Origin: Vittaforma corneae ATCC 50505
Taxonomy: Eukaryota > Microsporidia > Nosematidae
Reading direction: 5' to 3'
NCBI RefSeq assembly: GCF_000231115.1
Contig: NW_006889834.1
Span: forward strand, 1 to 64,000
Length of the DNA stretch: 64,000 nt
Within the stretch, counting starts at the first letter, position 1, and the number at the start of each line of letters is the position of its first letter. The translations under genes and the position numbers were made by a program. Shown here piece after piece: positions 1 to 64,000 of this stretch. Under the pieces are notes generated by a model. That model was not told where the DNA came from. It did not search any database and saw only the letters and a program-made list of their open reading frames with translations.

Positions 1-233
1 ACACAATTAATATGAAAATAATGCACAGTTAAAATATGTTCACTCAAATGAAAATATGAAGCTAATCGAATTTCAAGAAGTTCTGAAATTTTCTAGAACC
101 ACAGGGAACTAAAAAACAATCAGCCACAACAAATAGTTTAAAAAGGACATCAAAGCCAAAATTTCTTTGGGACTATGCTTCTTAACTTCTGTGATAAAAC
201 AATCTAATGAGGCATGGGCAATAGAAAAAGTAA

Positions 234-1064
234 TTAGCTGATCTTTTTGAACACAATAATGTGGTGTAAGCTTACTACTTCCTCTTCCTCCTTATTTAAT
301 GGTCTAGACACTAATCTATCATGTAATTCTGTATATAACTTCGCATTTTCATCGTAAAACTCTCTAAATGGTGTATTCTTTACAAGTTCCAAGCCTCTCT
401 GTTGAGCTTTACTGACTAATGTTTTCATATCCACTAAATATTCAACACAGTCATTAACTGAATCTAAAAGTGTATAATAGTATGCATTTCCATATATCTT
501 TTCACTATCTCTGTCTTTAAATCTAATAGAGTAAAATCTATTTGATAAGTTATCTTCTTTTGCTCTTTTGAGAATTTCTTCTTTGCAGGGAATGGTGATT
601 AATACATGACCATTCTTTACTAAATGCTTTTCAATGTTGTCTAAGGTTACATGAACATATTCTTCTTTTGCAAAGCAGTAATGAAAGCTAAACTGTATTG
701 AAACTATATCAAACTTCTTTCTCAGGTCAAACCTAGTTGTAAAACAATCTTTGACCTTGAGTACCAATTTAAAATCAATATGCGATTCCCTTGCCCTGCT
801 TAATGCATCCAATATTGATCTATTGGCTATATCAAGTCCATAGACCTCTTTTACTTTCGCTATCTGATACTTTATAAAATCACCACCTTTGCCTACACCG
901 ATATCGAGAACACTATCGCAGGGCTTTACGTAGGATTTTATTATACACGACTTTATAAAATTATTTGCATTTCTAATGTTTATGTTCCTCGTGTGTCTTC
1001 TTTCTTGTCTGCTTTTATTTGGGATTTGATTGTAGTGTCTCTTTATTGACTCCTTGTCGTCCAT
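234..1064 (-). CDS. ABD1: mRNA cap guanine-N7 methyltransferase (ABD1)
   Basis: 276 residues. It transfers a methyl group from S-adenosylmethionine to the N7 of the mRNA cap guanosine in the nucleus. The family pattern is clear: the RNANNFIKS segment (residues 31-39) preceding the SAM-binding motif I (VLDIGVGKGGD, 52-62), the acidic ribose-binding loop YGLDIA (75-80), the IQFSFHYCF cap/SAM pocket motif near 122-132, and the C-terminal LHHIIVFKK ending. The length is that of a bare catalytic domain, without the N-terminal extension of the yeast enzyme. The start is the ATG at 1062-1064, in the context GGCCATGG. No CCC triplet sits immediately upstream, unlike most genes here. Transcribed divergently from RPS23. 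Confidence 0.93.
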   Translation of the reverse strand: MDDKESIKRHYNQIPNKSRQERRHTRNINIRNANNFIKSCIIKSYVKPCDSVLDIGVGKGGDFIKYQIAKVKEVYGLDIANRSILDALSRARESHIDFKLVLKVKDCFTTRFDLRKKFDIVSIQFSFHYCFAKEEYVHVTLDNIEKHLVKNGHVLITIPCKEEILKRAKEDNLSNRFYSIRFKDRDSEKIYGNAYYYTLLDSVNDCVEYLVDMKTLVSKAQQRGLELVKNTPFREFYDENAKLYTELHDRLVSRPLNKEEEEVVSLHHIIVFKKIS

Positions 1065-1210
1065 GGCCTTACTTTTTTACAATAATAAAATGGTCGCATG
1101 ATTGAGGAGTTTTAGATAGAAAACTTATTATGCAAAAATTAGAGTTTTGATATGAACCATCTCCTTTATACTTGGGCTTTTAATCCTCTATTTTGTTACC
1201 TCTTTGTTTA

Positions 1211-1243
1211 AATCTAAAAAATTTTTTCAAATTTTTATCCCCA
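1211..1243 (+). promoter_or_regulatory. AAATTTT block plus CCCC before RPS23 start
   Basis: Two AAATTTT-like stretches are followed by TATCCCCA directly abutting the ATG. Microsporidian ribosomal protein genes are known to carry AAATTT-like and CCC-like signals at this position, and here they decide the start in favour of ATG 1244 over the upstream in-frame TTG. Confidence 0.7.
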
Positions 1244-1663
1244 ATGAGAGGTCTCTGTGCTGCTGGAGTTCTTAGAAGAAAAAATCAGATAAAGAGAAGA
1301 CATGACCTTGCTTATAGAAAGCGTTTGCTTGGAAAGAGATTTAAGACTGTTATTGCTGGAAAACCGCAGGCCAAGGGTATTGTTTTGAAGAAGGTTGGTA
1401 TTGAAGCCAAACAGCCAAATTCAGCCGTACGTAAAGTGTGCAAAGTTCAAATTATAGCAACAGGAAAAACTCTTTTAGCCTTTGCGCCAGGAGACGGTGC
1501 TTTTAATGTTATACAAGAAAATGATGAAGTTGATGTAGGAGGTCTTGGTAAAAAAGGCAGAGCAGTGGGAGATATGCCAGGTATTAAGTATGAAATCATC
1601 AAAGTAGCAGGAGTCTCACTTGATGCCATACTTTCAGGTAAAAAGGAAAAGCCTACTAAATAA
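1244..1663 (+). CDS. RPS23: 40S ribosomal protein uS12 (RPS23)
   Basis: 139 residues, beginning MRGLCAAGVLRRK. It is the universally conserved decoding-centre protein of the small subunit. It shows the KQPNSAVRK loop, whose proline is the hydroxylated residue in other eukaryotes, and the GLGKKGRAVGDMPGIKYE segment. The length equals that of typical eukaryotic uS12 (about 143). The reading frame is open upstream to a TTG at 1193, but the CCCCA immediately before ATG 1244 and family length fix the start. No intron interrupts the frame, although ribosomal protein genes are where microsporidian introns usually occur. Confidence 0.97.
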   Translation: MRGLCAAGVLRRKNQIKRRHDLAYRKRLLGKRFKTVIAGKPQAKGIVLKKVGIEAKQPNSAVRKVCKVQIIATGKTLLAFAPGDGAFNVIQENDEVDVGGLGKKGRAVGDMPGIKYEIIKVAGVSLDAILSGKKEKPTK

Positions 1664-1777
1664 TTAAAGTTATTTGATATAAAAGTCAAAAACACCTTGT
1701 TCTATAGATTTAACGATTCGTAGGATTCTTATTTAGTAATAATAATTCTATTGTTGGTTTTATTTTCGTACCCTTCA

Positions 1778-2386
1778 ATGCCACACATAGCTACGGTAAT
1801 CTTTGACAACACATTAAATTCCCAAAACCAAGACTATCTTCCAAGTAGATACGTCTTACAAAAAGAAGTGATCGACACATTGATAACTAACACGTTTGAA
1901 AGCGATGCACAAAGTCTTATTGGCCTAATTCCTATCGCTCAAATGGATAACAATGATATTCTAACACCAACGCTGGTTAGATCTTATCTATCCACATTTT
2001 TACACCAAAGAGACTTGTATCACACTTTAAACCATAATCTTGCACTTTATCAGGCTGAGCAATCTTTAGAAAGTTCAGAGTTTTCAGAAAAAATAGTTTT
2101 TATGATTTTTGGATCTCCAATACCAGATTCTGATCAATTTATGGTTAATATTTATGGTTTGGCTACAAAAGGATTCACAATAAGAGTAGTCTGCTTTGCT
2201 GATGCATACGAATTCGGCACATATTTGCGCCAAGGATCTAGCTTTGATAACTTAAATGTATTGACTATTCATCCAGATGAAGATTTTAGCTCCAAGGTTT
2301 TAGATTTTTTTGCAGATGCTTCTGGCCATCATTATGTAGATCAGGACCTGGAAGAGGCTATTAGAAGATCAATGGTTGAAAAATAA
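1778..2386 (+). CDS. RPN10: 26S proteasome ubiquitin receptor RPN10 (S5a)
   Basis: 202 residues. It binds polyubiquitin at the proteasome lid-base interface. An N-terminal von Willebrand A domain begins with the Rpn10 hallmark VIFDNTLNSQNQDYLPSRY (the metal-site DNS-like motif is retained as DNT). The C-terminus carries a single ubiquitin-interacting motif, DLEEAIRRSM, close to the end. The start ATG at 1778 follows ACCCTTCA (CCC signal). Size matches a protein with one UIM and no long C-terminal tail. A proteasome alpha subunit lies about 9.5 kb downstream, but there is no operon. Confidence 0.9.
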   Translation: MPHIATVIFDNTLNSQNQDYLPSRYVLQKEVIDTLITNTFESDAQSLIGLIPIAQMDNNDILTPTLVRSYLSTFLHQRDLYHTLNHNLALYQAEQSLESSEFSEKIVFMIFGSPIPDSDQFMVNIYGLATKGFTIRVVCFADAYEFGTYLRQGSSFDNLNVLTIHPDEDFSSKVLDFFADASGHHYVDQDLEEAIRRSMVEK

Positions 2387-2526
2387 ATTTAAAGTTTTCA
2401 TTAAAGATTATTGGGATTGTCCTATCCTTGAAAACAAATCTTAATGTATGCCAGCGCACTGTTTCAGTTACACTTGCTGCTTATTCAAATTGCTGATATT
2501 TGTTGTCAAGCAAAATTTTTTTACAC

Positions 2527-3713
2527 ATGGGGTTTGAAGAAATAAAGTTGAACGAAAAGATTATCGAAAAATTGAAGAATAGAGGAATAGCCGAACCGAC
2601 TGAAATACAGAGAAGAACATTTCCATCGGCTGCAAATGGACACGATCTAATTGGTATTTCACAAACTGGTTCTGGCAAAACTTTTGCATTTCTTTTACCA
2701 ATAGTTCAACAGATACTCTTATCAGACAAACCATTTCATGCTCTCATTTTGGTGCCAACACGAGAACTTGCACAACAGATATTTGACATACTCAGTATTT
2801 TTGACGGATTGAACATTAGGCAAGCTCTTCTTTCCGGTGGCGACAATTTCAATGAACAGACAAATGCACTAAATAAGAAGCCACATATCGTAATTGGAAC
2901 ACCAGGAAGAGTGGCTAAACATATAGAGAAGACTAAAAATTTTCATATTGAAAGGATTAGAAAGTTGATATTTGATGAAGCTGATCGCTTTTTTGAACAA
3001 GATTTTGTTCAAGATCTTGAAATAATATCAAAAAAACTCATAAAGAAAAACCAAACTTTAATGTTTACGGCTACACTAACAGACAGATGTAAAGATCTTG
3101 CCAATATTTTTATGAGATCGCCCAGAATATACTCTATTTCTGAAAATCTTGTTCAAATTCCTACGCTTTTGGACAGCTTTGCATTCATTCCTGAAAAATA
3201 TAAGCTCGTTGTACTATACAACCATCTTCAGGAATATAAGCACAGCTCTGTTATTGTTTTTGTAGGTCTCTGCTCTACTTCTCAAAAGGTTGGGCTCACT
3301 TTAGCAAAACTAGGACTACCTTGTGAGTATCTTCATGGAAAACTTGTGCAATCAAAGAGAATGAATACAGTTAAAAGATTTAGAAACAAAGAGTTCAGTA
3401 TTTTGATTTCAACAGATGTGGCTAGTCGAGGGCTGGATATTCCACATGTTGAGCTTGTCATTAATTTTGATTTGCCTGACAATTCAAAGATTTATACACA
3501 CAGAATAGGTAGACAGCCAGAGCAGGCAAAGAAGGTCTTGCATTTTCTTTAGTGACTCAATATGATGTTGAGAAATTACAAAGGATTGAACACGAATTAA
3601 AAAGAAAAATCAACAATATTGAATATAAAGTATATTCTAACTATGATCAAGTCAAGGAAGCTTATGACGATGCAAATGTAGAGTTTAACCTTGATAAATC
3701 ATTTAAAAAATGA
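2527..3713 (+). CDS. RRP3: DEAD-box RNA helicase RRP3/DDX47, frame broken in motif VI
   Basis: Predicted nucleolar ATP-dependent helicase of 40S pre-rRNA maturation. Visible motifs in order: PTEIQ (Q motif), QTGSGKT (I), PTRELAQQ (Ia), GTPGR (Ib), DEAD (II, followed by R), MFTAT (III, usually SAT), STDVASRGLDIP (V) and HRIGR (VI). The frame then reads into a stop at 3552. In the frame shifted by one base, starting near 3513, motif VI continues as TARAGKEG and the RRP3-type ending VTQYDVEKLQRIEHELKRKI follows to TGA 3711-3713. One base is missing near 3511-3515, giving 395 residues across the break. Start ATG 2527 (MGFEEIKL) fits the conserved N-terminus; an upstream TTG is also in frame. Probably a sequence error, since both halves stay conserved. 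Confidence 0.85.
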
Positions 3714-4054
3714 CATATATTCAAGAAATGCCCATTTTATTCTATCATTTTATAGAAAGTAATGAAGTTTTGGCTGAAAAAAATTGAATAAACAAAGAGC
3801 GAGGCATATTCAAACAATATTAAAAAACAAAAATTTTCGAGGTGTTAGCCTGCTTTAGCTGCACATTTGGTTCCGATTGGCGAGTTTTATATTTTATCTT
3901 TTAATTAGGAGCGAGTTTAAAGGATGGTAATAAATGCAACAACAAATTGAATCTGCCTAATGTTAGAGTATTTTTATAGTTAATATTAACTTTGAAACAT
4001 TAAAAATATGATGAAACGTAATAAAAACATAAAGAAAAGTCAGGGACCAAATCT
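3714..4054. other. intergenic, no gene seen
   Basis: 341 bases between RRP3 and the MscS gene. AT-rich with scattered stops in all frames. No tRNA fold or small conserved ORF was recognised. Confidence 0.6.
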
Positions 4055-5992
4055 ATGGCTAACAACCAAGACCAAGAGATTAGAGAAGATAAAAAGAAAA
4101 AAGATTCTGAAGACAATAAAGTAAATGAAGACAATGACCAGAAGAAAAATGAGAGTAAGAATGAGACATCTAAATCAGGCAGTAGCAAATCAAATTCAAA
4201 ATCGAGCAAATCAGATAATAAAAATGCCACTGATAAGGCTCCAGAGAATGTCAAAAACAAATCATTAGCACAGGAAATTCAGGAGGCTGCCAAGGATAAA
4301 TCAGAGCATGAAGACTCTGAAAATGAAGATCTTACGTTTTTTACTCGTAAGAAACAGGAGAAAGATTATTCAATATGGAGCATTGATGAATGGATGCATG
4401 ATTACCTTGGCGACTGGAATTCTACACTTGTGTACATGTTTGAAATTATTGTAGTTTCCACTATATTGTTGCTTCCATCTGTGTTTTGGCTCATTAAAGA
4501 ATGGCGTAATATCAACTTTAGGTCATACTTCAGCAATCCCGGCGCAATTAAGGCAGACAATGAGGGTTTATTTAGGGTTGCTCTCTTTACTATATTGTGG
4601 TATACGTTTGATATTTTCATCACTCTCTTCAGCGAAAATTTTCTTTTGATCATGGCTATAATTTTGCATACATTTCAGCTAAGTGAGTCAGAATTCTGTT
4701 GGTGCATGGTAGATGTCCTTTATACCTCTCGTGGCTACTTCAGAATGTCTGCAGACTGTCTTTTCATTTTTTATCTTTCTGTTATTATGTTTGAAAAATA
4801 TTCCAAACCTAAAAATTTTAATATTTTTAATCCATTAGTGATAAAGACCTTAATTCTATGGCTTGGAATTTATACGGGCATGCTCTTTGTTATGAAGTTT
4901 GTGGTAAATATTTTCATATACGATGTTAGAAGATCTTCATATAAAGAGGCTATATTGGATTTAAATCGCAAAATCTTTCTATTTAGGAAACTAAAGGCTA
5001 TAAGCGAAGCTCACAGCCAAAGTGAAAAAAAAGATATTGCTGAAAACATGGTGCCAACATACGATCCCGGATTCTATCTCAAGGATAAAGACTTGTTTAC
5101 ATCAAGAGAGGATGCTATGATTGTAGTTCAAAACATCATGGCTCTTCTTAAGAAAAAGAAACTCGCTTATCAAGATATCAAACAATACTATCCAAACGAG
5201 TATGATGTTGTATTTAAGTATTTTACTAGTTCAGACACTGTTGAAGACAATCAGGTAGTTCATGTCAAAGTTCTCAAAGAAATTGCAAAAGACTTGTATA
5301 TCAAACGAAAGGATATGGGAAGAACCTTAAATGATCGAGACAGCATCTTTGAAAAGCTAGAAGTAATATTTTTTCTAATAGTTTCATATATTGCTGCCAT
5401 AATTCTATGCATTCTCTTTGAGATTGACTATAAATTTTATCTTTTTGGTTTCGGAACCTCATTGCTGACATTTTCCTGGGTATTTGCTGATACAATCAAA
5501 AAGATTTTCAATTGCTTTGTGTTTGTACTAGTATTAAGACCATATGTAATTGGAGATAAAGTGAAGATAAACGATGAAGAATATGTTGTGGTAAAGATTG
5601 ATTTGCTCACAACCACGTTCCTTAATAAGACAAAAACGATCGTCTATTTGCCAAATGATGTATTAATGGTTACGAAGATCTACAATACATCCAGAAGTCC
5701 ACCTCAATGTATGGTTGTTGAGTTGACAGTTGAAAATACGACATATGATCAGGTTAAAAAGCTTGAGGAACTGGTTAAAGATGAGGTTGAGAAGGCAGCA
5801 AAGCATTTTACAGATGCAGAGCTAATTGGAAAATCAGTAGATAAAGCAGTTTTTTCAGTAAGTGTTGTGCAGAACTTCCAGAATACAAGTCTTACGAAGC
5901 TAAGACAAGATAAATTGATCAAAATATTTGAATCTTCAATGAAGTCAGCGAATATTACACACAAAAATTCTTTTGTATTTACAATGTCGTAG
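4055..5992 (+). CDS. MscS-family mechanosensitive ion channel, fungal MSY type
   Basis: 645 residues. Predicted membrane channel opened by bilayer tension, protecting against hypo-osmotic stress (germination and host-cell growth are plausible settings, by inference). The first ~105 residues are low-complexity and highly charged (K/D/E/S/N). Hydrophobic segments lie near 126-146, 172-205, 233-247 and 263-287, then the MscS core at about 440-560. The core contains the pore-helix region FADTIKKIFNCFVFVL and the following beta-domain signature RPYVIGDKVKI, VYLPNDVL and IYNTSRSPP. The layout (several TM helices, then pore) resembles the endomembrane Msy1/Msy2 proteins of fungi, without a visible EF-hand. 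The start is ATG 4055; no CCC triplet precedes it, so the exact start is less certain. Confidence 0.85.
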   Translation: MANNQDQEIREDKKKKDSEDNKVNEDNDQKKNESKNETSKSGSSKSNSKSSKSDNKNATDKAPENVKNKSLAQEIQEAAKDKSEHEDSENEDLTFFTRKKQEKDYSIWSIDEWMHDYLGDWNSTLVYMFEIIVVSTILLLPSVFWLIKEWRNINFRSYFSNPGAIKADNEGLFRVALFTILWYTFDIFITLFSENFLLIMAIILHTFQLSESEFCWCMVDVLYTSRGYFRMSADCLFIFYLSVIMFEKYSKPKNFNIFNPLVIKTLILWLGIYTGMLFVMKFVVNIFIYDVRRSSYKEAILDLNRKIFLFRKLKAISEAHSQSEKKDIAENMVPTYDPGFYLKDKDLFTSREDAMIVVQNIMALLKKKKLAYQDIKQYYPNEYDVVFKYFTSSDTVEDNQVVHVKVLKEIAKDLYIKRKDMGRTLNDRDSIFEKLEVIFFLIVSYIAAIILCILFEIDYKFYLFGFGTSLLTFSWVFADTIKKIFNCFVFVLVLRPYVIGDKVKINDEEYVVVKIDLLTTTFLNKTKTIVYLPNDVLMVTKIYNTSRSPPQCMVVELTVENTTYDQVKKLEELVKDEVEKAAKHFTDAELIGKSVDKAVFSVSVVQNFQNTSLTKLRQDKLIKIFESSMKSANITHKNSFVFTMS

Positions 5993-6160
5993 TAAACAGT
6001 CTCACCTATGCAGTTAATAACGAAATATTGGCGAATGGAATGCTATTGTACTAATAAATTAAATACCCATTCACATATTTATTTTTGGATTAATTGGTGT
6101 TTTCAAACAGGAAAATTTATATTTCTTAGATCTTTCTAAAATTTGCTGTTTTGAACTTGT

Positions 6161-6175
6161 AAAATTTTCACCCCA
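6161..6175 (+). promoter_or_regulatory. AAAATTTT plus CCCC before eL41
   Basis: AAAATTTTCACCCCA abuts the eL41 ATG. It is the same arrangement as at RPS23 and RFA1, and supports this very short ORF as a real, strongly expressed gene. Confidence 0.65.
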
Positions 6176-6253
6176 ATGAGAGCCAAGTGGAAGAAAAAGA
6201 GAATGAGACAAAGAAAGGCCGATAGAAAGAGAATGAGGCAGAGAAATAAGTAA
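6176..6253 (+). CDS. RPL41: 60S ribosomal protein eL41 (RPL41), 25 residues
   Basis: A 25-codon ORF reading MRAKWKKKRMRQRKA and ending RMRQRNK. This is the smallest ribosomal protein, a single basic helix bridging the two subunits. Sequence and length match eukaryotic eL41 almost exactly ([25 protein letters not shown] type). The CCCCA directly before the ATG and the AAAATTTT block are the ribosomal-gene signature in this genome. It is easily missed because of its size. Confidence 0.95.
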   Translation: MRAKWKKKRMRQRKADRKRMRQRNK

Positions 6254-6299
6254 GCATTAAATTGTTTTCTAAGTTATCTTTTTTTTGTTTTGAATACCC

Positions 6300-6734
6300 A
6301 TGGAGTTTGGCGATCACTGGATTCCGGAGGAGCATATTATTAAAAAGACCAAGTACTGTTTTGTTTTTGTAAATATACGACCATTCCTACCATATCATCT
6401 CCTTGTATCTCCAATACGAAAAGAAGGTAGATTAAATGGACTTAGTTCTGAGGAATATATCGATTTAATGTCTTTGTTAAAGCTGACAACAACTTCACTT
6501 GACAGCTTAGGAACATCCTGGACCGTCATCTTGCAGGACGGTGAGGATGCGGGCCAAACAGTCCAGCATGTCCACTTTCATGTTATTCCCAGAACCAAAG
6601 GTGATCTTTCTAGGAACAATGACATTTACAATAAAATTAATGTGGATGTAAAAAGGCCCGACCGCAACTTTGAAGAAATGAAAGAAGAAGCCAACTTTTT
6701 GAGAAGCTTCTTTAAAGAAAATACAACAATTTAA
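6300..6734 (+). CDS. HNT2: HIT-family dinucleoside triphosphatase, FHIT/HNT2 type
   Basis: 144 residues. Hydrolyses Ap3A-type dinucleoside polyphosphates. The histidine triad is intact as QHVHFHVIPR, with H90, H92 and H94 (H92 is the nucleophile position). The N-terminal FGDHWIPEEHI...VNIRPFLPYHLLVSPIR and the LQDGEDAGQTV segment follow FHIT rather than HINT, and the GDLSRNNDIYNKI stretch matches FHIT's loop before the last helix. The start ATG directly follows TACCC. Length is near that of human FHIT (147). Confidence 0.92.
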   Translation: MEFGDHWIPEEHIIKKTKYCFVFVNIRPFLPYHLLVSPIRKEGRLNGLSSEEYIDLMSLLKLTTTSLDSLGTSWTVILQDGEDAGQTVQHVHFHVIPRTKGDLSRNNDIYNKINVDVKRPDRNFEEMKEEANFLRSFFKENTTI

Positions 6735-7010
6735 CAACAATAAACACTTTATTTAAAAATTTATTTTGGGAAATTGTAGTTTAGTGTTCTATCAAATACT
6801 TGAAGTTCAATACTGATGTACTCTCGAACGGCTTATGCAATTAGTACATCATATTTTTGTTTAAATGATGACCGCTCAAGTCAGTTTCAAGTTAAAATAA
6901 CGCTTATCTTAGTATCAACGGTTAATTATAAATAAGCTGCGGTAAATTTCTTATCAAATGCACTATGTAGTGTGAAATGAGCCGTAATGGTGATTGTTTT
7001 ATAATATCAG

Positions 7011-8071
7011 TCATTTCTTCTTCAAAAAATGAACTGTGTTGTAGCTTGTAAATATGTTTCCGTAGCCATCTTTTCCTTCCCCACAACAATCAGACGTGTA
7101 CAATAGATTCAAGTTTGGGGATGCTTTAATGTCATATTCCGGTAATTTTATAATAAAAGGTGGTTCGTATTCTTTATTTTCTAGCTTTACCCAATCAATC
7201 TCTGCAAAAAAACTATGTTTCATAATTGCATCTTCTAAGGCCTTACAGGTAGGGTATTTTGTCATCAAATTTCTATCTATAAGCATGTGTAGTATGCTAT
7301 GTGTATCTTCACTTACTACTTCCTGAATGACCAGCTTGCATCTTTTAATTTCTGCCATTGTTAGATCCATTGACTCGCATAAGAAGGGTGTATAGCCGTG
7401 TATCATCTGATAGATCACTATTCCAAGAGACCAATAGTCGCTCATATATCCAAACCTATTGTTTTCCAAGTAATCTGGTGAAAGATACTCAAGATCATCC
7501 AATACGCCGTTGTTGCTACATTCAATACAGTTACAGAAACTGTAACCTAATTTGATATGCCCCCCAGTAGATAGAAAAATATTTTTAGAAGATAAAAAAG
7601 TATAATTTTGTCCTTTAGAATGCAAGTATTTCAGACATAGAAACATTTCTGCAGCGTAAAATTTTGTAATTTCACAGGAAAATTTTTTGGGAAGAATGTT
7701 TGATTTCAAAAGAAGAGTTGGGGCATATTCAGTTATGTAATAAAGATTATCGTAGTCTTGAAAGGCACATACTTGGTTTATAAGAAACGGATGCCTTATT
7801 TCGCTTCTAATCATTAGCTCAAACATTACCATGTCTTCATCTGTTTTATTTTGTATTATTAACATCTTCTTCATTACTCTAAGTGTAAATTTTGGTGGTT
7901 TTGTAGATTCCAAACTGACACATACGAGATATTCTTCAAAAAATGGTCCCTTTTTTGAGGAATTTCAAGCAGATTATATCTGATTTCACAAACATTGAGG
8001 GCTATTTTTTTAATTGGAAATTTAAATAATATACTCTTGAAGGTTAATTTTGAATATTTATGAAACCCCAT
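7011..8071 (-). CDS. AGC-family pseudokinase (PKA-like), one frameshift
   Basis: Reads as a 353-residue PKA-sized kinase once a single missing base in the A-run complementary to 7951-7956 is allowed for. The two parts are 8071 down to the run, and the run down to 7011. The fold is recognisable: glycine-loop region, beta3 (FTLRVMKKM), EYLSPDYLE in place of APE, DYWSLGIVIYQMIHGYTPF, and an AGC-type C-terminal tail ending in the kinase-tail region. All catalytic motifs are altered. The VAIK lysine is Arg (residue 65), the HRD loop reads YTF (157-159) with Phe at the catalytic Asp, and DFG is replaced by GYSF. Predicted to bind partners or act as an allosteric scaffold rather than phosphorylate. 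No CCC signal at the start. The kinase fold is clear; the function is unknown. Confidence 0.75.
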
Positions 8072-8387
8072 AGATAAAATGCAGAATGTTTGTTTAAGGG
8101 CATAGCCATTTTCAAGCTGCGGTTATTGAAGATGATGCTATTTTCAGTGCGCATTTATCTACAGAAATTAAAATACAAAGGAGAATTGATGGGTGTCATC
8201 GTTTAGTTTTAATAAAAGATCAACGACAAAGTTCAAGCTTCTGCTTGGCCAGTATGAGAGTGCAGTCTTTTATAAACATGCTTTTAATACGTTTTTATTA
8301 GCTTTATTTAATAAATTCTAACGATATTTCTAATAAACACTATTAATTTGTCTAATATATTTAGCTTATCTGAAATGCCCTGAATCC
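8072..8387. other. intergenic, no gene seen
   Basis: 316 bases between the convergently oriented upstream regions; AT-rich, no conserved ORF, tRNA or repeat recognised. Confidence 0.55.
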
Positions 8388-9266
8388 TCACAGGATCATG
8401 TTTTTTAGCACACTAAAAATGAAAGTTCTATAGCTTTTTTGCCCATTATTAACCGTCTTCTTAATCTTAGCTTTCATGTTTTTGTACTCTTCTATTTTCC
8501 TTGAGTTAATTTCTTTTACTTTGTTCTCAAAGCTACCAAACGACAGTAGATTCCTCTGGTTAAATAGTTTTCTTTGAATCGTTTTAAACGTTTCAATAAA
8601 ATCACAGTTTTTGTAAGACTGTAGCATGCTTCTAACATCCTTGAGATTCATATAATGCACGTTTATAAAGAAATGCATCAAGTCGAGTAAGCTTGAATCA
8701 AAATTTCCAGTATATTTTGGAAGCTTGATTAAATTTTGGTCAAAATCGCGATGAAATTCGTTGTGCGATGATGAAACTACCATTAATTTGGATAAGCTGC
8801 GATTAAAATGCCTCGAGTCGAGCATTTTCTTATCTCTTAGGAATATGCGGTATGATATACAACTCAGTGGATCCAAAGATTCTATAATATTATGGCCTAT
8901 GGAAGGTAGTCTGTCAGAAACACATATAATTTCATAATAATATGCAATATTAAACAGAAACTCTTCACAAAAGGCTCTTTTGTAAGTGAGATAGTCAAAT
9001 CTAGCAAGGGAGAACTTGTCACAGCTCAAAAAATTATTAAAATCGAACAGTATTACAGGCTTTTCTTTCTTTTGAGACTCAAGGAATGGCACGCTTTCAT
9101 CTTCAAATACGCTGAGCTTTATAAAGGAAATTGGATTGAACAGGATATTTCTGTAAGATTTGCTACTTAAAAGAAAAGCAAGCCCACTAGCAATAGAAAC
9201 GGAGAGCACGGGGAATCTTTTTGAATAGTCCGAGACTTTGAATTTTTCTTTTAAAATTTCAAACAT
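8388..9266 (-). CDS. TIM50: TIM50-like mitosomal inner-membrane import receptor
   Basis: 292 residues. TIM50 receives presequence proteins in the intermembrane space and passes them to the inner-membrane translocase. One N-terminal hydrophobic segment (VLSVSIASGLAFLL) would anchor it. Behind it lies an FCP1/NIF-type HAD domain: VILFDFNNFLS, then YYEIICVSDRLPSIGHNIIESLDP and RDKKMLDSRHFNRSLSKLMVVSSS, which follow TIM50's YEIV-LFT and RDLSKVI segments. The HAD nucleophile motif DxDxT is not preserved (D-F-N), as expected for TIM50, which is not a phosphatase. The start ATG 9266 follows GCCCTGAA; an upstream in-frame TTG is less likely. In a microsporidium the compartment would be the mitosome. 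Confidence 0.8.
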   Translation of the reverse strand: MFEILKEKFKVSDYSKRFPVLSVSIASGLAFLLSSKSYRNILFNPISFIKLSVFEDESVPFLESQKKEKPVILFDFNNFLSCDKFSLARFDYLTYKRAFCEEFLFNIAYYYEIICVSDRLPSIGHNIIESLDPLSCISYRIFLRDKKMLDSRHFNRSLSKLMVVSSSHNEFHRDFDQNLIKLPKYTGNFDSSLLDLMHFFINVHYMNLKDVRSMLQSYKNCDFIETFKTIQRKLFNQRNLLSFGSFENKVKEINSRKIEEYKNMKAKIKKTVNNGQKSYRTFIFSVLKNMIL

Positions 9267-9422
9267 TTCAGGGCAAAAGACCAAATTGTTATAAAGAAGA
9301 TTGGGGCGGTTGTATTTTATTTTGATTAAGCAACCTTATTTTCGAAATAAGTCGTCTTTATTACCATTTGTTTAATTAAATACATTTGTCTTTTCACGAC
9401 TCAACAACAGTACTTTATAAGG

Positions 9423-11722
9423 ATGATCCATATTTTATGCATGCCTTGGTATTGCACGCTGTACCTAAAAGAAGATACAGCTGTTGATGTAAGCTGCTAT
9501 TATTCTAAGGAGTGTACAGATGATTATAGAAGATGGATCTGCAAAAGACACAGTGAGAACGACAACTACGACTCTAGTTCATATTTGTTTTCAACTACTA
9601 ACTATTCAGTAAAGAATGAAATATTACCAGAGCTATTCAAGAAGTATATTAGTATGAGTAATTCAAACTACAATAATATAATTGTTTCTTTTATTTGTAA
9701 CTTAAGAGAAATAACCAGCCTATTAGTCCAATATGTCCACAGCGGTAATTCTAGCTATTTTTTTATATCCAATCCTGAATTTTCAGAGGCACTGGCCAAA
9801 AATACAAATCTTGAATCGGCTGTTTGCTTATGCTATAGTTTTGGAAATAAAAATTCATCATCAGTTCTTATTTCGTATTTAGAAATTAACGGAGTGGTGG
9901 TTGAGCATGCCCCTAGTGATAAATATACTGGTATTTATAATACTATAGAGCCATTTGATAACTACAACTGGGATGTTGCATATGGCCGTTCAACCAGTAT
10001 TGTTGACAATAAGCAACATCTTCTTATTTACGGAATCCAGTCTTCGCTTTTTCATTCCATCAACCAAACAGCCACCAACCTTGGAAAACGTAAACTACTC
10101 AGAAGAATTACTGATCCACCAGATCATAGTTGGATTCAAACATCCTTAAATTTCATTCAAAAATTTCGAAACAATCCTATTATTCAAAAAGTGTCCGAAC
10201 TATTAAAGAAAATCAATGCTTTTGATATTAAAGCCACAGAGAGAATCAATGACATTGAACTGGGAACATCCTTTCTAATGGATCAGTCAACCAATGATTC
10301 AAAGAGTATTTATAGCAGAAACAATCTAGAGGAGAGTTCTATTCTAAAGTACAAAAAAATAGTTAAAAACGTAGAAAACATCAAAAATAACATGGAAATA
10401 TTCAATGTTCTCAAGAAAGAAATAGAAAAGACAAATACTGAAGAAGGCATTTTTGGTGATTTGATCGAAGCCCTGTCTGAAACGTCTACAATTGAACGAA
10501 TTGATACACAGTTTAGCGTTATAAACTGTAAGGCAGAGTGTGTTTATCCTTTTCTAGCCGATAGAATTGGGTTTGTTGTCAAATCAGGCGTAGACTCATA
10601 TCTTGACTTGTGTAGAGGCATGTACGAGGAAAAACTGTTGATGTGTCAAGACGTTCTGAATAAGATTCAATCGGTATACGACCTTGAAATTTATTTTGGA
10701 GATGACAGGGAAATTTGTTTAATGAAAACCAATTCGCATGAAAGAAATGAAGCTAAAATGAAGAGAAATGCGACAGTTGAGCATAAAAGTTCGTATAGAA
10801 GCAGTAGTACAATGTTGGACAAAGTTGGTACGTTCCAAAATAGGCCATCAAAGAAAAAACGAAGAATAAATTCAAGCAAGGCCATAAAGCTCTTTGTACT
10901 GAAAGAGTCTAAAACAATGATACTATACAGCTGCCCTGAGCTCAAGGCTCTTAACAAGCTAATCAGAGAGCTTTTAGATCAAATAATTGAAATAGAAGGT
11001 AGATTTGCAAGTCTATTCTACTTAAAATCCAACAGTATGGTATATTTTTTACAAGAATTTGTAGTTTAATATCTGAACTTGACACTTTGATCAGCAATTC
11101 AATGTTTTCCAAGGAAATTCAATTTAAAAGGCCAAGAATCGAAAACAAAGTGTCCATTCACAATGTCTCACACGTTCTATTTCCTGAATTTCAAAGAAGT
11201 TCATACTTGTTTGAAAACAATGAAGTTTATGTAATAACGGGCGCAAATATGGCAGGGAAGTCTTGCTATTTAAGAAACTTGTTTCACATAGCTATTTTAT
11301 CAAAGATTGGGTGTTTTATTGACTGTGACAGTGCTGAAGTTCCAGCTTTTGATGAAATGTACTTTATTAACAGTATTGAGGATGTCAACATTCTAACACA
11401 GAAGATATTAAAAAAGACGGTTAGCATAGAAGAAAACTACAAAACACCAGAAAGACTGGTTTTAATCGATGAACTTCATTGCTGTTCAAAAATACAGTTG
11501 AACTTACTGCTTCTTCTTAAGAATAGTAGGATTCTGACTCTTTTTGTAACTCATCGAACTGAATTAATCGATAAATTAAAAGACAGGAATTTTAAAATAT
11601 TTTCGTATGAGAACTTTCAGTTAAAAGAGGGAGTTAATAATCAATCAAATGTACTAAAAATATGTGAAAGACATTTTCCTGAAATACTGCAGCCTCCCGT
11701 GAAAAGAATGCACTTTTATTAA
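9423..11722 (+). CDS. MSH4: MutS homologue, MSH4-like, one frameshift
   Basis: 766 residues across a single missing base in the T-run at 11045-11050: the first frame stops at 11069, and the second continues as ICSLISELDTLIS. MutS lever and clamp regions are visible. GKRKLLRRITDPP marks domain III, and the clamp FVVKSGVDSYLDLCRGMYEE resembles MSH4's AVRSNINEFLDIARRTY. There is no N-terminal mismatch-recognition Phe-x-Glu motif, as in MSH4/MSH5. The ATPase has a Walker A of GANMAGKS (normally GPNMxGKS) and Walker B LVLIDEL, but the following GRGT and the signature-loop region are not recognisable. Known role of MSH4-MSH5: stabilising meiotic crossover intermediates. Assignment to MSH4 rather than MSH5 is by resemblance only. 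Start ATG 9423 has no CCC signal. Confidence 0.7.
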
Positions 11723-11927
11723 GCATTTATAAACAACTTGCTTATCTAAAGTTATCCTTTACATTGTAGCTACTATTAAGTAAAGGCTAATTTTATTTAT
11801 TTAGTTATCCACGTAGTCTCCATACTTTTGTTTGCTCAACAACAAATGTATAAGCATAGTAACTAATGTGTAAGCAGTCGTCCATCCATTTTCCAGTCTC
11901 TTTGTTAGTCTTTTTAGTTCCTAGCCC

Positions 11928-12629
11928 ATGGGAATAAATGAACAAATTTACAACACTTTCAATGATGAAGGAAGACTACTTCAGTTAGAATACGGCATGG
12001 AGGCGCTCTACAGCAGTTACCAAACAGTAAGTATTCTTTCAAATTCTGAAATCATCTTTGTTTCTAAAAAAGTACCTCAACAGCCTTTGCAAGCAGAGTC
12101 TCATAATTCAATCTACAAAATTGGAAATGGGTTATATGTGAATATAACAGGATTGCCTGCTGATATAGACTATATTGTCAATAGAGCTAGAACTCTTGCT
12201 GCTTCTACAGAGTATACTCTAGGATGCAAAGTCACTCCAGATATCTTTGCAACCATACTGGCAGAGAAACTTCAGGAAAACATTCAAACGACGAAAAAAA
12301 GATCACCGTCTTTTGCCCTCACAATCGGTGGGTTTGAGAAGGATACACCAATGTTATACTACTCCGACATGAGTGCGGTGCAATATCCATGTTTTGCATC
12401 AGCTGCGGGTGAAGATTATTCAAAAATGGTGAAATATCTTGAAAAACACTATAAAAGAGAAGAGAAAGAGTTTGCCATTCAACTTGCCATTTCATCTTTA
12501 CTCCAATCAATAGGAAAAGAGGCTGAATCTACAGAAATTCAAGTTGGGGTTCTGTCAAAAGACGGCATTGAATATTTGAGCGATCAACAAATCAATGAGG
12601 TAATCCAGAATATTGCTGAAAATAATTAA
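11928..12629 (+). CDS. SCL1: 20S proteasome alpha subunit, probably alpha-1 (SCL1/PSMA6)
   Basis: 233 residues. The alpha signature YNTFNDEGRLLQLEYGMEAL is present at the N-terminus (consensus FSPEGRLxQVEYAxEA). Choice of alpha-1 rests on SKKVPQQPL, the ITGLPADIDYIVNRAR segment matching MTGMTADSRSQVQRAR, and STEIQVGVLSKDG near the end. It forms part of the outer gate ring of the core particle and has no catalytic role. The start ATG directly follows TAGCCC. Length is near the family norm (about 245). Alpha-2 is a possible alternative assignment. Confidence 0.88.
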   Translation: MGINEQIYNTFNDEGRLLQLEYGMEALYSSYQTVSILSNSEIIFVSKKVPQQPLQAESHNSIYKIGNGLYVNITGLPADIDYIVNRARTLAASTEYTLGCKVTPDIFATILAEKLQENIQTTKKRSPSFALTIGGFEKDTPMLYYSDMSAVQYPCFASAAGEDYSKMVKYLEKHYKREEKEFAIQLAISSLLQSIGKEAESTEIQVGVLSKDGIEYLSDQQINEVIQNIAENN

Positions 12630-12815
12630 AATTGTGCTGAGCTGCAGTATAAAGTTTAATATTACTATTTGGCTAAAAGACAAAATAGCATTGTAAAGAT
12701 GAGTATTTATTTAAAAAGAATGGTGTATTTCATTAGCATATTGCTATTTTATTAAAATGTTAAATTAAAGTAGGAGCGAATAAATAAGCATGACGAAGAT
12801 ATATTATTAGGCTAA

Positions 12816-14482
12816 TTAAAGTTTAATATCCGGATTAGAAAGGCCTGGGTCCATGTAAGTGCCCGATTTCTTAGCCTCGCTGTATGACTTACTTAAATAT
12901 CTAATGGGCAGCACCCAGATAGAACAGAAGAATACAATCACCAATGTTGTTACACCGAAGTAATAACGAGAATCTTGTGCTCCAGTGATTGCAAACATGA
13001 TAATGCCGTAGAATGAACCAATGGACTTACCAAGCTTAGTAATTGAGCCATCAAATACACCCTTAAAAAGAGGCCTGATGCTAGGATCAATCTTCATAGC
13101 AACAAGTTCCTTAACAATATCGAAGAAGGCGTACTTGGCTACTTTCATGAAAGATTGAATGGCAGTACCAGCAATTGCTTCTTCATAAGGATATTTGTTA
13201 ACAGCATTGTACCAATGGAAAGGCCACATATTGTCTGATCCTGTGGCAGGGAAGTTAGTAATTGAGAACCAGAACTCAACAAGAGATGAGCAAAGGCTGA
13301 CTGTCAATGGCACAGCGGCAAATGCAGCAATGCCAAACTTATCTGGAAGAAGTGAGATAGGAGAAATGATAATTATGCACGTTGCAATTGACGTACAAAT
13401 AAGATCCATAGACTTGAACCCAGTAGCGAAGAAAGACTTTTCCCTATCCAGGTATGAAGCCGCTGCCGACATACCACTTGCATTAGCTGTTTCTAAAAGA
13501 TTAGTGGAAAAGTTGTAGAAGAAAGCAACGGCACACATGGAAAGAAGTAACTTAGAGTTAACCATAAGATAAATGGAATCTCTGAATCCAACTTCTTTTT
13601 CTTGGAGGCGGATTTCTTGGGAGCGCCAGAAGGAATAACCACCAAATTGAGAAGCTCCTTTTCAACAATTTTCTTTATGAAAAGGACGAAGACATACAAA
13701 GCTATAGCGCAAAATGGAAAAATAAAATAGTATATGTCAGAGTCAGCTTTCGGCTTCTTCTTGTATATATCACTCCAGAATTTGTAGCCAAGACCAGCGA
13801 AACATGAACTAATATTAGAGAAGAATAAAAGTGTTCTTACAAACCTCTTATTTTGATTTTCACTTGTATTGTTATTAACGTATGTCATGAAGCAGAAAGA
13901 TACCATCATAGATCCTATAACCTCTGCAAGGATATAGAATGCAGAGTACACATATTGATTAAGGACAATGCAAAGAGGATAAAATCCATTCAATCCTCTC
14001 ACTGTCAAGGAATCAGATACGAAGAGCAAATCGCTGAATATGTCATTAGGTTGGATATACTTCGTAGCCATCATAAGCAAAGCATTAATGGCTAAGAAAA
14101 CGGTGAAGCACATTGTCATAATTCTAAAAGCATTGTTGAAGTCTGTTTTAGAGGATATGTTCTGACAGAAAATGACTAGAAGCTGAGTAACAACAAACGT
14201 AAGAAGCTTGAGCCAGTTCTTTGTATCAGTATTGTCTAAAACTGCATATACGACTCTATCCTTGAAGAGCCTTAGAAAAGCGTATGTGAAGGAAATCGTG
14301 CAAAACATAATGGCAAAAAGGGTTACTCTTAAGCGCTCCTCTGGAAGGATAGTAAAGAAATAGCCAAGCCAAGATGTTTTCTTAAGCGTATCAGCAGCTA
14401 CTACAAGCTCCTCCTCGGTCCTTGGTGTGTATTTTTGATTTGTTGAAACTCCCGATTCTACGGGATTTTCTACTTCAGCCAT
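12816..14482 (-). CDS. NTT: ATP/ADP translocase (NTT nucleotide transporter), one frameshift
   Basis: 555 residues when one missing base near 13565-13580 is allowed for. The upstream frame runs to SEIPFI and the second resumes at LMVNSKLLLSMCAV. A multi-helix (about 12 TM) plastid/Chlamydia-type nucleotide transporter, unrelated to mitochondrial carriers. Visible hallmarks are the first helix ERLRVTLFAIMFCTISFTYAFLRLFKD, the LNGFYPL loop and the later FYNFSTNLLE helix. These proteins were acquired from bacteria by an ancestor of microsporidia; they import host ATP at the parasite surface or supply the mitosome. The start ATG 14482 follows CCCCTACT, which excludes the upstream in-frame codons. 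Other paralogues would be expected elsewhere in the genome. Confidence 0.93.
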
Positions 14483-14639
14483 AGTAGGGGCGCAAAGGAG
14501 TAAAAATTTTAAAAGTAGCTGGGAAATCACGAGAGAAATTCATAAAAAATAAAGTAAAGTAAGGGAATGAGAGAAAGAGCATGGGTGTCTAGAGGACTGT
14601 TTAATTCAAAAGTGTAGTCTACTAATCGTTTTGTTTTCA

Positions 14640-14669
14640 ATAATTTAAAATTTTTTGAAAAATTTTACA
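14640..14669 (+). promoter_or_regulatory. AAATTTT blocks before tiny ORF
   Basis: Two AAATTTT blocks (near 14647-14656 and 14659-14667) lie directly upstream of ATG 14670, as at ribosomal and other housekeeping genes here. There is no CCC. This is the main reason to take the following tiny ORF seriously. Confidence 0.4.
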
Positions 14670-14839
14670 ATGGATTGCTCCAGAGAATATCTTGAAGATA
14701 AGTATATGGCTATTAATCACATTTACTATGGCGTACTTCTGGCAGAGAATGCTCCACTTGAGTATTGGCCTATTTAATGAGTGATAAGTATCTTTTTGAT
14801 GTGTTTGGCTATAGCTATCGTTTAACTAGAAATGACTGA
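14670..14839 (+). CDS. tiny ORF, 35 codons or ~56 across a break
   Basis: ATG 14670 opens a 35-codon ORF (MDCSREYLEDKYMAINH ...) ending at TAA 14777. Immediately overlapping it, in the next frame, ATG 14777 opens 20 further codons (MSDKYLFDVFGYSYRL...) ending at 14839. If one base is missing near 14768-14775, as happens in many genes in this window, the two form one protein of about 56 residues. The spacing of LxxKYxxxxH and a later YLM recalls the small spliceosomal protein SF3b10/SF3B5, but identity is too low to claim this. AAATTTT blocks just upstream favour a real gene. Confidence 0.35.
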
Positions 14840-14934
14840 GTGCATGCGACTTATACAACTTGTAGTATTGTATTGCATCATGACACACTTTTATGTATAA
14901 AAGTGGAAAGAAGAAACCAAATGATTTTTTCCCC

Positions 14935-15819
14935 ATGCTTGATAGATATTTCAAAAAGTGTTCAAGTGTAAATCATCAGACAGGCAACGATAACAATAAA
15001 AATAATGAACCAATGGGCATTATTAACAGGAGTAACGAGGGATGTTCTAAGTTAGGAGTTGGTACGACTTCCAGGGAGCTAGAAAATATGGATCGAGGAT
15101 GTTGTCTAGTCAAAGACGAAGACAGTACGAGTAGCTCATGCACAGTTTGTAAGCTTGAGACTTTTGTTGAAAAGGACTGGAAATTTCTGCTTGAAGAAGA
15201 GTTTAGAAAGGATTACTTTTTGAAGATAAAGAAAGCTCTTCATTCCACGTCCATTTTCTACCCGCCTATTGAGAAAATATTCAATTTTACACATTTTTCT
15301 TCATTTAAGGATATTAAAGTAGTTATCATGGGACAAGATCCATACCATAACCCTGGACAGGCAATGGGTCTTTCATTTTCTGTTCCAAGAGGCATAAAGA
15401 TACCACCAAGTTTAATTAATATATATCAAGAGCTTTCTAAGGACATTCCTGGATTTGTCGCACCTGGCCACGGCGATCTCACAGAATGGGCAGCACAGGG
15501 AGTGCTATTACTGAACGATACTCTAACAGTTGAAAAGAACAAGCCAGCATCACACTCAGAAATTGGATGGAAACGATTTACGAAGAGAATTCTAGAGTTG
15601 ATTAATACCCGTCTGCAACATGTTGTTTTTATGTTATGGGGTAATCATGCAAGACAAAATGCAAGGTTAATTGATGGTGCCAGACACTTAATTCTTGAGG
15701 CTGGCCATCCAAGTCCATTTAGTGTGAAAATGTTTGAAGGATGCAAGCATTTTTCTAAGGCAAATAAGTATTTAAGTAGTCATTTGAGAGGAGCAATCGA
15801 CTGGAAACTATCCAATTAA
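14935..15819 (+). CDS. UNG1: uracil-DNA glycosylase (UNG)
   Basis: 294 residues. Removes uracil from DNA by cleaving the N-glycosidic bond in base-excision repair. The water-activating loop GQDPYHNPGQAMGLSFSVP (catalytic Asp near residue 135) and the minor-groove loop GHPSPFS with the following GCKHFSKANKYL are intact. The frame is open to an ATG at 14893, but ATG 14935 is directly preceded by CCCC, which matches the start signal of most genes here. From that start the protein begins MLDRYFKK, a PCNA-binding-like xxYF motif as seen at the N-terminus of nuclear UNG. About 70 poorly conserved residues then separate it from the catalytic domain. Confidence 0.95.
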   Translation: MLDRYFKKCSSVNHQTGNDNNKNNEPMGIINRSNEGCSKLGVGTTSRELENMDRGCCLVKDEDSTSSSCTVCKLETFVEKDWKFLLEEEFRKDYFLKIKKALHSTSIFYPPIEKIFNFTHFSSFKDIKVVIMGQDPYHNPGQAMGLSFSVPRGIKIPPSLINIYQELSKDIPGFVAPGHGDLTEWAAQGVLLLNDTLTVEKNKPASHSEIGWKRFTKRILELINTRLQHVVFMLWGNHARQNARLIDGARHLILEAGHPSPFSVKMFEGCKHFSKANKYLSSHLRGAIDWKLSN

Positions 15820-16022
15820 ATATTTTAATGTGAATGCTGTATGGCTTACAAATTGACTGTTGAACTAGTTTTTGGTCTTATTCAGTCTGCTTGCCTATAT
15901 TAAGAATAGATGCATTTATTCTAATCAACAAACTAACTAAAACAAATACGACAATGAATAATGCTGGTTAAATATACTATAGTCTATTATACTATGGCTA
16001 TATTTTTATATAGCCTTTCTTC

Positions 16023-16042
16023 ATTAAAAATTTTTACTCCCA
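16023..16042 (+). promoter_or_regulatory. AAAATTTT and TCCCA before UTP10
   Basis: An AAAAATTTTT block, then ACTCCCA, directly abut the UTP10 ATG, repeating the two-part start signal. Confidence 0.55.
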
Positions 16043-19000
16043 ATGCTACGAGAACAGCTCGAAGAACTCCAACGTACAAAAAGAACACTTTTACATACAA
16101 AAAACGCACTCATAAGATTTGTACTGGACGAAGATGTTGACTCTCTCACACTTTTCAACAATCTTCCCTTCCCTACTTCTTTCACTACTCAAAAGTCCCT
16201 ATCCTTTGACAGACATACGCTTTCGGAAAAGGAGGAGAAGCGGTTTAACTCGCGATTCGCACCTTTCTTAAGAAATTTAATTTCCAAGAGCAAGCATCCT
16301 GGCATTGACATTCTTCTTGAGTATCTTATGAGGATTTATTGTATAGACACATTTAACCCCCAAGAACTGACATTCTTACTTTTACCATTCAAGAAATACT
16401 TTAATCAGCTTCAAATCATAGCTAAGAACACCAAGAATCAGTTTTCAAGTCTCAAATCATATTCAATTTCCAGTATTTCAAGGATAATCGTCAAAGATAA
16501 AAGGCTAATGCTAGACTTTGTGAAGTATTTTAACGCCTATGAAGTATTAAAAGAGTTTTTGGACAAGACAATGGACGAAATCATTGACATTTTAAAAGCA
16601 TCTGATATGGACTATTTAAGTGAGATTTATAAAATTATGGAACTATTAATTCAGCACGGCAATCCATTGAAAGCTTTACAGATATACCACAGAATGAGAT
16701 CGTACTTGAATACAGATGACTTCATCCTTCTTCTACTGCCCTATTTCCCAAAAGATTTGATAGAAATGAAAGATCATAAAGAAAGTGGCAACAAATATCA
16801 GATGATTTTCAACAACAAAGGTGGAAGAAGCCTTCTCAAAAATCAAATTGAAATTTATAGATACTTGGAATATCTTCTGAGCTGTGGATTAATACCTGAC
16901 GAATTTAATGATAGCGAATACAAAACTTTGCAGCACATATTTTTTGGGAAACCAGTTGATCAGATTGTTGAAGGCATTCATTCCAACAAAGTGGCAGATA
17001 ATCTAATTGAGTTATTTAAAGAAATTGAGCCAAAGGACGAATTACTAAGTTTTATTGTACGAAATAACATACAAAGGTATTTTGCGGAACACCTCAGCGA
17101 TAAAGACAAAGTATATTTGATCAGAGAAGCTTTTGACGTCAATTATTTGACACCAAACAACTATAATCTATGCATCATGAATCTGAACAAGGATGTGTTT
17201 AAATCAAAATATAATCAAATACTAAACAGATGTCTCCATTTCCGAACATTCAACCCTGTGTATTTTAGCAAATTAATTGACTTTGACTTTAATGAAATTT
17301 TCAGCTGCCACTCTCCTCAAGCAAGTACTTACAAGCAGAATGTAATCAAATTATTGGAGAGGAAAAACATTAATCTGTCAGATACTTTTTTTAACAATAA
17401 TCTCCTCGGAGATTCCTCTGTTTTGTCCTATCTTCTAGAAAATGGCCAATCCTTTTCAGAAGAGCAATTATTTGCTATAATCGAAAACACTAAGATCCTT
17501 AAATCGCCTTCCATTGTTGCAAAGTTGCTTTACTACATCCTCAGAAACTTTGAAAAATTATCCTCGCGATTCAACTTTAACGATTTTGTCTCGTGGCTAA
17601 TCAACAACGATTTTTTATCCACTTTAATCTCAATCATTAATGTATGTACTGAAAATCACTTCAGTAACATTGACACTGACGTGCTCTACATGCTATTTTT
17701 AGAAAGTGCAATGTCTAGTTCTGGAGATACATTAATCAGTATCCTGAAAATTCTAAGTCAAAGAGGATTTAATGTAGTTGGTAGGCTCTACGACTCAAAA
17801 AACTATGAAATCATCTTAAAGATTGCAAACCTAACTGAGTTGTCAAATGTTTTAACTTCACATGTAAATACTCCTGATTTTATCAAAAATTACTACGGTA
17901 GAATATCAGATCAGCATGCTTTAGTGGCGTTTGTAATCAGTAATAGTCAACATCGAAACTATCTGTTCCTACTTGCTTACTTTATTGATATTTTGATTAC
18001 TTTTAGAACCCATCATTCATGGAATGTTGTTAAGCTTGTTCTTATTGAATGTCTATCAGAGAAGCGTCAACTTCAGAAAGCTCTTGAGTATGTTCTTTCA
18101 CATTTTGATTTATTTGATGATTCTGACGGTGATCTTTTTCAAAAGATTTTTTCAGGGGATGTAGTTTTCGATATTAAACGTATCGAGACTATTTTGTGTC
18201 ACGAATCGGCGGCAGCTACCTTGATTCATTCTTGCCTTCTACTAAGTAAAGATGCTGAGATGCTTCCGATCTTGCCTCATATTGTGCCATTACTGATTAA
18301 ATACAAGAAAGACACTGTTATTCAGTTATTCAAAAGATACGGGAATGTTATGGTAACGTACATTAAAGATATCCTACAACATTACCCTGAAATTAGCCAC
18401 ATTTTATTAGATCTTGAGCCTAAATTTGTACTAAAAGAGCTATGCAGTTCTCTTACCATTCAGAACATTGATATTCTTCTCAAGATTCTCAAAACCAAAA
18501 CATGCTGTAGTAGTGATGTGTTTAAACGACTTTGTGCATGTTTTAACAAGCATGTTGGATCGTTAATTACTTCTGAACATATTTTAGCATTGATAAGGTT
18601 TTTCAAAAATTCACGTAGTAGTGACTATATGGCTGGAAGCATGCTCAAGGAAGTAGAAAGCGCTCTTTCTGATTTTCTGGTAAATGTTTATATTGCCAAT
18701 TCAACGATATTTTATGAAACAATGCTTGATGGAGTGGGTATGTCTTCATCGCTATTTGCTGATTCAGCGAATTTGACTTTGCAAAACATATCTGGCGAAG
18801 TTTTCGAAACAAATAAGAACATTTCAAACGATCTGAAATTCCTGTGCCATTTTTTAGAATATAACCATATCACAACTGAAAATACAATGGCGCTTTATGA
18901 GCAGGTTTTTAATGCCAGGAATTGTCTATCTCCAAGGTTAATCTCGTATCTTATCAGGGATGACAGTCAGGTACTTGGGGAGTGTATCGGCCATCTTCTT

Positions 19001-19183
19001 TCACATATCAACAATGATTTAGACACAATATACATTTTAGAAATACTCTCCCACATTTTCAGCAATGTCCCTGAGAGTAAAGAATTCAAAAATAAGATAC
19101 TTCCTTGCATTTTTGTGTTGAGTGAAGATGAAAACAGGCTAGTCTCTGAAAAAGCAAGACAGATCATAGAGACACTGCAGTAA
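16043..19183 (+). CDS. UTP10: small-subunit processome protein UTP10/HEATR1-like, shortened
   Basis: 1,046 residues of alpha-helical HEAT-like repeats with no enzymatic motifs. The N-terminus supports UTP10. A first helix (MLREQLEELQRTKRTLLHTK) is followed by SLSFDRHTLSEKEEKRFN, resembling yeast Utp10's SLDRNVQTKEE, then a stretch matching the conserved region RFQIHVKNTEMLLLS...YF. The C-terminal FVLSEDENRLVSEKARQIIETL looks like the end of the BP28CT region. UTP10 is a U3 snoRNP/t-UTP subunit required for early 18S rRNA processing. It is about 60% of the yeast length (1,769), consistent with microsporidian shortening. The start ATG follows TCCCA. Identification rests on the termini; the middle could not be aligned by eye. 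Confidence 0.7.
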   Translation: MLREQLEELQRTKRTLLHTKNALIRFVLDEDVDSLTLFNNLPFPTSFTTQKSLSFDRHTLSEKEEKRFNSRFAPFLRNLISKSKHPGIDILLEYLMRIYCIDTFNPQELTFLLLPFKKYFNQLQIIAKNTKNQFSSLKSYSISSISRIIVKDKRLMLDFVKYFNAYEVLKEFLDKTMDEIIDILKASDMDYLSEIYKIMELLIQHGNPLKALQIYHRMRSYLNTDDFILLLLPYFPKDLIEMKDHKESGNKYQMIFNNKGGRSLLKNQIEIYRYLEYLLSCGLIPDEFNDSEYKTLQHIFFGKPVDQIVEGIHSNKVADNLIELFKEIEPKDELLSFIVRNNIQRYFAEHLSDKDKVYLIREAFDVNYLTPNNYNLCIMNLNKDVFKSKYNQILNRCLHFRTFNPVYFSKLIDFDFNEIFSCHSPQASTYKQNVIKLLERKNINLSDTFFNNNLLGDSSVLSYLLENGQSFSEEQLFAIIENTKILKSPSIVAKLLYYILRNFEKLSSRFNFNDFVSWLINNDFLSTLISIINVCTENHFSNIDTDVLYMLFLESAMSSSGDTLISILKILSQRGFNVVGRLYDSKNYEIILKIANLTELSNVLTSHVNTPDFIKNYYGRISDQHALVAFVISNSQHRNYLFLLAYFIDILITFRTHHSWNVVKLVLIECLSEKRQLQKALEYVLSHFDLFDDSDGDLFQKIFSGDVVFDIKRIETILCHESAAATLIHSCLLLSKDAEMLPILPHIVPLLIKYKKDTVIQLFKRYGNVMVTYIKDILQHYPEISHILLDLEPKFVLKELCSSLTIQNIDILLKILKTKTCCSSDVFKRLCACFNKHVGSLITSEHILALIRFFKNSRSSDYMAGSMLKEVESALSDFLVNVYIANSTIFYETMLDGVGMSSSLFADSANLTLQNISGEVFETNKNISNDLKFLCHFLEYNHITTENTMALYEQVFNARNCLSPRLISYLIRDDSQVLGECIGHLLSHINNDLDTIYILEILSHIFSNVPESKEFKNKILPCIFVLSEDENRLVSEKARQIIETLQ

Positions 19184-19293
19184 GCAGCATCTCCGTTCAG
19201 TACATGGATTGTTCGAGTAGATATTTGTGCTGGCAAAATTATATAATTAAAATGACTTATTTTGAGGGAAGCTTTTTATATTAAAAGTTAAAT

Positions 19294-21132
19294 TTAATCC
19301 ATGTCCTGGGATGCAATCGCATTGGGATATCTAAAGATTACTGATAGTATCAGTGCTAGTAGAAAGACTGAGACTAACACTGTTGGCCCTACTAAATCAT
19401 CATACGGGCCAGGGAACCTTATCCTAATCTTCTCGGCTCTCCACTTATAAATATAAAAGGCATAGAAAATGAATAAAAGTGCAACTATCATCAGCATACT
19501 ACCACACCAAGCAGCATTATTATCACCTAGTCCAAGAATGGCAGTGCCAACACCCCCAAGAAAGATAGAAAACTGCACCCACTTCAAAAATGTCCTTTCG
19601 TTTGCAAAGAATATTTTTGGTTCCACTCTTATTGGTATGGCTATTTTCTTGCCATGGCTTTCAATAAGACTTAGGTTCTCACTGCTATTTTCTTTAGCTT
19701 CAGATTGTGTCAGAAGAACATTGTTCTGCATTATCTTCAGCTCTTTTATTGGATGAAATGGATCTTTTCTTATGTCTGTCCCCATCTGAGGCAGCCAATA
19801 TGGAATGACCTCAATCTGCTTATACAAAAGTGCGCTTCCATGCATAAACTTTGAGTATTTATGGACATGTTCAACATAACTACTATTTACAACGTCCTCA
19901 ATCCATGCTGGCTTCCTTTCGTCTACACCCTGTGTCTTAACTTCGAGAATGGCGTATGGAAATCTGATAATATCCTCTTTTGGAAGATGTTTGAATGGCC
20001 ATTCACAAACTGCATCCGGTCTTTTCCATTGCTTGATAATGTCATCATCTTTTTCATCTGCCTTTCTTTCTCTTATCATTACTAGATTTGTATCCAGACT
20101 TATTCTTACTGTGGAGTCGTTAGGCAGCTGGAATGCTGTTCTTTTGTAAAATGTCCTAACAGATGGTCTTAACTTTTTACTAACTATTGCTGTCTGAATG
20201 TCTTTGTATAAGTCAAACACTTCACTACCGTTTAACATTTTTACATGCTCCCATACGTTTTTGCCGTTCAAAAAGTCAACGACATATTTCTCAGGAATTT
20301 TGAATCTAAGCTTCTTTGAAGGAAAACCTGTCCAGTTATCTTCATGTCTCTTTCTCTCAACAAATACCACATTAGGTACAGCAGACCCGTACCATCTGAT
20401 TCTTATTGCTTCTGAACCTTGATTTTTGTATAGCCTTTCCATATACAGTTCGAAGTTGGAATTATCGAGATACACACTGGATACACATGTGTCATGAAGT
20501 TTATGGTCCCATGCACTGTATGGTGTTGCATCCGGATCTGGATTGGGGTTGTAAACATACACAGGAAGATTTTTTACTATTTTCAATTTTAAAGCATATA
20601 AGTTTTCCGGATGAACCCAGTATTTGCACGTCTTTCTCACAAATGTTGTGCCATTTTCCTTTTCTTTCTTAACCTCAAGCGTCTTCAATTTTAATCTACT
20701 TGCACTGTACATTAGTTTATTTAGTCCATCGATTTCATCTAATCTTGTCTTGAATACTTTTCTATACTCTGGCACGAGAGTATATCCTGTTTTTTTGTCA
20801 TGTTTAAGAAGAACAGTCTTGAATCCTTCAATATTAATTCTTATGAACTCAGAGAATGCTGCCATCTCATCCTGTGCTTCCGTCAGCTCTTTCAATCCTT
20901 TATTATTGCCAATCAAATCCTCAATTGAATACATTCTACACTCCAATTCTTCATGTTTAAAGCGGATAAAGTAGAATACACGATCAAGCTCAGATTCAAA
21001 CACTTTTCTGAAGCTGTCCTCCTGATTTTGAGAAAATCCGGGTTTTATCATAGCCATTAATTCATCAAATTTCAAATACTTATCTGCATATGGCTGATAC
21101 CTGTTCTTTTCCAAGTATTTCTTGAAACGCAT
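19294..21132 (-). CDS. VTC4: VTC complex polyphosphate polymerase (SPX-VTC, VTC4-like)
   Basis: 612 residues. Domains: N-terminal SPX (about 1-150, starting MRFKKYLEKNRYQPY, with a lysine-rich inositol-polyphosphate-binding surface), a tunnel-shaped VTC polymerase domain (about 165-480), and three C-terminal TM helices (about 518-541, 542-562, 581-601, DUF202). Polymerase residues look intact: RIRWYG, FVERKRH, VRISLDTNL, the metal-binding Glu in AILEVK and a basic KYSKF. That argues for a catalytic VTC4-like subunit rather than an accessory one. It would make polyphosphate from ATP and push it into a vacuole or acidocalcisome-like compartment. Start ATG 21132 has no CCC signal but fits the SPX N-terminus. 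Confidence 0.9.
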   Translation of the reverse strand: MRFKKYLEKNRYQPYADKYLKFDELMAMIKPGFSQNQEDSFRKVFESELDRVFYFIRFKHEELECRMYSIEDLIGNNKGLKELTEAQDEMAAFSEFIRINIEGFKTVLLKHDKKTGYTLVPEYRKVFKTRLDEIDGLNKLMYSASRLKLKTLEVKKEKENGTTFVRKTCKYWVHPENLYALKLKIVKNLPVYVYNPNPDPDATPYSAWDHKLHDTCVSSVYLDNSNFELYMERLYKNQGSEAIRIRWYGSAVPNVVFVERKRHEDNWTGFPSKKLRFKIPEKYVVDFLNGKNVWEHVKMLNGSEVFDLYKDIQTAIVSKKLRPSVRTFYKRTAFQLPNDSTVRISLDTNLVMIRERKADEKDDDIIKQWKRPDAVCEWPFKHLPKEDIIRFPYAILEVKTQGVDERKPAWIEDVVNSSYVEHVHKYSKFMHGSALLYKQIEVIPYWLPQMGTDIRKDPFHPIKELKIMQNNVLLTQSEAKENSSENLSLIESHGKKIAIPIRVEPKIFFANERTFLKWVQFSIFLGGVGTAILGLGDNNAAWCGSMLMIVALLFIFYAFYIYKWRAEKIRIRFPGPYDDLVGPTVLVSVFLLALILSVIFRYPNAIASQDMD

Positions 21133-21755
21133 CTCGCAAATGGAGTCTGAGTTTTTATCAATGGTTTAGCTTTGAAACGCTTCAATTGACACGTTTTAAG
21201 ATTGTATCATTTTGCAAAACAGTGTTAAGCTGTAACGGTAGAAATAAAAAGACATGTTGAAAAACCTAAAAACTCGATAGCTGAAGTCATTTATATGAAA
21301 ATATCTGGTGTGGTGAGAATCTAAGTTTGTTGGCCGTGTTGCAGTTCAATTAATTTGATGTTACCAGCTAGAGCCAAATCAGTACCGATATAATATCAAG
21401 AACAAAGAAAAATATCTGAAGTTATTATACAGCTTTACGTTCCCTGACAATGGTCATATTTTTTAGAATAAAAGCTACCTCCTTCCAGAAATGCAACGGA
21501 AGGCAACCTTATTGTTAAAAATAATTGCCAAGGAACTATTTTAAACACAAATAGTTTTTCATAGCCGTCGCTACATATTTTGTTGTTATACTCATACTGC
21601 CTCCTGATTTTAGCTGCATTATTTGAGTGAAAGATTGATTTAGAACAAGTATCTTTTGCTTTCAAGCTTATGTGCCAAGATCGCAAGTAATTGGCTGCTT
21701 TTGGCTATAAAGTATATTTTTAAGTCAAAAGGCGTAGAAAATGAATTTATTACTC
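21133..21755. other. intergenic, no gene seen
   Basis: 623 bases between VTC and the orphan membrane-protein gene. An 83-codon antisense ORF (21435-21686) lacks an ATG-CCC context and any recognisable composition, and I do not accept it. No tRNA found. Confidence 0.55.
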
Positions 21756-23431
21756 TTAGTCATAGTCGACCTCTAGCTTTGATGCTGTCCAGAAAAGTAC
21801 TAGCAAGAGCAGATCAACGATGAATAACAGTATTGCAACTCCCATCAAATATGTTTTATATTGCTCAATGCCACCTTTTTCTTGTAAAACCGACGAGCAG
21901 ATCGTTAAGGCAGTATCGACTTTGGTTTTAAACGTAGGAAAATCCAGTTCCAGTCTTAACTTGTGAATCACGGTTTTCATAGCCACATCCTTTATTTCCA
22001 CCTTATCAGCAAGTTTTTTGCCACTCAAAAGTTCTAAGATGCCAGTAGTTACTATAATGTATTGTTTCATTATATCTTTTGATTCCTTCTCAAGTCTCTC
22101 ATATTCCTCCAGTAATCCCTCCACACTGACATTTTCGTCTATCTCAAAGGTTGACAATACTAATGACCAAAATGTATTTTCTAGTAGACCTTTTGTTGTG
22201 AGTTCAGAATCTCCTCCAATATAGCTCTCAGGTTCTTTAATTCCATCCTCTAAATCAGGCCAAATATCGTCAATGATTGTTTTAGAAAGCTCATCGTCTG
22301 AAATACTTGGATTCTTTGATCTGCCTTCTTTGATTATATCCGCTACTCTATTAGATGTTGTTTTTTCATGCATATAGCGAAAAGTTTTGTGGCACAAATC
22401 CTTATTAAATTTAACATTATCTGATTTTGCAATACCTAGTAGATCATGGAACAGCACGGAGATATTGTCTGCAATTTCAAGATCACTCAGAGTTTTAATA
22501 AATTGGTTCTTGGCTTGCACTTGCAATTCTCCACCTGTTTTTGAAGACTCAATATTTAAAAGTATAAAATATGTGCAAAACAGTCTGCATATTGCAAGTA
22601 CATGTCTATTTGCATATGCAGAATCTAAACTACTTGTCAAAGCATCTAAACCAGCTTTATCAAGAGTTGCATCCGATTCTTCTACAACTGGCGTGGGAGA
22701 TGACTTTATCCATCCTAAACTAACCAACGATGAGTATATTGCCTCTCCCCAACTACTTGGGGAACATCTGTAATAAATTTAATGTTCTCCAATCTTTTTT
22801 TATTCCCCATTCCAATATATTTTTGTACTTGCTCACATGCTGCTTTCATATCTGTAAAAAGTTGGTCAATGTTCTTTTTTATGTCATTAAACGTTTCTCC
22901 ACCAACACCTAGGCTTTTGAAATCGCTAATGATAGCATCATGAAGAAGAGTAAAGAATTTATCAATATTATCTGCATCGCAGAAACGATTAGCTAGAGCA
23001 AGAATTAGATTGCAAACGTTCAATCTGTCTTTTGCATCTTTGCTAAAGTTTGCTAAGGAAGGATCATTTTTTGGATCATGTGTGAGAATTTCTTTAAACA
23101 AAACACCTGTTTTTAATAATTCTTCAAAATGTGCTTTAACGACAGATAAATCTTCTGTGAAGTCGATGTTTTGGATCTCAGCTGTTGATCTACACCGTCT
23201 CTTCATAATGTTCAGCAATGGATCAACTTTGTTTTGAAAGTCAATGTATCCCCATTCATTCATGCATTCTTCTTCACAAAAATGGTCATAAATATTGTCT
23301 ATCTTTGTCTTATATACTTTATACTCATTATAAAATTTCCTTAATGCCGATTCTTGCTGTGGTTGTCCAGTTGCATGCAGCAGTAACAAGTTAGTGAAAA
23401 CAATAACTTGTGATAACACACCCCGTTTCAT
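21756..23431 (-). CDS. orphan signal-peptide/TM protein, family copy 1, one frameshift
   Basis: 558 residues when one missing base in the G/C runs at 22747-22762 is allowed for; the paralogue at 56033-57712 has 559. I do not recognise a described family. An N-terminal signal peptide (MKRGVLSQVIVFTNLLLLHATGQ) is followed by a helical ectodomain with conserved cysteines and one C-terminal TM helix (VAILLFIVDLLLLVLFW) with a short tail. Shared with the paralogue: GYIDxxNKxxPLLNxMKR, LLHxxIxxxFxxLG, KYIG near the break, FILLxIE, SDLEIxD, LSTFxIDENV and QYKTY. The start follows CCCCTCAAC. Probably surface or secretory-pathway exposed. A near-identical partial copy lies across the assembly gap. Confidence 0.75.
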
Positions 23432-23782
23432 GTTGAGGGGTCTGCTCAAATCTGCATATATACCTTTAAAGGAGTAGTCCCCTTTAAAATTAAATCTAAT
23501 ATACTCAAAAGCGTGACAGTTGACAGTTTGCTAAAGGGAATATTCAATGGTATTGATTGCAGAGATGAAAAATTTAATCACACTGGCATTTACTAGTAGA
23601 AAATTTAACAGGATTGAATAGTTTTAGCTTGCATTCAACAGTGTTTATCATTCCTAGCATCTGTCAAACGTCTTGTAGAGATCTTTCAAATCACTCATTA
23701 AAGACAACGTGTCTATTATTTCCATCGTTGCTATTGTTTCGGCTTTAATCTTGTTAAAAAGTTTGATGTCGACCTTGGCTTT
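22870..23782. repeat. 0.91-kb imperfect repeat, left copy (contig-end overlap)
   Basis: This block (5' half of orphan gene, spacer, MLH1 3' end) recurs at 23803-24718 in the same orientation with roughly 4% difference and a few small indels. It ends exactly at the N gap, and the right copy begins exactly after it. That is the pattern of two contig ends that overlap but were not merged. Confidence 0.85.
23654..23782 (-). pseudogene. duplicated 3' end of MLH1, cut by the gap
   Basis: The last ~42 codons of MLH1, ending in TFDRC and a stop, nearly identical (about 2 differences) to 24591-24718. Read through the Ns it appears fused to the orphan gene's N-terminal part; that fusion is an artefact of the gap. 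Most likely the same locus sequenced twice. Confidence 0.75.
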
Positions 23783-23802
23783 NNNNNNNNNNNNNNNNNN
23801 NN
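23783..23802. other. assembly gap (20 N)
   Basis: Twenty unresolved bases joining two contigs, flanked on both sides by copies of the same 0.9-kb sequence. The round length suggests a nominal gap, possibly of negative true size. Confidence 0.95.
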
Positions 23803-24367
23803 CATTCTTTTTTATGTCATTAAACGTTTCTCCACTAACAACACCTAGGCTTCTGAAATCGCTAATGATAGCATCATGAAGAAGAGTAAAGAACTTATCA
23901 ATATTATCTGCATCGCAGAAACGATTAGCTAGAGCAAGAATTAGATTGCAATTGTTTAATCTTTCTTTTGCATCTTCGCTAAAGTTTGCTAAGGAAGGAT
24001 CACTTTTTGGATCATGTGAGAGAATTTCTTTGAACAAAACACCTGTTTTTAATACTTCTTCAAAATGTGCTTTAACGACAGATAAATCCTTTGTAAAGTC
24101 GGTGTTTTGGATCTCAGCTGTTGATTTATACCGTCTCTTCATAGTGTTCAGCAATGGATCAACTTTGTTTTGAAAGTCAATGTATCCCCATTCATTCATG
24201 CATTCTTCTTTACAAAAATGGTCATAAATATTGTCTATCTTTTTCTTATATACTTTATACTCATTATAAAATTTCCTTAATGCCGATTCTTGCTGTGGCT
24301 GTCCAGTTGCATGCAGCAGTAACAAGTTAGTGAAAACAATAACTTGTGATAACACACCCCGTCTCAT
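23803..24367 (-). CDS. orphan signal-peptide/TM protein, near-identical copy, 3' end lost in gap
   Basis: The first ~188 codons of the same gene as 21756-23431, starting MRRGVLSQVIVF with the same signal peptide and the same CCCCTCAAC start context. By eye I count about 23 base substitutions in ~560 bases plus a 3-base indel (GVGG versus GVVSG). About 16 of these alter an amino acid. The copy stops at the N gap, so its C-terminal half is unseen. Either the second haplotype of copy 1 or a true recent tandem paralogue; the boundary pattern favours the former. Confidence 0.7.
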
Positions 24368-24718
24368 GTTGAGGGGTCTGCTCAAATCTGCATATATACC
24401 CTTTAAAGGAGACTACTCCTTTAAAATTAAATCTAATATACTCAAAAGCGTGACAGTTGACAGTTTTCTAAAGGGAATATTCAATGATATTGATTGCAGA
24501 GATGAAAAATTTAATCACACTGGCATTTACTAGTATAACTTTTAACAGGATTAAATAATTTTAACTTGCATTCAACAGTATTTATCATTTCTAGCATCTG
24601 TCAAACGTCTTGTAGAGATCTTTCAAATCACTCATTAAAGACAGCGTGTCTATTATTTCCATCGTTGCTATTGTTTCGGCTTTAATCTTGTTAAAAAGTT
24701 TGATGTCGACCTTGGATT
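23803..24718. repeat. 0.91-kb imperfect repeat, right copy
   Basis: Counterpart of 22870-23782, beginning at the first base after the Ns. The spacer and the MLH1 end are more similar to the left copy than the orphan coding part is. Confidence 0.8.
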
Positions 24719-26589
24719 TTGCATAGATCTTAGCAACACCTTGAGCAATGCTTTTGATTGTGCCAACCTCATCTGTTTTTTCAACAGTTAGCTCTCCAAA
24801 GCATCCCGCAAAACCACTACCATTGTTGTCGCCAAGACCAGATTCGTCTTCAGGCACAATGTCGTATATTTTAGGGACTGCAATGATCTGCTTATTCTCA
24901 ATGTGGACTCCAAAGTACTCTCTCAGCAGTTCCCACAGATCCTCATGTATACCAGTCTCAACCGCGTGCTGCAACTCAATACTCTCAAAGTTTCCAAACT
25001 CTTTCAAAATTTTCTGGTAAAAAACATTGAAAAGAAAAGACTCCTTGTCAATTTTTATAAGATTTGTTTGATGCTGAACAAAGATGTCATTTGCAAATAC
25101 CCCAACAAACGTTAGCGACTTGAAAAATGATTGATCGATTTCTTTGAGTTCGCTCAACAATGACTTTAGTGAAATTAAGGAGAACTTTCTGTAGGTCTGC
25201 TGGTGTTTTGAAGTGTTTTCATCCAACCTTCTTACAAATGGTGACGAGTATATTTTCAAGGGACTAGACTGGACGGCTTTAGGGAAGATACTCGTATTAG
25301 TGACCGAAGCGTCTGAGGTATGGGCGCTTGTGTTTGGTAGTAAATCACTGGTATCTAAGACGCTACTCTGATCAGTGTTGTAGGTGTTTTCATGGTTGCT
25401 TATACTCTTGTCATTAACAACTTTACAACTCCTTGGACTATTTTTAGAAGAACTAGCTAAGCTTCCAATATTAGAGACAGCTCCTAAATTCAGGGTATTT
25501 TCATTAATTTCGAGGGTATTTTCAAAAATCCTGTCAAATGCCTGCAATATTTCAAGAAACATATTTTCATTGCCAATGAGCACCTCTGCCTTGCTGGGAT
25601 GCACGTTCACGTCCACACTGTCAACAAACATTTCAATAAATAGCAAAAGGGACACATCCTTTTTTCAGGCACCTGTATTTTTGTAAAACCCTATTTTTCA
25701 GCGAATCATTCTTGACGAGCCTTCTATTTACAAAAAGAATAAATTTGCTAGACTTGAAGACTGCATTAAGCTCTGAGCATATAATTATGAATCCTTCATC
25801 AACAACACAATGGCTTTTACTATTTCTAAATCTATAAAAACTTCTGAGATGCTCATTTTTGCCCAAAAAATTCTTTGAATTAAGTATATTTTTCAAAATG
25901 TAGCCTTTTCTGTTTTCAATAGTCTTGTCAATATCATGGCTCATCCCTCTTTCGCATGGGTCTCTACCCAGAATTACCTTATTATCAACTTTGCATTCAA
26001 TAGAATTATAGATAATGCCATAGTATGCAACTAATTCAATACAGTTAAGTAATTCGACCCTGTTTTTTGAGAAGTACTCAGATCTGATCGTATTATTGTA
26101 GAAAATGTTCTTTATTTCAATAAATGTACCATGCCCATCAAATGCACATTCTTTTACATCAATCAACCTATCACTATTGTAAATAGCTACATGCCCCATA
26201 CCATCTTTGACATCGCACCTTTCCAATGGAGATGTTTTAGTTTGAATTTTTATATGACTGCAAAGACTAATTGAGTGCAACGCCTCTCCCCTAAATCCAA
26301 AACATGAACTTGAAGTAATAGAACCATACTTTTTCAAATCTTCGATAGATTGGATCTTTGAAGTATAATGGTTTAGGCAGAGAAATTCTAGATCGTCTTT
26401 TTCGATTCCAGCACCGTTGTCTCTTATCGAGAGATTTTTGAGAGATGAATCAATGCTTATGGTAATTGAAGTTGAGTGGGCATCTAATGAATTTTCAAGC
26501 AACTCTTTTATTATGTTATACGGCGAAGTTATTACCTCACCGGCAGCTATTCTAGAAATCACAGATTCTGGCAATCTTTTGATAGGCAT
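24591..26589 (-). CDS. MLH1: DNA mismatch repair protein MLH1, one frameshift
   Basis: 665 residues when one extra base in the T6 run 25660-25665 (A-run on the coding strand) is removed. The GHKL ATPase domain is textbook: ELLENSLDAHS, DNGAGI, TSK...GFRGEALHSIS, and DVNVHPSKAEV just after the break. The extreme C-terminus reads FDRC, the MLH1-specific FERC ending, so MLH1 rather than PMS1/PMS2. MLH1 joins PMS-type partners in post-replicative mismatch repair and, as MLH1-MLH3, in meiotic crossing-over. The start ATG 26589 (MPIKRLPESVISRIAAGEVI) follows CCCCTTCAAAGGAAG. Length is a little below yeast (769). Confidence 0.93.
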
Positions 26590-26772
26590 CTTCCTTTGAA
26601 GGGGATTAACACCTATTTTTAGAAGCGTAAGCTCATCCATAAAAAATTGTGTACAGATTCTTTATATTAAATGGCAGGTTTGTCAAGAGCAAATGCATAC
26701 GTCAAGGCTACAGTCAAGTGAAATTCTCAGCAATATAGTCGAGGAATAAATAAAATTAGAATTTTATTAATA

Positions 26773-28539
26773 TCAAACACTTACCTTTTCAATAGCTTCA
26801 AGCATCCTTTTTGTTTCAAACACATAATCAACTGGGCTGATTTCTAAGCAACTACTTCTCAATTTGATGTCCCCATTGTAATTTTCTTCCTTGTTTCTAA
26901 GCCTAAACTGTAATTCCTTCGAATAAATTCCTTTAATCAGATTATGAACATTTTCTGGATTACACTCTCCCATTTCCTTAAGCTCTGCTGCCGTAACACC
27001 CAATAAACTCTTTCCACCCTCATCAAAAATTGTAATCCACATTTGTCCTGTGAAGTCACCAACGTGGATGTTGATCATATATCGATAATTACATTTTTCA
27101 AAGGTATAATTGCACTTTTCACACCTGAAAATCCCATTATCTTCCATTAAAACCTTTTTGTTACAGGTTTCGGAGGGGCATGCCTCGTAGAACAGCCCTT
27201 CTTCTTTGAGATACACCACAGAACCTTGAATAGTAGCATATTCAAGAGAATTGTCCTTGACTTCACTAATAAATGACCTCTTTGGAATTCTTTTTGGCTT
27301 TTCAATGACAATATTTCTTCCTTTCTCTTCATACCATGCAAGTAACTCAATGGCCTCTGGAAGTTCAATATTCTGTATAACCTGTGAATTAGACACTGTT
27401 GTTAGGTTTATTCCATTGTAGTCGCCTACTTTCACAGAGCCAAGACAAATGATATTGTCCTTTTCATACTCTTCTTCGGCCTTAGGCCCCCATAGTGTTA
27501 GTCTACAGCTACCTGTTTGATCAATAATCATTAGATCTCTTTTAGCACTCTCCCTACCGGTAGATTTTATAGTAATCTTGCCCACTGGATATGCTTCTTT
27601 AATAACTGCCAGACAGTCAACAACACCTCCAACGGAAGCAAGATCTGCAATTTTTACAAACTTAAACATGTACTTTGGTATATTGTCATCTTCAACCTTT
27701 GTGATTATTGTGTTCTTTTCCAAGTGAATCTCAAAATCAGAAGTATTGTTGGAAAACTTCTTGTTTGATGGCTTAACTGTCACATTTGAAATAACATATG
27801 CTTTATTGTTCTCAACCAGTGGATAAAATGTATCTACACATTCAGAAAATGCCACGCATTTTATTTGACCTGTGCAATCAGCAATCTCAAAGCTAAAAAC
27901 TTGTCCGTCGCCTTTCTGTGTAGTAAATTTCTTAATCTCGGTCTTTGAAACAACTCTTCCTTTAAACTTGAAAGTTTTCTTGTGTGGAAAAATTTTTTTA
28001 ATATCTGTAATATCTTCATTAGCAGCTTCTTTAAATCGCTTTGAGACATCTTCTTGATTGACTGATAATGTTGCATAGTGCATTTCATTATTTGTTGCGC
28101 TCTTTGGTGATACTGACTGTCTTGAATTCTCTTTTTGCACCTCTTCTTCGTTTTTGTTTGATCCTGAAGGATCAAAGGATGGCTTTCCACTGGAAATATT
28201 TACAGAATGTCCAAATTCGGATTCAAATTTTTCATAAGCAGCAATTGATTGAATGTAGAGATAGTTGCTATTGTCCTTCGGCCTTACGGTAAAACTGCCC
28301 AGTTTTATAACGTAGAATCTTGCAATTTCGTTGCTATCAAATATATTTGCAAGTTCACTGCTGAAAACAGCTTTCATATAATGTGTACCGTCACTTAGAT
28401 TGGCTTTATATCGATACTTCTCGTTTGGTCCGAATGAGAACTTACTCAAAGTTGTAATCTGAAGTATTGGTGAGCTGTAGAGCGGATTTGACTTTTGGCT
28501 GTAGTAAAGGGCTTGTACCGTGCCACTTTGTAATTTCAT
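26773..28539 (-). CDS. RFA1: replication protein A large subunit (RFA1)
   Basis: 588 residues. Single-stranded-DNA-binding heterotrimer subunit for replication, repair and recombination. Four OB folds are expected: an N-terminal protein-interaction fold starting MKLQSGTVQALY, two central DNA-binding folds (one holds FKFKGRVVSKTEIKKF), and a C-terminal fold with an inserted zinc ribbon, C454-x4-C459 and C473-x2-C476, followed by FTGQMWITIFDEGG. These are the family's diagnostic features. Length is close to yeast (621). The start is set by TTTTTACCCCA abutting the ATG. Confidence 0.96.
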   Translation of the reverse strand: MKLQSGTVQALYYSQKSNPLYSSPILQITTLSKFSFGPNEKYRYKANLSDGTHYMKAVFSSELANIFDSNEIARFYVIKLGSFTVRPKDNSNYLYIQSIAAYEKFESEFGHSVNISSGKPSFDPSGSNKNEEEVQKENSRQSVSPKSATNNEMHYATLSVNQEDVSKRFKEAANEDITDIKKIFPHKKTFKFKGRVVSKTEIKKFTTQKGDGQVFSFEIADCTGQIKCVAFSECVDTFYPLVENNKAYVISNVTVKPSNKKFSNNTSDFEIHLEKNTIITKVEDDNIPKYMFKFVKIADLASVGGVVDCLAVIKEAYPVGKITIKSTGRESAKRDLMIIDQTGSCRLTLWGPKAEEEYEKDNIICLGSVKVGDYNGINLTTVSNSQVIQNIELPEAIELLAWYEEKGRNIVIEKPKRIPKRSFISEVKDNSLEYATIQGSVVYLKEEGLFYEACPSETCNKKVLMEDNGIFRCEKCNYTFEKCNYRYMINIHVGDFTGQMWITIFDEGGKSLLGVTAAELKEMGECNPENVHNLIKGIYSKELQFRLRNKEENYNGDIKLRSSCLEISPVDYVFETKRMLEAIEKVSV

Positions 28540-28556
28540 TGGGGTAAAAATTTTAA
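28540..28556 (-). promoter_or_regulatory. AAATTTT plus CCCC before RFA1
   Basis: On the coding strand TTTAAAATTTTTACCCCA directly precedes the ATG: the combined AT-block and CCC signal, here at a non-ribosomal gene. Confidence 0.55.
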
Positions 28557-28702
28557 AGGTAAAAGAGCCAAGGAAGAGAAAAGAAGCTTTTAGTTAAATT
28601 TCCAGATACAAATGTATTTTTATAGCACCTGTTCTCAAAACTCTTCACCCTTATATAAAGCTGTTGTTTCTTTTCGACACATTCGTATATTAAATATATG
28701 AC

Positions 28703-29596
28703 TCAATGAATCAAATCATCTTCACTTAGAATCGTTAAAAATTCTAGCCAAAATTTTTGATTGTAACTTTCTATATCAACTATGCTTTCTACGGTACTTA
28801 CCAGTTTTGAATAGCACCTCTTTGACATTTCATCATCGTTACATAGTTTGAAGTTTACACAGCATTGGTACAAAAATATCATTTTTAGCTTAGAGTTAAT
28901 GCTTTTATCAGTTAAATAATACTGTATTGCGAGTTTTGCATCAAATGGCAGAATGCTTGAAATTTCGCAAAGACTGTCATACATTTGGTTTAATAACAAA
29001 ATGTCAAATGCAAGGGGCTCTAATAATGGCTTGTAGCCTAGTATAACTCTACAAATTTCACTCATCCTCCTTGACAATTCGGGATATTGTTTGGAAATTC
29101 CACCATACTCCAGTAAAGCATTTTTATAATCCCTTTGAATAAAATAGACGTTTGCAGCATCTTTACTTGAAGAAATAGTAGAAAGAATGCTGTAAACAAT
29201 ACTGTACGCTGTTTTTTGTTTTAAATTATCCTTAAATACTCTTTCCTTAGATAATTTTTGAATGATCAAAGACTGCACTCTGTTGCATTCTTGATCAAAT
29301 TCCTCATCATCCATATTTTCGGTGTATATGAAAATAAGTGCACCATCTGAGCAAAAGCTTCGGTTGTTTGTAATAGTTAGGCTGATGTATAATTGTCCAT
29401 CTATTTCGGGAATGTTCTCGTTTATAATGCTGACGGGATCTTTGTCTTCCAAAATAGAAGCTACAATAAGTGAAAAATAACTCTTACACAAGGTTTTCGG
29501 CACAAACACTTTGCTAGTTTTAAACCTGTTGAAAACATCATTCATTTGGAGTTCCTTTGATTGAATACTCAGATCCACAGGAATTCGGTCTAGCAT
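28703..29596 (-). CDS. unrecognised helical-repeat protein
   Basis: 297 residues, no family recognised. Predominantly helical, acidic at the C-terminus, and with a TPR- or PCI-like stretch (AANVYFIQRDYKNALLEYGGI and KLKMIFLYQCCVNFKLCNDDEMSKRCYSKL). No signal peptide or TM helix. The start ATG 29596 lies 15 bases after CCC (CCCTTTCTTAGTTT). The surrounding genes (RFA1, NMT1) are independently transcribed housekeeping genes on the same strand and do not suggest a function. A subunit of a larger complex such as a PCI-type or trafficking complex is one possibility, not more. Confidence 0.7.
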   Translation of the reverse strand: MLDRIPVDLSIQSKELQMNDVFNRFKTSKVFVPKTLCKSYFSLIVASILEDKDPVSIINENIPEIDGQLYISLTITNNRSFCSDGALIFIYTENMDDEEFDQECNRVQSLIIQKLSKERVFKDNLKQKTAYSIVYSILSTISSSKDAANVYFIQRDYKNALLEYGGISKQYPELSRRMSEICRVILGYKPLLEPLAFDILLLNQMYDSLCEISSILPFDAKLAIQYYLTDKSINSKLKMIFLYQCCVNFKLCNDDEMSKRCYSKLVSTVESIVDIESYNQKFWLEFLTILSEDDLIH

Positions 29597-29745
29597 AAAC
29601 TAAGAAAGGGACGAAAGTTAGTTGTAGGTTTGAAGTGAAAACAAACTATACATGAATATTAATGAAATAAGCATCAGAGCTAAAACAGACAATGTTATTA
29701 AAGAATATTTTGCTCAAAGCAGCACATATAGCAAGTTTGGTTTTA

Positions 29746-30789
29746 TTAAAACAAAATAAAATTCAATTTTTCATTTTGAATTGGTTCTTCCTTGATGTTG
29801 AAAACATGGTACTTGAGTGACCCCGTACCCTCGGCCAATTTCAGTTTTTTAATCAACTGGTGGTTGTTTGCAATATCTAAAACATCAAACATGTCTGCTC
29901 CTAGCGAATGTGCAATTGAGACAGAATCAGTTATGATTTCTATCGAACCATACCAGTAGTAAAGGTACGCGCGTTTTAGTAAAATATTCGACGATAAGCA
30001 TTTTGTATAAACAATGTAAAAAGATGCAAACTCCCCCGCCTTTTCGTTATAAACGGTTTGTAAAACATTTTTTTCACCTCTAAAAACCTGCACAAAGGAT
30101 TCGTCGTCAAACTTTTCAAAAATGGTAAATTTTTGGCTCATTTTGTTATAAATGTTTTTGATTTCACTGTACTCAGTAGCCAGCTTCGTGTCATCTCGGC
30201 ACTGCGGAATATCTCTTACTTCATCAGGACTATCAACTATTCCTGTCTTCAGCAGCACTTCCTTATTCATTGGATAGTGGAAATACGATGCTTTCAAAAT
30301 ACTAAAACCATAGTCTTTCTCTGCAGTAAAAATGGCTTGGAAAATACCGTTGATATTTGCAATTCTGGTAATTTCCTTGATCATTAAAGGTGCAAAATTT
30401 TTATTTCTATACTCTTTTGCCAAACACAAAAAATTTACACTTACAATTCGGTAGGACTGAGCTCTAAGCGACATTAAATGTTCTCTGGCTAGGACATATC
30501 CTATTAGCCTATTTTCAAAAAATAGCCCAAGGCTATACTCTTCCCTGTGGCTAGGAGAAGCAAATAGAAATTCAAAAAACTCAGGCGGATATGAAAGGCG
30601 ATAGGAGGAAGTGATATCCTCAACATAAAACTCTTCTAAAAAGGCAACGATCTTGGAAATGTCACATATTTTTGACCAGCTAAAACCTGTAGGTAAAAAA
30701 ACTGGAATGTTTTTAGCTCTTTTTGAGTTGTCAATTATACCCTCAGGGGCTCCACGATCTACCGGCTGAGTATTCCAAAAAGTCCCCAT
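29746..30789 (-). CDS. NMT1: glycylpeptide N-myristoyltransferase (NMT1)
   Basis: 347 residues. Transfers myristate from myristoyl-CoA to N-terminal glycines of substrate proteins. Visible marks are FWNTQPV, the first GNAT half with VNFLCLAKEYRNKNFAPLMIKEITRIAN (oxyanion-hole and CoA-binding region), and the second half with MFDVLDIANNHQLIKKLKLAEGTGSLKYHVFN. The chain ends IKEEPIQNEKLNFILF, where the C-terminal carboxylate acts as the catalytic base in this family. The start ATG follows ACCCTTCTTA. The N-terminal ribosome-binding extension of yeast NMT is missing. Confidence 0.95.
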   Translation of the reverse strand: MGTFWNTQPVDRGAPEGIIDNSKRAKNIPVFLPTGFSWSKICDISKIVAFLEEFYVEDITSSYRLSYPPEFFEFLFASPSHREEYSLGLFFENRLIGYVLAREHLMSLRAQSYRIVSVNFLCLAKEYRNKNFAPLMIKEITRIANINGIFQAIFTAEKDYGFSILKASYFHYPMNKEVLLKTGIVDSPDEVRDIPQCRDDTKLATEYSEIKNIYNKMSQKFTIFEKFDDESFVQVFRGEKNVLQTVYNEKAGEFASFYIVYTKCLSSNILLKRAYLYYWYGSIEIITDSVSIAHSLGADMFDVLDIANNHQLIKKLKLAEGTGSLKYHVFNIKEEPIQNEKLNFILF

Positions 30790-30893
30790 TAAGAAGGGTA
30801 GCTAAGCAGTAAATTAATAAATTGCCAAATACTTTAAGAACTTTCTATGTAAAAGTAGCATAGTATAAAAGTGATATGCTAGTCAATAGGCAT

Positions 30894-32393
30894 TTATTTT
30901 TTATTAATAATTGTCGAATCAATAGAAAGAATAGTATCCGCCGCATCAAAGGCTGCCTTGACCATATTCTTTTTTACCTCCAACGGCTCAAGAACACCAA
31001 GTTTAGTCATATCTTCTGTTCCCTTCAAGCTCACACCGGTAAAATTACTGGTAGAGTGCGACTGTCGTAAATTTTGCAGTACCGAAACAGGATCCAATCC
31101 AAAATTGGCTGCAAGCTGAGAAGGTATTTTCTCAAATGCCATAGACAATGCTCGATACACAAACATTTTCTCAGCACCTATCTTGAAAGACAAATCCCTA
31201 CAAAGCTTGCTTAGCTGCATTTCAACAGATCCACCACCACAAACTATGTTTTGATGCTTTATTGCTGTTTTTATAACACACACAGCATCATGAACCGCTC
31301 TTTCTACTTCTTCTAATATTTCTGATCCAGGCCCTCGCAGTATTAAAGTGCGTGATCGAGCATTTTTACCTTCAAAATAATTGTATCGAGTCTCACCTAG
31401 CTGTCTCTCTTCAAACAACTCGCATGTTCCCAATTTGATGTATTTCGTAGAATTAGAAATCTTGCCTTTGAATGCTTTTACAATTTTTGGTAGCTCGTGT
31501 ACCCGTCCGGCAGAAAAAATACCAGCCCTGGCAAAGTATTGAGTAGCATAATCTCCAATTGACATTGTACTCAAAACAACATTTGCACCAGAATTTATTA
31601 TGTCGTCAAGCTTTTCGGTGATTATTTTCCACTCAGCATCAACAACTCTTTGATATTCCTCCACACTCTCAATCTTAATTTCAGCATTTTCCCTTTCACT
31701 TTTCCATTCTAGTTCAATATTTAAACAGCAAATTTTAGGATTTAAAATTTTTTTAGGTTGTTGTTCGTATCCGGCGTAGGTAAATGTTTTCTTAAACGCA
31801 ATCCCTGGCACTAAGAACGAATCAGATAAAGACCCACCAGTGACCTTGTCTATGTAGAGATCGTCATCACATGACAATGCATCAACAAGCAATCTAGAAA
31901 AATGACTCTTGTCTCCTCTAACATTCTTTGAATTAAGACATGTTTCTGCAAGCCTTATTAAATTTTCCTCTGAAAACTCAATTTTTAAATTCTCCAATCG
32001 TTCTAAACATTGCCTTTTCATATCCTTGAGGACGTTTCTGATTATTTCAGTTGAAAATTCCTCTTTCACAAGAGATAGTAGGGAATTAAGAATTGCAGAG
32101 GTCAGGAGCACTACGCTAGTTGTACCATCACCCACCTCGTTGTCTTGAGACTTACTGAGCGAACATAAAAGCTTGGCAATTGGATGTTTGAAATTCATAT
32201 TTTCAAGTATAGTTGCACCATCATTGGTAAGGAGAAGTTTCTTCCCATAGAAAAGCTTGTCAAGACCGTAAGGACCAAATGTAGCGGATAATGAATTGGC
32301 CACAGAAGTGCATGCCTCTATATTTGAAATTATGTGTGAAATTCCGGACCTACAATCTAAGACTTTTTCTGGCTGGAAGAGATACTGAACCAT
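30894..32393 (-). CDS. CCT7: TRiC/CCT chaperonin subunit eta (CCT7)
   Basis: 499 residues. One of the eight paralogous subunits of the ATP-driven cytosolic chaperonin folding actin and tubulin. ATPase motifs: FGPYGLDKL, TNDGATIL and NEVGDGTTSVVLL. The eta assignment comes from VTGGSLSDSFLVPGIAFKKTFTYAGYEQQPKKI, VVDAEWKIITEKLDDI, RYNYFEGKNARSRTLILRGPG, and HDAVCVIKTAIKHQNIVCGGGSVEMQLSK, which match eta over the other subunits. ATG 32393 directly follows TACCC; an upstream in-frame ATG at 32429 adds 12 unconserved residues and is rejected. Confidence 0.95.
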   Translation of the reverse strand: MVQYLFQPEKVLDCRSGISHIISNIEACTSVANSLSATFGPYGLDKLFYGKKLLLTNDGATILENMNFKHPIAKLLCSLSKSQDNEVGDGTTSVVLLTSAILNSLLSLVKEEFSTEIIRNVLKDMKRQCLERLENLKIEFSEENLIRLAETCLNSKNVRGDKSHFSRLLVDALSCDDDLYIDKVTGGSLSDSFLVPGIAFKKTFTYAGYEQQPKKILNPKICCLNIELEWKSERENAEIKIESVEEYQRVVDAEWKIITEKLDDIINSGANVVLSTMSIGDYATQYFARAGIFSAGRVHELPKIVKAFKGKISNSTKYIKLGTCELFEERQLGETRYNYFEGKNARSRTLILRGPGSEILEEVERAVHDAVCVIKTAIKHQNIVCGGGSVEMQLSKLCRDLSFKIGAEKMFVYRALSMAFEKIPSQLAANFGLDPVSVLQNLRQSHSTSNFTGVSLKGTEDMTKLGVLEPLEVKKNMVKAAFDAADTILSIDSTIINKK

Positions 32394-32640
32394 GGGTAAA
32401 AAATTATAATACCAAAAAATAGAATGCACTGCAGAATATGCTCATAAACTAAAAAGTGGTTTGCATACTACCACAATAGATCTTTGATTTGTATTCTGCA
32501 AATCGACTGCAGAGATTAATAACTAATAACACACTAGCAGGTATAATAGTATGTATGTTATTTACATCCGATAAATTTTACACGTGTTTACACACATGCG
32601 CTTAATGCATTTAATTATCATCTATATTCATATAATTTAC

Positions 32641-32985
32641 TTAATTTCTGAACAACATTATTTTGATTACCATCATCAAAATACAATATCCCACAACAGA
32701 GAAAAGAACGTCCCGCTGGAATGACCAGAATATTTTAGATTTTAAAAATGGCAGGAATCCTTCTGTATATGCCTTAACCATTGAGTCCGCATAGCATAGA
32801 AAATAACTACAACAAAACAGCCAATATACAAAGCTAAAAAACAAATTAATCAGGGTTCTGAAGAGAGCTGCACTAGTGCTAGATTGCTGTACCAATCCTC
32901 TTTTATCTGCTGGTACTTTAATTCTAGTATGATCTCCTTCTGTCTTGCTATCAACTTGTGGGTTTCTATACTCAATCTCAACCAT
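32641..32985 (-). CDS. small two-TM membrane protein, unrecognised
   Basis: 114 residues. A polar N-terminal 40 residues (MVEIEYRNPQVDSK...) is followed by hydrophobic segments at about 42-65 and 92-111, with a short basic C-terminus. No signal peptide; both segments could form a hairpin. The start ATG follows GCCCTG, the usual signal, so the gene is likely real despite having no recognised family. Lies between CCT7 and the importin gene, all on the same strand but separated by more than 180 bases on each side. Confidence 0.6.
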   Translation of the reverse strand: MVEIEYRNPQVDSKTEGDHTRIKVPADKRGLVQQSSTSAALFRTLINLFFSFVYWLFCCSYFLCYADSMVKAYTEGFLPFLKSKIFWSFQRDVLFSVVGYCILMMVIKIMLFRN

Positions 32986-33174
32986 CAGGGCTAAAATGGC
33001 AATGTCTTGAAAAGATAACTAAAATGGACAGGAATGAGGAATGTCCCAAACACAAAATGTGTTGATTGGTACAGCACTAATCCATAAAATGCTAAGCATG
33101 TGGAGGGTATGGCAAAACCAAACTAATAGATAGATCGACAAGACAAAATTTTATATGGAAAAGATGAGATTGGT

Positions 33175-35952
33175 TTATTTTTGTATCTCTTGTGGCATCT
33201 CCAAAACTTCCTTAATCTGTGCAATATGTGAAGAACTCATAGCCGCGACAGTTTTTTCACCAATGGTATTAGGAGAAATGGTCGAAAGAACACCCCTAGT
33301 AAATTCATAGGCATCAAACTTGTCAAGAACAGTCTCAAAGTAAATATCCTCGTAGATGTCTTCGGCAGAGTAGTCCGAATAATCTCCGTCAAGCTCCTCA
33401 TCTGCATTTTCCTCTTGCTGCTTTAGCTTGTTTCGTTTCTTTATGGCCTCAGGTAGCGTAGTCACCACATAAACGAAAAGATCACAAAAGACTTCGTAAT
33501 TTATAGAAATATTGGCATTAATCTTGAAAAGAGTACCCATAAACAGCAATAACAACTTTTTATCATATACTCTAATAAACTTTTTCTTATGAACGTCCAG
33601 TTCTGAAAAAAATGTTTCAGTAAAAGTGCCTAGGTTCATTAGGGTAACCTCAGGGGAGACAATAAAACAGTTTGTAATAGAATCAAGAGCATATATGGGC
33701 AAGGCCTCATAAGTATTAGCAAACTCATAGTTGGAGATAAGTTTGTGAATAATAGCTGGTATCAGATTTTGATTCAGCTGGTGTGCAGCACAACCTGCAT
33801 TAAGCATCACACTGTCTATAATTCTGCAGGCTGCCTCAAAATCTTCGTCATACACATCGCATTCTGAACTATTAATAGGCATAAATATATCGATACAGTT
33901 GTATATTAATTCCAGTGTCTTGGGTGTAATCATGCGCTCTCCTCCATAGGTAAGAAAATTGTCGATATAATCACAGATCTCTCGGGGATAAAGACAAATT
34001 TCATCTTTATCACTGGAGAGAGAAAGAATGAATATCTCAAACATGTTCTCATTTATGCTTCGTAAAACATACAAGAAGCTATTCATGAGATCAAAGCATT
34101 CCTGGAAAAACTCTGTCTTTTGGTTCTCAAAAACATAATAAACTATTCTCGAAGCATATTGGTAAATACTAGAAACAATTTCAGGCTTATCCTCGGCTGT
34201 CATGACCAACTTTTGGATTGTATTTAAGCAGCCTGAAATTGCATTTAATTTTTCTTCATTTTCTGACTCAATATGATCCATAAAAGAAGAACAGATTGTT
34301 TGGATGAAGTGAGGTGCATATTCTGTGATATCTTCAGTAAAACAGTCGATAATAGAATCACAAAGGGTGGATAGTGACTCCAGAAAATACTTTTTAGTAT
34401 AAAAGAGAATTTTTTCAAATAATGAAGGAATGCTTGGTTTAAATAAATTACGAAGAGACTCGTTATAGAAGAATGCGTTCAAAGCTAAGCAAGACTCAAC
34501 CGAGAGGATATCATTTTCATTATTTGTCAATGAAAATATCTTACTCAACGCATCATAGACTTGGCTATCCAAAATTTCAATGGACTCCATTAGAGAAAGA
34601 AAATATAAGGCTTGAGATATGAGGAACAAATGAGGAGAGCTAAGATCAGGAAAGATGTATCTGACAAGGAATTGATGAAATTCTTCTCCACTCAGATTCT
34701 TAATTAGCGATTTCTGAGTGTTTGCCAACAATCCAATAACACCAAATCTCATCGGAGCATTGCTTTCATTTATACCAACATCCAAGAATTCCCTCATTGA
34801 TGATACGACATTCATTTCAACTTCCTTGTCACTATAAAGAATCTCCTCAAACAGCTCAGCTGTGGCTGATCGGAGATCGCTATTGTAATAATTGTACCTT
34901 TCTCTCAGATATGCTTCGGCGTTATCTTCAAAATTATCCTTTAAATCTCCACTGTAGCTCTGTGAAGGAAGTATAAATGAGCTTATTAAAAACATGTAAT
35001 TATTCTTAATAAACGACTTGGCTCGCTTGTTGCCAGCAAAAAGGGAAAAGAAGTCGGCACAGATAATGGGGCCTCTTTCGTGGACAGACACACCTGAAAT
35101 ATAATCATTAAGCAATTTGCTGAATGTGCTGTAAAGCAGCTCTAATGTTGAATCAGTTCTAATAAACTGTACGAAATCATTGTTTTTAAAGTACTTTTTG
35201 AGGCCCTTATTGGTTGATTTGTACAAAAAGAAAGCTGCCCATTTCTGTAGTCTCAAAAAACCATCATCCTTTTCACATTTTGTGTTTAAAATTTGAATGG
35301 CAAGCTGGAAGTATCCGGAAAACACCTCGAGCGAATTCAAAAAATCAGGAAGAGTGTAATGTGAATATGCCTTGGCAATTACCTTCATACAGATGCTCGC
35401 GAGTGCAAACTTTCTTGTAGAAATATACTCCGTAAATCTAGATGTGAAGATACTACCCATTTTATTGAACATTACACCAAGAATATCTTCAAGGTTGAAC
35501 CTCAATGCCTCTGATCTAAACACTTCTTCGAAAAGTACTAGGGCTGCTTTGTTCTTGTTTAAATCCGTTGAACTCAAAAAATTTGCAGAGTCTCTGAAAA
35601 TGTTTAAAATCGTTTCTTTTTCAGAATTATTAAAGACACATTGCAAAATTTTTTGATAGGCTAGCTTTGGATATTTATCTTCAATCAAAAGAAGATTGAG
35701 GATGCTATCTTCAAGATCCGTAGTAACATTTTTCAACTCTGGCGCCTTCCAGTTTCTCTCTATTGTATTCATATAATAAATCGAACTTATTTGCTGGATG
35801 ATTTTGTCCTGATCCTTCATCAGAACGTTTCTTATATAGTTTAGAAACTCAGTATTCTTTTCCAGGCTCTTCAGTTGACTTTCAGCATTGTTCCGAATTG
35901 CTCCATTTGGACTTGTTGTTTGAAGGAAAAGCTGCTTCAGACTCTGGTCCAT
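33175..35952 (-). CDS. NMD5: importin-beta family karyopherin, importin-7/8 (NMD5/SXM1) type
   Basis: 925 residues of HEAT repeats. The N-terminus MDQSLKQLFLQTTSPNGAIRNNAESQLKSLEK is an importin N-terminal (Ran-binding) domain. NMD5/SXM1 is favoured by ISSIYYMNTIERNWK after it and by the acidic stretch EENADEELDGDYSDYSAED followed by IYFETVLDKFDAYEF near the C-terminus, typical of importin-7/8. Expected to carry ribosomal proteins and similar cargo into the nucleus. The start is fixed by TTTCTCCCA abutting the ATG, with AAAATTTT blocks just upstream. CSE1 is an alternative but lacks the late acidic region. Confidence 0.82.
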   Translation of the reverse strand: MDQSLKQLFLQTTSPNGAIRNNAESQLKSLEKNTEFLNYIRNVLMKDQDKIIQQISSIYYMNTIERNWKAPELKNVTTDLEDSILNLLLIEDKYPKLAYQKILQCVFNNSEKETILNIFRDSANFLSSTDLNKNKAALVLFEEVFRSEALRFNLEDILGVMFNKMGSIFTSRFTEYISTRKFALASICMKVIAKAYSHYTLPDFLNSLEVFSGYFQLAIQILNTKCEKDDGFLRLQKWAAFFLYKSTNKGLKKYFKNNDFVQFIRTDSTLELLYSTFSKLLNDYISGVSVHERGPIICADFFSLFAGNKRAKSFIKNNYMFLISSFILPSQSYSGDLKDNFEDNAEAYLRERYNYYNSDLRSATAELFEEILYSDKEVEMNVVSSMREFLDVGINESNAPMRFGVIGLLANTQKSLIKNLSGEEFHQFLVRYIFPDLSSPHLFLISQALYFLSLMESIEILDSQVYDALSKIFSLTNNENDILSVESCLALNAFFYNESLRNLFKPSIPSLFEKILFYTKKYFLESLSTLCDSIIDCFTEDITEYAPHFIQTICSSFMDHIESENEEKLNAISGCLNTIQKLVMTAEDKPEIVSSIYQYASRIVYYVFENQKTEFFQECFDLMNSFLYVLRSINENMFEIFILSLSSDKDEICLYPREICDYIDNFLTYGGERMITPKTLELIYNCIDIFMPINSSECDVYDEDFEAACRIIDSVMLNAGCAAHQLNQNLIPAIIHKLISNYEFANTYEALPIYALDSITNCFIVSPEVTLMNLGTFTETFFSELDVHKKKFIRVYDKKLLLLFMGTLFKINANISINYEVFCDLFVYVVTTLPEAIKKRNKLKQQEENADEELDGDYSDYSAEDIYEDIYFETVLDKFDAYEFTRGVLSTISPNTIGEKTVAAMSSSHIAQIKEVLEMPQEIQK

Positions 35953-35977
35953 TGGGAGAAATTTTGTGAAAATTTTT
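35953..35977 (-). promoter_or_regulatory. AAAATTTT and CCC before the importin gene
   Basis: On the coding strand two AAAATTT-type blocks precede TCTCCCA and the ATG. Confidence 0.5.
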
Positions 35978-36161
35978 AAGAAGAAGAAGTGAGAATAAAG
36001 GGACTTAAACTGGTGTAAATATTAATCAAGTTCAATGAAAACAATTGGTGCGTATTTAATAGTTGCATCATTGTGTTTTTAATAGGGTATTTTGGTCTAA
36101 TTCATTTTTCTTAGTTTATAGACAACACAAAAGAATGTTGTATAACGTTAGTCTAACAATT

Positions 36162-37946
36162 TTAGCTTGCTATGCTTTTGATTATTGATAACAACTTCTT
36201 TGAAAATAGTCTTAAAGGTAATTCGGTCGATTCTCTGACCCTGCAAAATGTTCTAAACTCTTCATTTGTTTTCAAAAGCATCTTGAAAGTGTCTTTGTAA
36301 ACGATACCCTTATGAATGAATATTATCTGATCAAAATAGGGGAATAGACCTATGTTCTGTGTTGAGCATACCACTGTTTTATTTTTAAATTCATTTTTCA
36401 GCGTCTTTACAAAATGTTCCTCTGTTTTTTGATCTAATCCAGTAAATGGACCATCAAATATTAAAATTTTGCTGTCTTTCAAAATTGCACCGAGAAGAAT
36501 CACACGCTGTCTTTGTCCACCACTAAGTAGTCTTCCACGATCACCTACCATCTTTGAATATCCTATATTCTTGAATGTTGAGTGGCAATCAAATTGGTTA
36601 CATATTTCAATCATCTCGTCATTCCCCATGCTATCCCTACCTATTCTAAGATTATATTCAATACTCATATTGAATATTTTTGCATTTTGGGGTATGTAGC
36701 TGATCAAACTACTAAGTGCTGTTCTTGATAAGCTTCTAACTTCAAATCCATCGATTTTTAGTGAACCATCGTAGTTAATAAACCCCACTATGGCTCCTGC
36801 CAGTGCACTTTTTCCACAGCCATTTATGCCTGTTATAGCAACTTTTTCGTTCTTTTTTATTGACAATGTTACACTGTTCAGTATTACATAGTCATCAAAC
36901 TTTACACGCAGGGAATCAAGACTAATATCACTGGCGAAATCATATAACTTCGTACAATCACCCATTTTATCATAATCAATAGTTCCTAAGTAGCCACAGT
37001 TCTTAGCACACTCATTGTTTTCTAAATCAGTGGAAGTGTATTTTGAATATGAGTAGTTTGCATAGTCTATAATCAGTGTATCAAATTCTATCAAAATTGA
37101 GTATAAATAGTCTTTAAGCTTTTCTGTTAGTATAATTATGGAAGTAAATTGATTTGTATCAATAATACAGCTCCAAATATAAATTGAGAATAGCAGCAGC
37201 ATCATGGCTGATAGAAAATTGATCATGTGGCCTGAGCAGTCGAATATTTGCTTAAAAAATGTGTATTTCCCCAGTAATCTGTGATAATCACTGAGTTCAT
37301 CTTCAAGAATGTTGTATGAAATGATTCTTTCGTAACTTTCCAGAATTTCAACTCGTTTTGAATTTGAAATTTCATAATTTGTATTTATTTTCTCCTTCAA
37401 ATGTGCCCGTAGAGTCTGTAAGAGCAATATAAATACAATAAAAACAATAAAAAGACCCAGAACATTCAGCTTTACATTATACTCCAACAGATTAAGTATT
37501 GAGGATGTCAAAGTGAATAAAAATATTAGCTTTGGAGCAATTCTGACCATCAGGCCCTCAAAAAAATCACAGAAGGCCGAGGATCTACGAGAAATCAAAC
37601 ACAGTACAGCACCCACACCTATTTTCATAAAGCTAGAGTATCTTAGCTTCAAATACTCAAGCAAAATATTTCTCAAAATAACTCTGTAGGACAGCGACAC
37701 CAATCTATGAACAAAGACATTACAAAAAAACGAAAGAACTGCAGTGACTAATTGCATTAGTACGATGATTTTGAGTGTGCTTGCTTCGAAGTCTTGATTG
37801 GTATGTGTTAAAAGGAATGCTTCCCATTCAGTTGACTTTAATTTGAGGCAGTTAATTACGACTAATGAAAAAATGCAAAATAGAATGTTAAATGGAACCG
37901 AATCTACAAGTCTAACTAGTTGTCTGAAGTTGGTTTCCTTGTCCAT
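36162..37946 (-). CDS. ABC half-transporter 1 (ATM1-like) with non-canonical ATPase site
   Basis: 594 residues: a membrane domain with about six hydrophobic segments (to about 325), then one nucleotide-binding domain. Walker A GINGCGKS, Q-loop YIPQN and signature LSGGQRQR are intact. However, Walker B reads LIFDGP, with Gly in place of the catalytic Glu, and the switch region reads CSTQN, with Gln in place of the H-loop His. It cannot hydrolyse ATP at its own site in the normal way, and probably pairs with a competent partner. Mitosome-type ATM1 exporters are known in microsporidia, but location cannot be read here. The start ATG 37946 follows GTCCCTTTTAAA. The NBD is paralogous to those at 38607 and 41176. 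Confidence 0.85.
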   Translation of the reverse strand: MDKETNFRQLVRLVDSVPFNILFCIFSLVVINCLKLKSTEWEAFLLTHTNQDFEASTLKIIVLMQLVTAVLSFFCNVFVHRLVSLSYRVILRNILLEYLKLRYSSFMKIGVGAVLCLISRRSSAFCDFFEGLMVRIAPKLIFLFTLTSSILNLLEYNVKLNVLGLFIVFIVFILLLQTLRAHLKEKINTNYEISNSKRVEILESYERIISYNILEDELSDYHRLLGKYTFFKQIFDCSGHMINFLSAMMLLLFSIYIWSCIIDTNQFTSIIILTEKLKDYLYSILIEFDTLIIDYANYSYSKYTSTDLENNECAKNCGYLGTIDYDKMGDCTKLYDFASDISLDSLRVKFDDYVILNSVTLSIKKNEKVAITGINGCGKSALAGAIVGFINYDGSLKIDGFEVRSLSRTALSSLISYIPQNAKIFNMSIEYNLRIGRDSMGNDEMIEICNQFDCHSTFKNIGYSKMVGDRGRLLSGGQRQRVILLGAILKDSKILIFDGPFTGLDQKTEEHFVKTLKNEFKNKTVVCSTQNIGLFPYFDQIIFIHKGIVYKDTFKMLLKTNEEFRTFCRVRESTELPLRLFSKKLLSIIKSIAS

Positions 37947-38105
37947 TTTAAAAGGGACAGGTTGGTGTATTTTGCACAAAAAAGGAGAAATAATATTCAA
38001 AAAGGAGGACCTGAAATGAATGAATTATGAATAAGTAGCTCCAATTATCCAATAAGGATTGTCAGAGCTTATGTGCAAGAAGAATTTTAGATGCAAAACG
38101 ACAAA

Positions 38106-38130
38106 CGGTTCGGCTGAGACTTGAACTCAG

Positions 38131-38173
<43 letters not shown>

Positions 38174-38179
38174 CGAACC
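38106..38179 (-). tRNA. tRNA-Asn (GTT anticodon)
   Basis: 74 nucleotides folding into a complete cloverleaf: 7-bp acceptor GGTTCGG/CCGAACC, 4-bp D stem GCGC/GCGC, 5-bp anticodon stem TTCGG/CCGAA around CTGTTAA (anticodon GTT), and a 5-bp T stem CTGAG/CTCAG with a TTCAAGT loop. Discriminator G. No intron and no encoded CCA. It sits between two divergently transcribed ABC transporter genes. Confidence 0.97.
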
Positions 38180-38606
38180 TAGCTGTATGGACTATAATTA
38201 TTAAGACATGTCGTATTAAAGAAAATTGGCTGTGCACATAATCCATCATTTCCGTCAACAAGTCCAATCTTTACATCAAGCATTAGGAGTTAGGGCTTAC
38301 TTGCAAATGATATACTTTTCTGTCAGATATTTCTAAGAAAAATATAAATCTAGCTGGCTGTTAGGACTGTGAGTTTCGAAGTTTTAATTTCCCACTGTGA
38401 AAGCATTAAAGGCATTCACAACCAAGTGTCAAAATAAGCTCAGCCCAGCTTAATGGAAATTAAACTGCCACATATCCAAATAAATGATCCATAGGATGAT
38501 GAATGGATTTAATCTCTGAGCAAGACGATGAATGCGCCTCTACTGTCTTTTTTTTACATAGATATAAAAATTTTGATATTTTTAGAAAAGCTTTCCCCCT
38601 CTGCAG
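38180..38606. other. intergenic between tRNA and ABC gene 2
   Basis: 427 bases. No gene seen. It contains an AAAATTTT block and CCCCCTCTGCAG just before ATG 38607, the start signal of the next gene. Short antisense ORFs overlap that promoter region and are not convincing. Confidence 0.55.
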
Positions 38607-40331
38607 ATGAGTATCTCCAAGCCGAAGAATTCTGACTTGGCCTTTTTCACCAGTGTTGTTTGGAACGGTCTTTTGGGCAATAGACATGTCATATTAATTT
38701 TTATTCTCATTCTTTTCTCACTATTCTGCTCTTGTGTCTTCGAAGCATACGCTGATGACCACTTTTCTAATCTCTCAAAAACTTTGGAAAAGGGCACAGA
38801 AGACAGCCCCATATTCTCCTACGTTCTGTTCTACACTCTCCACCTTCTTTTCGGTTGGATCCATAATCATCTGTTTTACACCAATATCCATTTTTTAAAA
38901 TCGGTTCTATATCGATATTTAATGAAAATGTATCTCAACTGCCACCCAAAAAGCTTTGACAATGTTGGAACTGGTAAAATCTGCTCCATCATTCACAAGC
39001 AGGTTGACTCTTTAATATTTCTACTGAAAAACGTCTTTCTTAGATTGGTTTACAATTTAGCTTATATTTCTCTTTTTATTATACGGCTGTACAAAGATAA
39101 AAAGCTAGAGTTGAGCACTAAGATCGTGTTTGTATCTCTTCTGGCCTTTGTTGCTCTATTTATCTGCTATAACTGTCACATAGCCTATATTTACAAAAAA
39201 AGACTGATAGATGTTGAGCATACAAATTCACATGCACTTTTAGATATTTTCAAAAATATGACAGTTGTGAAAGCCTTTAATAATGAAAGCTTTGAAATTT
39301 CAAAGTTTAATTCATTAATGGGTGATCAAATTTCATTTGGGTACACATTTTACTTCTTTGAGAGTTTATTTATGGTATGTTTCAAGATATTGCTTCTTAT
39401 TGGGCTTCTGGTTCCAATTCACATAGCTAATCTAGATGCCAATAACCCATTCATTAATCCCCACGCAATCTATCAATTTTTTGTAACATTTAATTCGTTT
39501 AAACGAAAGATTAGTGGATTGAAAGATTGTATTTATAAGGTGTTTGATAAGTTCATTGATACTTCTGCTTCCTCTACTATTAATGTTATTCTTGTGGATA
39601 AGATCAGAAAGACCGAACTAATAACAGGACAAACTCTCGACATTAGTTTTGAAAATACGGCCATTTATCTCGATGGAAAACTAATTTTTGACCACTTTTC
39701 ATTAGAAATACCATTTGGCACAAAAATAGCGATTACTGGTAGAAATGGTGCTGGTAAGTCGACAATTATAAAAGCACTATTGGGACTGATTGATTACAAT
39801 GGTGAGATGCTAATTGATGGGAAGTCTATTAGAAAGATAGATGAGAAAACTCTTCATGATGCCATCTCATATGTCCCTCAGGAGCCGCATTTATTCAATA
39901 CAACAGTTATGGATAATTTAAAATATGGAAAGAACATCAGTGATGAAGAAGTTGTTCAAAAGTGTATTGAATGCGGTGTGCACAGTATTTTCAAAAATCT
40001 GGAAAAGGGATATTTGACCATTGTTGGAGAAAGTGCCAAGAATATTAGTGGTGGGCAGGCGCAAATAATCAATTTTATGAGAGCCATCATTAAAGACGCA
40101 CCAATATTTTTATTAGACGAGCCTACCTCCAATCTTGATTATAGTACTTCTAACTTCATAGTTTCGACAGTTTTCAACATCCTTAAGGACAAAACAGTGT
40201 TTTTGTCAACACACAATCCCCAACATTTACTAAAGTTTGATAAAATACTGAATATTAATGAAAAGAAAATTAGAGTTTACAATGGATATAAGGAGTTTGC
40301 AGCTGATCCGAAGTATGAATTTAAACTGTGA
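38607..40331 (+). CDS. ABC half-transporter 2 (ATM1-like), competent ATPase
   Basis: 574 residues: a TM domain (about 20-310) and one NBD. Walker A GRNGAGKST, Q-loop YVPQE, Walker B IFLLDEP with the catalytic Glu, and H-loop LSTHN with His are intact. The signature is slightly altered, ISGGQAQ for LSGGQRQ. Located head-to-head with ABC gene 1, with the tRNA between. In heterodimeric ABC exporters one composite site is dead and the other active. Gene 1 lacks Glu and His, while gene 2 has the weaker signature that would face that dead site, so these two are a plausible pair. The start ATG follows CCCCCTCTGCAG. Confidence 0.9.
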   Translation: MSISKPKNSDLAFFTSVVWNGLLGNRHVILIFILILFSLFCSCVFEAYADDHFSNLSKTLEKGTEDSPIFSYVLFYTLHLLFGWIHNHLFYTNIHFLKSVLYRYLMKMYLNCHPKSFDNVGTGKICSIIHKQVDSLIFLLKNVFLRLVYNLAYISLFIIRLYKDKKLELSTKIVFVSLLAFVALFICYNCHIAYIYKKRLIDVEHTNSHALLDIFKNMTVVKAFNNESFEISKFNSLMGDQISFGYTFYFFESLFMVCFKILLLIGLLVPIHIANLDANNPFINPHAIYQFFVTFNSFKRKISGLKDCIYKVFDKFIDTSASSTINVILVDKIRKTELITGQTLDISFENTAIYLDGKLIFDHFSLEIPFGTKIAITGRNGAGKSTIIKALLGLIDYNGEMLIDGKSIRKIDEKTLHDAISYVPQEPHLFNTTVMDNLKYGKNISDEEVVQKCIECGVHSIFKNLEKGYLTIVGESAKNISGGQAQIINFMRAIIKDAPIFLLDEPTSNLDYSTSNFIVSTVFNILKDKTVFLSTHNPQHLLKFDKILNINEKKIRVYNGYKEFAADPKYEFKL

Positions 40332-41175
40332 GCCAGCTACTATGACTAATACCATTGTTATGATTTTCATTTGCTGGTATATTTGTTACCACAGTTGGCG
40401 AAACTGACAGCTCTAACAATAATGCGGTAGAATAAATTCGCTATGGCAAAGTATGTGGTATTTTTAATGCTAAAAGGCAGAATGCATTTATTTAAAAGTT
40501 TTTTAAGCTATTACAATAACACAGCTCATTTTTCCTATAAATTTTTTACCCATGAAGATAATAAACCAGAAATAACGATATTAAATGAGCTGAATGCTGA
40601 AAGCTCGGCGCCACCATTTACAATGCTTCGTGCTTCGCAGCTTTCTCTATTTCTTGTCTTTTATAATCTGATAGCACACTTCTGTCGAATACAGAAAGAG
40701 TGTTTTTAGTTTGTATGAGAATGCCTTCTCAAGGGGCACATTAGACTACTTTCTAAATTCCTTGCAAGTGCATGCATTGGTGCAAATGTATTTGATGCTT
40801 ATATTTATACACTCATCACTGTTCTAGAAGCAACACACACTTCATTGTACAATTAGAAGTTTAAATGGCTTATATACTGTGCTATTACATTTGCTATATC
40901 AACAGTCTTCTTTGCTTAACCATCGAGGTCATAAGAAGAGCAAAACTGGGGTTTCAAAAAGCAAGGAGTGTATTTGCAGAGTGCTAAAGACGATAAATAA
41001 AGAATAATAAAATATAAAGCGCATCGTTAATATGCATATGAAAATTGAATCACGCCGCACAAAAGCCCATCCAAAATTTATCGCAATCTTGTTTACTTAA
41101 ATAAAAATTGTTTTCAATTATTTGACCGCTATTAATTGCTTATAGCAGCCACATCTGCATGAGTTGTGATTGAGG
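40332..41175. other. long intergenic, no convincing gene
   Basis: 844 bases between two ABC genes. An 88-codon ORF at 40443-40709 starts at an ATG without CCC and matches nothing; I do not accept it. No tRNA or repeat recognised. Confidence 0.5.
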
Positions 41176-42913
41176 TTATTGTTTGTCCAATAACAGCTCG
41201 TTATTTTTAATAGATTCCCTGTAGAATTTTGCAAATCTACTATTCTGACTTTGAAGCAATTCATGTAATGCTCCTACCTCATATTGGTCTTTATTCCTAA
41301 AAATAAAATTTTGTCAAAATGACCCAGAAGCTTCAAGTTATGAACTATCATAATGACTGTCTTGCTTTGCATGTGTGTCTTTATTGACTCTATGATTTCT
41401 AACTCTGATGCCTCATCCATATTTGAGGTGGCTTCGTCCAATACCAATATTTGTGAATTCCTAATAACTGCCCTCAGAAAACATATCTTCTGCCGCTGAC
41501 CTCCACTTAAAAACTTTCCTCTCTCGCCAACTCTCCTGTCATATCCAAGTTCCTTGAATGTGTCGTGCATATTGTACATCTTTGAAAATTCGACAACTTT
41601 CTCATCTGCTACAGATTCGCTTCCACATTTTAAATTCTCAATAATTGTTGAATCAAAAAGAAAGCTCACCTGCGGCACATAGGCTATCGCTTCCCTTACT
41701 CTTTTCTTGCTAATTGTTGAATATTCAAGGCCATCAATCCTTAGAGAACCTTCATAGTTATAAAGTCCTAGCAGTAATTTTGTAAATGTTGATTTTCCAG
41801 ACCCATTTACTCCAGTTATGGCCAATTTTTGCCCAGAAGGTATTCTCATCGAAAAGTTTTCGAGAATAGTCTTTGAATCGTATGCAAAGCTCAGGTTTTC
41901 AGCTTCAATTTCATTTCCTTTGATTTCGAAATCCATTGCATTTGGATTTTCATCCAGCTGGCAGTTTTCTATGTTACTTTGATCTAGGTTTACGAAATTG
42001 TTCGCCAGCGAATCAAAGCTGTCAATCATATCAAGAACTTTATCTTTCACTTTGTTAAATACAAGGGTGTAGCTCTTAAGATCCAGGCTTTTCTTTTGTA
42101 GATATACCAAGGGTACCTAATAGATATGTATTAATTGACAGAAAGAACAACGAATTGATATACGAAATTATATCATTGCTTACCCAGAATATTGTACCGT
42201 AAAATACTTGGTAATCCATTGATCGTCTGAAAAGACCTAGCTCATGTTCTAAGTTGTCATATGAGACAATTCTCTCATAATTGTATAGAATGTCATACAT
42301 CTTTCTAGAGCAGATTTCGTATCCAAGATTTACTCTAATTCTTGCAATTGATCTCAGAAACTGGGCAATAACCGAAAAAGTCATAAATGCAAGAATGCAC
42401 AAGAGTGAAATTGCCTTTTAGCCTAGCACTTTTAATTTCGTTTCCAAGACTTCCGATGGCGATAAGAAAAAATAGAAAATTCGATGCAAAATCCACACAA
42501 ACCGACGAAAGAAACTCTATCAAGGCAAATACTCTTCTGTTAATATTGTACTGGGCCTCGCCAATTCCTATTTTTGTAAAGCTTTGGTAACTAATTTTCA
42601 GGTAATCGCCAAAAAAATTTGTTAGTGCATTTTTGATTGAACAAGCAACAAAGTAGGCATTAAATAACTCATAGCCTAGTTTTATGGTGTATCCAACGAC
42701 AAAATACACACAAAACATCATTGCAGATTTTATCTTTGAATTTCCTTCGCTGTCTTTATTCGTGACATCAGCCATCGTTTGATAAATTCTAATTTCAAAA
42801 AAATTATAAGTAACCAATGCAACAAGAGCCGGAATCATTAAATTTCTCAACCATCTCACGCTTGTTATGTACTGCTCGATGTATCGCCTTGTCTTATTAA
42901 TTGCATTTTGCAT
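41176..42913 (-). CDS. ABC half-transporter 3 (ATM1-like), three frame interruptions
   Basis: 578 residues across three single-base breaks: an extra base near 42416-42419, an extra base near 42111-42113, and a missing base near 41299-41303. After the last break the expected C-terminal exporter tail (RNKDQYEVGALHELL...) reads to a stop at 41176. The TM domain begins MQNAINKTRRYIEQY. NBD motifs are fully competent: GVNGSGKS, YVPQV, LSGGQRQK, LVLDEATS and IMIVHN. The start ATG 42913 lies after ACACCCAAATAAACACCA. Conservation of motifs on both sides of every break argues for sequence error or very recent decay. Paralogous to the two ABC genes upstream. Confidence 0.75.
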
Positions 42914-43415
42914 TGGTGTTTATTTGGGTGTAAATTTTAAAAGAACTTGAAACAGTGTTTTGGATAATAAACAAACTGTAGCAAATTTTATTTTTCATCT
43001 TTAATGCATTATGCCATTAACGTATTTTGTTGTTTAAATGTAGCTAATATATCAAAATGAAAATATAGGCATCAGCTGCACGACGAAAACATCTCAAAGC
43101 AAGTTAAAGTCAGAATGACACTGCAATAAGCTTTGGTTGCATGAATATAAGCATAATGCACAACGGTAAATTATGGCAGTAGATTTTAAGTAAGAGTAAT
43201 ATTGAAATGGCTAAATCATAGAAGTAAACCATTTTTAACAATATTAATCAGCTATGACACTTGTACAGCAGAATATTAGACATGTTGCACAATATATAAC
43301 TCAAACATGTGATCCAGCAAATGGATTTAGAAGACATTGCTCAAAACTTTTGCCTAAATCTTTACAGTAGTCACACCATTTTCTCTAAAATTTTGATTGT
43401 CAACATGACCCTAAC
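42914..43415. other. intergenic, no gene seen
   Basis: 502 bases, AT-rich. The last part contains CTCTAAAATTTTGATTG and ACCCTAAC, the start signals of the next small gene. Nothing else recognised. Confidence 0.55.
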
Positions 43416-43649
43416 ATGTCTGAAGAAAATTCCCGCCAAAACCAAAAACGATTCTATTATGAATCCCCATCAAAACAGGCAGTGATAACGCCAATAAGAC
43501 ATGTGTTTAAGAGCACAAAGTATAATGTAAAGGCGTTTCTTGAGAAGATGGAAGAGTTAAACAGGATTAAGAACAAAATAAGAGAGACTGATCTCCTAAA
43601 GTCTAAAAGAACAGAGGGTGAGGAGAATAAGCCAAAAAACGAGTTATAA
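43416..43649 (+). CDS. small basic orphan protein, 77 residues
   Basis: No family recognised. Highly charged and lysine-rich, with a helix-prone centre (NVKAFLEKMEELNRIKNKIRETDLLKSKR) that could form a short coiled coil. No TM segment. The full start signal is present: AAAATTTT about 25 bases upstream and ACCCTAAC abutting the ATG. That is why I accept it as a gene. Confidence 0.6.
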   Translation: MSEENSRQNQKRFYYESPSKQAVITPIRHVFKSTKYNVKAFLEKMEELNRIKNKIRETDLLKSKRTEGEENKPKNEL

Positions 43650-44142
43650 AATATATTCAAAATTAAAATTCTTTATCAATCTGTCTATTTATTCTTGAAG
43701 AATTCTATCAATAATGAGGTGTTTGTTTATTTGATTTAAGGCAAAGAATATTAATACAAATGACCTATGCACAAATCATATCGATCCTTAGCCATTGCAT
43801 ATTAAGCATAGTATAATGCCTTAAACAAGCTCAATACTCATTTATTTCATATTTTTCGTCTGTAATCAAGAATTAAACAACTAGACAGAGTACACTTGAA
43901 AACCTTGGCCAGCTTTTAATGCAGATTCATATTTGTATGTTACAGGCTTAAACGAAAGCAAAAAATTATTAAATGAACAAAAATTTTCTAAAAGTCTGCT
44001 CAATCAATGGCTAAAAGCCACAGACTACCAAAGCCGAATTTAATAATATAAACATATAAGCAACATTGATTTGTTCTTATTTAATCTTCTTTGGCAATTA
44101 TATTTTAGGCTGTGGATTTGTTGTTATTTCTTGGTCCCTGCC
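43650..44142. other. intergenic, no gene seen
   Basis: 493 bases. It ends with GGTCCCTGCC before the dynein ATG. The open frame continues upstream of that ATG to 44071 without conservation. Nothing else recognised. Confidence 0.55.
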
Positions 44143-47100
44143 ATGAAAGAGATCACAACATTGGAACTAGCCAAGATTCTACAGTCAAATGATCCAGAAG
44201 TGTTTTTCACCAATGCAGATTATGAAAACATTCTTGAATCCACTACTTCGCAGCTAATACAACTATTAATAGCTGTCAAGGAAAAGAAAATCCAGAACAG
44301 TGCATTCAAGGATCCGGATGAAATATCAGCAGTAAGACTTTTAAACAGCGTCATTGCAAAGATAAATACAAGAAGAGAGAACACCATAAACTTTACACTT
44401 CCCGCAGCCATCCAAAATCTTTATTTTTCCCAAAAGCTGTTTGTGCAATGCCCACTGGCATTCTCATTTGGAGATCAGGAGGATTTAAAGAAGTATGAAA
44501 GAGATCTTGTGAATATAGTAGAGCAATGGATTAGCTATTTAAAATCAATTTATACAAAATTAGGCCATTTCAATAGAAGCTTTCCAGAGGAGAAAGCTTT
44601 CTGGATGGACCTAAGGTCAGAGTTAGATTCAATCCATAATTTTTCAGTATCAGAAGAATATGAATTTATTATTGAAATGCTAAAAAGAATAGGAAAGTTG
44701 TCATTAATGTATACGTTAATTATGCTTATAAATGACCAAAAGATTTATAAGATCTGTGAGGCTTTCCATTCAGTGTATAGTAATTTCGAATTTTCATATG
44801 TTTTGTTTCTGAAGCACAGTAACGAATCGCCTATTGTATTAGATGACAGGGACACGCATCCATCAAATAATGTGGCTGTAAAACAGGACCATTTGCCTTT
44901 TGTCTCCAATATTTTGATTATCTTTAAAATTCTAAGAAATTTGAGGAAAATGCCAAGAATCATAAGAAAGTCAATCTCGAGCAATCTAAATGCATTAAGA
45001 ACAACGATAGTTAATGAGACTCTTGTCAACTTCCATCCAACCTTCTACGAAATTTATGCTGAATATACATCACTCGCCCTATACTTTAATTTGCAAAACG
45101 ATAAGGATTCTGGAGATTCGCGTATTACAATAGACCATATAAAGGATTTTTCAAAGTACATCAGTTCACTAAATAGTATTTACAAAGCATCAGAGCTTTT
45201 CCAGTACATTTCCGATTCGGAAAACAGTTTACAATTCCTAGAATTGATAAAAACCTTTGAGTTTGAATTTAAAAAAGCACTGTTTGAAAATGAAATACAA
45301 CATAACGCATCGCTTCCAGTCAATTCAAGGTCTCCTCTCGACTCTGACTTTGTAACCAACTTGCTAAAATCAAAAGGCAATGATTTCATCAATCAGAACA
45401 CCAACAGTCTTTCCAAATTAAGACATCATTTTAAGAACCATAGGATATTGTTTGAATTTAAGATATTTGAAAGCATAGTTTCCAAGTACGTTGTAAATAT
45501 ACTGAAAACTGTTTTGAACTGTTCACTAGCCAACTCTTTAAATGATACAATTTGTGAGCACAGTGGCCGCACCGTTAACATTCCGGACATAGTTGATGTA
45601 ATATTAACAGCGCTAACATTAAAAAGTATTCTGTGCAATTGCTCCGAAGCAAAAGAGTTCTTTGAGTTGAAAGCTTCGAAAATAAAGAATATAATTGAAA
45701 TTTACGAAAGATACATTGCAAGCCTTCCATCAGACCTTCTAGAAACCACCATTATTAATACGGAGACTAATGATAATATTGGAACAGAAAATAACGATGA
45801 TATTAATAAGCTTGAATTAAATGAAAGTGTGGTTGGAATAGTTGATATGGAGGATCAATTAACTAGAATGTATGAAACAATCATCTCAGAAGACAACAAC
45901 CTTCCATTATTTGATATAAAACTGCTCGAAGATGTTAGGTTTATTAAACCAAGACTTGAAGGACTCAAAGGATTTCTAAATGAGTATAAAAACGAAGTGA
46001 GACAGTGCGGTTCCATATTTTACAATGAAGAGATTGAGGAGTACTTTAAAGGTCATGTTGGATTAAAATGGAGGTATTACAGTGAGGAGACTCAGAACCA
46101 GGAAAGATGTTTATATGAAAGATTTAAAAAGAAGAAGAAACAGTTTTATATGATGCTTGAAGAATTAAAAAGTGAGTACATTCCGAAGATTATGAATGAG
46201 GATTCTTCAATTGGCAACGGAAGATATGAGCCATGCGATGTAATGTGCTTGTTTGATGGATTTGATAGAAACCAGGTTGAAGAGGCTTTGATTAAGAAAA
46301 GGGATGAGATTTTAGAGATAATTTTAACTATTGTAAAAGAAAAGATGAGTAAGAGCAGACATGTTCTGCAACTAGCTATTTCAAAGGACGCTATTCAGTT
46401 ATTATCAAACGATGTGGTTGTATACGATATAATCCAAGAGTATATTTTACGCTTTAGCGGCTTTGAAAAATTACTTAATATTTCTGCTTGTATAAAACAG
46501 CTAGAAACAGACGTACAGAATGAACTCGATATAATTAAACAGGCGATCGATGAAATGGCAGAAAATCACACATTGTGCTGTAAAAATGAAAAGAACGAAT
46601 CTTCAAAAACACATTTACTTTCAATTTTGGAAACTTTACAAAAGACAAGGAGAAATGAGGAACTGCACAGACAGCTTTCTTTATTCCAATTCTTTGAGAT
46701 CAATTTCAAGTTTGATAGCTATTCATTTTCTGCTCAAATCAAGTCGATTTTCAGTCAACTTTGTTTTACTGTTAGTCAGTACAAAATAGCTGTTCGGTCA
46801 TCTCTACTCTCACTAATCCAGGAATTTTCTTCAAACAATACTATACCTTTATTTATTGATTCATTTATTTTGCAATACGGACTTTTGAGGTGTTTTGATG
46901 AATTACATTATGTCTTATCTTTATTGCATGAAAATACTCCTGAAGATGCTGCTATTCATGCATTGCTAAATATTGGGTCTGAAAACACGATATTATCTGT
47001 ATTTGATAATAGATATGCTCAGTCTTCATTCACGGCTCATAAAAACATTCAATCTGAAGTTATTGAAAATCTTCTTCTAAATGTTGTTTTTGATGAGGCT

Positions 47101-50100
47101 ACTGGAATATTAGATGAGGCTTCCATAAGGTCGGTTATACACAACGGTGTTACTTTCAAACTGAAGCAGACCCTAACTCAAGACGAATTTGAACTGTTAA
47201 GCTCAAAAAAGCATGAACTTGAATCTAAGATTAGTGAAATAAGCAGCATTTACCATAACTTCCCATGCGATGAAGACACATTTCTTCCCTATCTTTCACA
47301 GTTTAGAATCAAATGTGATGCATTATCCAGAGATATTGCAATGTTCAACGAGCTTTTTATCTTTTATAAGTTCGAGGCTCTCTCTTTTAATGTTTCTACT
47401 GAAGTATTAGAGGCTGAATATAAAACATTTAGAGAAATGGACCAAAACATAAAGAAGTTCATGAGAACCAAAATTTCCACATTTATTGAGCAACTGGCAA
47501 ACGGCTGTGAAGTTTCTAACTGCAGAATGATTGAAGAAACCGTGTTTTCTAAATTGCTATGTTCTTTTAATACCCAGTTGATGAAGAATTTTGTAAGCCA
47601 AGCTGAGAGCCTTAAACTTCCCCTTTCGTATTTAAAAGAATTATCAAAATTTAATATATCTCATTNAACCCTCAATCTTGAAGGTAGTTTTAAAGACTAT
47701 ATTGATTCATTTGATGAGAAACAGATGAGGATATCGATTGAAAAAATAAAAATGGATATTGAAATATCCAAATTTCTATCTGAAGAAAGACCAAGACTTA
47801 CTGATTTAATCAAAATTTCCACTGTTGGATCACATTCCTATGTTTCTAATATTTCAGAACTGTCATCTATTTTGAATGCCCAAAGATCCATGCTTGATCT
47901 GACAGTTAAATTCAACAAATTTAATCTTTACAAAAGTGAGCTTGATCAAGTTGATGATCTCATCAAAATAGAGCAGGAATGCTTTGATATTCTGTGTAGT
48001 GTTCAAGACAAAGTTTTTGAGCTTGGAATGATATTATCTAAAGAAGGCACCAACTTGTTAGACCTTGAATTATTGAAATATAATCGTAGTAAGGTTGACT
48101 TTGAAAATCTCATATCCAGATCCAGCATGTCGAGTAGTACTGATGTTTTAAACAAACTTAAAAATATAAGGTTTGAACTGGACAGTATAAGCAACGGAAT
48201 TAATGTAGCAATTGATGTTCTCAGACACAAATGTAATAGACTGTATTTCATTCCGAATACAGATCTTGTAAGGAGCATGAGCAGCACAAAGGGAATATGT
48301 TGGCTACTTACAAGTATATTTAATATTAACGAGATTATAACAGAGGACGAATGTATTATTGGCATTTCAAGTGGAGTGGGAAAGAAAAAAGAGAAAGTAA
48401 GCCTTGTGTCCAAGATTAATTTGAATGACAATTTGGAAAATATTGTTAATGGGTTTGAAAGATCCCTGAAGCAAACATTGAAGAGTACTTTTCTAAACAA
48501 AATAGGCCATGCCAAGCAATCAGAATCTGGCAATGATTTTATCAATCAGAGTATTTCAATTGTTGATGAATTAGTGTGTGAGTATAACTATTTCAATGGA
48601 AAATCAAAGGAAAAGTCTTATAGAGCAGAAAGGATAGAGGCTTATTCGGAAAAATTTCCTGATTTAATGAAAACAATACAAAAATATACTATAAGCTCTG
48701 AAAACATGCCCTTAGACAAAAACAGCAAGGATATATTGGATATCATTTTGAAAGTCGATGACCTGGAGTACTCGTTTGAATACTATCCTCCAACCGACTT
48801 TATTTTCACCTACTTAACGGCTAAGATTTTTACTGCTATTTCTCTTTCTAAAGATGAGTCAGGTGTTATTTTCTATGGCCCATCCGGTACGGGAAAGACT
48901 GAGAGTGTCAAGTATTATTGCAGAAGTGTTGGAAAACCCCTCTTTGTCTTCTGCTGCAATGAGAACTGTGATTTTGAATCTCTTAGGAACATTATTATTG
49001 GCTGCGAGCTAACTGGCAGCTATATCTGTTTCGATGAGTTTAATAGATTGAAGAAGGATGTTATGTCATCAATAACAGAGCTGCTGTATGAAAAAAAAGG
49101 GGTGGTAAAGGTATTTTTAACTATGAATTTAGGATATAAGGGAAGGTCAGAACTACCCAAAACTCTAAAGAGTATATTTGGGGAAGTATCGGTTCATGCA
49201 CCTGATATTATGGACATTATTTACTTCTATACAGGTAATTATAAAATGTATGAGCTAATCAGCTGTCTCGACAGGGAATGTAGTCCAGAAGATTTTTATG
49301 ACTTTGGACTGAGGGCAATCAAATTCATTTTTAATCAGATGGAATATCCTGATTTAGACGATAGAGCTAGTACAAATAAGACAGACATTAATGCTTTTCT
49401 GTTAAATGCAATATACTTTTACATGGCTATTTTCAAAAATAAAGATAGACAACGCCTGACACTGAAAGTTCATGAAATATTTAATGTTAAAATCAGCGAA
49501 TTGAAGATTGACCTCTCTCATGAAAATATCTTCAGAAGAGCACTTAGTCTGAGGAATGGGATTGTTGTATTCGGAAAGAAAGGAAAATCACGTCTTATAA
49601 ACACAATGATAGCTTTAGAATCTAATTCTGTAGACAAGAGTGAGTTCAAACCTGTGAGGAGAATGTTTAAGTACAATCCTATGAATTTATTAGAAGTCAA
49701 TGACTCAATCTTTGGTTCTGTAAATAAAGTTACCAAAGAGTGGGAGGATAGTGTATTTTTAAAGGATTTAAGAAATTCACTACTCAGTGCAGGAGAGACA
49801 TGGTTCATTTTTGATGGACTCTTAAAATCTGAATGGATTGAGGATTTTAATAGCGTGCTTGATGATAATAGGCTTTTGTGCTTAGTAACAGGTGAAAGAA
49901 TCAAGATACCATTCTGCTTTAAGTTTATCTTTGAGACAGACAGTATTGAGGAGGCAACGCCAGCAACACTTACGCGACTATTTATGATTAATGTAGATTC
50001 TATTGATAGCCATGATGCTTGTTGCGTTAGTGCATGTGATGATGCCAACCATGATAGTATTAATGCTATTAACAGTGGCAATCAAGAGATGTGTGATTCT

Positions 50101-53100
50101 TTGGATGAGTGCCAGGCTAAGGCTTTGTTTAATATTTGGAAATATCTTGCAAGTAATAGAGTCGTTTTCTTAATTGGAAATCCGGGTATTGGTAAAAAGA
50201 CAATATTTAAAGCATTGACTAATGCAAACGGCAGCAATGTCTGTAGCGACATTCTGTACTGTGATTCTTTGCTTAATGATAAACAGTTGAGCAATCTCAA
50301 GGATAAAGAATTAATATTTTTGGAATCTTTTGAGCAGGCAAATATCAAATTGAAGGAACAAGTTAGGGAATTTTGGGAATATGGAGAGATTGCTGGCATC
50401 AAACTGTCTAATTTAAAGATTATTTGTGGGATAAATTCAGAAAAGATGGAATTCGAAAATAGACTAACAAGAATTAGAAGAGTACATATTGAAGGATTGA
50501 AAGATATTGAGAAAATTATCAGAAGAAAGATAAGCGAAATAAGCCTAAACATCGACAGCACACATGAGGATAAGGAAAATGCGCACATTGATGTAATCAA
50601 TGTGGTAGGTAATCTTCTGAAATTTATGTACGAGGCTTTCAATCCTGATTTATTTAGCTTGTCAAAAGCAATGCTATTTATAAAACTAGCAGACTTTAGC
50701 TTTATGTTTAGTAACCCAAAGATAGTGCCCAACTATCTTTATTTCCTCTGTGAACTGATATTCATGAAAAGCGACAATGTTGATTTAAACAATGCAAGTA
50801 GGATTCTAAGAAGGTTTATTCAGGATACTTTTAATGTGAAGACAAGCACATTAAAGTTCAATGCAAATAATAGCTTTAGCATTGAAGTGGAAGAGAATGA
50901 CCAGTTTATACGTTGTGAATCGTATCTTAGTTATCTTTTATATAGGAAGTGTAATGTTGTTGTGAGGGGGCCTAGGCTTAGTGGCAAAAGGTACTTGGTT
51001 AAGAAATGCCTCAAGAAAAGTAGCAAGGACAATAACAATATTTATAAGGTATTCGCTTGGAACGAGCACAAGAAAATAAGGGAACTCAATAACACACTTG
51101 ACTCGAACTTCCGTTATATTTTCATTTTGCTAAATGAAAGCAGAGGAATCAGTGCAAAATTCCTAGATGAAAATACCTTTGAAATCAATCTGAATGGTAT
51201 TTCTACTAAGCTAGATTTAGAAAGACTCATAAGCGGAGATACTTTGAGCAAGTCTATACACACCTCCAATATTAATAAGAATAGCACAAGTATCGGTTCT
51301 TTCGGCACCATCGATCCAATGGACACAAAACCTGTTTCTATTGAAAAATCTTATGACCAGTACTTGAAAAAGCGTGCTTCAAATTATATCGTAGAATTCC
51401 CTAATTTGTTCAAACTGGCTAGTTTCTATTTTGTATTTAATTTTATTAGGAAAATATATTGCAGGGAATTTGAGGATAGAAGAAAATTTCTAAAGAGAGG
51501 CATTGAAAGAATAGAGCAATTTACTAAAGATGCAAGTGATTTAAGAAAGTCAATAGAAAAGCAGAAAGAGGCTCTTAGAATAAAGCAGGAACAGCTAGAC
51601 GAGTATATAGCCCTTCTTTCAAAGGAAAGAGAAGAATGTGGAAGGGAACAAGAGGACATTAAAAACAGACAGGACGAGATTAGCAAAGAAGTAGCATTAT
51701 GCGAAGAAAAGAAAGAAAAGGTAAAAAGCAAAACTGTCTGTTGTAGAAGAAATGCTAAGTGAGTCTAAAACAAGCATTTCTGAATTGACTAAAACGCATT
51801 TAAGTGAAATTAAAGGAATGAACAGTCCACCTGAAATTGTCAGGAGGACAATAGAATGTACATATTTGGTGTTAGAAGGTGTATTGAAGATACCGAGTGG
51901 GGGTATTTGCAGGGATATCTCAAGCGAGATGATTTTATAGCCAAAGTATTGTCTTTTGGCGACAACAATAGCTCGCTCGATGGCTGTGATGATGCTAGCA
52001 AGGATGTCTTCACTAGGATCATTCGGAACATTAAAGCATGCCTATTGGACAAGTATTCGTTTGAAAAGGTTGAGAATGCCTCCAAGACCTGTGCAGTTCT
52101 TTATAAATGGATTTACTCGATAATAAAAAAGGAAGAGGTATTGACTGAGTTAATTCCTCTGAGAAATGAAGTAGAAAATATTGAAGAAGGGCTTTTAAAA
52201 AATAAAAGAGAAATGGGCCTGAAAATACAAGAATTTAACAGCGTAGTTGAGCGTATTTCAAACATAGAAAAATCAAAGGATATTTCAGAGAAGGAGAGTG
52301 AGGATATTAAAATGAATATTGGTATGCTAACCAAGGAGCTAACAGTCCTTGAATCCATTCTATTTAGATTTGAAAAGGAGAGTGTTGAGTGGAAGTACAT
52401 TGAATTTAAAAACCCCTTATTCATTATTGACAATCCCAATATTCTACTTGAGTATTTCAAAAGTATTTTCATAGACAGAAATGTTCTTTTCAGTGAGGAT
52501 TTCAGTGAATTTAGAAAAGAGAGTATTGAAGTGTCCATGAAGGATGTAAATGCAAGAAAGGGCATAAACAATGCAGAGTATTTCAATAGAAATCTAATAA
52601 TAACTGATGTGGATAAGCATGAGCCTGAGGTGTATGATGTATTAAAGAGGAAAATGGATAGATACTACTCCTATGCAGATGCCTGCAGCTTAGATGGTAA
52701 TGCAAACATAGCAGAACGATCAATGCTCAGCTACGGGGGAGCATTGTTATTCAGGGTAATATTGGAAACTGGTTCAAAGAAGAAACATATCATTTAAATT
52801 ACAAGGAAAAGTTCAAAATTTTAAGAAAATCCAACTTAGCAGCACTGGAAAACACTCTTTTAGTATTGTTGAACGAGGAACGTCCTAATTTAAAGAAGAT
52901 ACTTGAACAGCAGGTTTTATTAGAAGAGGAAAGAGAAACGTTAAAGAGAGAAGAGACATTAAGGCAGATTTATAGTGTTTTAAACGAATGCTATTGGAAG
53001 ATTAATGGATGGTTTGTTGAAGAGTACGGATTTCAGCTGTCATTTAACATATTTCGCAAATACGTTGATACAAACTTTAAAATTGACAGTATCAACGATG

Positions 53101-53795
53101 GCAATGACAACAAGACTATTGATATTGATGATGTATATGAATTCTTTGGACACTCATTTAACAAGTTTGCTATAAGAGATGGCAAGAGGAGTATGCACAA
53201 AGTGTCAAAAAATGAAGATTGCCCATATAAGATATCAGAAATTGAGAGGTATTCGTTTGATTATACTTTTATTACTGGTTTTAATGATATTCTCTTTGAA
53301 ATTAAGTCTTTACTTACCTTTGATGTTGAAATATCTGCTGGCTCCTCTGAAAATAACAGGACAATACTTGGACTGTTACAGGAACACTCATCTAAGACTG
53401 TGCTTGTCAAGAATATTCATTTTCTGCCCCCTGTTGTTAAGACTGGTACCAATAGATGTTTTTATATCATTGAGCCAGGAGAGAGCCACAGCCTGATGGC
53501 TGAGAGTAGAGTTGTCTATGTTGACAGAAATAGAAATTATGAGTTTGTATATAGCAGTTTGACGAACTTATTTGACGGTAATAGTGCTATTTCCAACTAC
53601 TTGATTAAGTTCCACTCCATCGGTATTGCTTTAGGTTTAGACTTAAGCTTAAAAGATTTAGAGATTTGCATAAAGAATAGTAATGGAGCATTTAGTAAGG
53701 AATTTCTGATTGAAATGGTATATTACAGCAAAATGACAGAAAAGGAGAGGAGGTTAATCGAAAAGGAGATGAAATCTAAAGGATTTATTCAATAA
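44143..53795 (+). CDS. DYN1: cytoplasmic dynein heavy chain, three frame interruptions
   Basis: About 3,217 residues across three single-base breaks: an extra base at 51730-51733, a missing base near 51878, and a missing base near 52757. There is also one ambiguous base (47666). Minus-end microtubule motor. After a ~1,550-residue tail/linker comes AAA1 with Walker A GPSGTGKT (1579-1586) and FDEFNR. AAA2 has a decayed loop, GKKGKSR. AAA3 has GNPGIGKKT and AAA4 GPRLSGKR. The coiled-coil stalk follows, with the microtubule-binding domain between its helices (NSPPEIVRRTIECTYLVLEG, then EDTEWGYL and KRDDFIAKVLSF). AAA5 is reduced (KNPLFIIDNP, NLIITDVD). The conserved NEERPNLKK starts the next linker, and AAA6 is short. 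The usual C-terminal domain is absent. Yeast Dyn1 is 4,092 residues. The start follows GTCCCTGCC. Confidence 0.92.
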
Positions 53796-53952
53796 AGTCT
53801 GAGTATTAAATGTACTTGTTAGAATGCAAAAAACAGGACTGCTCGGTGTTTGTTTATTCAAGTACCCACATAAAAAGTCGAAAACACCCGTTTTTTGTTA
53901 AATTTCATTCTTATGCTTAAAGATTATTTTGTTTTTTTTGTTAAACCTACCC

Positions 53953-54123
53953 ATGGAAAACAAAGGAAAGGAAATTGGCGCAGACCTCAAAGCTCAGGCA
54001 GACATTTTATTTACTAATTTAAACGAAGGGATTGAAAAAATCAAGTCCCAGATTGATTCAATCTCACACAGCATTGATGAATTGCAGAATAAGTTGAATG
54101 TTTCAGTTTCCAAGAATGAATAA
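53953..54123 (+). CDS. tiny coiled-coil protein, HSBP1-like
   Basis: 56 residues, nearly all one amphipathic helix with hydrophobic heptads (ADILFTNLNEGIEKIKSQIDSISHSIDELQNKL). The pattern and length resemble heat-shock-factor-binding protein 1 ([34 protein letters not shown] type). Other small coiled-coil subunits (DASH, BLOC) cannot be excluded. The start ATG directly follows CTACCC, a strong signal. It lies 157 bases downstream of the dynein gene on the same strand. It could be a separate transcript or read from the dynein 3' region. Confidence 0.6.
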   Translation: MENKGKEIGADLKAQADILFTNLNEGIEKIKSQIDSISHSIDELQNKLNVSVSKNE

Positions 54124-54661
54124 ATAGCGCTTTCATGGCTTTTAACTTTCGATTTTATACTTACTTTAGAAAAAGCTATGGCATAAATAAATTTCACACA
54201 TCTGTGATTCAACGGCTTTAAAGCTAGATTCGCGATCTACATAGTAAGGCAACAGTCTATAAACCATGTTTTGTTTCCAATGACGGGTGCTTTAGCACTT
54301 CTTTGTATTTCATTGGCATTATCTGAGACCTTCGTCCCTCATTCATCTATCTTTTAAAGCTAAGTTAATGTAGCTTAGAACAGAATATCCTTCTTATGGA
54401 CCTTTATCCGAACAACTATAATGCATATAAGAATGCATACTTTGCACAATCAGTGAGCTCAAAATAGCCGATCAATAGGAAACAAATCGAGCCCAATCAT
54501 ATTAAATTGGCATCTTCATCAATTCTTTTCTTCCAGACTATCAGATACGGTATGATGGGTGTGTAGCTTAATAAACATCACTTTGAAACCACTGCCCATT
54601 CATTTCAACTTGCTACCGTTTGTTTCAAGTTATTTACAAATATACGATCGCTGCATACTCT
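54124..54661. other. intergenic, no gene seen
   Basis: 538 bases. A frame open from a TTG at 54620 leads into the next gene. I searched for tRNA folds around the TTCGCGATC region and found no complete cloverleaf. Confidence 0.5.
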
Positions 54662-55972
54662 ATGATTATAGTCTACATTGCTGTTGTACTGTGCCAATTT
54701 AGAATAATACATAATAATCAAACAATGAATGACTTTAATTTTCTATGCAACCCAAAATATGGGGAAGTGACTGAAAATATGAGCCTTGAAAGATTGATTG
54801 TGTTTGCTAGAAATGGCGACAGGTCTCCTGAGCAGGGGAGAAATAAAGGGTGGAGCAAGAGAATATGCATTAAATGTAGAAGGACTCGCTGTTTCTTGGT
54901 TCACTGTGAGCATGGAATGCTAACTGTCAAAGGATATAAGCAGGGGCACGATCTAGCAGGGTTTATAAAGAAAGAGTACTATCCTAGGTTTTCCTATAAA
55001 AACATTAGCTATGTAAGACGTAGAAAACATCCATTTCATGATTACATTCAAAAAAGAACTTTCAACAATACTGACTATAACCAAATCATTAATAACGTAA
55101 ATATGGGAGAAAATATAGATGGCAGCGATATGAAAAGTGCTGTTTCGAATAATGTTGACTCCAGTACTGGAAGTATATTTGCTGATGTAAAAATTCAGGG
55201 ATATTTTTATAAAAATAACAGAAACTACGTGTTTTTAAGAAGTATCACTGAGGCATTGGAGTATTCAAGCCTCACTCTACATCCAGTAAGTAATCTAGGG
55301 TGCAAGAAGGAATGCTTGGATGTGCGAAACTCTCTTTTCTCCAAAAATGATACCAAAGAGCTTATTTCTGGCGGCGAATTTGACAGGATTATTGGGTCGT
55401 TGTGCAATGAAGTGCCAATTGAATGTAGCAGGTTTGACTGCGATTTGATGAAGATGGAAGATTATATGACCCAGATGAGGATGAATTTTGAAGACAATTT
55501 GGCAAAGATGAAGGAGGATATTACTTCAACAGCTGTTGATTTTGGTGAGCTAAGCCAGTTTATTTTGAGTATTTTAACTAACAATGACATTAGCATTGTT
55601 TCAGTTACGGGTGAAACATTGGTGACCTTACTGGCTGGACTGAATACTAAAAATTCAAAACTGGTGCCATATGCAAGTGCTGTATTTATTGAATTGTGGA
55701 AAGACAAAAAGGGAAAGGAGTTTTATGGTGTAAAATACAACGGTAAAAGGATGAAAATTGGGCTTTTTAAGGAAGATTTTGTTGAAAAAGACCAATTTGT
55801 AAAGTTTTTGAAAATGTTTGCAAAGCATAACAGCAGAATTGCTGAAATATGTAAAATTAATATAAAGTCAATGAACAAAGATGAATTATTAAGCTTAAAA
55901 AGGGAGAGGGTTAGAAAGATGCTTGATCCTTTAATTAAGAAACTGCACGAAAGGAGACTGTTGATGAAATGA
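54662..55972 (+). CDS. histidine acid phosphatase-like protein with dead active site
   Basis: 436 residues. A hydrophobic N-terminus (MIIVYIAVVLCQFRII) is a signal peptide or anchor. The branch-2 histidine phosphatase pattern is clear: LERLIVFARNGDRSP, LTVKGYKQGHDLAGFIKKEYYPRF, LRSITEALEYSS and LVPYASAVFIELW. However, the catalytic RHGxRxP reads RNGDRSP, with Asn51 at the nucleophile His. The proton-donor HD motif before VTLLAGLN reads TGE. Both catalytic elements are lost, so no phosphatase activity is expected. An acidic-basic insert (residues ~110-170) and a lysine-rich tail are additions. No CCC signal near the start. It converges with the orphan membrane protein at 56033, with a 60-base gap. 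Confidence 0.8.
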   Translation: MIIVYIAVVLCQFRIIHNNQTMNDFNFLCNPKYGEVTENMSLERLIVFARNGDRSPEQGRNKGWSKRICIKCRRTRCFLVHCEHGMLTVKGYKQGHDLAGFIKKEYYPRFSYKNISYVRRRKHPFHDYIQKRTFNNTDYNQIINNVNMGENIDGSDMKSAVSNNVDSSTGSIFADVKIQGYFYKNNRNYVFLRSITEALEYSSLTLHPVSNLGCKKECLDVRNSLFSKNDTKELISGGEFDRIIGSLCNEVPIECSRFDCDLMKMEDYMTQMRMNFEDNLAKMKEDITSTAVDFGELSQFILSILTNNDISIVSVTGETLVTLLAGLNTKNSKLVPYASAVFIELWKDKKGKEFYGVKYNGKRMKIGLFKEDFVEKDQFVKFLKMFAKHNSRIAEICKINIKSMNKDELLSLKRERVRKMLDPLIKKLHERRLLMK

Positions 55973-56032
55973 ATAAAACCTATCTAAGAACCCCGACTTA
56001 GCTTTCTAGTTGGTTTTTGTAAAAGCGTAATA

Positions 56033-57712
56033 TTAATGAACAGACTCTTCACTTGCAAATACTCTGTTAGCTTTCAAAGCTCTCCAATAAAATAGCAGCA
56101 GCAAAGCGTCAATAACAAACAGAAATACATTCAACACTATTACATAGGTTTTATATTGGTTGATAGTAGCTTTGTCTTTTATAATGAAGGAAATGCGATT
56201 CATCAATCCATTTTTAGTCCCTTCAGCTGAAAATAAAGGTTTTTCATGCCTCGACCCAACTTTAAGGAGTATACTTCTAAAGACTATATTGTTCTGTGTG
56301 TTTTTATCAGTTGGCTTTTTACCAATTAAAATGTTCAGAATATCTGGCATTTCATGCATATAAAGCCTTGCTGGACTTGTTGACCTGCTCCCAAACAGTT
56401 CTATTTCTCTCATAACATTATCAAGATTGACATTCTCGTCTATCACAAATGTTGACAGAAGCATTGCCCAGCACATGTTAGCCAATATGTCTATCGTAAC
56501 AAGTTTTGAGTTTTTGTTCACATAGACTTCGAGGGGTTTCCCACTATTAATTAATTCTTGTTGGATAGTGCCAAAAGCTGTTCTAAGAACCTCGCCTAGT
56601 TGGACACTCGGATCCTCAGAATATGACTTTATGATAGTTTTGTGAAGGGTCTCAAGAACCGTTTTCCTATGCATAGACATAAAAATATTGCGGCAGATGT
56701 CTTTAGAAAACTTGGGCTTCCCTGTTTTGGCCATGGTAGGCAGATCGTAAAATAGTATTGCCATGCTATCTAATATTTCTAAATCACTAATTGCTTTAAT
56801 ATACTGATCCTTAACTTCTAACGGTAGTGACCCACGATTTTTTTCAATTTCAATAGTCAAAAGTATAAAGCAATAACAAAACAGCTCAGATATAATGGGA
56901 GCATGCACATGCAAGTACATTGAATCTAAGGTTTTCTCTAGTTTGACTAGTACTTCATGATCTAAGGCTATGCCAGAGTTTCCATCCTGTGTCGGAACTA
57001 TGAAGCTTGGCAACAGCAAGGATGACTTGGTAGCTTGATTCGGCTCTTGTTTTTTTGGAATACCAGCCATCATTCTCATATTTTCTACTGCTTTTGGATT
57101 GTTAGTTCCAATGTACTTTTGTAGCATCCCACTTGCACCTTTAAGAAACATAAAAACCTGATTTACTTTATCTGTAGTATCGTCTGACATGGCTCCATCA
57201 AGACCCAAAGTTATGAAGTTATTGGTAATGCTATTATGAAGTAAAGTAGAAAAGCTGTTGGCATCATTTGAACCATTGAAATATAAGATCAATGAACTAA
57301 TCAAGGTACAACGATTTAAATGCATCTTTACATTTTCATTCATGATGTATTGAATAACATCTTTGTTAATAATGCTTGTTTCTAACAATTCGAAAAGCTG
57401 CTTATCGATAATGCTCAAATCTTCTGACCAATATATGGGCGAAATGCTGTTTATTGATTCGAATTTTCTTTTCATATCATTTAAAAGTGGAATTAATTTG
57501 TTCTTCAAGTCTATGTAGCCATCCGCATTACAGCATTTATCCCCAACAGAATATCCAGAAAATTTCTTGACAGCTTTCTTGCAAACACCATCATAGTTGC
57601 TATAGAATTCTTTCAGCAATGACGTATGCTCGCTGATTTGCGTTTGGCCAGTTGCACGAAGCAGTAAAAAGTTGCCAGCAATGAGAGCATTTTGTAATAC
57701 GCAATGTCTCAT
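56033..57712 (-). CDS. orphan signal-peptide/TM protein, family copy 2 (intact)
   Basis: 559 residues, uninterrupted. Same architecture as 21756-23431: a signal peptide ending LLLRATGQ, an ectodomain, and a C-terminal TM (LNVFLFVIDALLLLFYW) with a short cytosolic tail. Conserved points across both: GYIDxKNKxxPLLNxMKR, a Cys before LIxxL, LLHNSI, GLxGxxxxD, KYIGxxNxxxxEN, FCYCFILLTIE, SDLEI, DICxxxFxxMHxKT, LSTFxIDENVxxxxxxRE and QYKTYV. Overall identity by eye is moderate (roughly a third), so the two loci are old paralogues. No described domain recognised. The exposed topology suggests a surface or secretory role, by inference. The start ATG 57712 lacks an adjacent CCC. Possible gene-family expansion elsewhere. 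Confidence 0.8.
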   Translation of the reverse strand: MRHCVLQNALIAGNFLLLRATGQTQISEHTSLLKEFYSNYDGVCKKAVKKFSGYSVGDKCCNADGYIDLKNKLIPLLNDMKRKFESINSISPIYWSEDLSIIDKQLFELLETSIINKDVIQYIMNENVKMHLNRCTLISSLILYFNGSNDANSFSTLLHNSITNNFITLGLDGAMSDDTTDKVNQVFMFLKGASGMLQKYIGTNNPKAVENMRMMAGIPKKQEPNQATKSSLLLPSFIVPTQDGNSGIALDHEVLVKLEKTLDSMYLHVHAPIISELFCYCFILLTIEIEKNRGSLPLEVKDQYIKAISDLEILDSMAILFYDLPTMAKTGKPKFSKDICRNIFMSMHRKTVLETLHKTIIKSYSEDPSVQLGEVLRTAFGTIQQELINSGKPLEVYVNKNSKLVTIDILANMCWAMLLSTFVIDENVNLDNVMREIELFGSRSTSPARLYMHEMPDILNILIGKKPTDKNTQNNIVFRSILLKVGSRHEKPLFSAEGTKNGLMNRISFIIKDKATINQYKTYVIVLNVFLFVIDALLLLFYWRALKANRVFASEESVH

Positions 57713-57985
57713 ACTTAGAAGGATCAAATAAAACTTTTTATTTTTTTAGACATTAGCCATCTGTGAAATTACTACAATTCTATTTATGCAAAAGAGGAGC
57801 AACCAATTTACTCATTCAAAAACAGTATTCTTCTTGCACAAGTACTGGTGTTTCCCAAAGCTATGAGAATTGGCTTCTTGAAGAAGCTTTAAATTCACGA
57901 AACAGTAGTTATAACTACTCGACTTGCCACAGTGCTAAACACTGTAAACCAAAGCACATTTAATATACCATTTCCCAGCTTGGTG

Positions 57986-58879
57986 CTAGCTGGGCGTGGC
58001 AGATGGTCTTTTTCTAATTGAATCGAGGGAGTATACCATTCCTGAAAGAATTCCAACTAAGAGTGCCAGCATTTTTACTCTTTCGAAGTTTTCATCGAAA
58101 ACTAAAAATCCAGAAGCTGAAACTATTAGCTTGTTCATGGCACCCAGCATACTATATGAGGTGGAACTTAGGATCTTCATGGACCATGCGGTGCTAAACG
58201 ATGTAAAGTATGCTGCAATTCCAGAGCCTATTATTGAAATTATCAGAGGCAGGGTCATTTTTGGAATTTCCATTGGGTCAAACAGCATCGAAAGCAAGAA
58301 TAGTGTGGGTACACTCAGCAGGTTAGTAAAAAACACAGACTCTGTTCGGGTGGACATGTCCACTACCATCAACTTTTTTAGATACAGAATATACGCCGCT
58401 GTTGAAAAAATGTTTGCCACCATCCAGTAATATCCTACCAGCTCAATCTTGTCTACCGTGTTTCCAAACAATGAGCTGGAGATCATCAAGACAAAGCTGA
58501 CACAGCCCAGGACTGTGATACTCTTTCCAAAGAAATATAGTTCTAGAATGGCTATTAAAATAATCGTTGAGTTTTTGTACAGTGTAAAGAGTGATAGGGG
58601 AATGTAGTACAATGCTTTCATATTAGTAAACATCATTGCAGTAAGAAGAGCCGATGTTATCCACCATTTGTTGATATTTGAATAATGAATGGATGTTTTT
58701 GTACAGAGTGATTGTCCTAGGATTATACCAACAATGAGTATTGACTGGACAATAATCAACAAGTAGTGCATTTTAAAGTTAAGAACTGATATTATGTACT
58801 TGTTCAAGTCGAAAGTGATGGCAGAAGAGGCGAGATATACGGAAACAACAACAGATTTCTCAAATATCTTGTTTCTCAT
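57986..58879 (-). CDS. VRG4: GDP-mannose transporter VRG4-like
   Basis: 297 residues, about 8-10 TM helices, Golgi nucleotide-sugar/drug-metabolite superfamily. The family segments are NMKALYYIPLSLFTLYKNSTIILIAILELYFFGKSITVLG, the YYWM helix, and the GDP-mannose-binding GAMNKL motif (GALNKLP in yeast Vrg4) near residue 243. This would supply GDP-mannose for protein O-mannosylation and glycolipids in the Golgi lumen, the main glycosylation reported in microsporidia. The start ATG 58879 (MRNKIFEK) follows GCCCCATATCG; a TTG-based extension is rejected. Confidence 0.9.
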   Translation of the reverse strand: MRNKIFEKSVVVSVYLASSAITFDLNKYIISVLNFKMHYLLIIVQSILIVGIILGQSLCTKTSIHYSNINKWWITSALLTAMMFTNMKALYYIPLSLFTLYKNSTIILIAILELYFFGKSITVLGCVSFVLMISSSLFGNTVDKIELVGYYWMVANIFSTAAYILYLKKLMVVDMSTRTESVFFTNLLSVPTLFLLSMLFDPMEIPKMTLPLIISIIGSGIAAYFTSFSTAWSMKILSSTSYSMLGAMNKLIVSASGFLVFDENFERVKMLALLVGILSGMVYSLDSIRKRPSATPS

Positions 58880-59527
58880 CGATATGGGGCTTTGAGGCAA
58901 TTTAATAGTTTCAAACTAAGTTTCAGGAAGACTCGAAGTCATACAATACGAGAGTTTGAAGAGAATGAAAATCTAAAACTAATGCTAAAACACAAAGAAA
59001 AAACGGAATAGTTTTGGGAACACTTTTCTATTGAGCTTTACGATGAATCCAATGTTCTAATAGCCTATTATACATTTTATTTAAAATATTACGTCTATTT
59101 TAACTTGTCTATTAAAAAGCTTTGTGAAATTGATAAAATTGTGTCAAAGGACTTTCAATTCGCTGTTGATCTTTATTTTCATGATCACATCAACATTCCT
59201 GTCAAATTATTATATGCTTGCTCAAGAGCACATTTATTCATTCAATTTAACAAACAAGCCTTGCCAAAAATATGTCAAGAACTGTGAAAATTCTATTCTA
59301 ATTTTGTTAAACTAGTTTATTTTGACATATTTCAAATATCTCTAAAATTTTTTACTTGTATTTTGTTAAATAAGACATGTTTCTGATTAGCTCACCTGGA
59401 ATTTTAAACTACATCCTATTGGTGAATGAAATTAAATACAATAGCAGTTGCTGTTAGATTTGTTGACATTGGACAAATAGCAATTTATTTTTTCATTTAT
59501 ATTAAAAAAATCTACGAGGGTAACCGA
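58880..59527. other. intergenic, no gene seen
   Basis: 648 bases to the preferred UGP1 start. Small ORFs (59105-59315, two frames) have neither conservation nor a start signal. The in-frame ATG 59426 belongs to a possible UGP1 extension. Confidence 0.5.
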
Positions 59528-60937
59528 ATGACAGTCGAGCAACCTGCCGAGAACATACAGTCCGAAAAAATAGCCATGTATATGAAAGAGGAGCTAAGCG
59601 AGCTGAAAAAGGTGCATCCAAGACCGCAGGAGCTCGATGAATTTTTCCAGATATATCAAAGGTTTCTGAAAACCAGAAACACCAAGATTGACTGGGACAA
59701 AATTGAGCCTCCGAAGGGCAAGATTATTGATTACCAGGCATTAGAAGAGTGTCCTAAGGAAAATGAAAGCTTATTGAACAAGCTGGCTGTTCTAAAGCTT
59801 AACGGCGGGCTTGGAACAACAATGGGAATGGTAGGACCAAAGAGTGCCATTCAGGTAAAAAATGGAGAAAACTTCATTGACTTGATTACAAGACAGCTTG
59901 AGTACTTGAATGATAAATACAACACGAGTGTTCCTCTTATACTTATGAATAGCTTTAACACTGATGAACGGACAAAGAAGCTAATCAAGCACCACAGCAA
60001 TATTAAGACTATCCACCAGTCAATGTATCCTAGAATTTCATCGGAGAACCTTATGCCCATATCGGGGGAACAGATGTGGTATCCTCCTGGCCATGGGGAT
60101 CTTTTTCGCACATTGGTCAGTAGCGGATTGCTTGACGAGCTATTGAACGAAGGCAAAGAGTATCTGTTTGTGAGCAACATCGATAATCTTGCAGCCACTG
60201 TTGATTTGAAAATACTACACAACTTTGCTGCAGAGGGCCATGACTTCTGCATGGAAGTTACAGAAAAGACAAGGGCGGATATGAAGGGCGGCACTCTCAT
60301 TGACTACGACGGTGTTCTTACTCTACTTGAAATTGCCCAAGTCCCAAATAATAAGAAAAGCGAGTTTACAAGTGTTAGAAAGTTCAAGATTTTCAACACA
60401 AACTCTATATGGATTAAATTAAAAGCATTAAAGGAGATAAATATGGACGAGTTTGCATTAGATATTATCCAAAATAAGAAAGTTGTCAATGGAGAGACAG
60501 TAATACAGCTTGAAACGGCGATGGGTGCGGCCATCAAACATTTTAAAAATAACTGTGGTGTTTTGGTTCCCAGAACAAGATTCTTGCCAATAAAGGCATG
60601 TTCAGATCTGTTTCTGGTGGAAAGCAACCTGTTTGAGGAGTCCAATGGGTTCCTATATCACAATCCCAAGAGGTCAATAAAGACCGATCCTATTGTCAAG
60701 CTATTGGGAAGGAATTTTTCCAAAATAACAGAGTTTGAAGAGACTTTTGAAAGCATCCCCGACATTGTTGATCTTGAGATCTTAACTGTTGTTGGGGATG
60801 TGACATTTGGTAAAAATGTTACGCTTAAAGGTATTGTGATTATTATGGCGCCAGAGGGCAGCTCAATTCATGTTCCAGAAGGATCAGTCCTAGACGATAA
60901 GGTTATAACCGGCAGTCTATCAACGACAAATGTATAA
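59528..60937 (+). CDS. UGP1: UTP-glucose-1-phosphate uridylyltransferase (UGP1)
   Basis: 469 residues. Makes UDP-glucose from UTP and glucose-1-phosphate, feeding glycan and trehalose/cell-wall synthesis. The nucleotide-binding loop KLNGGLGTTMGMVGPKSAIQV, WYPPGHGDL, SNIDNLAATVD and KGGTLIDYDG are intact, and a C-terminal left-handed beta-helix follows (GDVTFGKNVTLKGIVIIMAPEGSSIHVPEG). The frame is open to ATG 59426, which would add a 34-residue hydrophobic stretch. UGP1 proteins normally begin with a helix like SEKIAMYMKEELSELKK, so ATG 59528 (MTVEQPAENIQ) is preferred. Neither has a CCC signal. Confidence 0.95.
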   Translation: MTVEQPAENIQSEKIAMYMKEELSELKKVHPRPQELDEFFQIYQRFLKTRNTKIDWDKIEPPKGKIIDYQALEECPKENESLLNKLAVLKLNGGLGTTMGMVGPKSAIQVKNGENFIDLITRQLEYLNDKYNTSVPLILMNSFNTDERTKKLIKHHSNIKTIHQSMYPRISSENLMPISGEQMWYPPGHGDLFRTLVSSGLLDELLNEGKEYLFVSNIDNLAATVDLKILHNFAAEGHDFCMEVTEKTRADMKGGTLIDYDGVLTLLEIAQVPNNKKSEFTSVRKFKIFNTNSIWIKLKALKEINMDEFALDIIQNKKVVNGETVIQLETAMGAAIKHFKNNCGVLVPRTRFLPIKACSDLFLVESNLFEESNGFLYHNPKRSIKTDPIVKLLGRNFSKITEFEETFESIPDIVDLEILTVVGDVTFGKNVTLKGIVIIMAPEGSSIHVPEGSVLDDKVITGSLSTTNV

Positions 60938-61204
60938 ATAAAGCATTTTGGAGGCAATTTAGCTTAAGAAAGATATTATATTATGTTTAATGTCAAAGAC
61001 AACGTCTGGGATACAAGTATTGAGCCAATAGAATCCCATTCATGAGTCATGTCTGCAATTAGAGTTGAATATTTAAAAAAAATTATACTGATCAAACATC
61101 CTTATCTATTCTTCATCTGCACATATTTATGTAACTACGCGAAATATCCTTTACTTGCTATCATGTCAGGAAAATAGAAAATACAAATGAATATAATAGA
61201 AACT

Positions 61205-63367
61205 TTAATCAAGTACAGCAACAATCTCGTCAACAACATGACTATTGTCACATAGTATCTCAAGGTAAACTGTAGTATACTTAGAGTATACTGCATTGCC
61301 TCTCAGTACTACAGGTATATCTTCATAACATCCTTGCAGCTCAAAACTATCCTTGTCTGCTGTCAAAAACATGTTGCATACTCCAACAATCCTAGAAATG
61401 GCCTCGGTTTGCTTTAGTTTGAATTTGGATTCAACCATCCTTTTATTGGTGGGTATGTGGCCAGCAACAACTGGCCTGATGTAATCTAAAACATTAATAT
61501 CAAATGGAATCAACGATATACTATCATTTTCTACCTCAGTCAATTCATCTTCAGGGCTTATTTGGTATTCAAATACACCATTAACAACATCCCCCTTCTT
61601 CAACGATACTTCTAATTCTCTTGTGGCTGTGGTTGTATCCTTAAATTCCGTATGGGATAATTCAATCGAGTGCTTCTCGGCGCCTGTATCAATTGTAAGC
61701 AGACAGGAATTTACAACAATCCTCGACATTTTATTTTCAAAGGTAAACAAAAGTACGACTGAATCTTTGAACATTTTTTTGATAACAGCAACTGAGAAGT
61801 CCGAACCTTCTGGTGTAAGAGGAATGCTCCTACATTCCTTAATAAACCTATCATCCAATGCCTCCCCTTCTTTAGGTTCTTCAATAGGAGCAGCTAGATA
61901 CTTCAAAACTTCGTCCCTCAAATCACCCAGTTCATTAATATCAAAACGTCCCTTTTTAATATCAGCATTCGAGTATAAAAATGATCGGATCTTCATAGTT
62001 TCCTGGTCCTGAATGCTATCTAGGGCTTCAAGAGTATCAAACTTGTCGCTAAGATCAAACAACGCCTGGCATGCAGAGTTCCTTACATGAATATTATCAA
62101 GTATAAGTCTATTATAAACACGAATAAGATCCTTTGAGTTGAGAATGTATTGGCTTATAAGTCCTAGAATATCCATTGAAATTTGATAGTATTCAGGATC
62201 TTCAACATAGCTGCAAAGAAATTTCATCACCTCTTTTTGACATTCATCAGAATCAGCCAATAAAGGCTCAACCTTCTTCAAAATGAACCTCTTAAATTCA
62301 ATCGAACCCTTATCAAACAGCGAAGCTTTAAGAAATGCCAGATACTCACTCTTAGAGTTTCTTGTGAGTTTTTCAATCGTTTCAATTGCCATGATTTTGT
62401 AAGGTTCAGACATTGTACTCATTAAAGGCTCCAGTTTTGAAGATAGCTGTCTGGCTGTTTCATCAGTGCCCGTCTTTAGCAGTGTTAAGATGGCCAGCAT
62501 TGAAACCGTCCTAGAATTGACATGTACCAGATCTTCTATTTCTCTATTTGCTTTGGCTACTTTTGTTGGAAATAAAACAGAGAGTTTATTGAGTATTTTC
62601 ATACTTGCAAACTGTTCTATCGGGCCCTTCTTCAAATGTACACGTATTGTTGATACTGCCTTATCAATCATCGGAGCTGCCATTTCCTGTCTGATCACAG
62701 TTAACGCTTTTGCTGCTTCAAAGAAAGTGGTGCTATCCGTTGATGTTGTTAAGTATTGGCTGATCTTATGGACATCTTCATTATTCTTAACTATCCTTCT
62801 GATCTCTAGCATTGAGGTATACCTGTTTATGGGTAGACGGTTGAAAAAGCTAAGATGATAATCGTCAATTTTATCAAAAATCCTAGAATCAACTTTCATG
62901 TCTTTGAAATACTCAGAGGATATGCATACTGCATTATCTCTAGTTTTGTTGTCAAGTAGTGCTGTTTTAATAAGTTTTTCAAATTCAAAACGCATTGTTA
63001 AAGGTAGATTTGAAAATAAAACCCTGAGGGCAGAATTTCTCATATTGACAGGCGTGTGCTTGTCATCAATGTCCTTAATTATACTGTTGATTCCCAATAG
63101 TCCATCAAATGTCTTGGTACTGAGCATTTCTAACAGCGAATAGACGACACTCTTTAAGTAGTTATCTTTTGATGTAAAGGCCCTGAGAACTAAAAACAAA
63201 ACATTTTTATAGACTTCCTGCGAGAAATTTTGTTGATTCATATTGTAGACTAGTTTATTGATTGCCTTTATGCAGTCTCTAGGAACTATTGGAATGACGT
63301 TAAATGCATTTTCGAGAGATTTTAGAATTTCTCTTTGTGGAAGGATCTCAAGCTTTTGCTTCTGCAT
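61205..63367 (-). CDS. SEC21: coatomer gamma subunit (SEC21)
   Basis: 720 residues. COPI coat adaptor-like subunit for Golgi-ER retrograde transport. The N-terminal alpha-solenoid starts LENAFNVIPIVPRDCIKAINKLVYNMNQ, then VLRAFTSKDNYLKSVVYSLLEML, TPVNMRNSALRVL and IHVRNSACQALFDLSDKFD, all in the order of gamma-COP. From about residue 540 comes the appendage region: VVLLFTFENKMSRIVVNSCLLTIDTG, then ESKFKLKQTEAISRIVGVCNMF. Length is well below yeast (935), as often in microsporidia. The start ATG abuts TAGCCC. Confidence 0.92.
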   Translation of the reverse strand: MQKQKLEILPQREILKSLENAFNVIPIVPRDCIKAINKLVYNMNQQNFSQEVYKNVLFLVLRAFTSKDNYLKSVVYSLLEMLSTKTFDGLLGINSIIKDIDDKHTPVNMRNSALRVLFSNLPLTMRFEFEKLIKTALLDNKTRDNAVCISSEYFKDMKVDSRIFDKIDDYHLSFFNRLPINRYTSMLEIRRIVKNNEDVHKISQYLTTSTDSTTFFEAAKALTVIRQEMAAPMIDKAVSTIRVHLKKGPIEQFASMKILNKLSVLFPTKVAKANREIEDLVHVNSRTVSMLAILTLLKTGTDETARQLSSKLEPLMSTMSEPYKIMAIETIEKLTRNSKSEYLAFLKASLFDKGSIEFKRFILKKVEPLLADSDECQKEVMKFLCSYVEDPEYYQISMDILGLISQYILNSKDLIRVYNRLILDNIHVRNSACQALFDLSDKFDTLEALDSIQDQETMKIRSFLYSNADIKKGRFDINELGDLRDEVLKYLAAPIEEPKEGEALDDRFIKECRSIPLTPEGSDFSVAVIKKMFKDSVVLLFTFENKMSRIVVNSCLLTIDTGAEKHSIELSHTEFKDTTTATRELEVSLKKGDVVNGVFEYQISPEDELTEVENDSISLIPFDINVLDYIRPVVAGHIPTNKRMVESKFKLKQTEAISRIVGVCNMFLTADKDSFELQGCYEDIPVVLRGNAVYSKYTTVYLEILCDNSHVVDEIVAVLD

Positions 63368-63558
63368 GGGCTAAACAAAGAACAAAAATTAAAAGGAAAA
63401 CAGCCATGCTTTAACCACGAAGTTCTTCGCTAATGCTTATTGTAAAGAGGTCATGATGCAGTATAGACAATCAATTTACATCAATTTGTTAAATTTTATT
63501 TCTCCATAGTCCCATCGATATTATGATAGTAGTCAAATCTTAGTCATGCTACTCTTTG

Positions 63559-64000
63559 TTACGAAAAGATTTGCTTTACTCTCTCAACTATCTCTTTCAC
63601 CTTCTTTATCATCTCTTCATCATTTCCAGTAATGGACCCATTTGATACTGTTACACATGCACTCATCCATCTAATGTTTATTTTATCATCTTCTCTTGTA
63701 ACATCTCCATAATGCCCTTTTAAAGTTTCATATAATGTCTCAAATTCATCTAATTTACTCAATCTTACACTCTTGATATTACTCCCAATGTCTTTAATTG
63801 CCTTATGAATAGAAATAGCTATCACGTCATCCAAGTATCCACTGCTCCACTCCATAGTAATCTCCTGCTCTTTAATTGATATTGCAATATTGCCAACCTT
63901 TAAATGCTTGCCGAAATCCTCCGCTTCAAAATCTTTGAATAAAATTTGCTTGACTAGCACTTCTGTACTATTAAAGGGTATTTTTTGTTTTTGAGTAATC
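63559..64000 (-). CDS. YSH1: C-terminal part of pre-mRNA cleavage endonuclease YSH1/CPSF73, cut by window end
   Basis: The frame is open to the window edge, so 5' sequence is missing; 147 codons are visible. ITQKQKIPFNSTEVLVKQILFKDF matches the ITQKQKIPF segment ending the beta-CASP region of CPSF73. The rest is its C-terminal domain: IKEQEITMEWSSGYLDDVIAISI corresponds to the VELEW...ND.IADAV stretch, and LYETLKGHYGDV...VTVSNGSITGNDEEMIKKV corresponds to the LEAQFGDV...VDL...EDE ending. CPSF73/Ysh1 is the endonuclease that cuts pre-mRNA before polyadenylation. Catalytic metallo-beta-lactamase motifs lie outside the window. A GTG-initiated 133-residue protein is a less good reading. Confidence 0.78.
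   Translation of the reverse strand, partial: ITQKQKIPFNSTEVLVKQILFKDFEAEDFGKHLKVGNIAISIKEQEITMEWSSGYLDDVIAISIHKAIKDIGSNIKSVRLSKLDEFETLYETLKGHYGDVTREDDKINIRWMSACVTVSNGSITGNDEEMIKKVKEIVERVKQIFS

Follow-up and report, generated by a model that had tools for sequence, protein, structure and literature searches.

A small, apparently clade-restricted family of putative secretory-pathway membrane proteins at five loci in Vittaforma corneae, with a probable unmerged allele of one member

The window, by which we mean the whole 64,000-nucleotide stretch of Vittaforma corneae DNA that was analysed, carries two genes of one protein family, referred to here as copy 1 and copy 2, and a near-identical stretch, copy 1', that is bounded by an assembly gap (Table 1). 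Copy 1 and copy 2 are both encoded by the minus strand, the forward-strand translation of either interval being riddled with stops. Copy 2 is intact. The copy 1 interval, 23431-21756, measures 1676 bp, which is not divisible by three, and its coding sequence is split over two frames. Thus, of the matching lengths of 558 and 559 residues proposed in the initial annotation, the second holds for the copy 2 ORF, but two-framed copy 1 has no 558-codon ORF. Stop-free runs at copy 1 and copy 2 reach 323 and 564 codons, compared with a longest run of 224 codons in 60 simulated first-order Markov windows, and chance frames are therefore excluded.

Table 1. Family genes, repeat elements and frame-split conserved genes of the window.
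Feature	Position	Strand	Description
Copy 2	56033..57712	-	Intact 559-codon gene, single frame; signal-like N-terminus, predicted helical body, C-terminal hydrophobic segment
Copy 1, N-terminal piece	22715..23431	-	Own frame; ORF from first TTG 23449-22715, 244 codons
Copy 1, C-terminal piece	21756..22727	-	Other frame, 323 codons; holds C-terminal hydrophobic segment
Copy 1'	23804..24367	-	First 188 codons, second version of copy 1, cut by gap
Assembly gap	23783..23802		20 N
MLH1 3' end, second version, plus 72 bp	23582..23782	-	Starts at gap edge
MLH1 3' stretch, first version	24519..24719	-	At end of MLH1 ORF 24591-25655
MLH1	24591-26640		Frame-split; DNA_mis_repair profile 38-77, then 77-111
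ATP/ADP translocase	12816-14530		Frame-split; TLC 8-276, then 279-491
MutS	9423-11722		Frame-split; domains III and V
DEAD-box helicase	2500-3713		Frame-split between HRIGR and TARAG
ABC half-transporter	41274-42913		Spread over three frames

Judged from the sequences, the paralogy of copy 1 and copy 2 is real. Against copy 2, the N-terminal piece of copy 1 has 82 identities in 229 aligned residues and the C-terminal piece 115 in 323, about 36% in each case, and the six motifs first listed as shared, GYIDxxNK, LLHxxI, KYIG, SDLEIxD, LSTFxIDENV and QYKTY, are all found in both genes. Nucleotide differences from copy 2 at the first, second and third codon positions number 104, 84 and 129 over the 229 codons of the N-terminal piece (chi-square p 1e-4), and 146, 130 and 198 over the 323 codons of the C-terminal piece (chi-square p 2e-7). 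From this third-position excess it follows that both pieces diverged from copy 2 as coding sequence. Reading the alignment by eye, cysteines 60, 135, 279 and 340 of copy 2 have counterparts in copy 1.

Searching the organism's own genome with copy 2 recovered three further loci, at C3:149970-151534, at C7:49565-50175 and at the end of contig C6, the last retaining the C-terminal part of the protein only. The family thus totals five loci in this 2.9-Mb, 35-contig assembly, two of them on C1 and one each on C3, C6 and C7; no sixth was found in searches with both copy 1 pieces and one piece each of the C3, C6 and C7 members, and the count, which comes from single-protein searches, is a lower bound. 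The suggestion that the family might be expanded elsewhere in the genome is borne out in that there are members on three other contigs, but with only five loci the expansion is not a large one. Copy 1 lies 22 kb from a contig end and the C6 member less than 1 kb, contig ends not necessarily being telomeres, and the remaining loci are internal (copy 2 at 56 kb, C3 at 150 of 217 kb, and C7 at 50 of 114 kb). In the C3 member the signal-like start, the first body segment and the remainder occupy different frames, while the C7 member undergoes a frame change and then runs into a 399-N gap, with its C-terminal hydrophobic end beyond the gap. As assembled, then, copy 2 is intact and three of the four judgeable members (copy 1, C3 and C7) are broken; the C6 member cannot be judged.

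Signal-like and transmembrane segments were assigned solely from 15-residue Kyte-Doolittle hydropathy with a threshold of 1.6. The maxima are 1.71 at residues 4-18 and 2.76 at 520-546 in copy 2, and 2.00 at 4-20 of the N-terminal piece and 3.29 at 290-320 of the C-terminal piece in copy 1. The N-terminus is hydrophobic and ends in ATGQ in both copies, as originally described, and is signal-like by this measure. Across the family, an N-terminal hydrophobic segment is seen at three of the four loci where the start is present (copy 1, copy 2 and C7), and a C-terminal one at all five (2.76 in copy 2, 3.29 in copy 1, 3.41 in C3, and 2.77 in both C7 and C6), where it is in every case the strongest of the protein. 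The initial annotation had proposed one C-terminal transmembrane helix; the strong C-terminal segment is there in both copies, but "one" may be incomplete, as internal stretches also pass 1.6, at 271-289 (2.25) and 404-424 (1.79) in copy 2, at 42-59 (2.29) of the copy 1 C-terminal piece, and at 200-223 (2.12) of the C-terminal piece and 40-54 of the first body segment in C3. Proteins of this family may therefore have more than one membrane segment. Given these internal stretches, and a peak of 1.39, below threshold, at the N-terminus of the C3 member, a single-pass topology is tentative. AlphaFold2 models whose input was confined to sequences from the window (4 rows in one, 2 in the other) are mostly helical, at mean pLDDT of 38.6 and 41.8, which is too poor for any claim as to fold.

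The search for relatives outside this genome returned none. Three of the proteins scanned against Pfam to E 10 gave no match near the cut-off, and a scan of eight alignment rows to E 1 gave only nine sub-threshold families (Lipoprotein_19 at 0.08, Synaptobrevin at 0.1 and seven others), which we rejected because each appeared in a single member. Nothing usable was found in the PDB, by sequence or by profile, up to E 10. In a protein database of 5.8 billion entries, both the sequence and the profile recovered only copy 2 itself, in a search that requires shared 5-residue words and scores about 8000 candidates, so that relatives at around 35% identity could be missed. As a control, the coatomer gamma subunit of the same window recovered 52 proteins including itself, the closest of the 51 others at 82% identity; four relatives were named as microsporidian (Glugoides intestinalis at 63%, Pancytospora philotis at 44%, Enteropsectra breve at 32% and Encephalitozoon intestinalis at 31%), a grouping in which Vittaforma corneae would probably belong (PMC10393165), and the clade is therefore represented in the database, though coatomer is far more conserved than this family. 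Literature searches turned up no title or abstract opening that describes the family. Within these searches, the view of the initial annotation that the proteins carry no described domain is supported; as to lineage specificity, no relative in another species was found, within the sensitivity of the word filter. It had also named two outcomes that would speak against it; no profile match to a housekeeping family was obtained, and the signal-like and C-terminal segments are present by hydropathy.

Interpretation of the broken members depends on how often frames are broken elsewhere in the window. Among the ORFs scanned, 25 window genes have a Pfam match at or above the curated cut-off, and at least five of these 25 are split over frames (Table 1). 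A sixth may be the dynein heavy chain, where two following ORFs have no Pfam match; its ORF at 44071-51762 encodes 2563 residues, in a 2.9-Mb microsporidian assembly, with a possible continuation in other frames to 53795. Homopolymers of at least four nucleotides lie near four of the five breaks examined, and none lies near the DEAD-box break, which falls inside what we take to be the most conserved motif of the helicase. The MLH1 break is common to the window and to a copy on C3, so it may be genuine, or one set of reads may have gone into both places. With frame breaks this frequent in conserved genes, the break in copy 1 is no proof of a pseudogene. We also weighed a programmed frameshift as the cause at copy 1 but discarded the idea, since unrelated conserved genes here are broken as well.

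The near-identical stretch beside copy 1 had been taken for a diverging gene copy, a description that is not supported here. It covers only the first 188 codons before a 20-N gap cuts it off, and the repeat of which it is part borders on this gap from both sides. The repeated unit comprises the MLH1 3' end, the intergenic sequence and the N-terminus of the gene, 915 bp at 95.3% identity by BLAST, and the overlap reaches the last base of one contig and begins at the third base of the other. Along it, the MLH1 3' end matches at 127 of 129 positions and the intergenic part has 207 matches, 15 mismatches and 1 gap; for the coding sequence of the N-terminus the figures are 538 matches, 23 mismatches and 3 gap positions. 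A short palindromic stretch at 24412-24417 and 23475-23480 is nearly its own reverse complement between the two versions, like a micro-inversion. Over 187 codons, copy 1 and copy 1' differ 7, 9 and 8 times at the three codon positions, with no third-position excess; 17 differences are nonsynonymous and 7 synonymous (pN/pS 0.60, Fisher p 0.29), a pattern compatible with rapid evolution or with a relaxation of constraint, but one that does not demonstrate positive selection.

A gap of 20 N is the default of one assembler, and the same geometry recurs at such a gap on C3, which is flanked by a repeat of 1514 bp at 97.2% and two shorter pieces, and where the contig edge and the edge at copy 1' coincide on MLH1 to within one base. 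The repeat at the C3 gap (L012 1346-4614) holds a protein-tyrosine-phosphatase gene (PF00102), 97% identical on either side. A third 20-N gap (L009 973-992) has only a 78-bp match, at the start of one contig, and the 399-N gap in L010 has no flanking repeat match. Near the C3 family member, L009 65-1501 encodes a repeat protein rich in glutamine and proline that ends in a hydrophobic segment, and its repeats lie on either side of a 20-N gap. The C-terminal half of MLH1 (24519-25798) is itself repeated at C3:125914-127193 (L012 4415-5694) over 1280 bp at 99.84%, through either segmental duplication or the double use of a collapsed repeat, and the 201-bp MLH1 3' stretch is found at four places. 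Directly abutting the duplicated half on C3 is L012 4140-4414, to which a 281-bp piece of a 1046-residue ORF at 18392-18672 is 88% identical.

Overall, we believe these observations are best explained by a family of secretory-pathway membrane proteins that is small, with five loci, and restricted to its clade, copy 1' being most probably the second allele of copy 1, which the assembly placed alongside it without merging the two; we would assign this combined reading a probability of roughly 0.55. According to PMC12558613, both diploid and tetraploid states are on record for microsporidia, with Vittaforma corneae mentioned as diploid. Two overlapping contig ends would have been scaffolded with a placeholder gap between them. 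It is improbable, by comparison, that copy 1' is a true recent tandem duplicate that has been truncated or cut by the gap. Duplication, or else the collapse of a repeat, has occurred around this locus, as the fourfold 201-bp stretch and the MLH1 half on C3 indicate, but two independent tandem duplications with edges on gaps and on the same MLH1 base are less likely than unmerged branches of the assembly graph. The MLH1 tail, with 2 differences in 129 against 15 in 222 for the intergenic part (Fisher p 0.04), also looks as if both tails were functional, though the same pattern could come from gene conversion or from a repeat that was collapsed; as the tail is present on C3 too, this argument counts for little with us, and our case for alleles is built on the geometry of the gaps.

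A decaying family, in which only copy 2 still works and the breaks in copy 1, C3 and C7 are real, making these three pseudogenes, would account for the broken frames and for the missing third-position excess between copy 1 and copy 1'. We nonetheless find it doubtful: breaks in conserved window genes, the helicase motif included, point to sequence errors, and the long frames on either side of the copy 1 break keep a third-position-biased divergence from copy 2. Somewhat easier to entertain, if still unlikely, is an ordinary fast-evolving component of the ER or Golgi with no host-facing role, as the sequence specifies no surface location and a short tail with a single anchor would also suit ER residents; it would however be unusual for a housekeeping protein to occupy five paralogous loci when the genome is a reduced one, with no relative found in the clade. 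At the other extreme, and the most speculative of these readings, the proteins might be an adhesin- or receptor-like helical ectodomain family of the Glugoides/Pancytospora-related lineage, with the coding difference of about 4% between alleles, lacking a third-position excess, reflecting host-selected variation.

Under the preferred reading, that of a secretory-pathway membrane-protein family, a general pathway can be outlined. Translocation into the ER would be initiated by the N-terminal signal. The body, mostly helical and with a small number of conserved cysteines, would first lie on the lumenal side of the ER and later on the outside, held by a C-terminal helix acting as membrane anchor with a short cytosolic tail. 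The end site would most likely be the plasma membrane of the parasite, or else another endomembrane exposed to the cytoplasm of the host, a setting in which families of this kind diversify. The family itself, its hydropathy architecture, the coding constraint between paralogues and the failure to find relatives are demonstrated here, while signal cleavage, topology, surface location and host contact are inferred. A host-facing role is plausible by analogy, because comparable Nematocida proteins were tagged from the host side (PMC5423893).

The same study reports that host-facing Nematocida proteins are enriched in clade-specific families with a signal peptide or transmembrane segment, and it defines a microsporidian large gene family by at least 10 members per genome together with enrichment in such features, these families being mostly absent outside the genus or species (PMC5423893). 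The family described here has five loci, a lower bound that falls short of 10, and by hydropathy shows the corresponding enrichment; it may work like a large gene family despite its size. The closest parallels are NemLGF3 and NemLGF4 of Nematocida, likewise clade-specific paralogues with a C-terminal transmembrane segment and no known domain, members of which were tagged from the host side; as described there, they number 18 to 169 members in N. parisii, against five loci here, and are characterised by the transmembrane segment and not by a signal peptide, whereas both features occur here, the comparison being one of descriptions and database search (PMC5423893). The InterB (DUF1609) family of Encephalitozoon, reported too in Vittaforma and Anncaliia, resembles ours in having a signal peptide, a transmembrane segment, multiple copies and no known function, but as described in PMC4704409 its transmembrane segment is N-terminal, following the signal peptide, whereas the anchor here is C-terminal, and it carries DUF1609/DUF3654, neither of which was matched in our Pfam scans. 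A subtelomeric position is a further trait of InterB; here two loci lie towards contig ends and three are internal. Signal-peptide families specific to microsporidia are numerous, and PMC3879972 counts 43 signal-peptide proteins of Vittaforma corneae in microsporidian-specific families, with which ours shares its broad kind, no individual family being equated with it.

Our best reading, then, is that the proteins belong to an already known kind, the clade-specific secretory or surface families of microsporidia, with ours probably single-pass, and that what is new is this small family. For the assembly, the lesson is that a 20-N gap here may stand between alleles that were never merged, and that broken frames are common; numbers of copies or of pseudogenes taken from it are unsafe on both grounds. 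For the biology of the organism, clade-specific secreted and membrane families are leading candidates for contact between microsporidia and their hosts, and few of them have an assigned function; with five loci and one intact gene in the assembly, this family is small enough for experimental follow-up.
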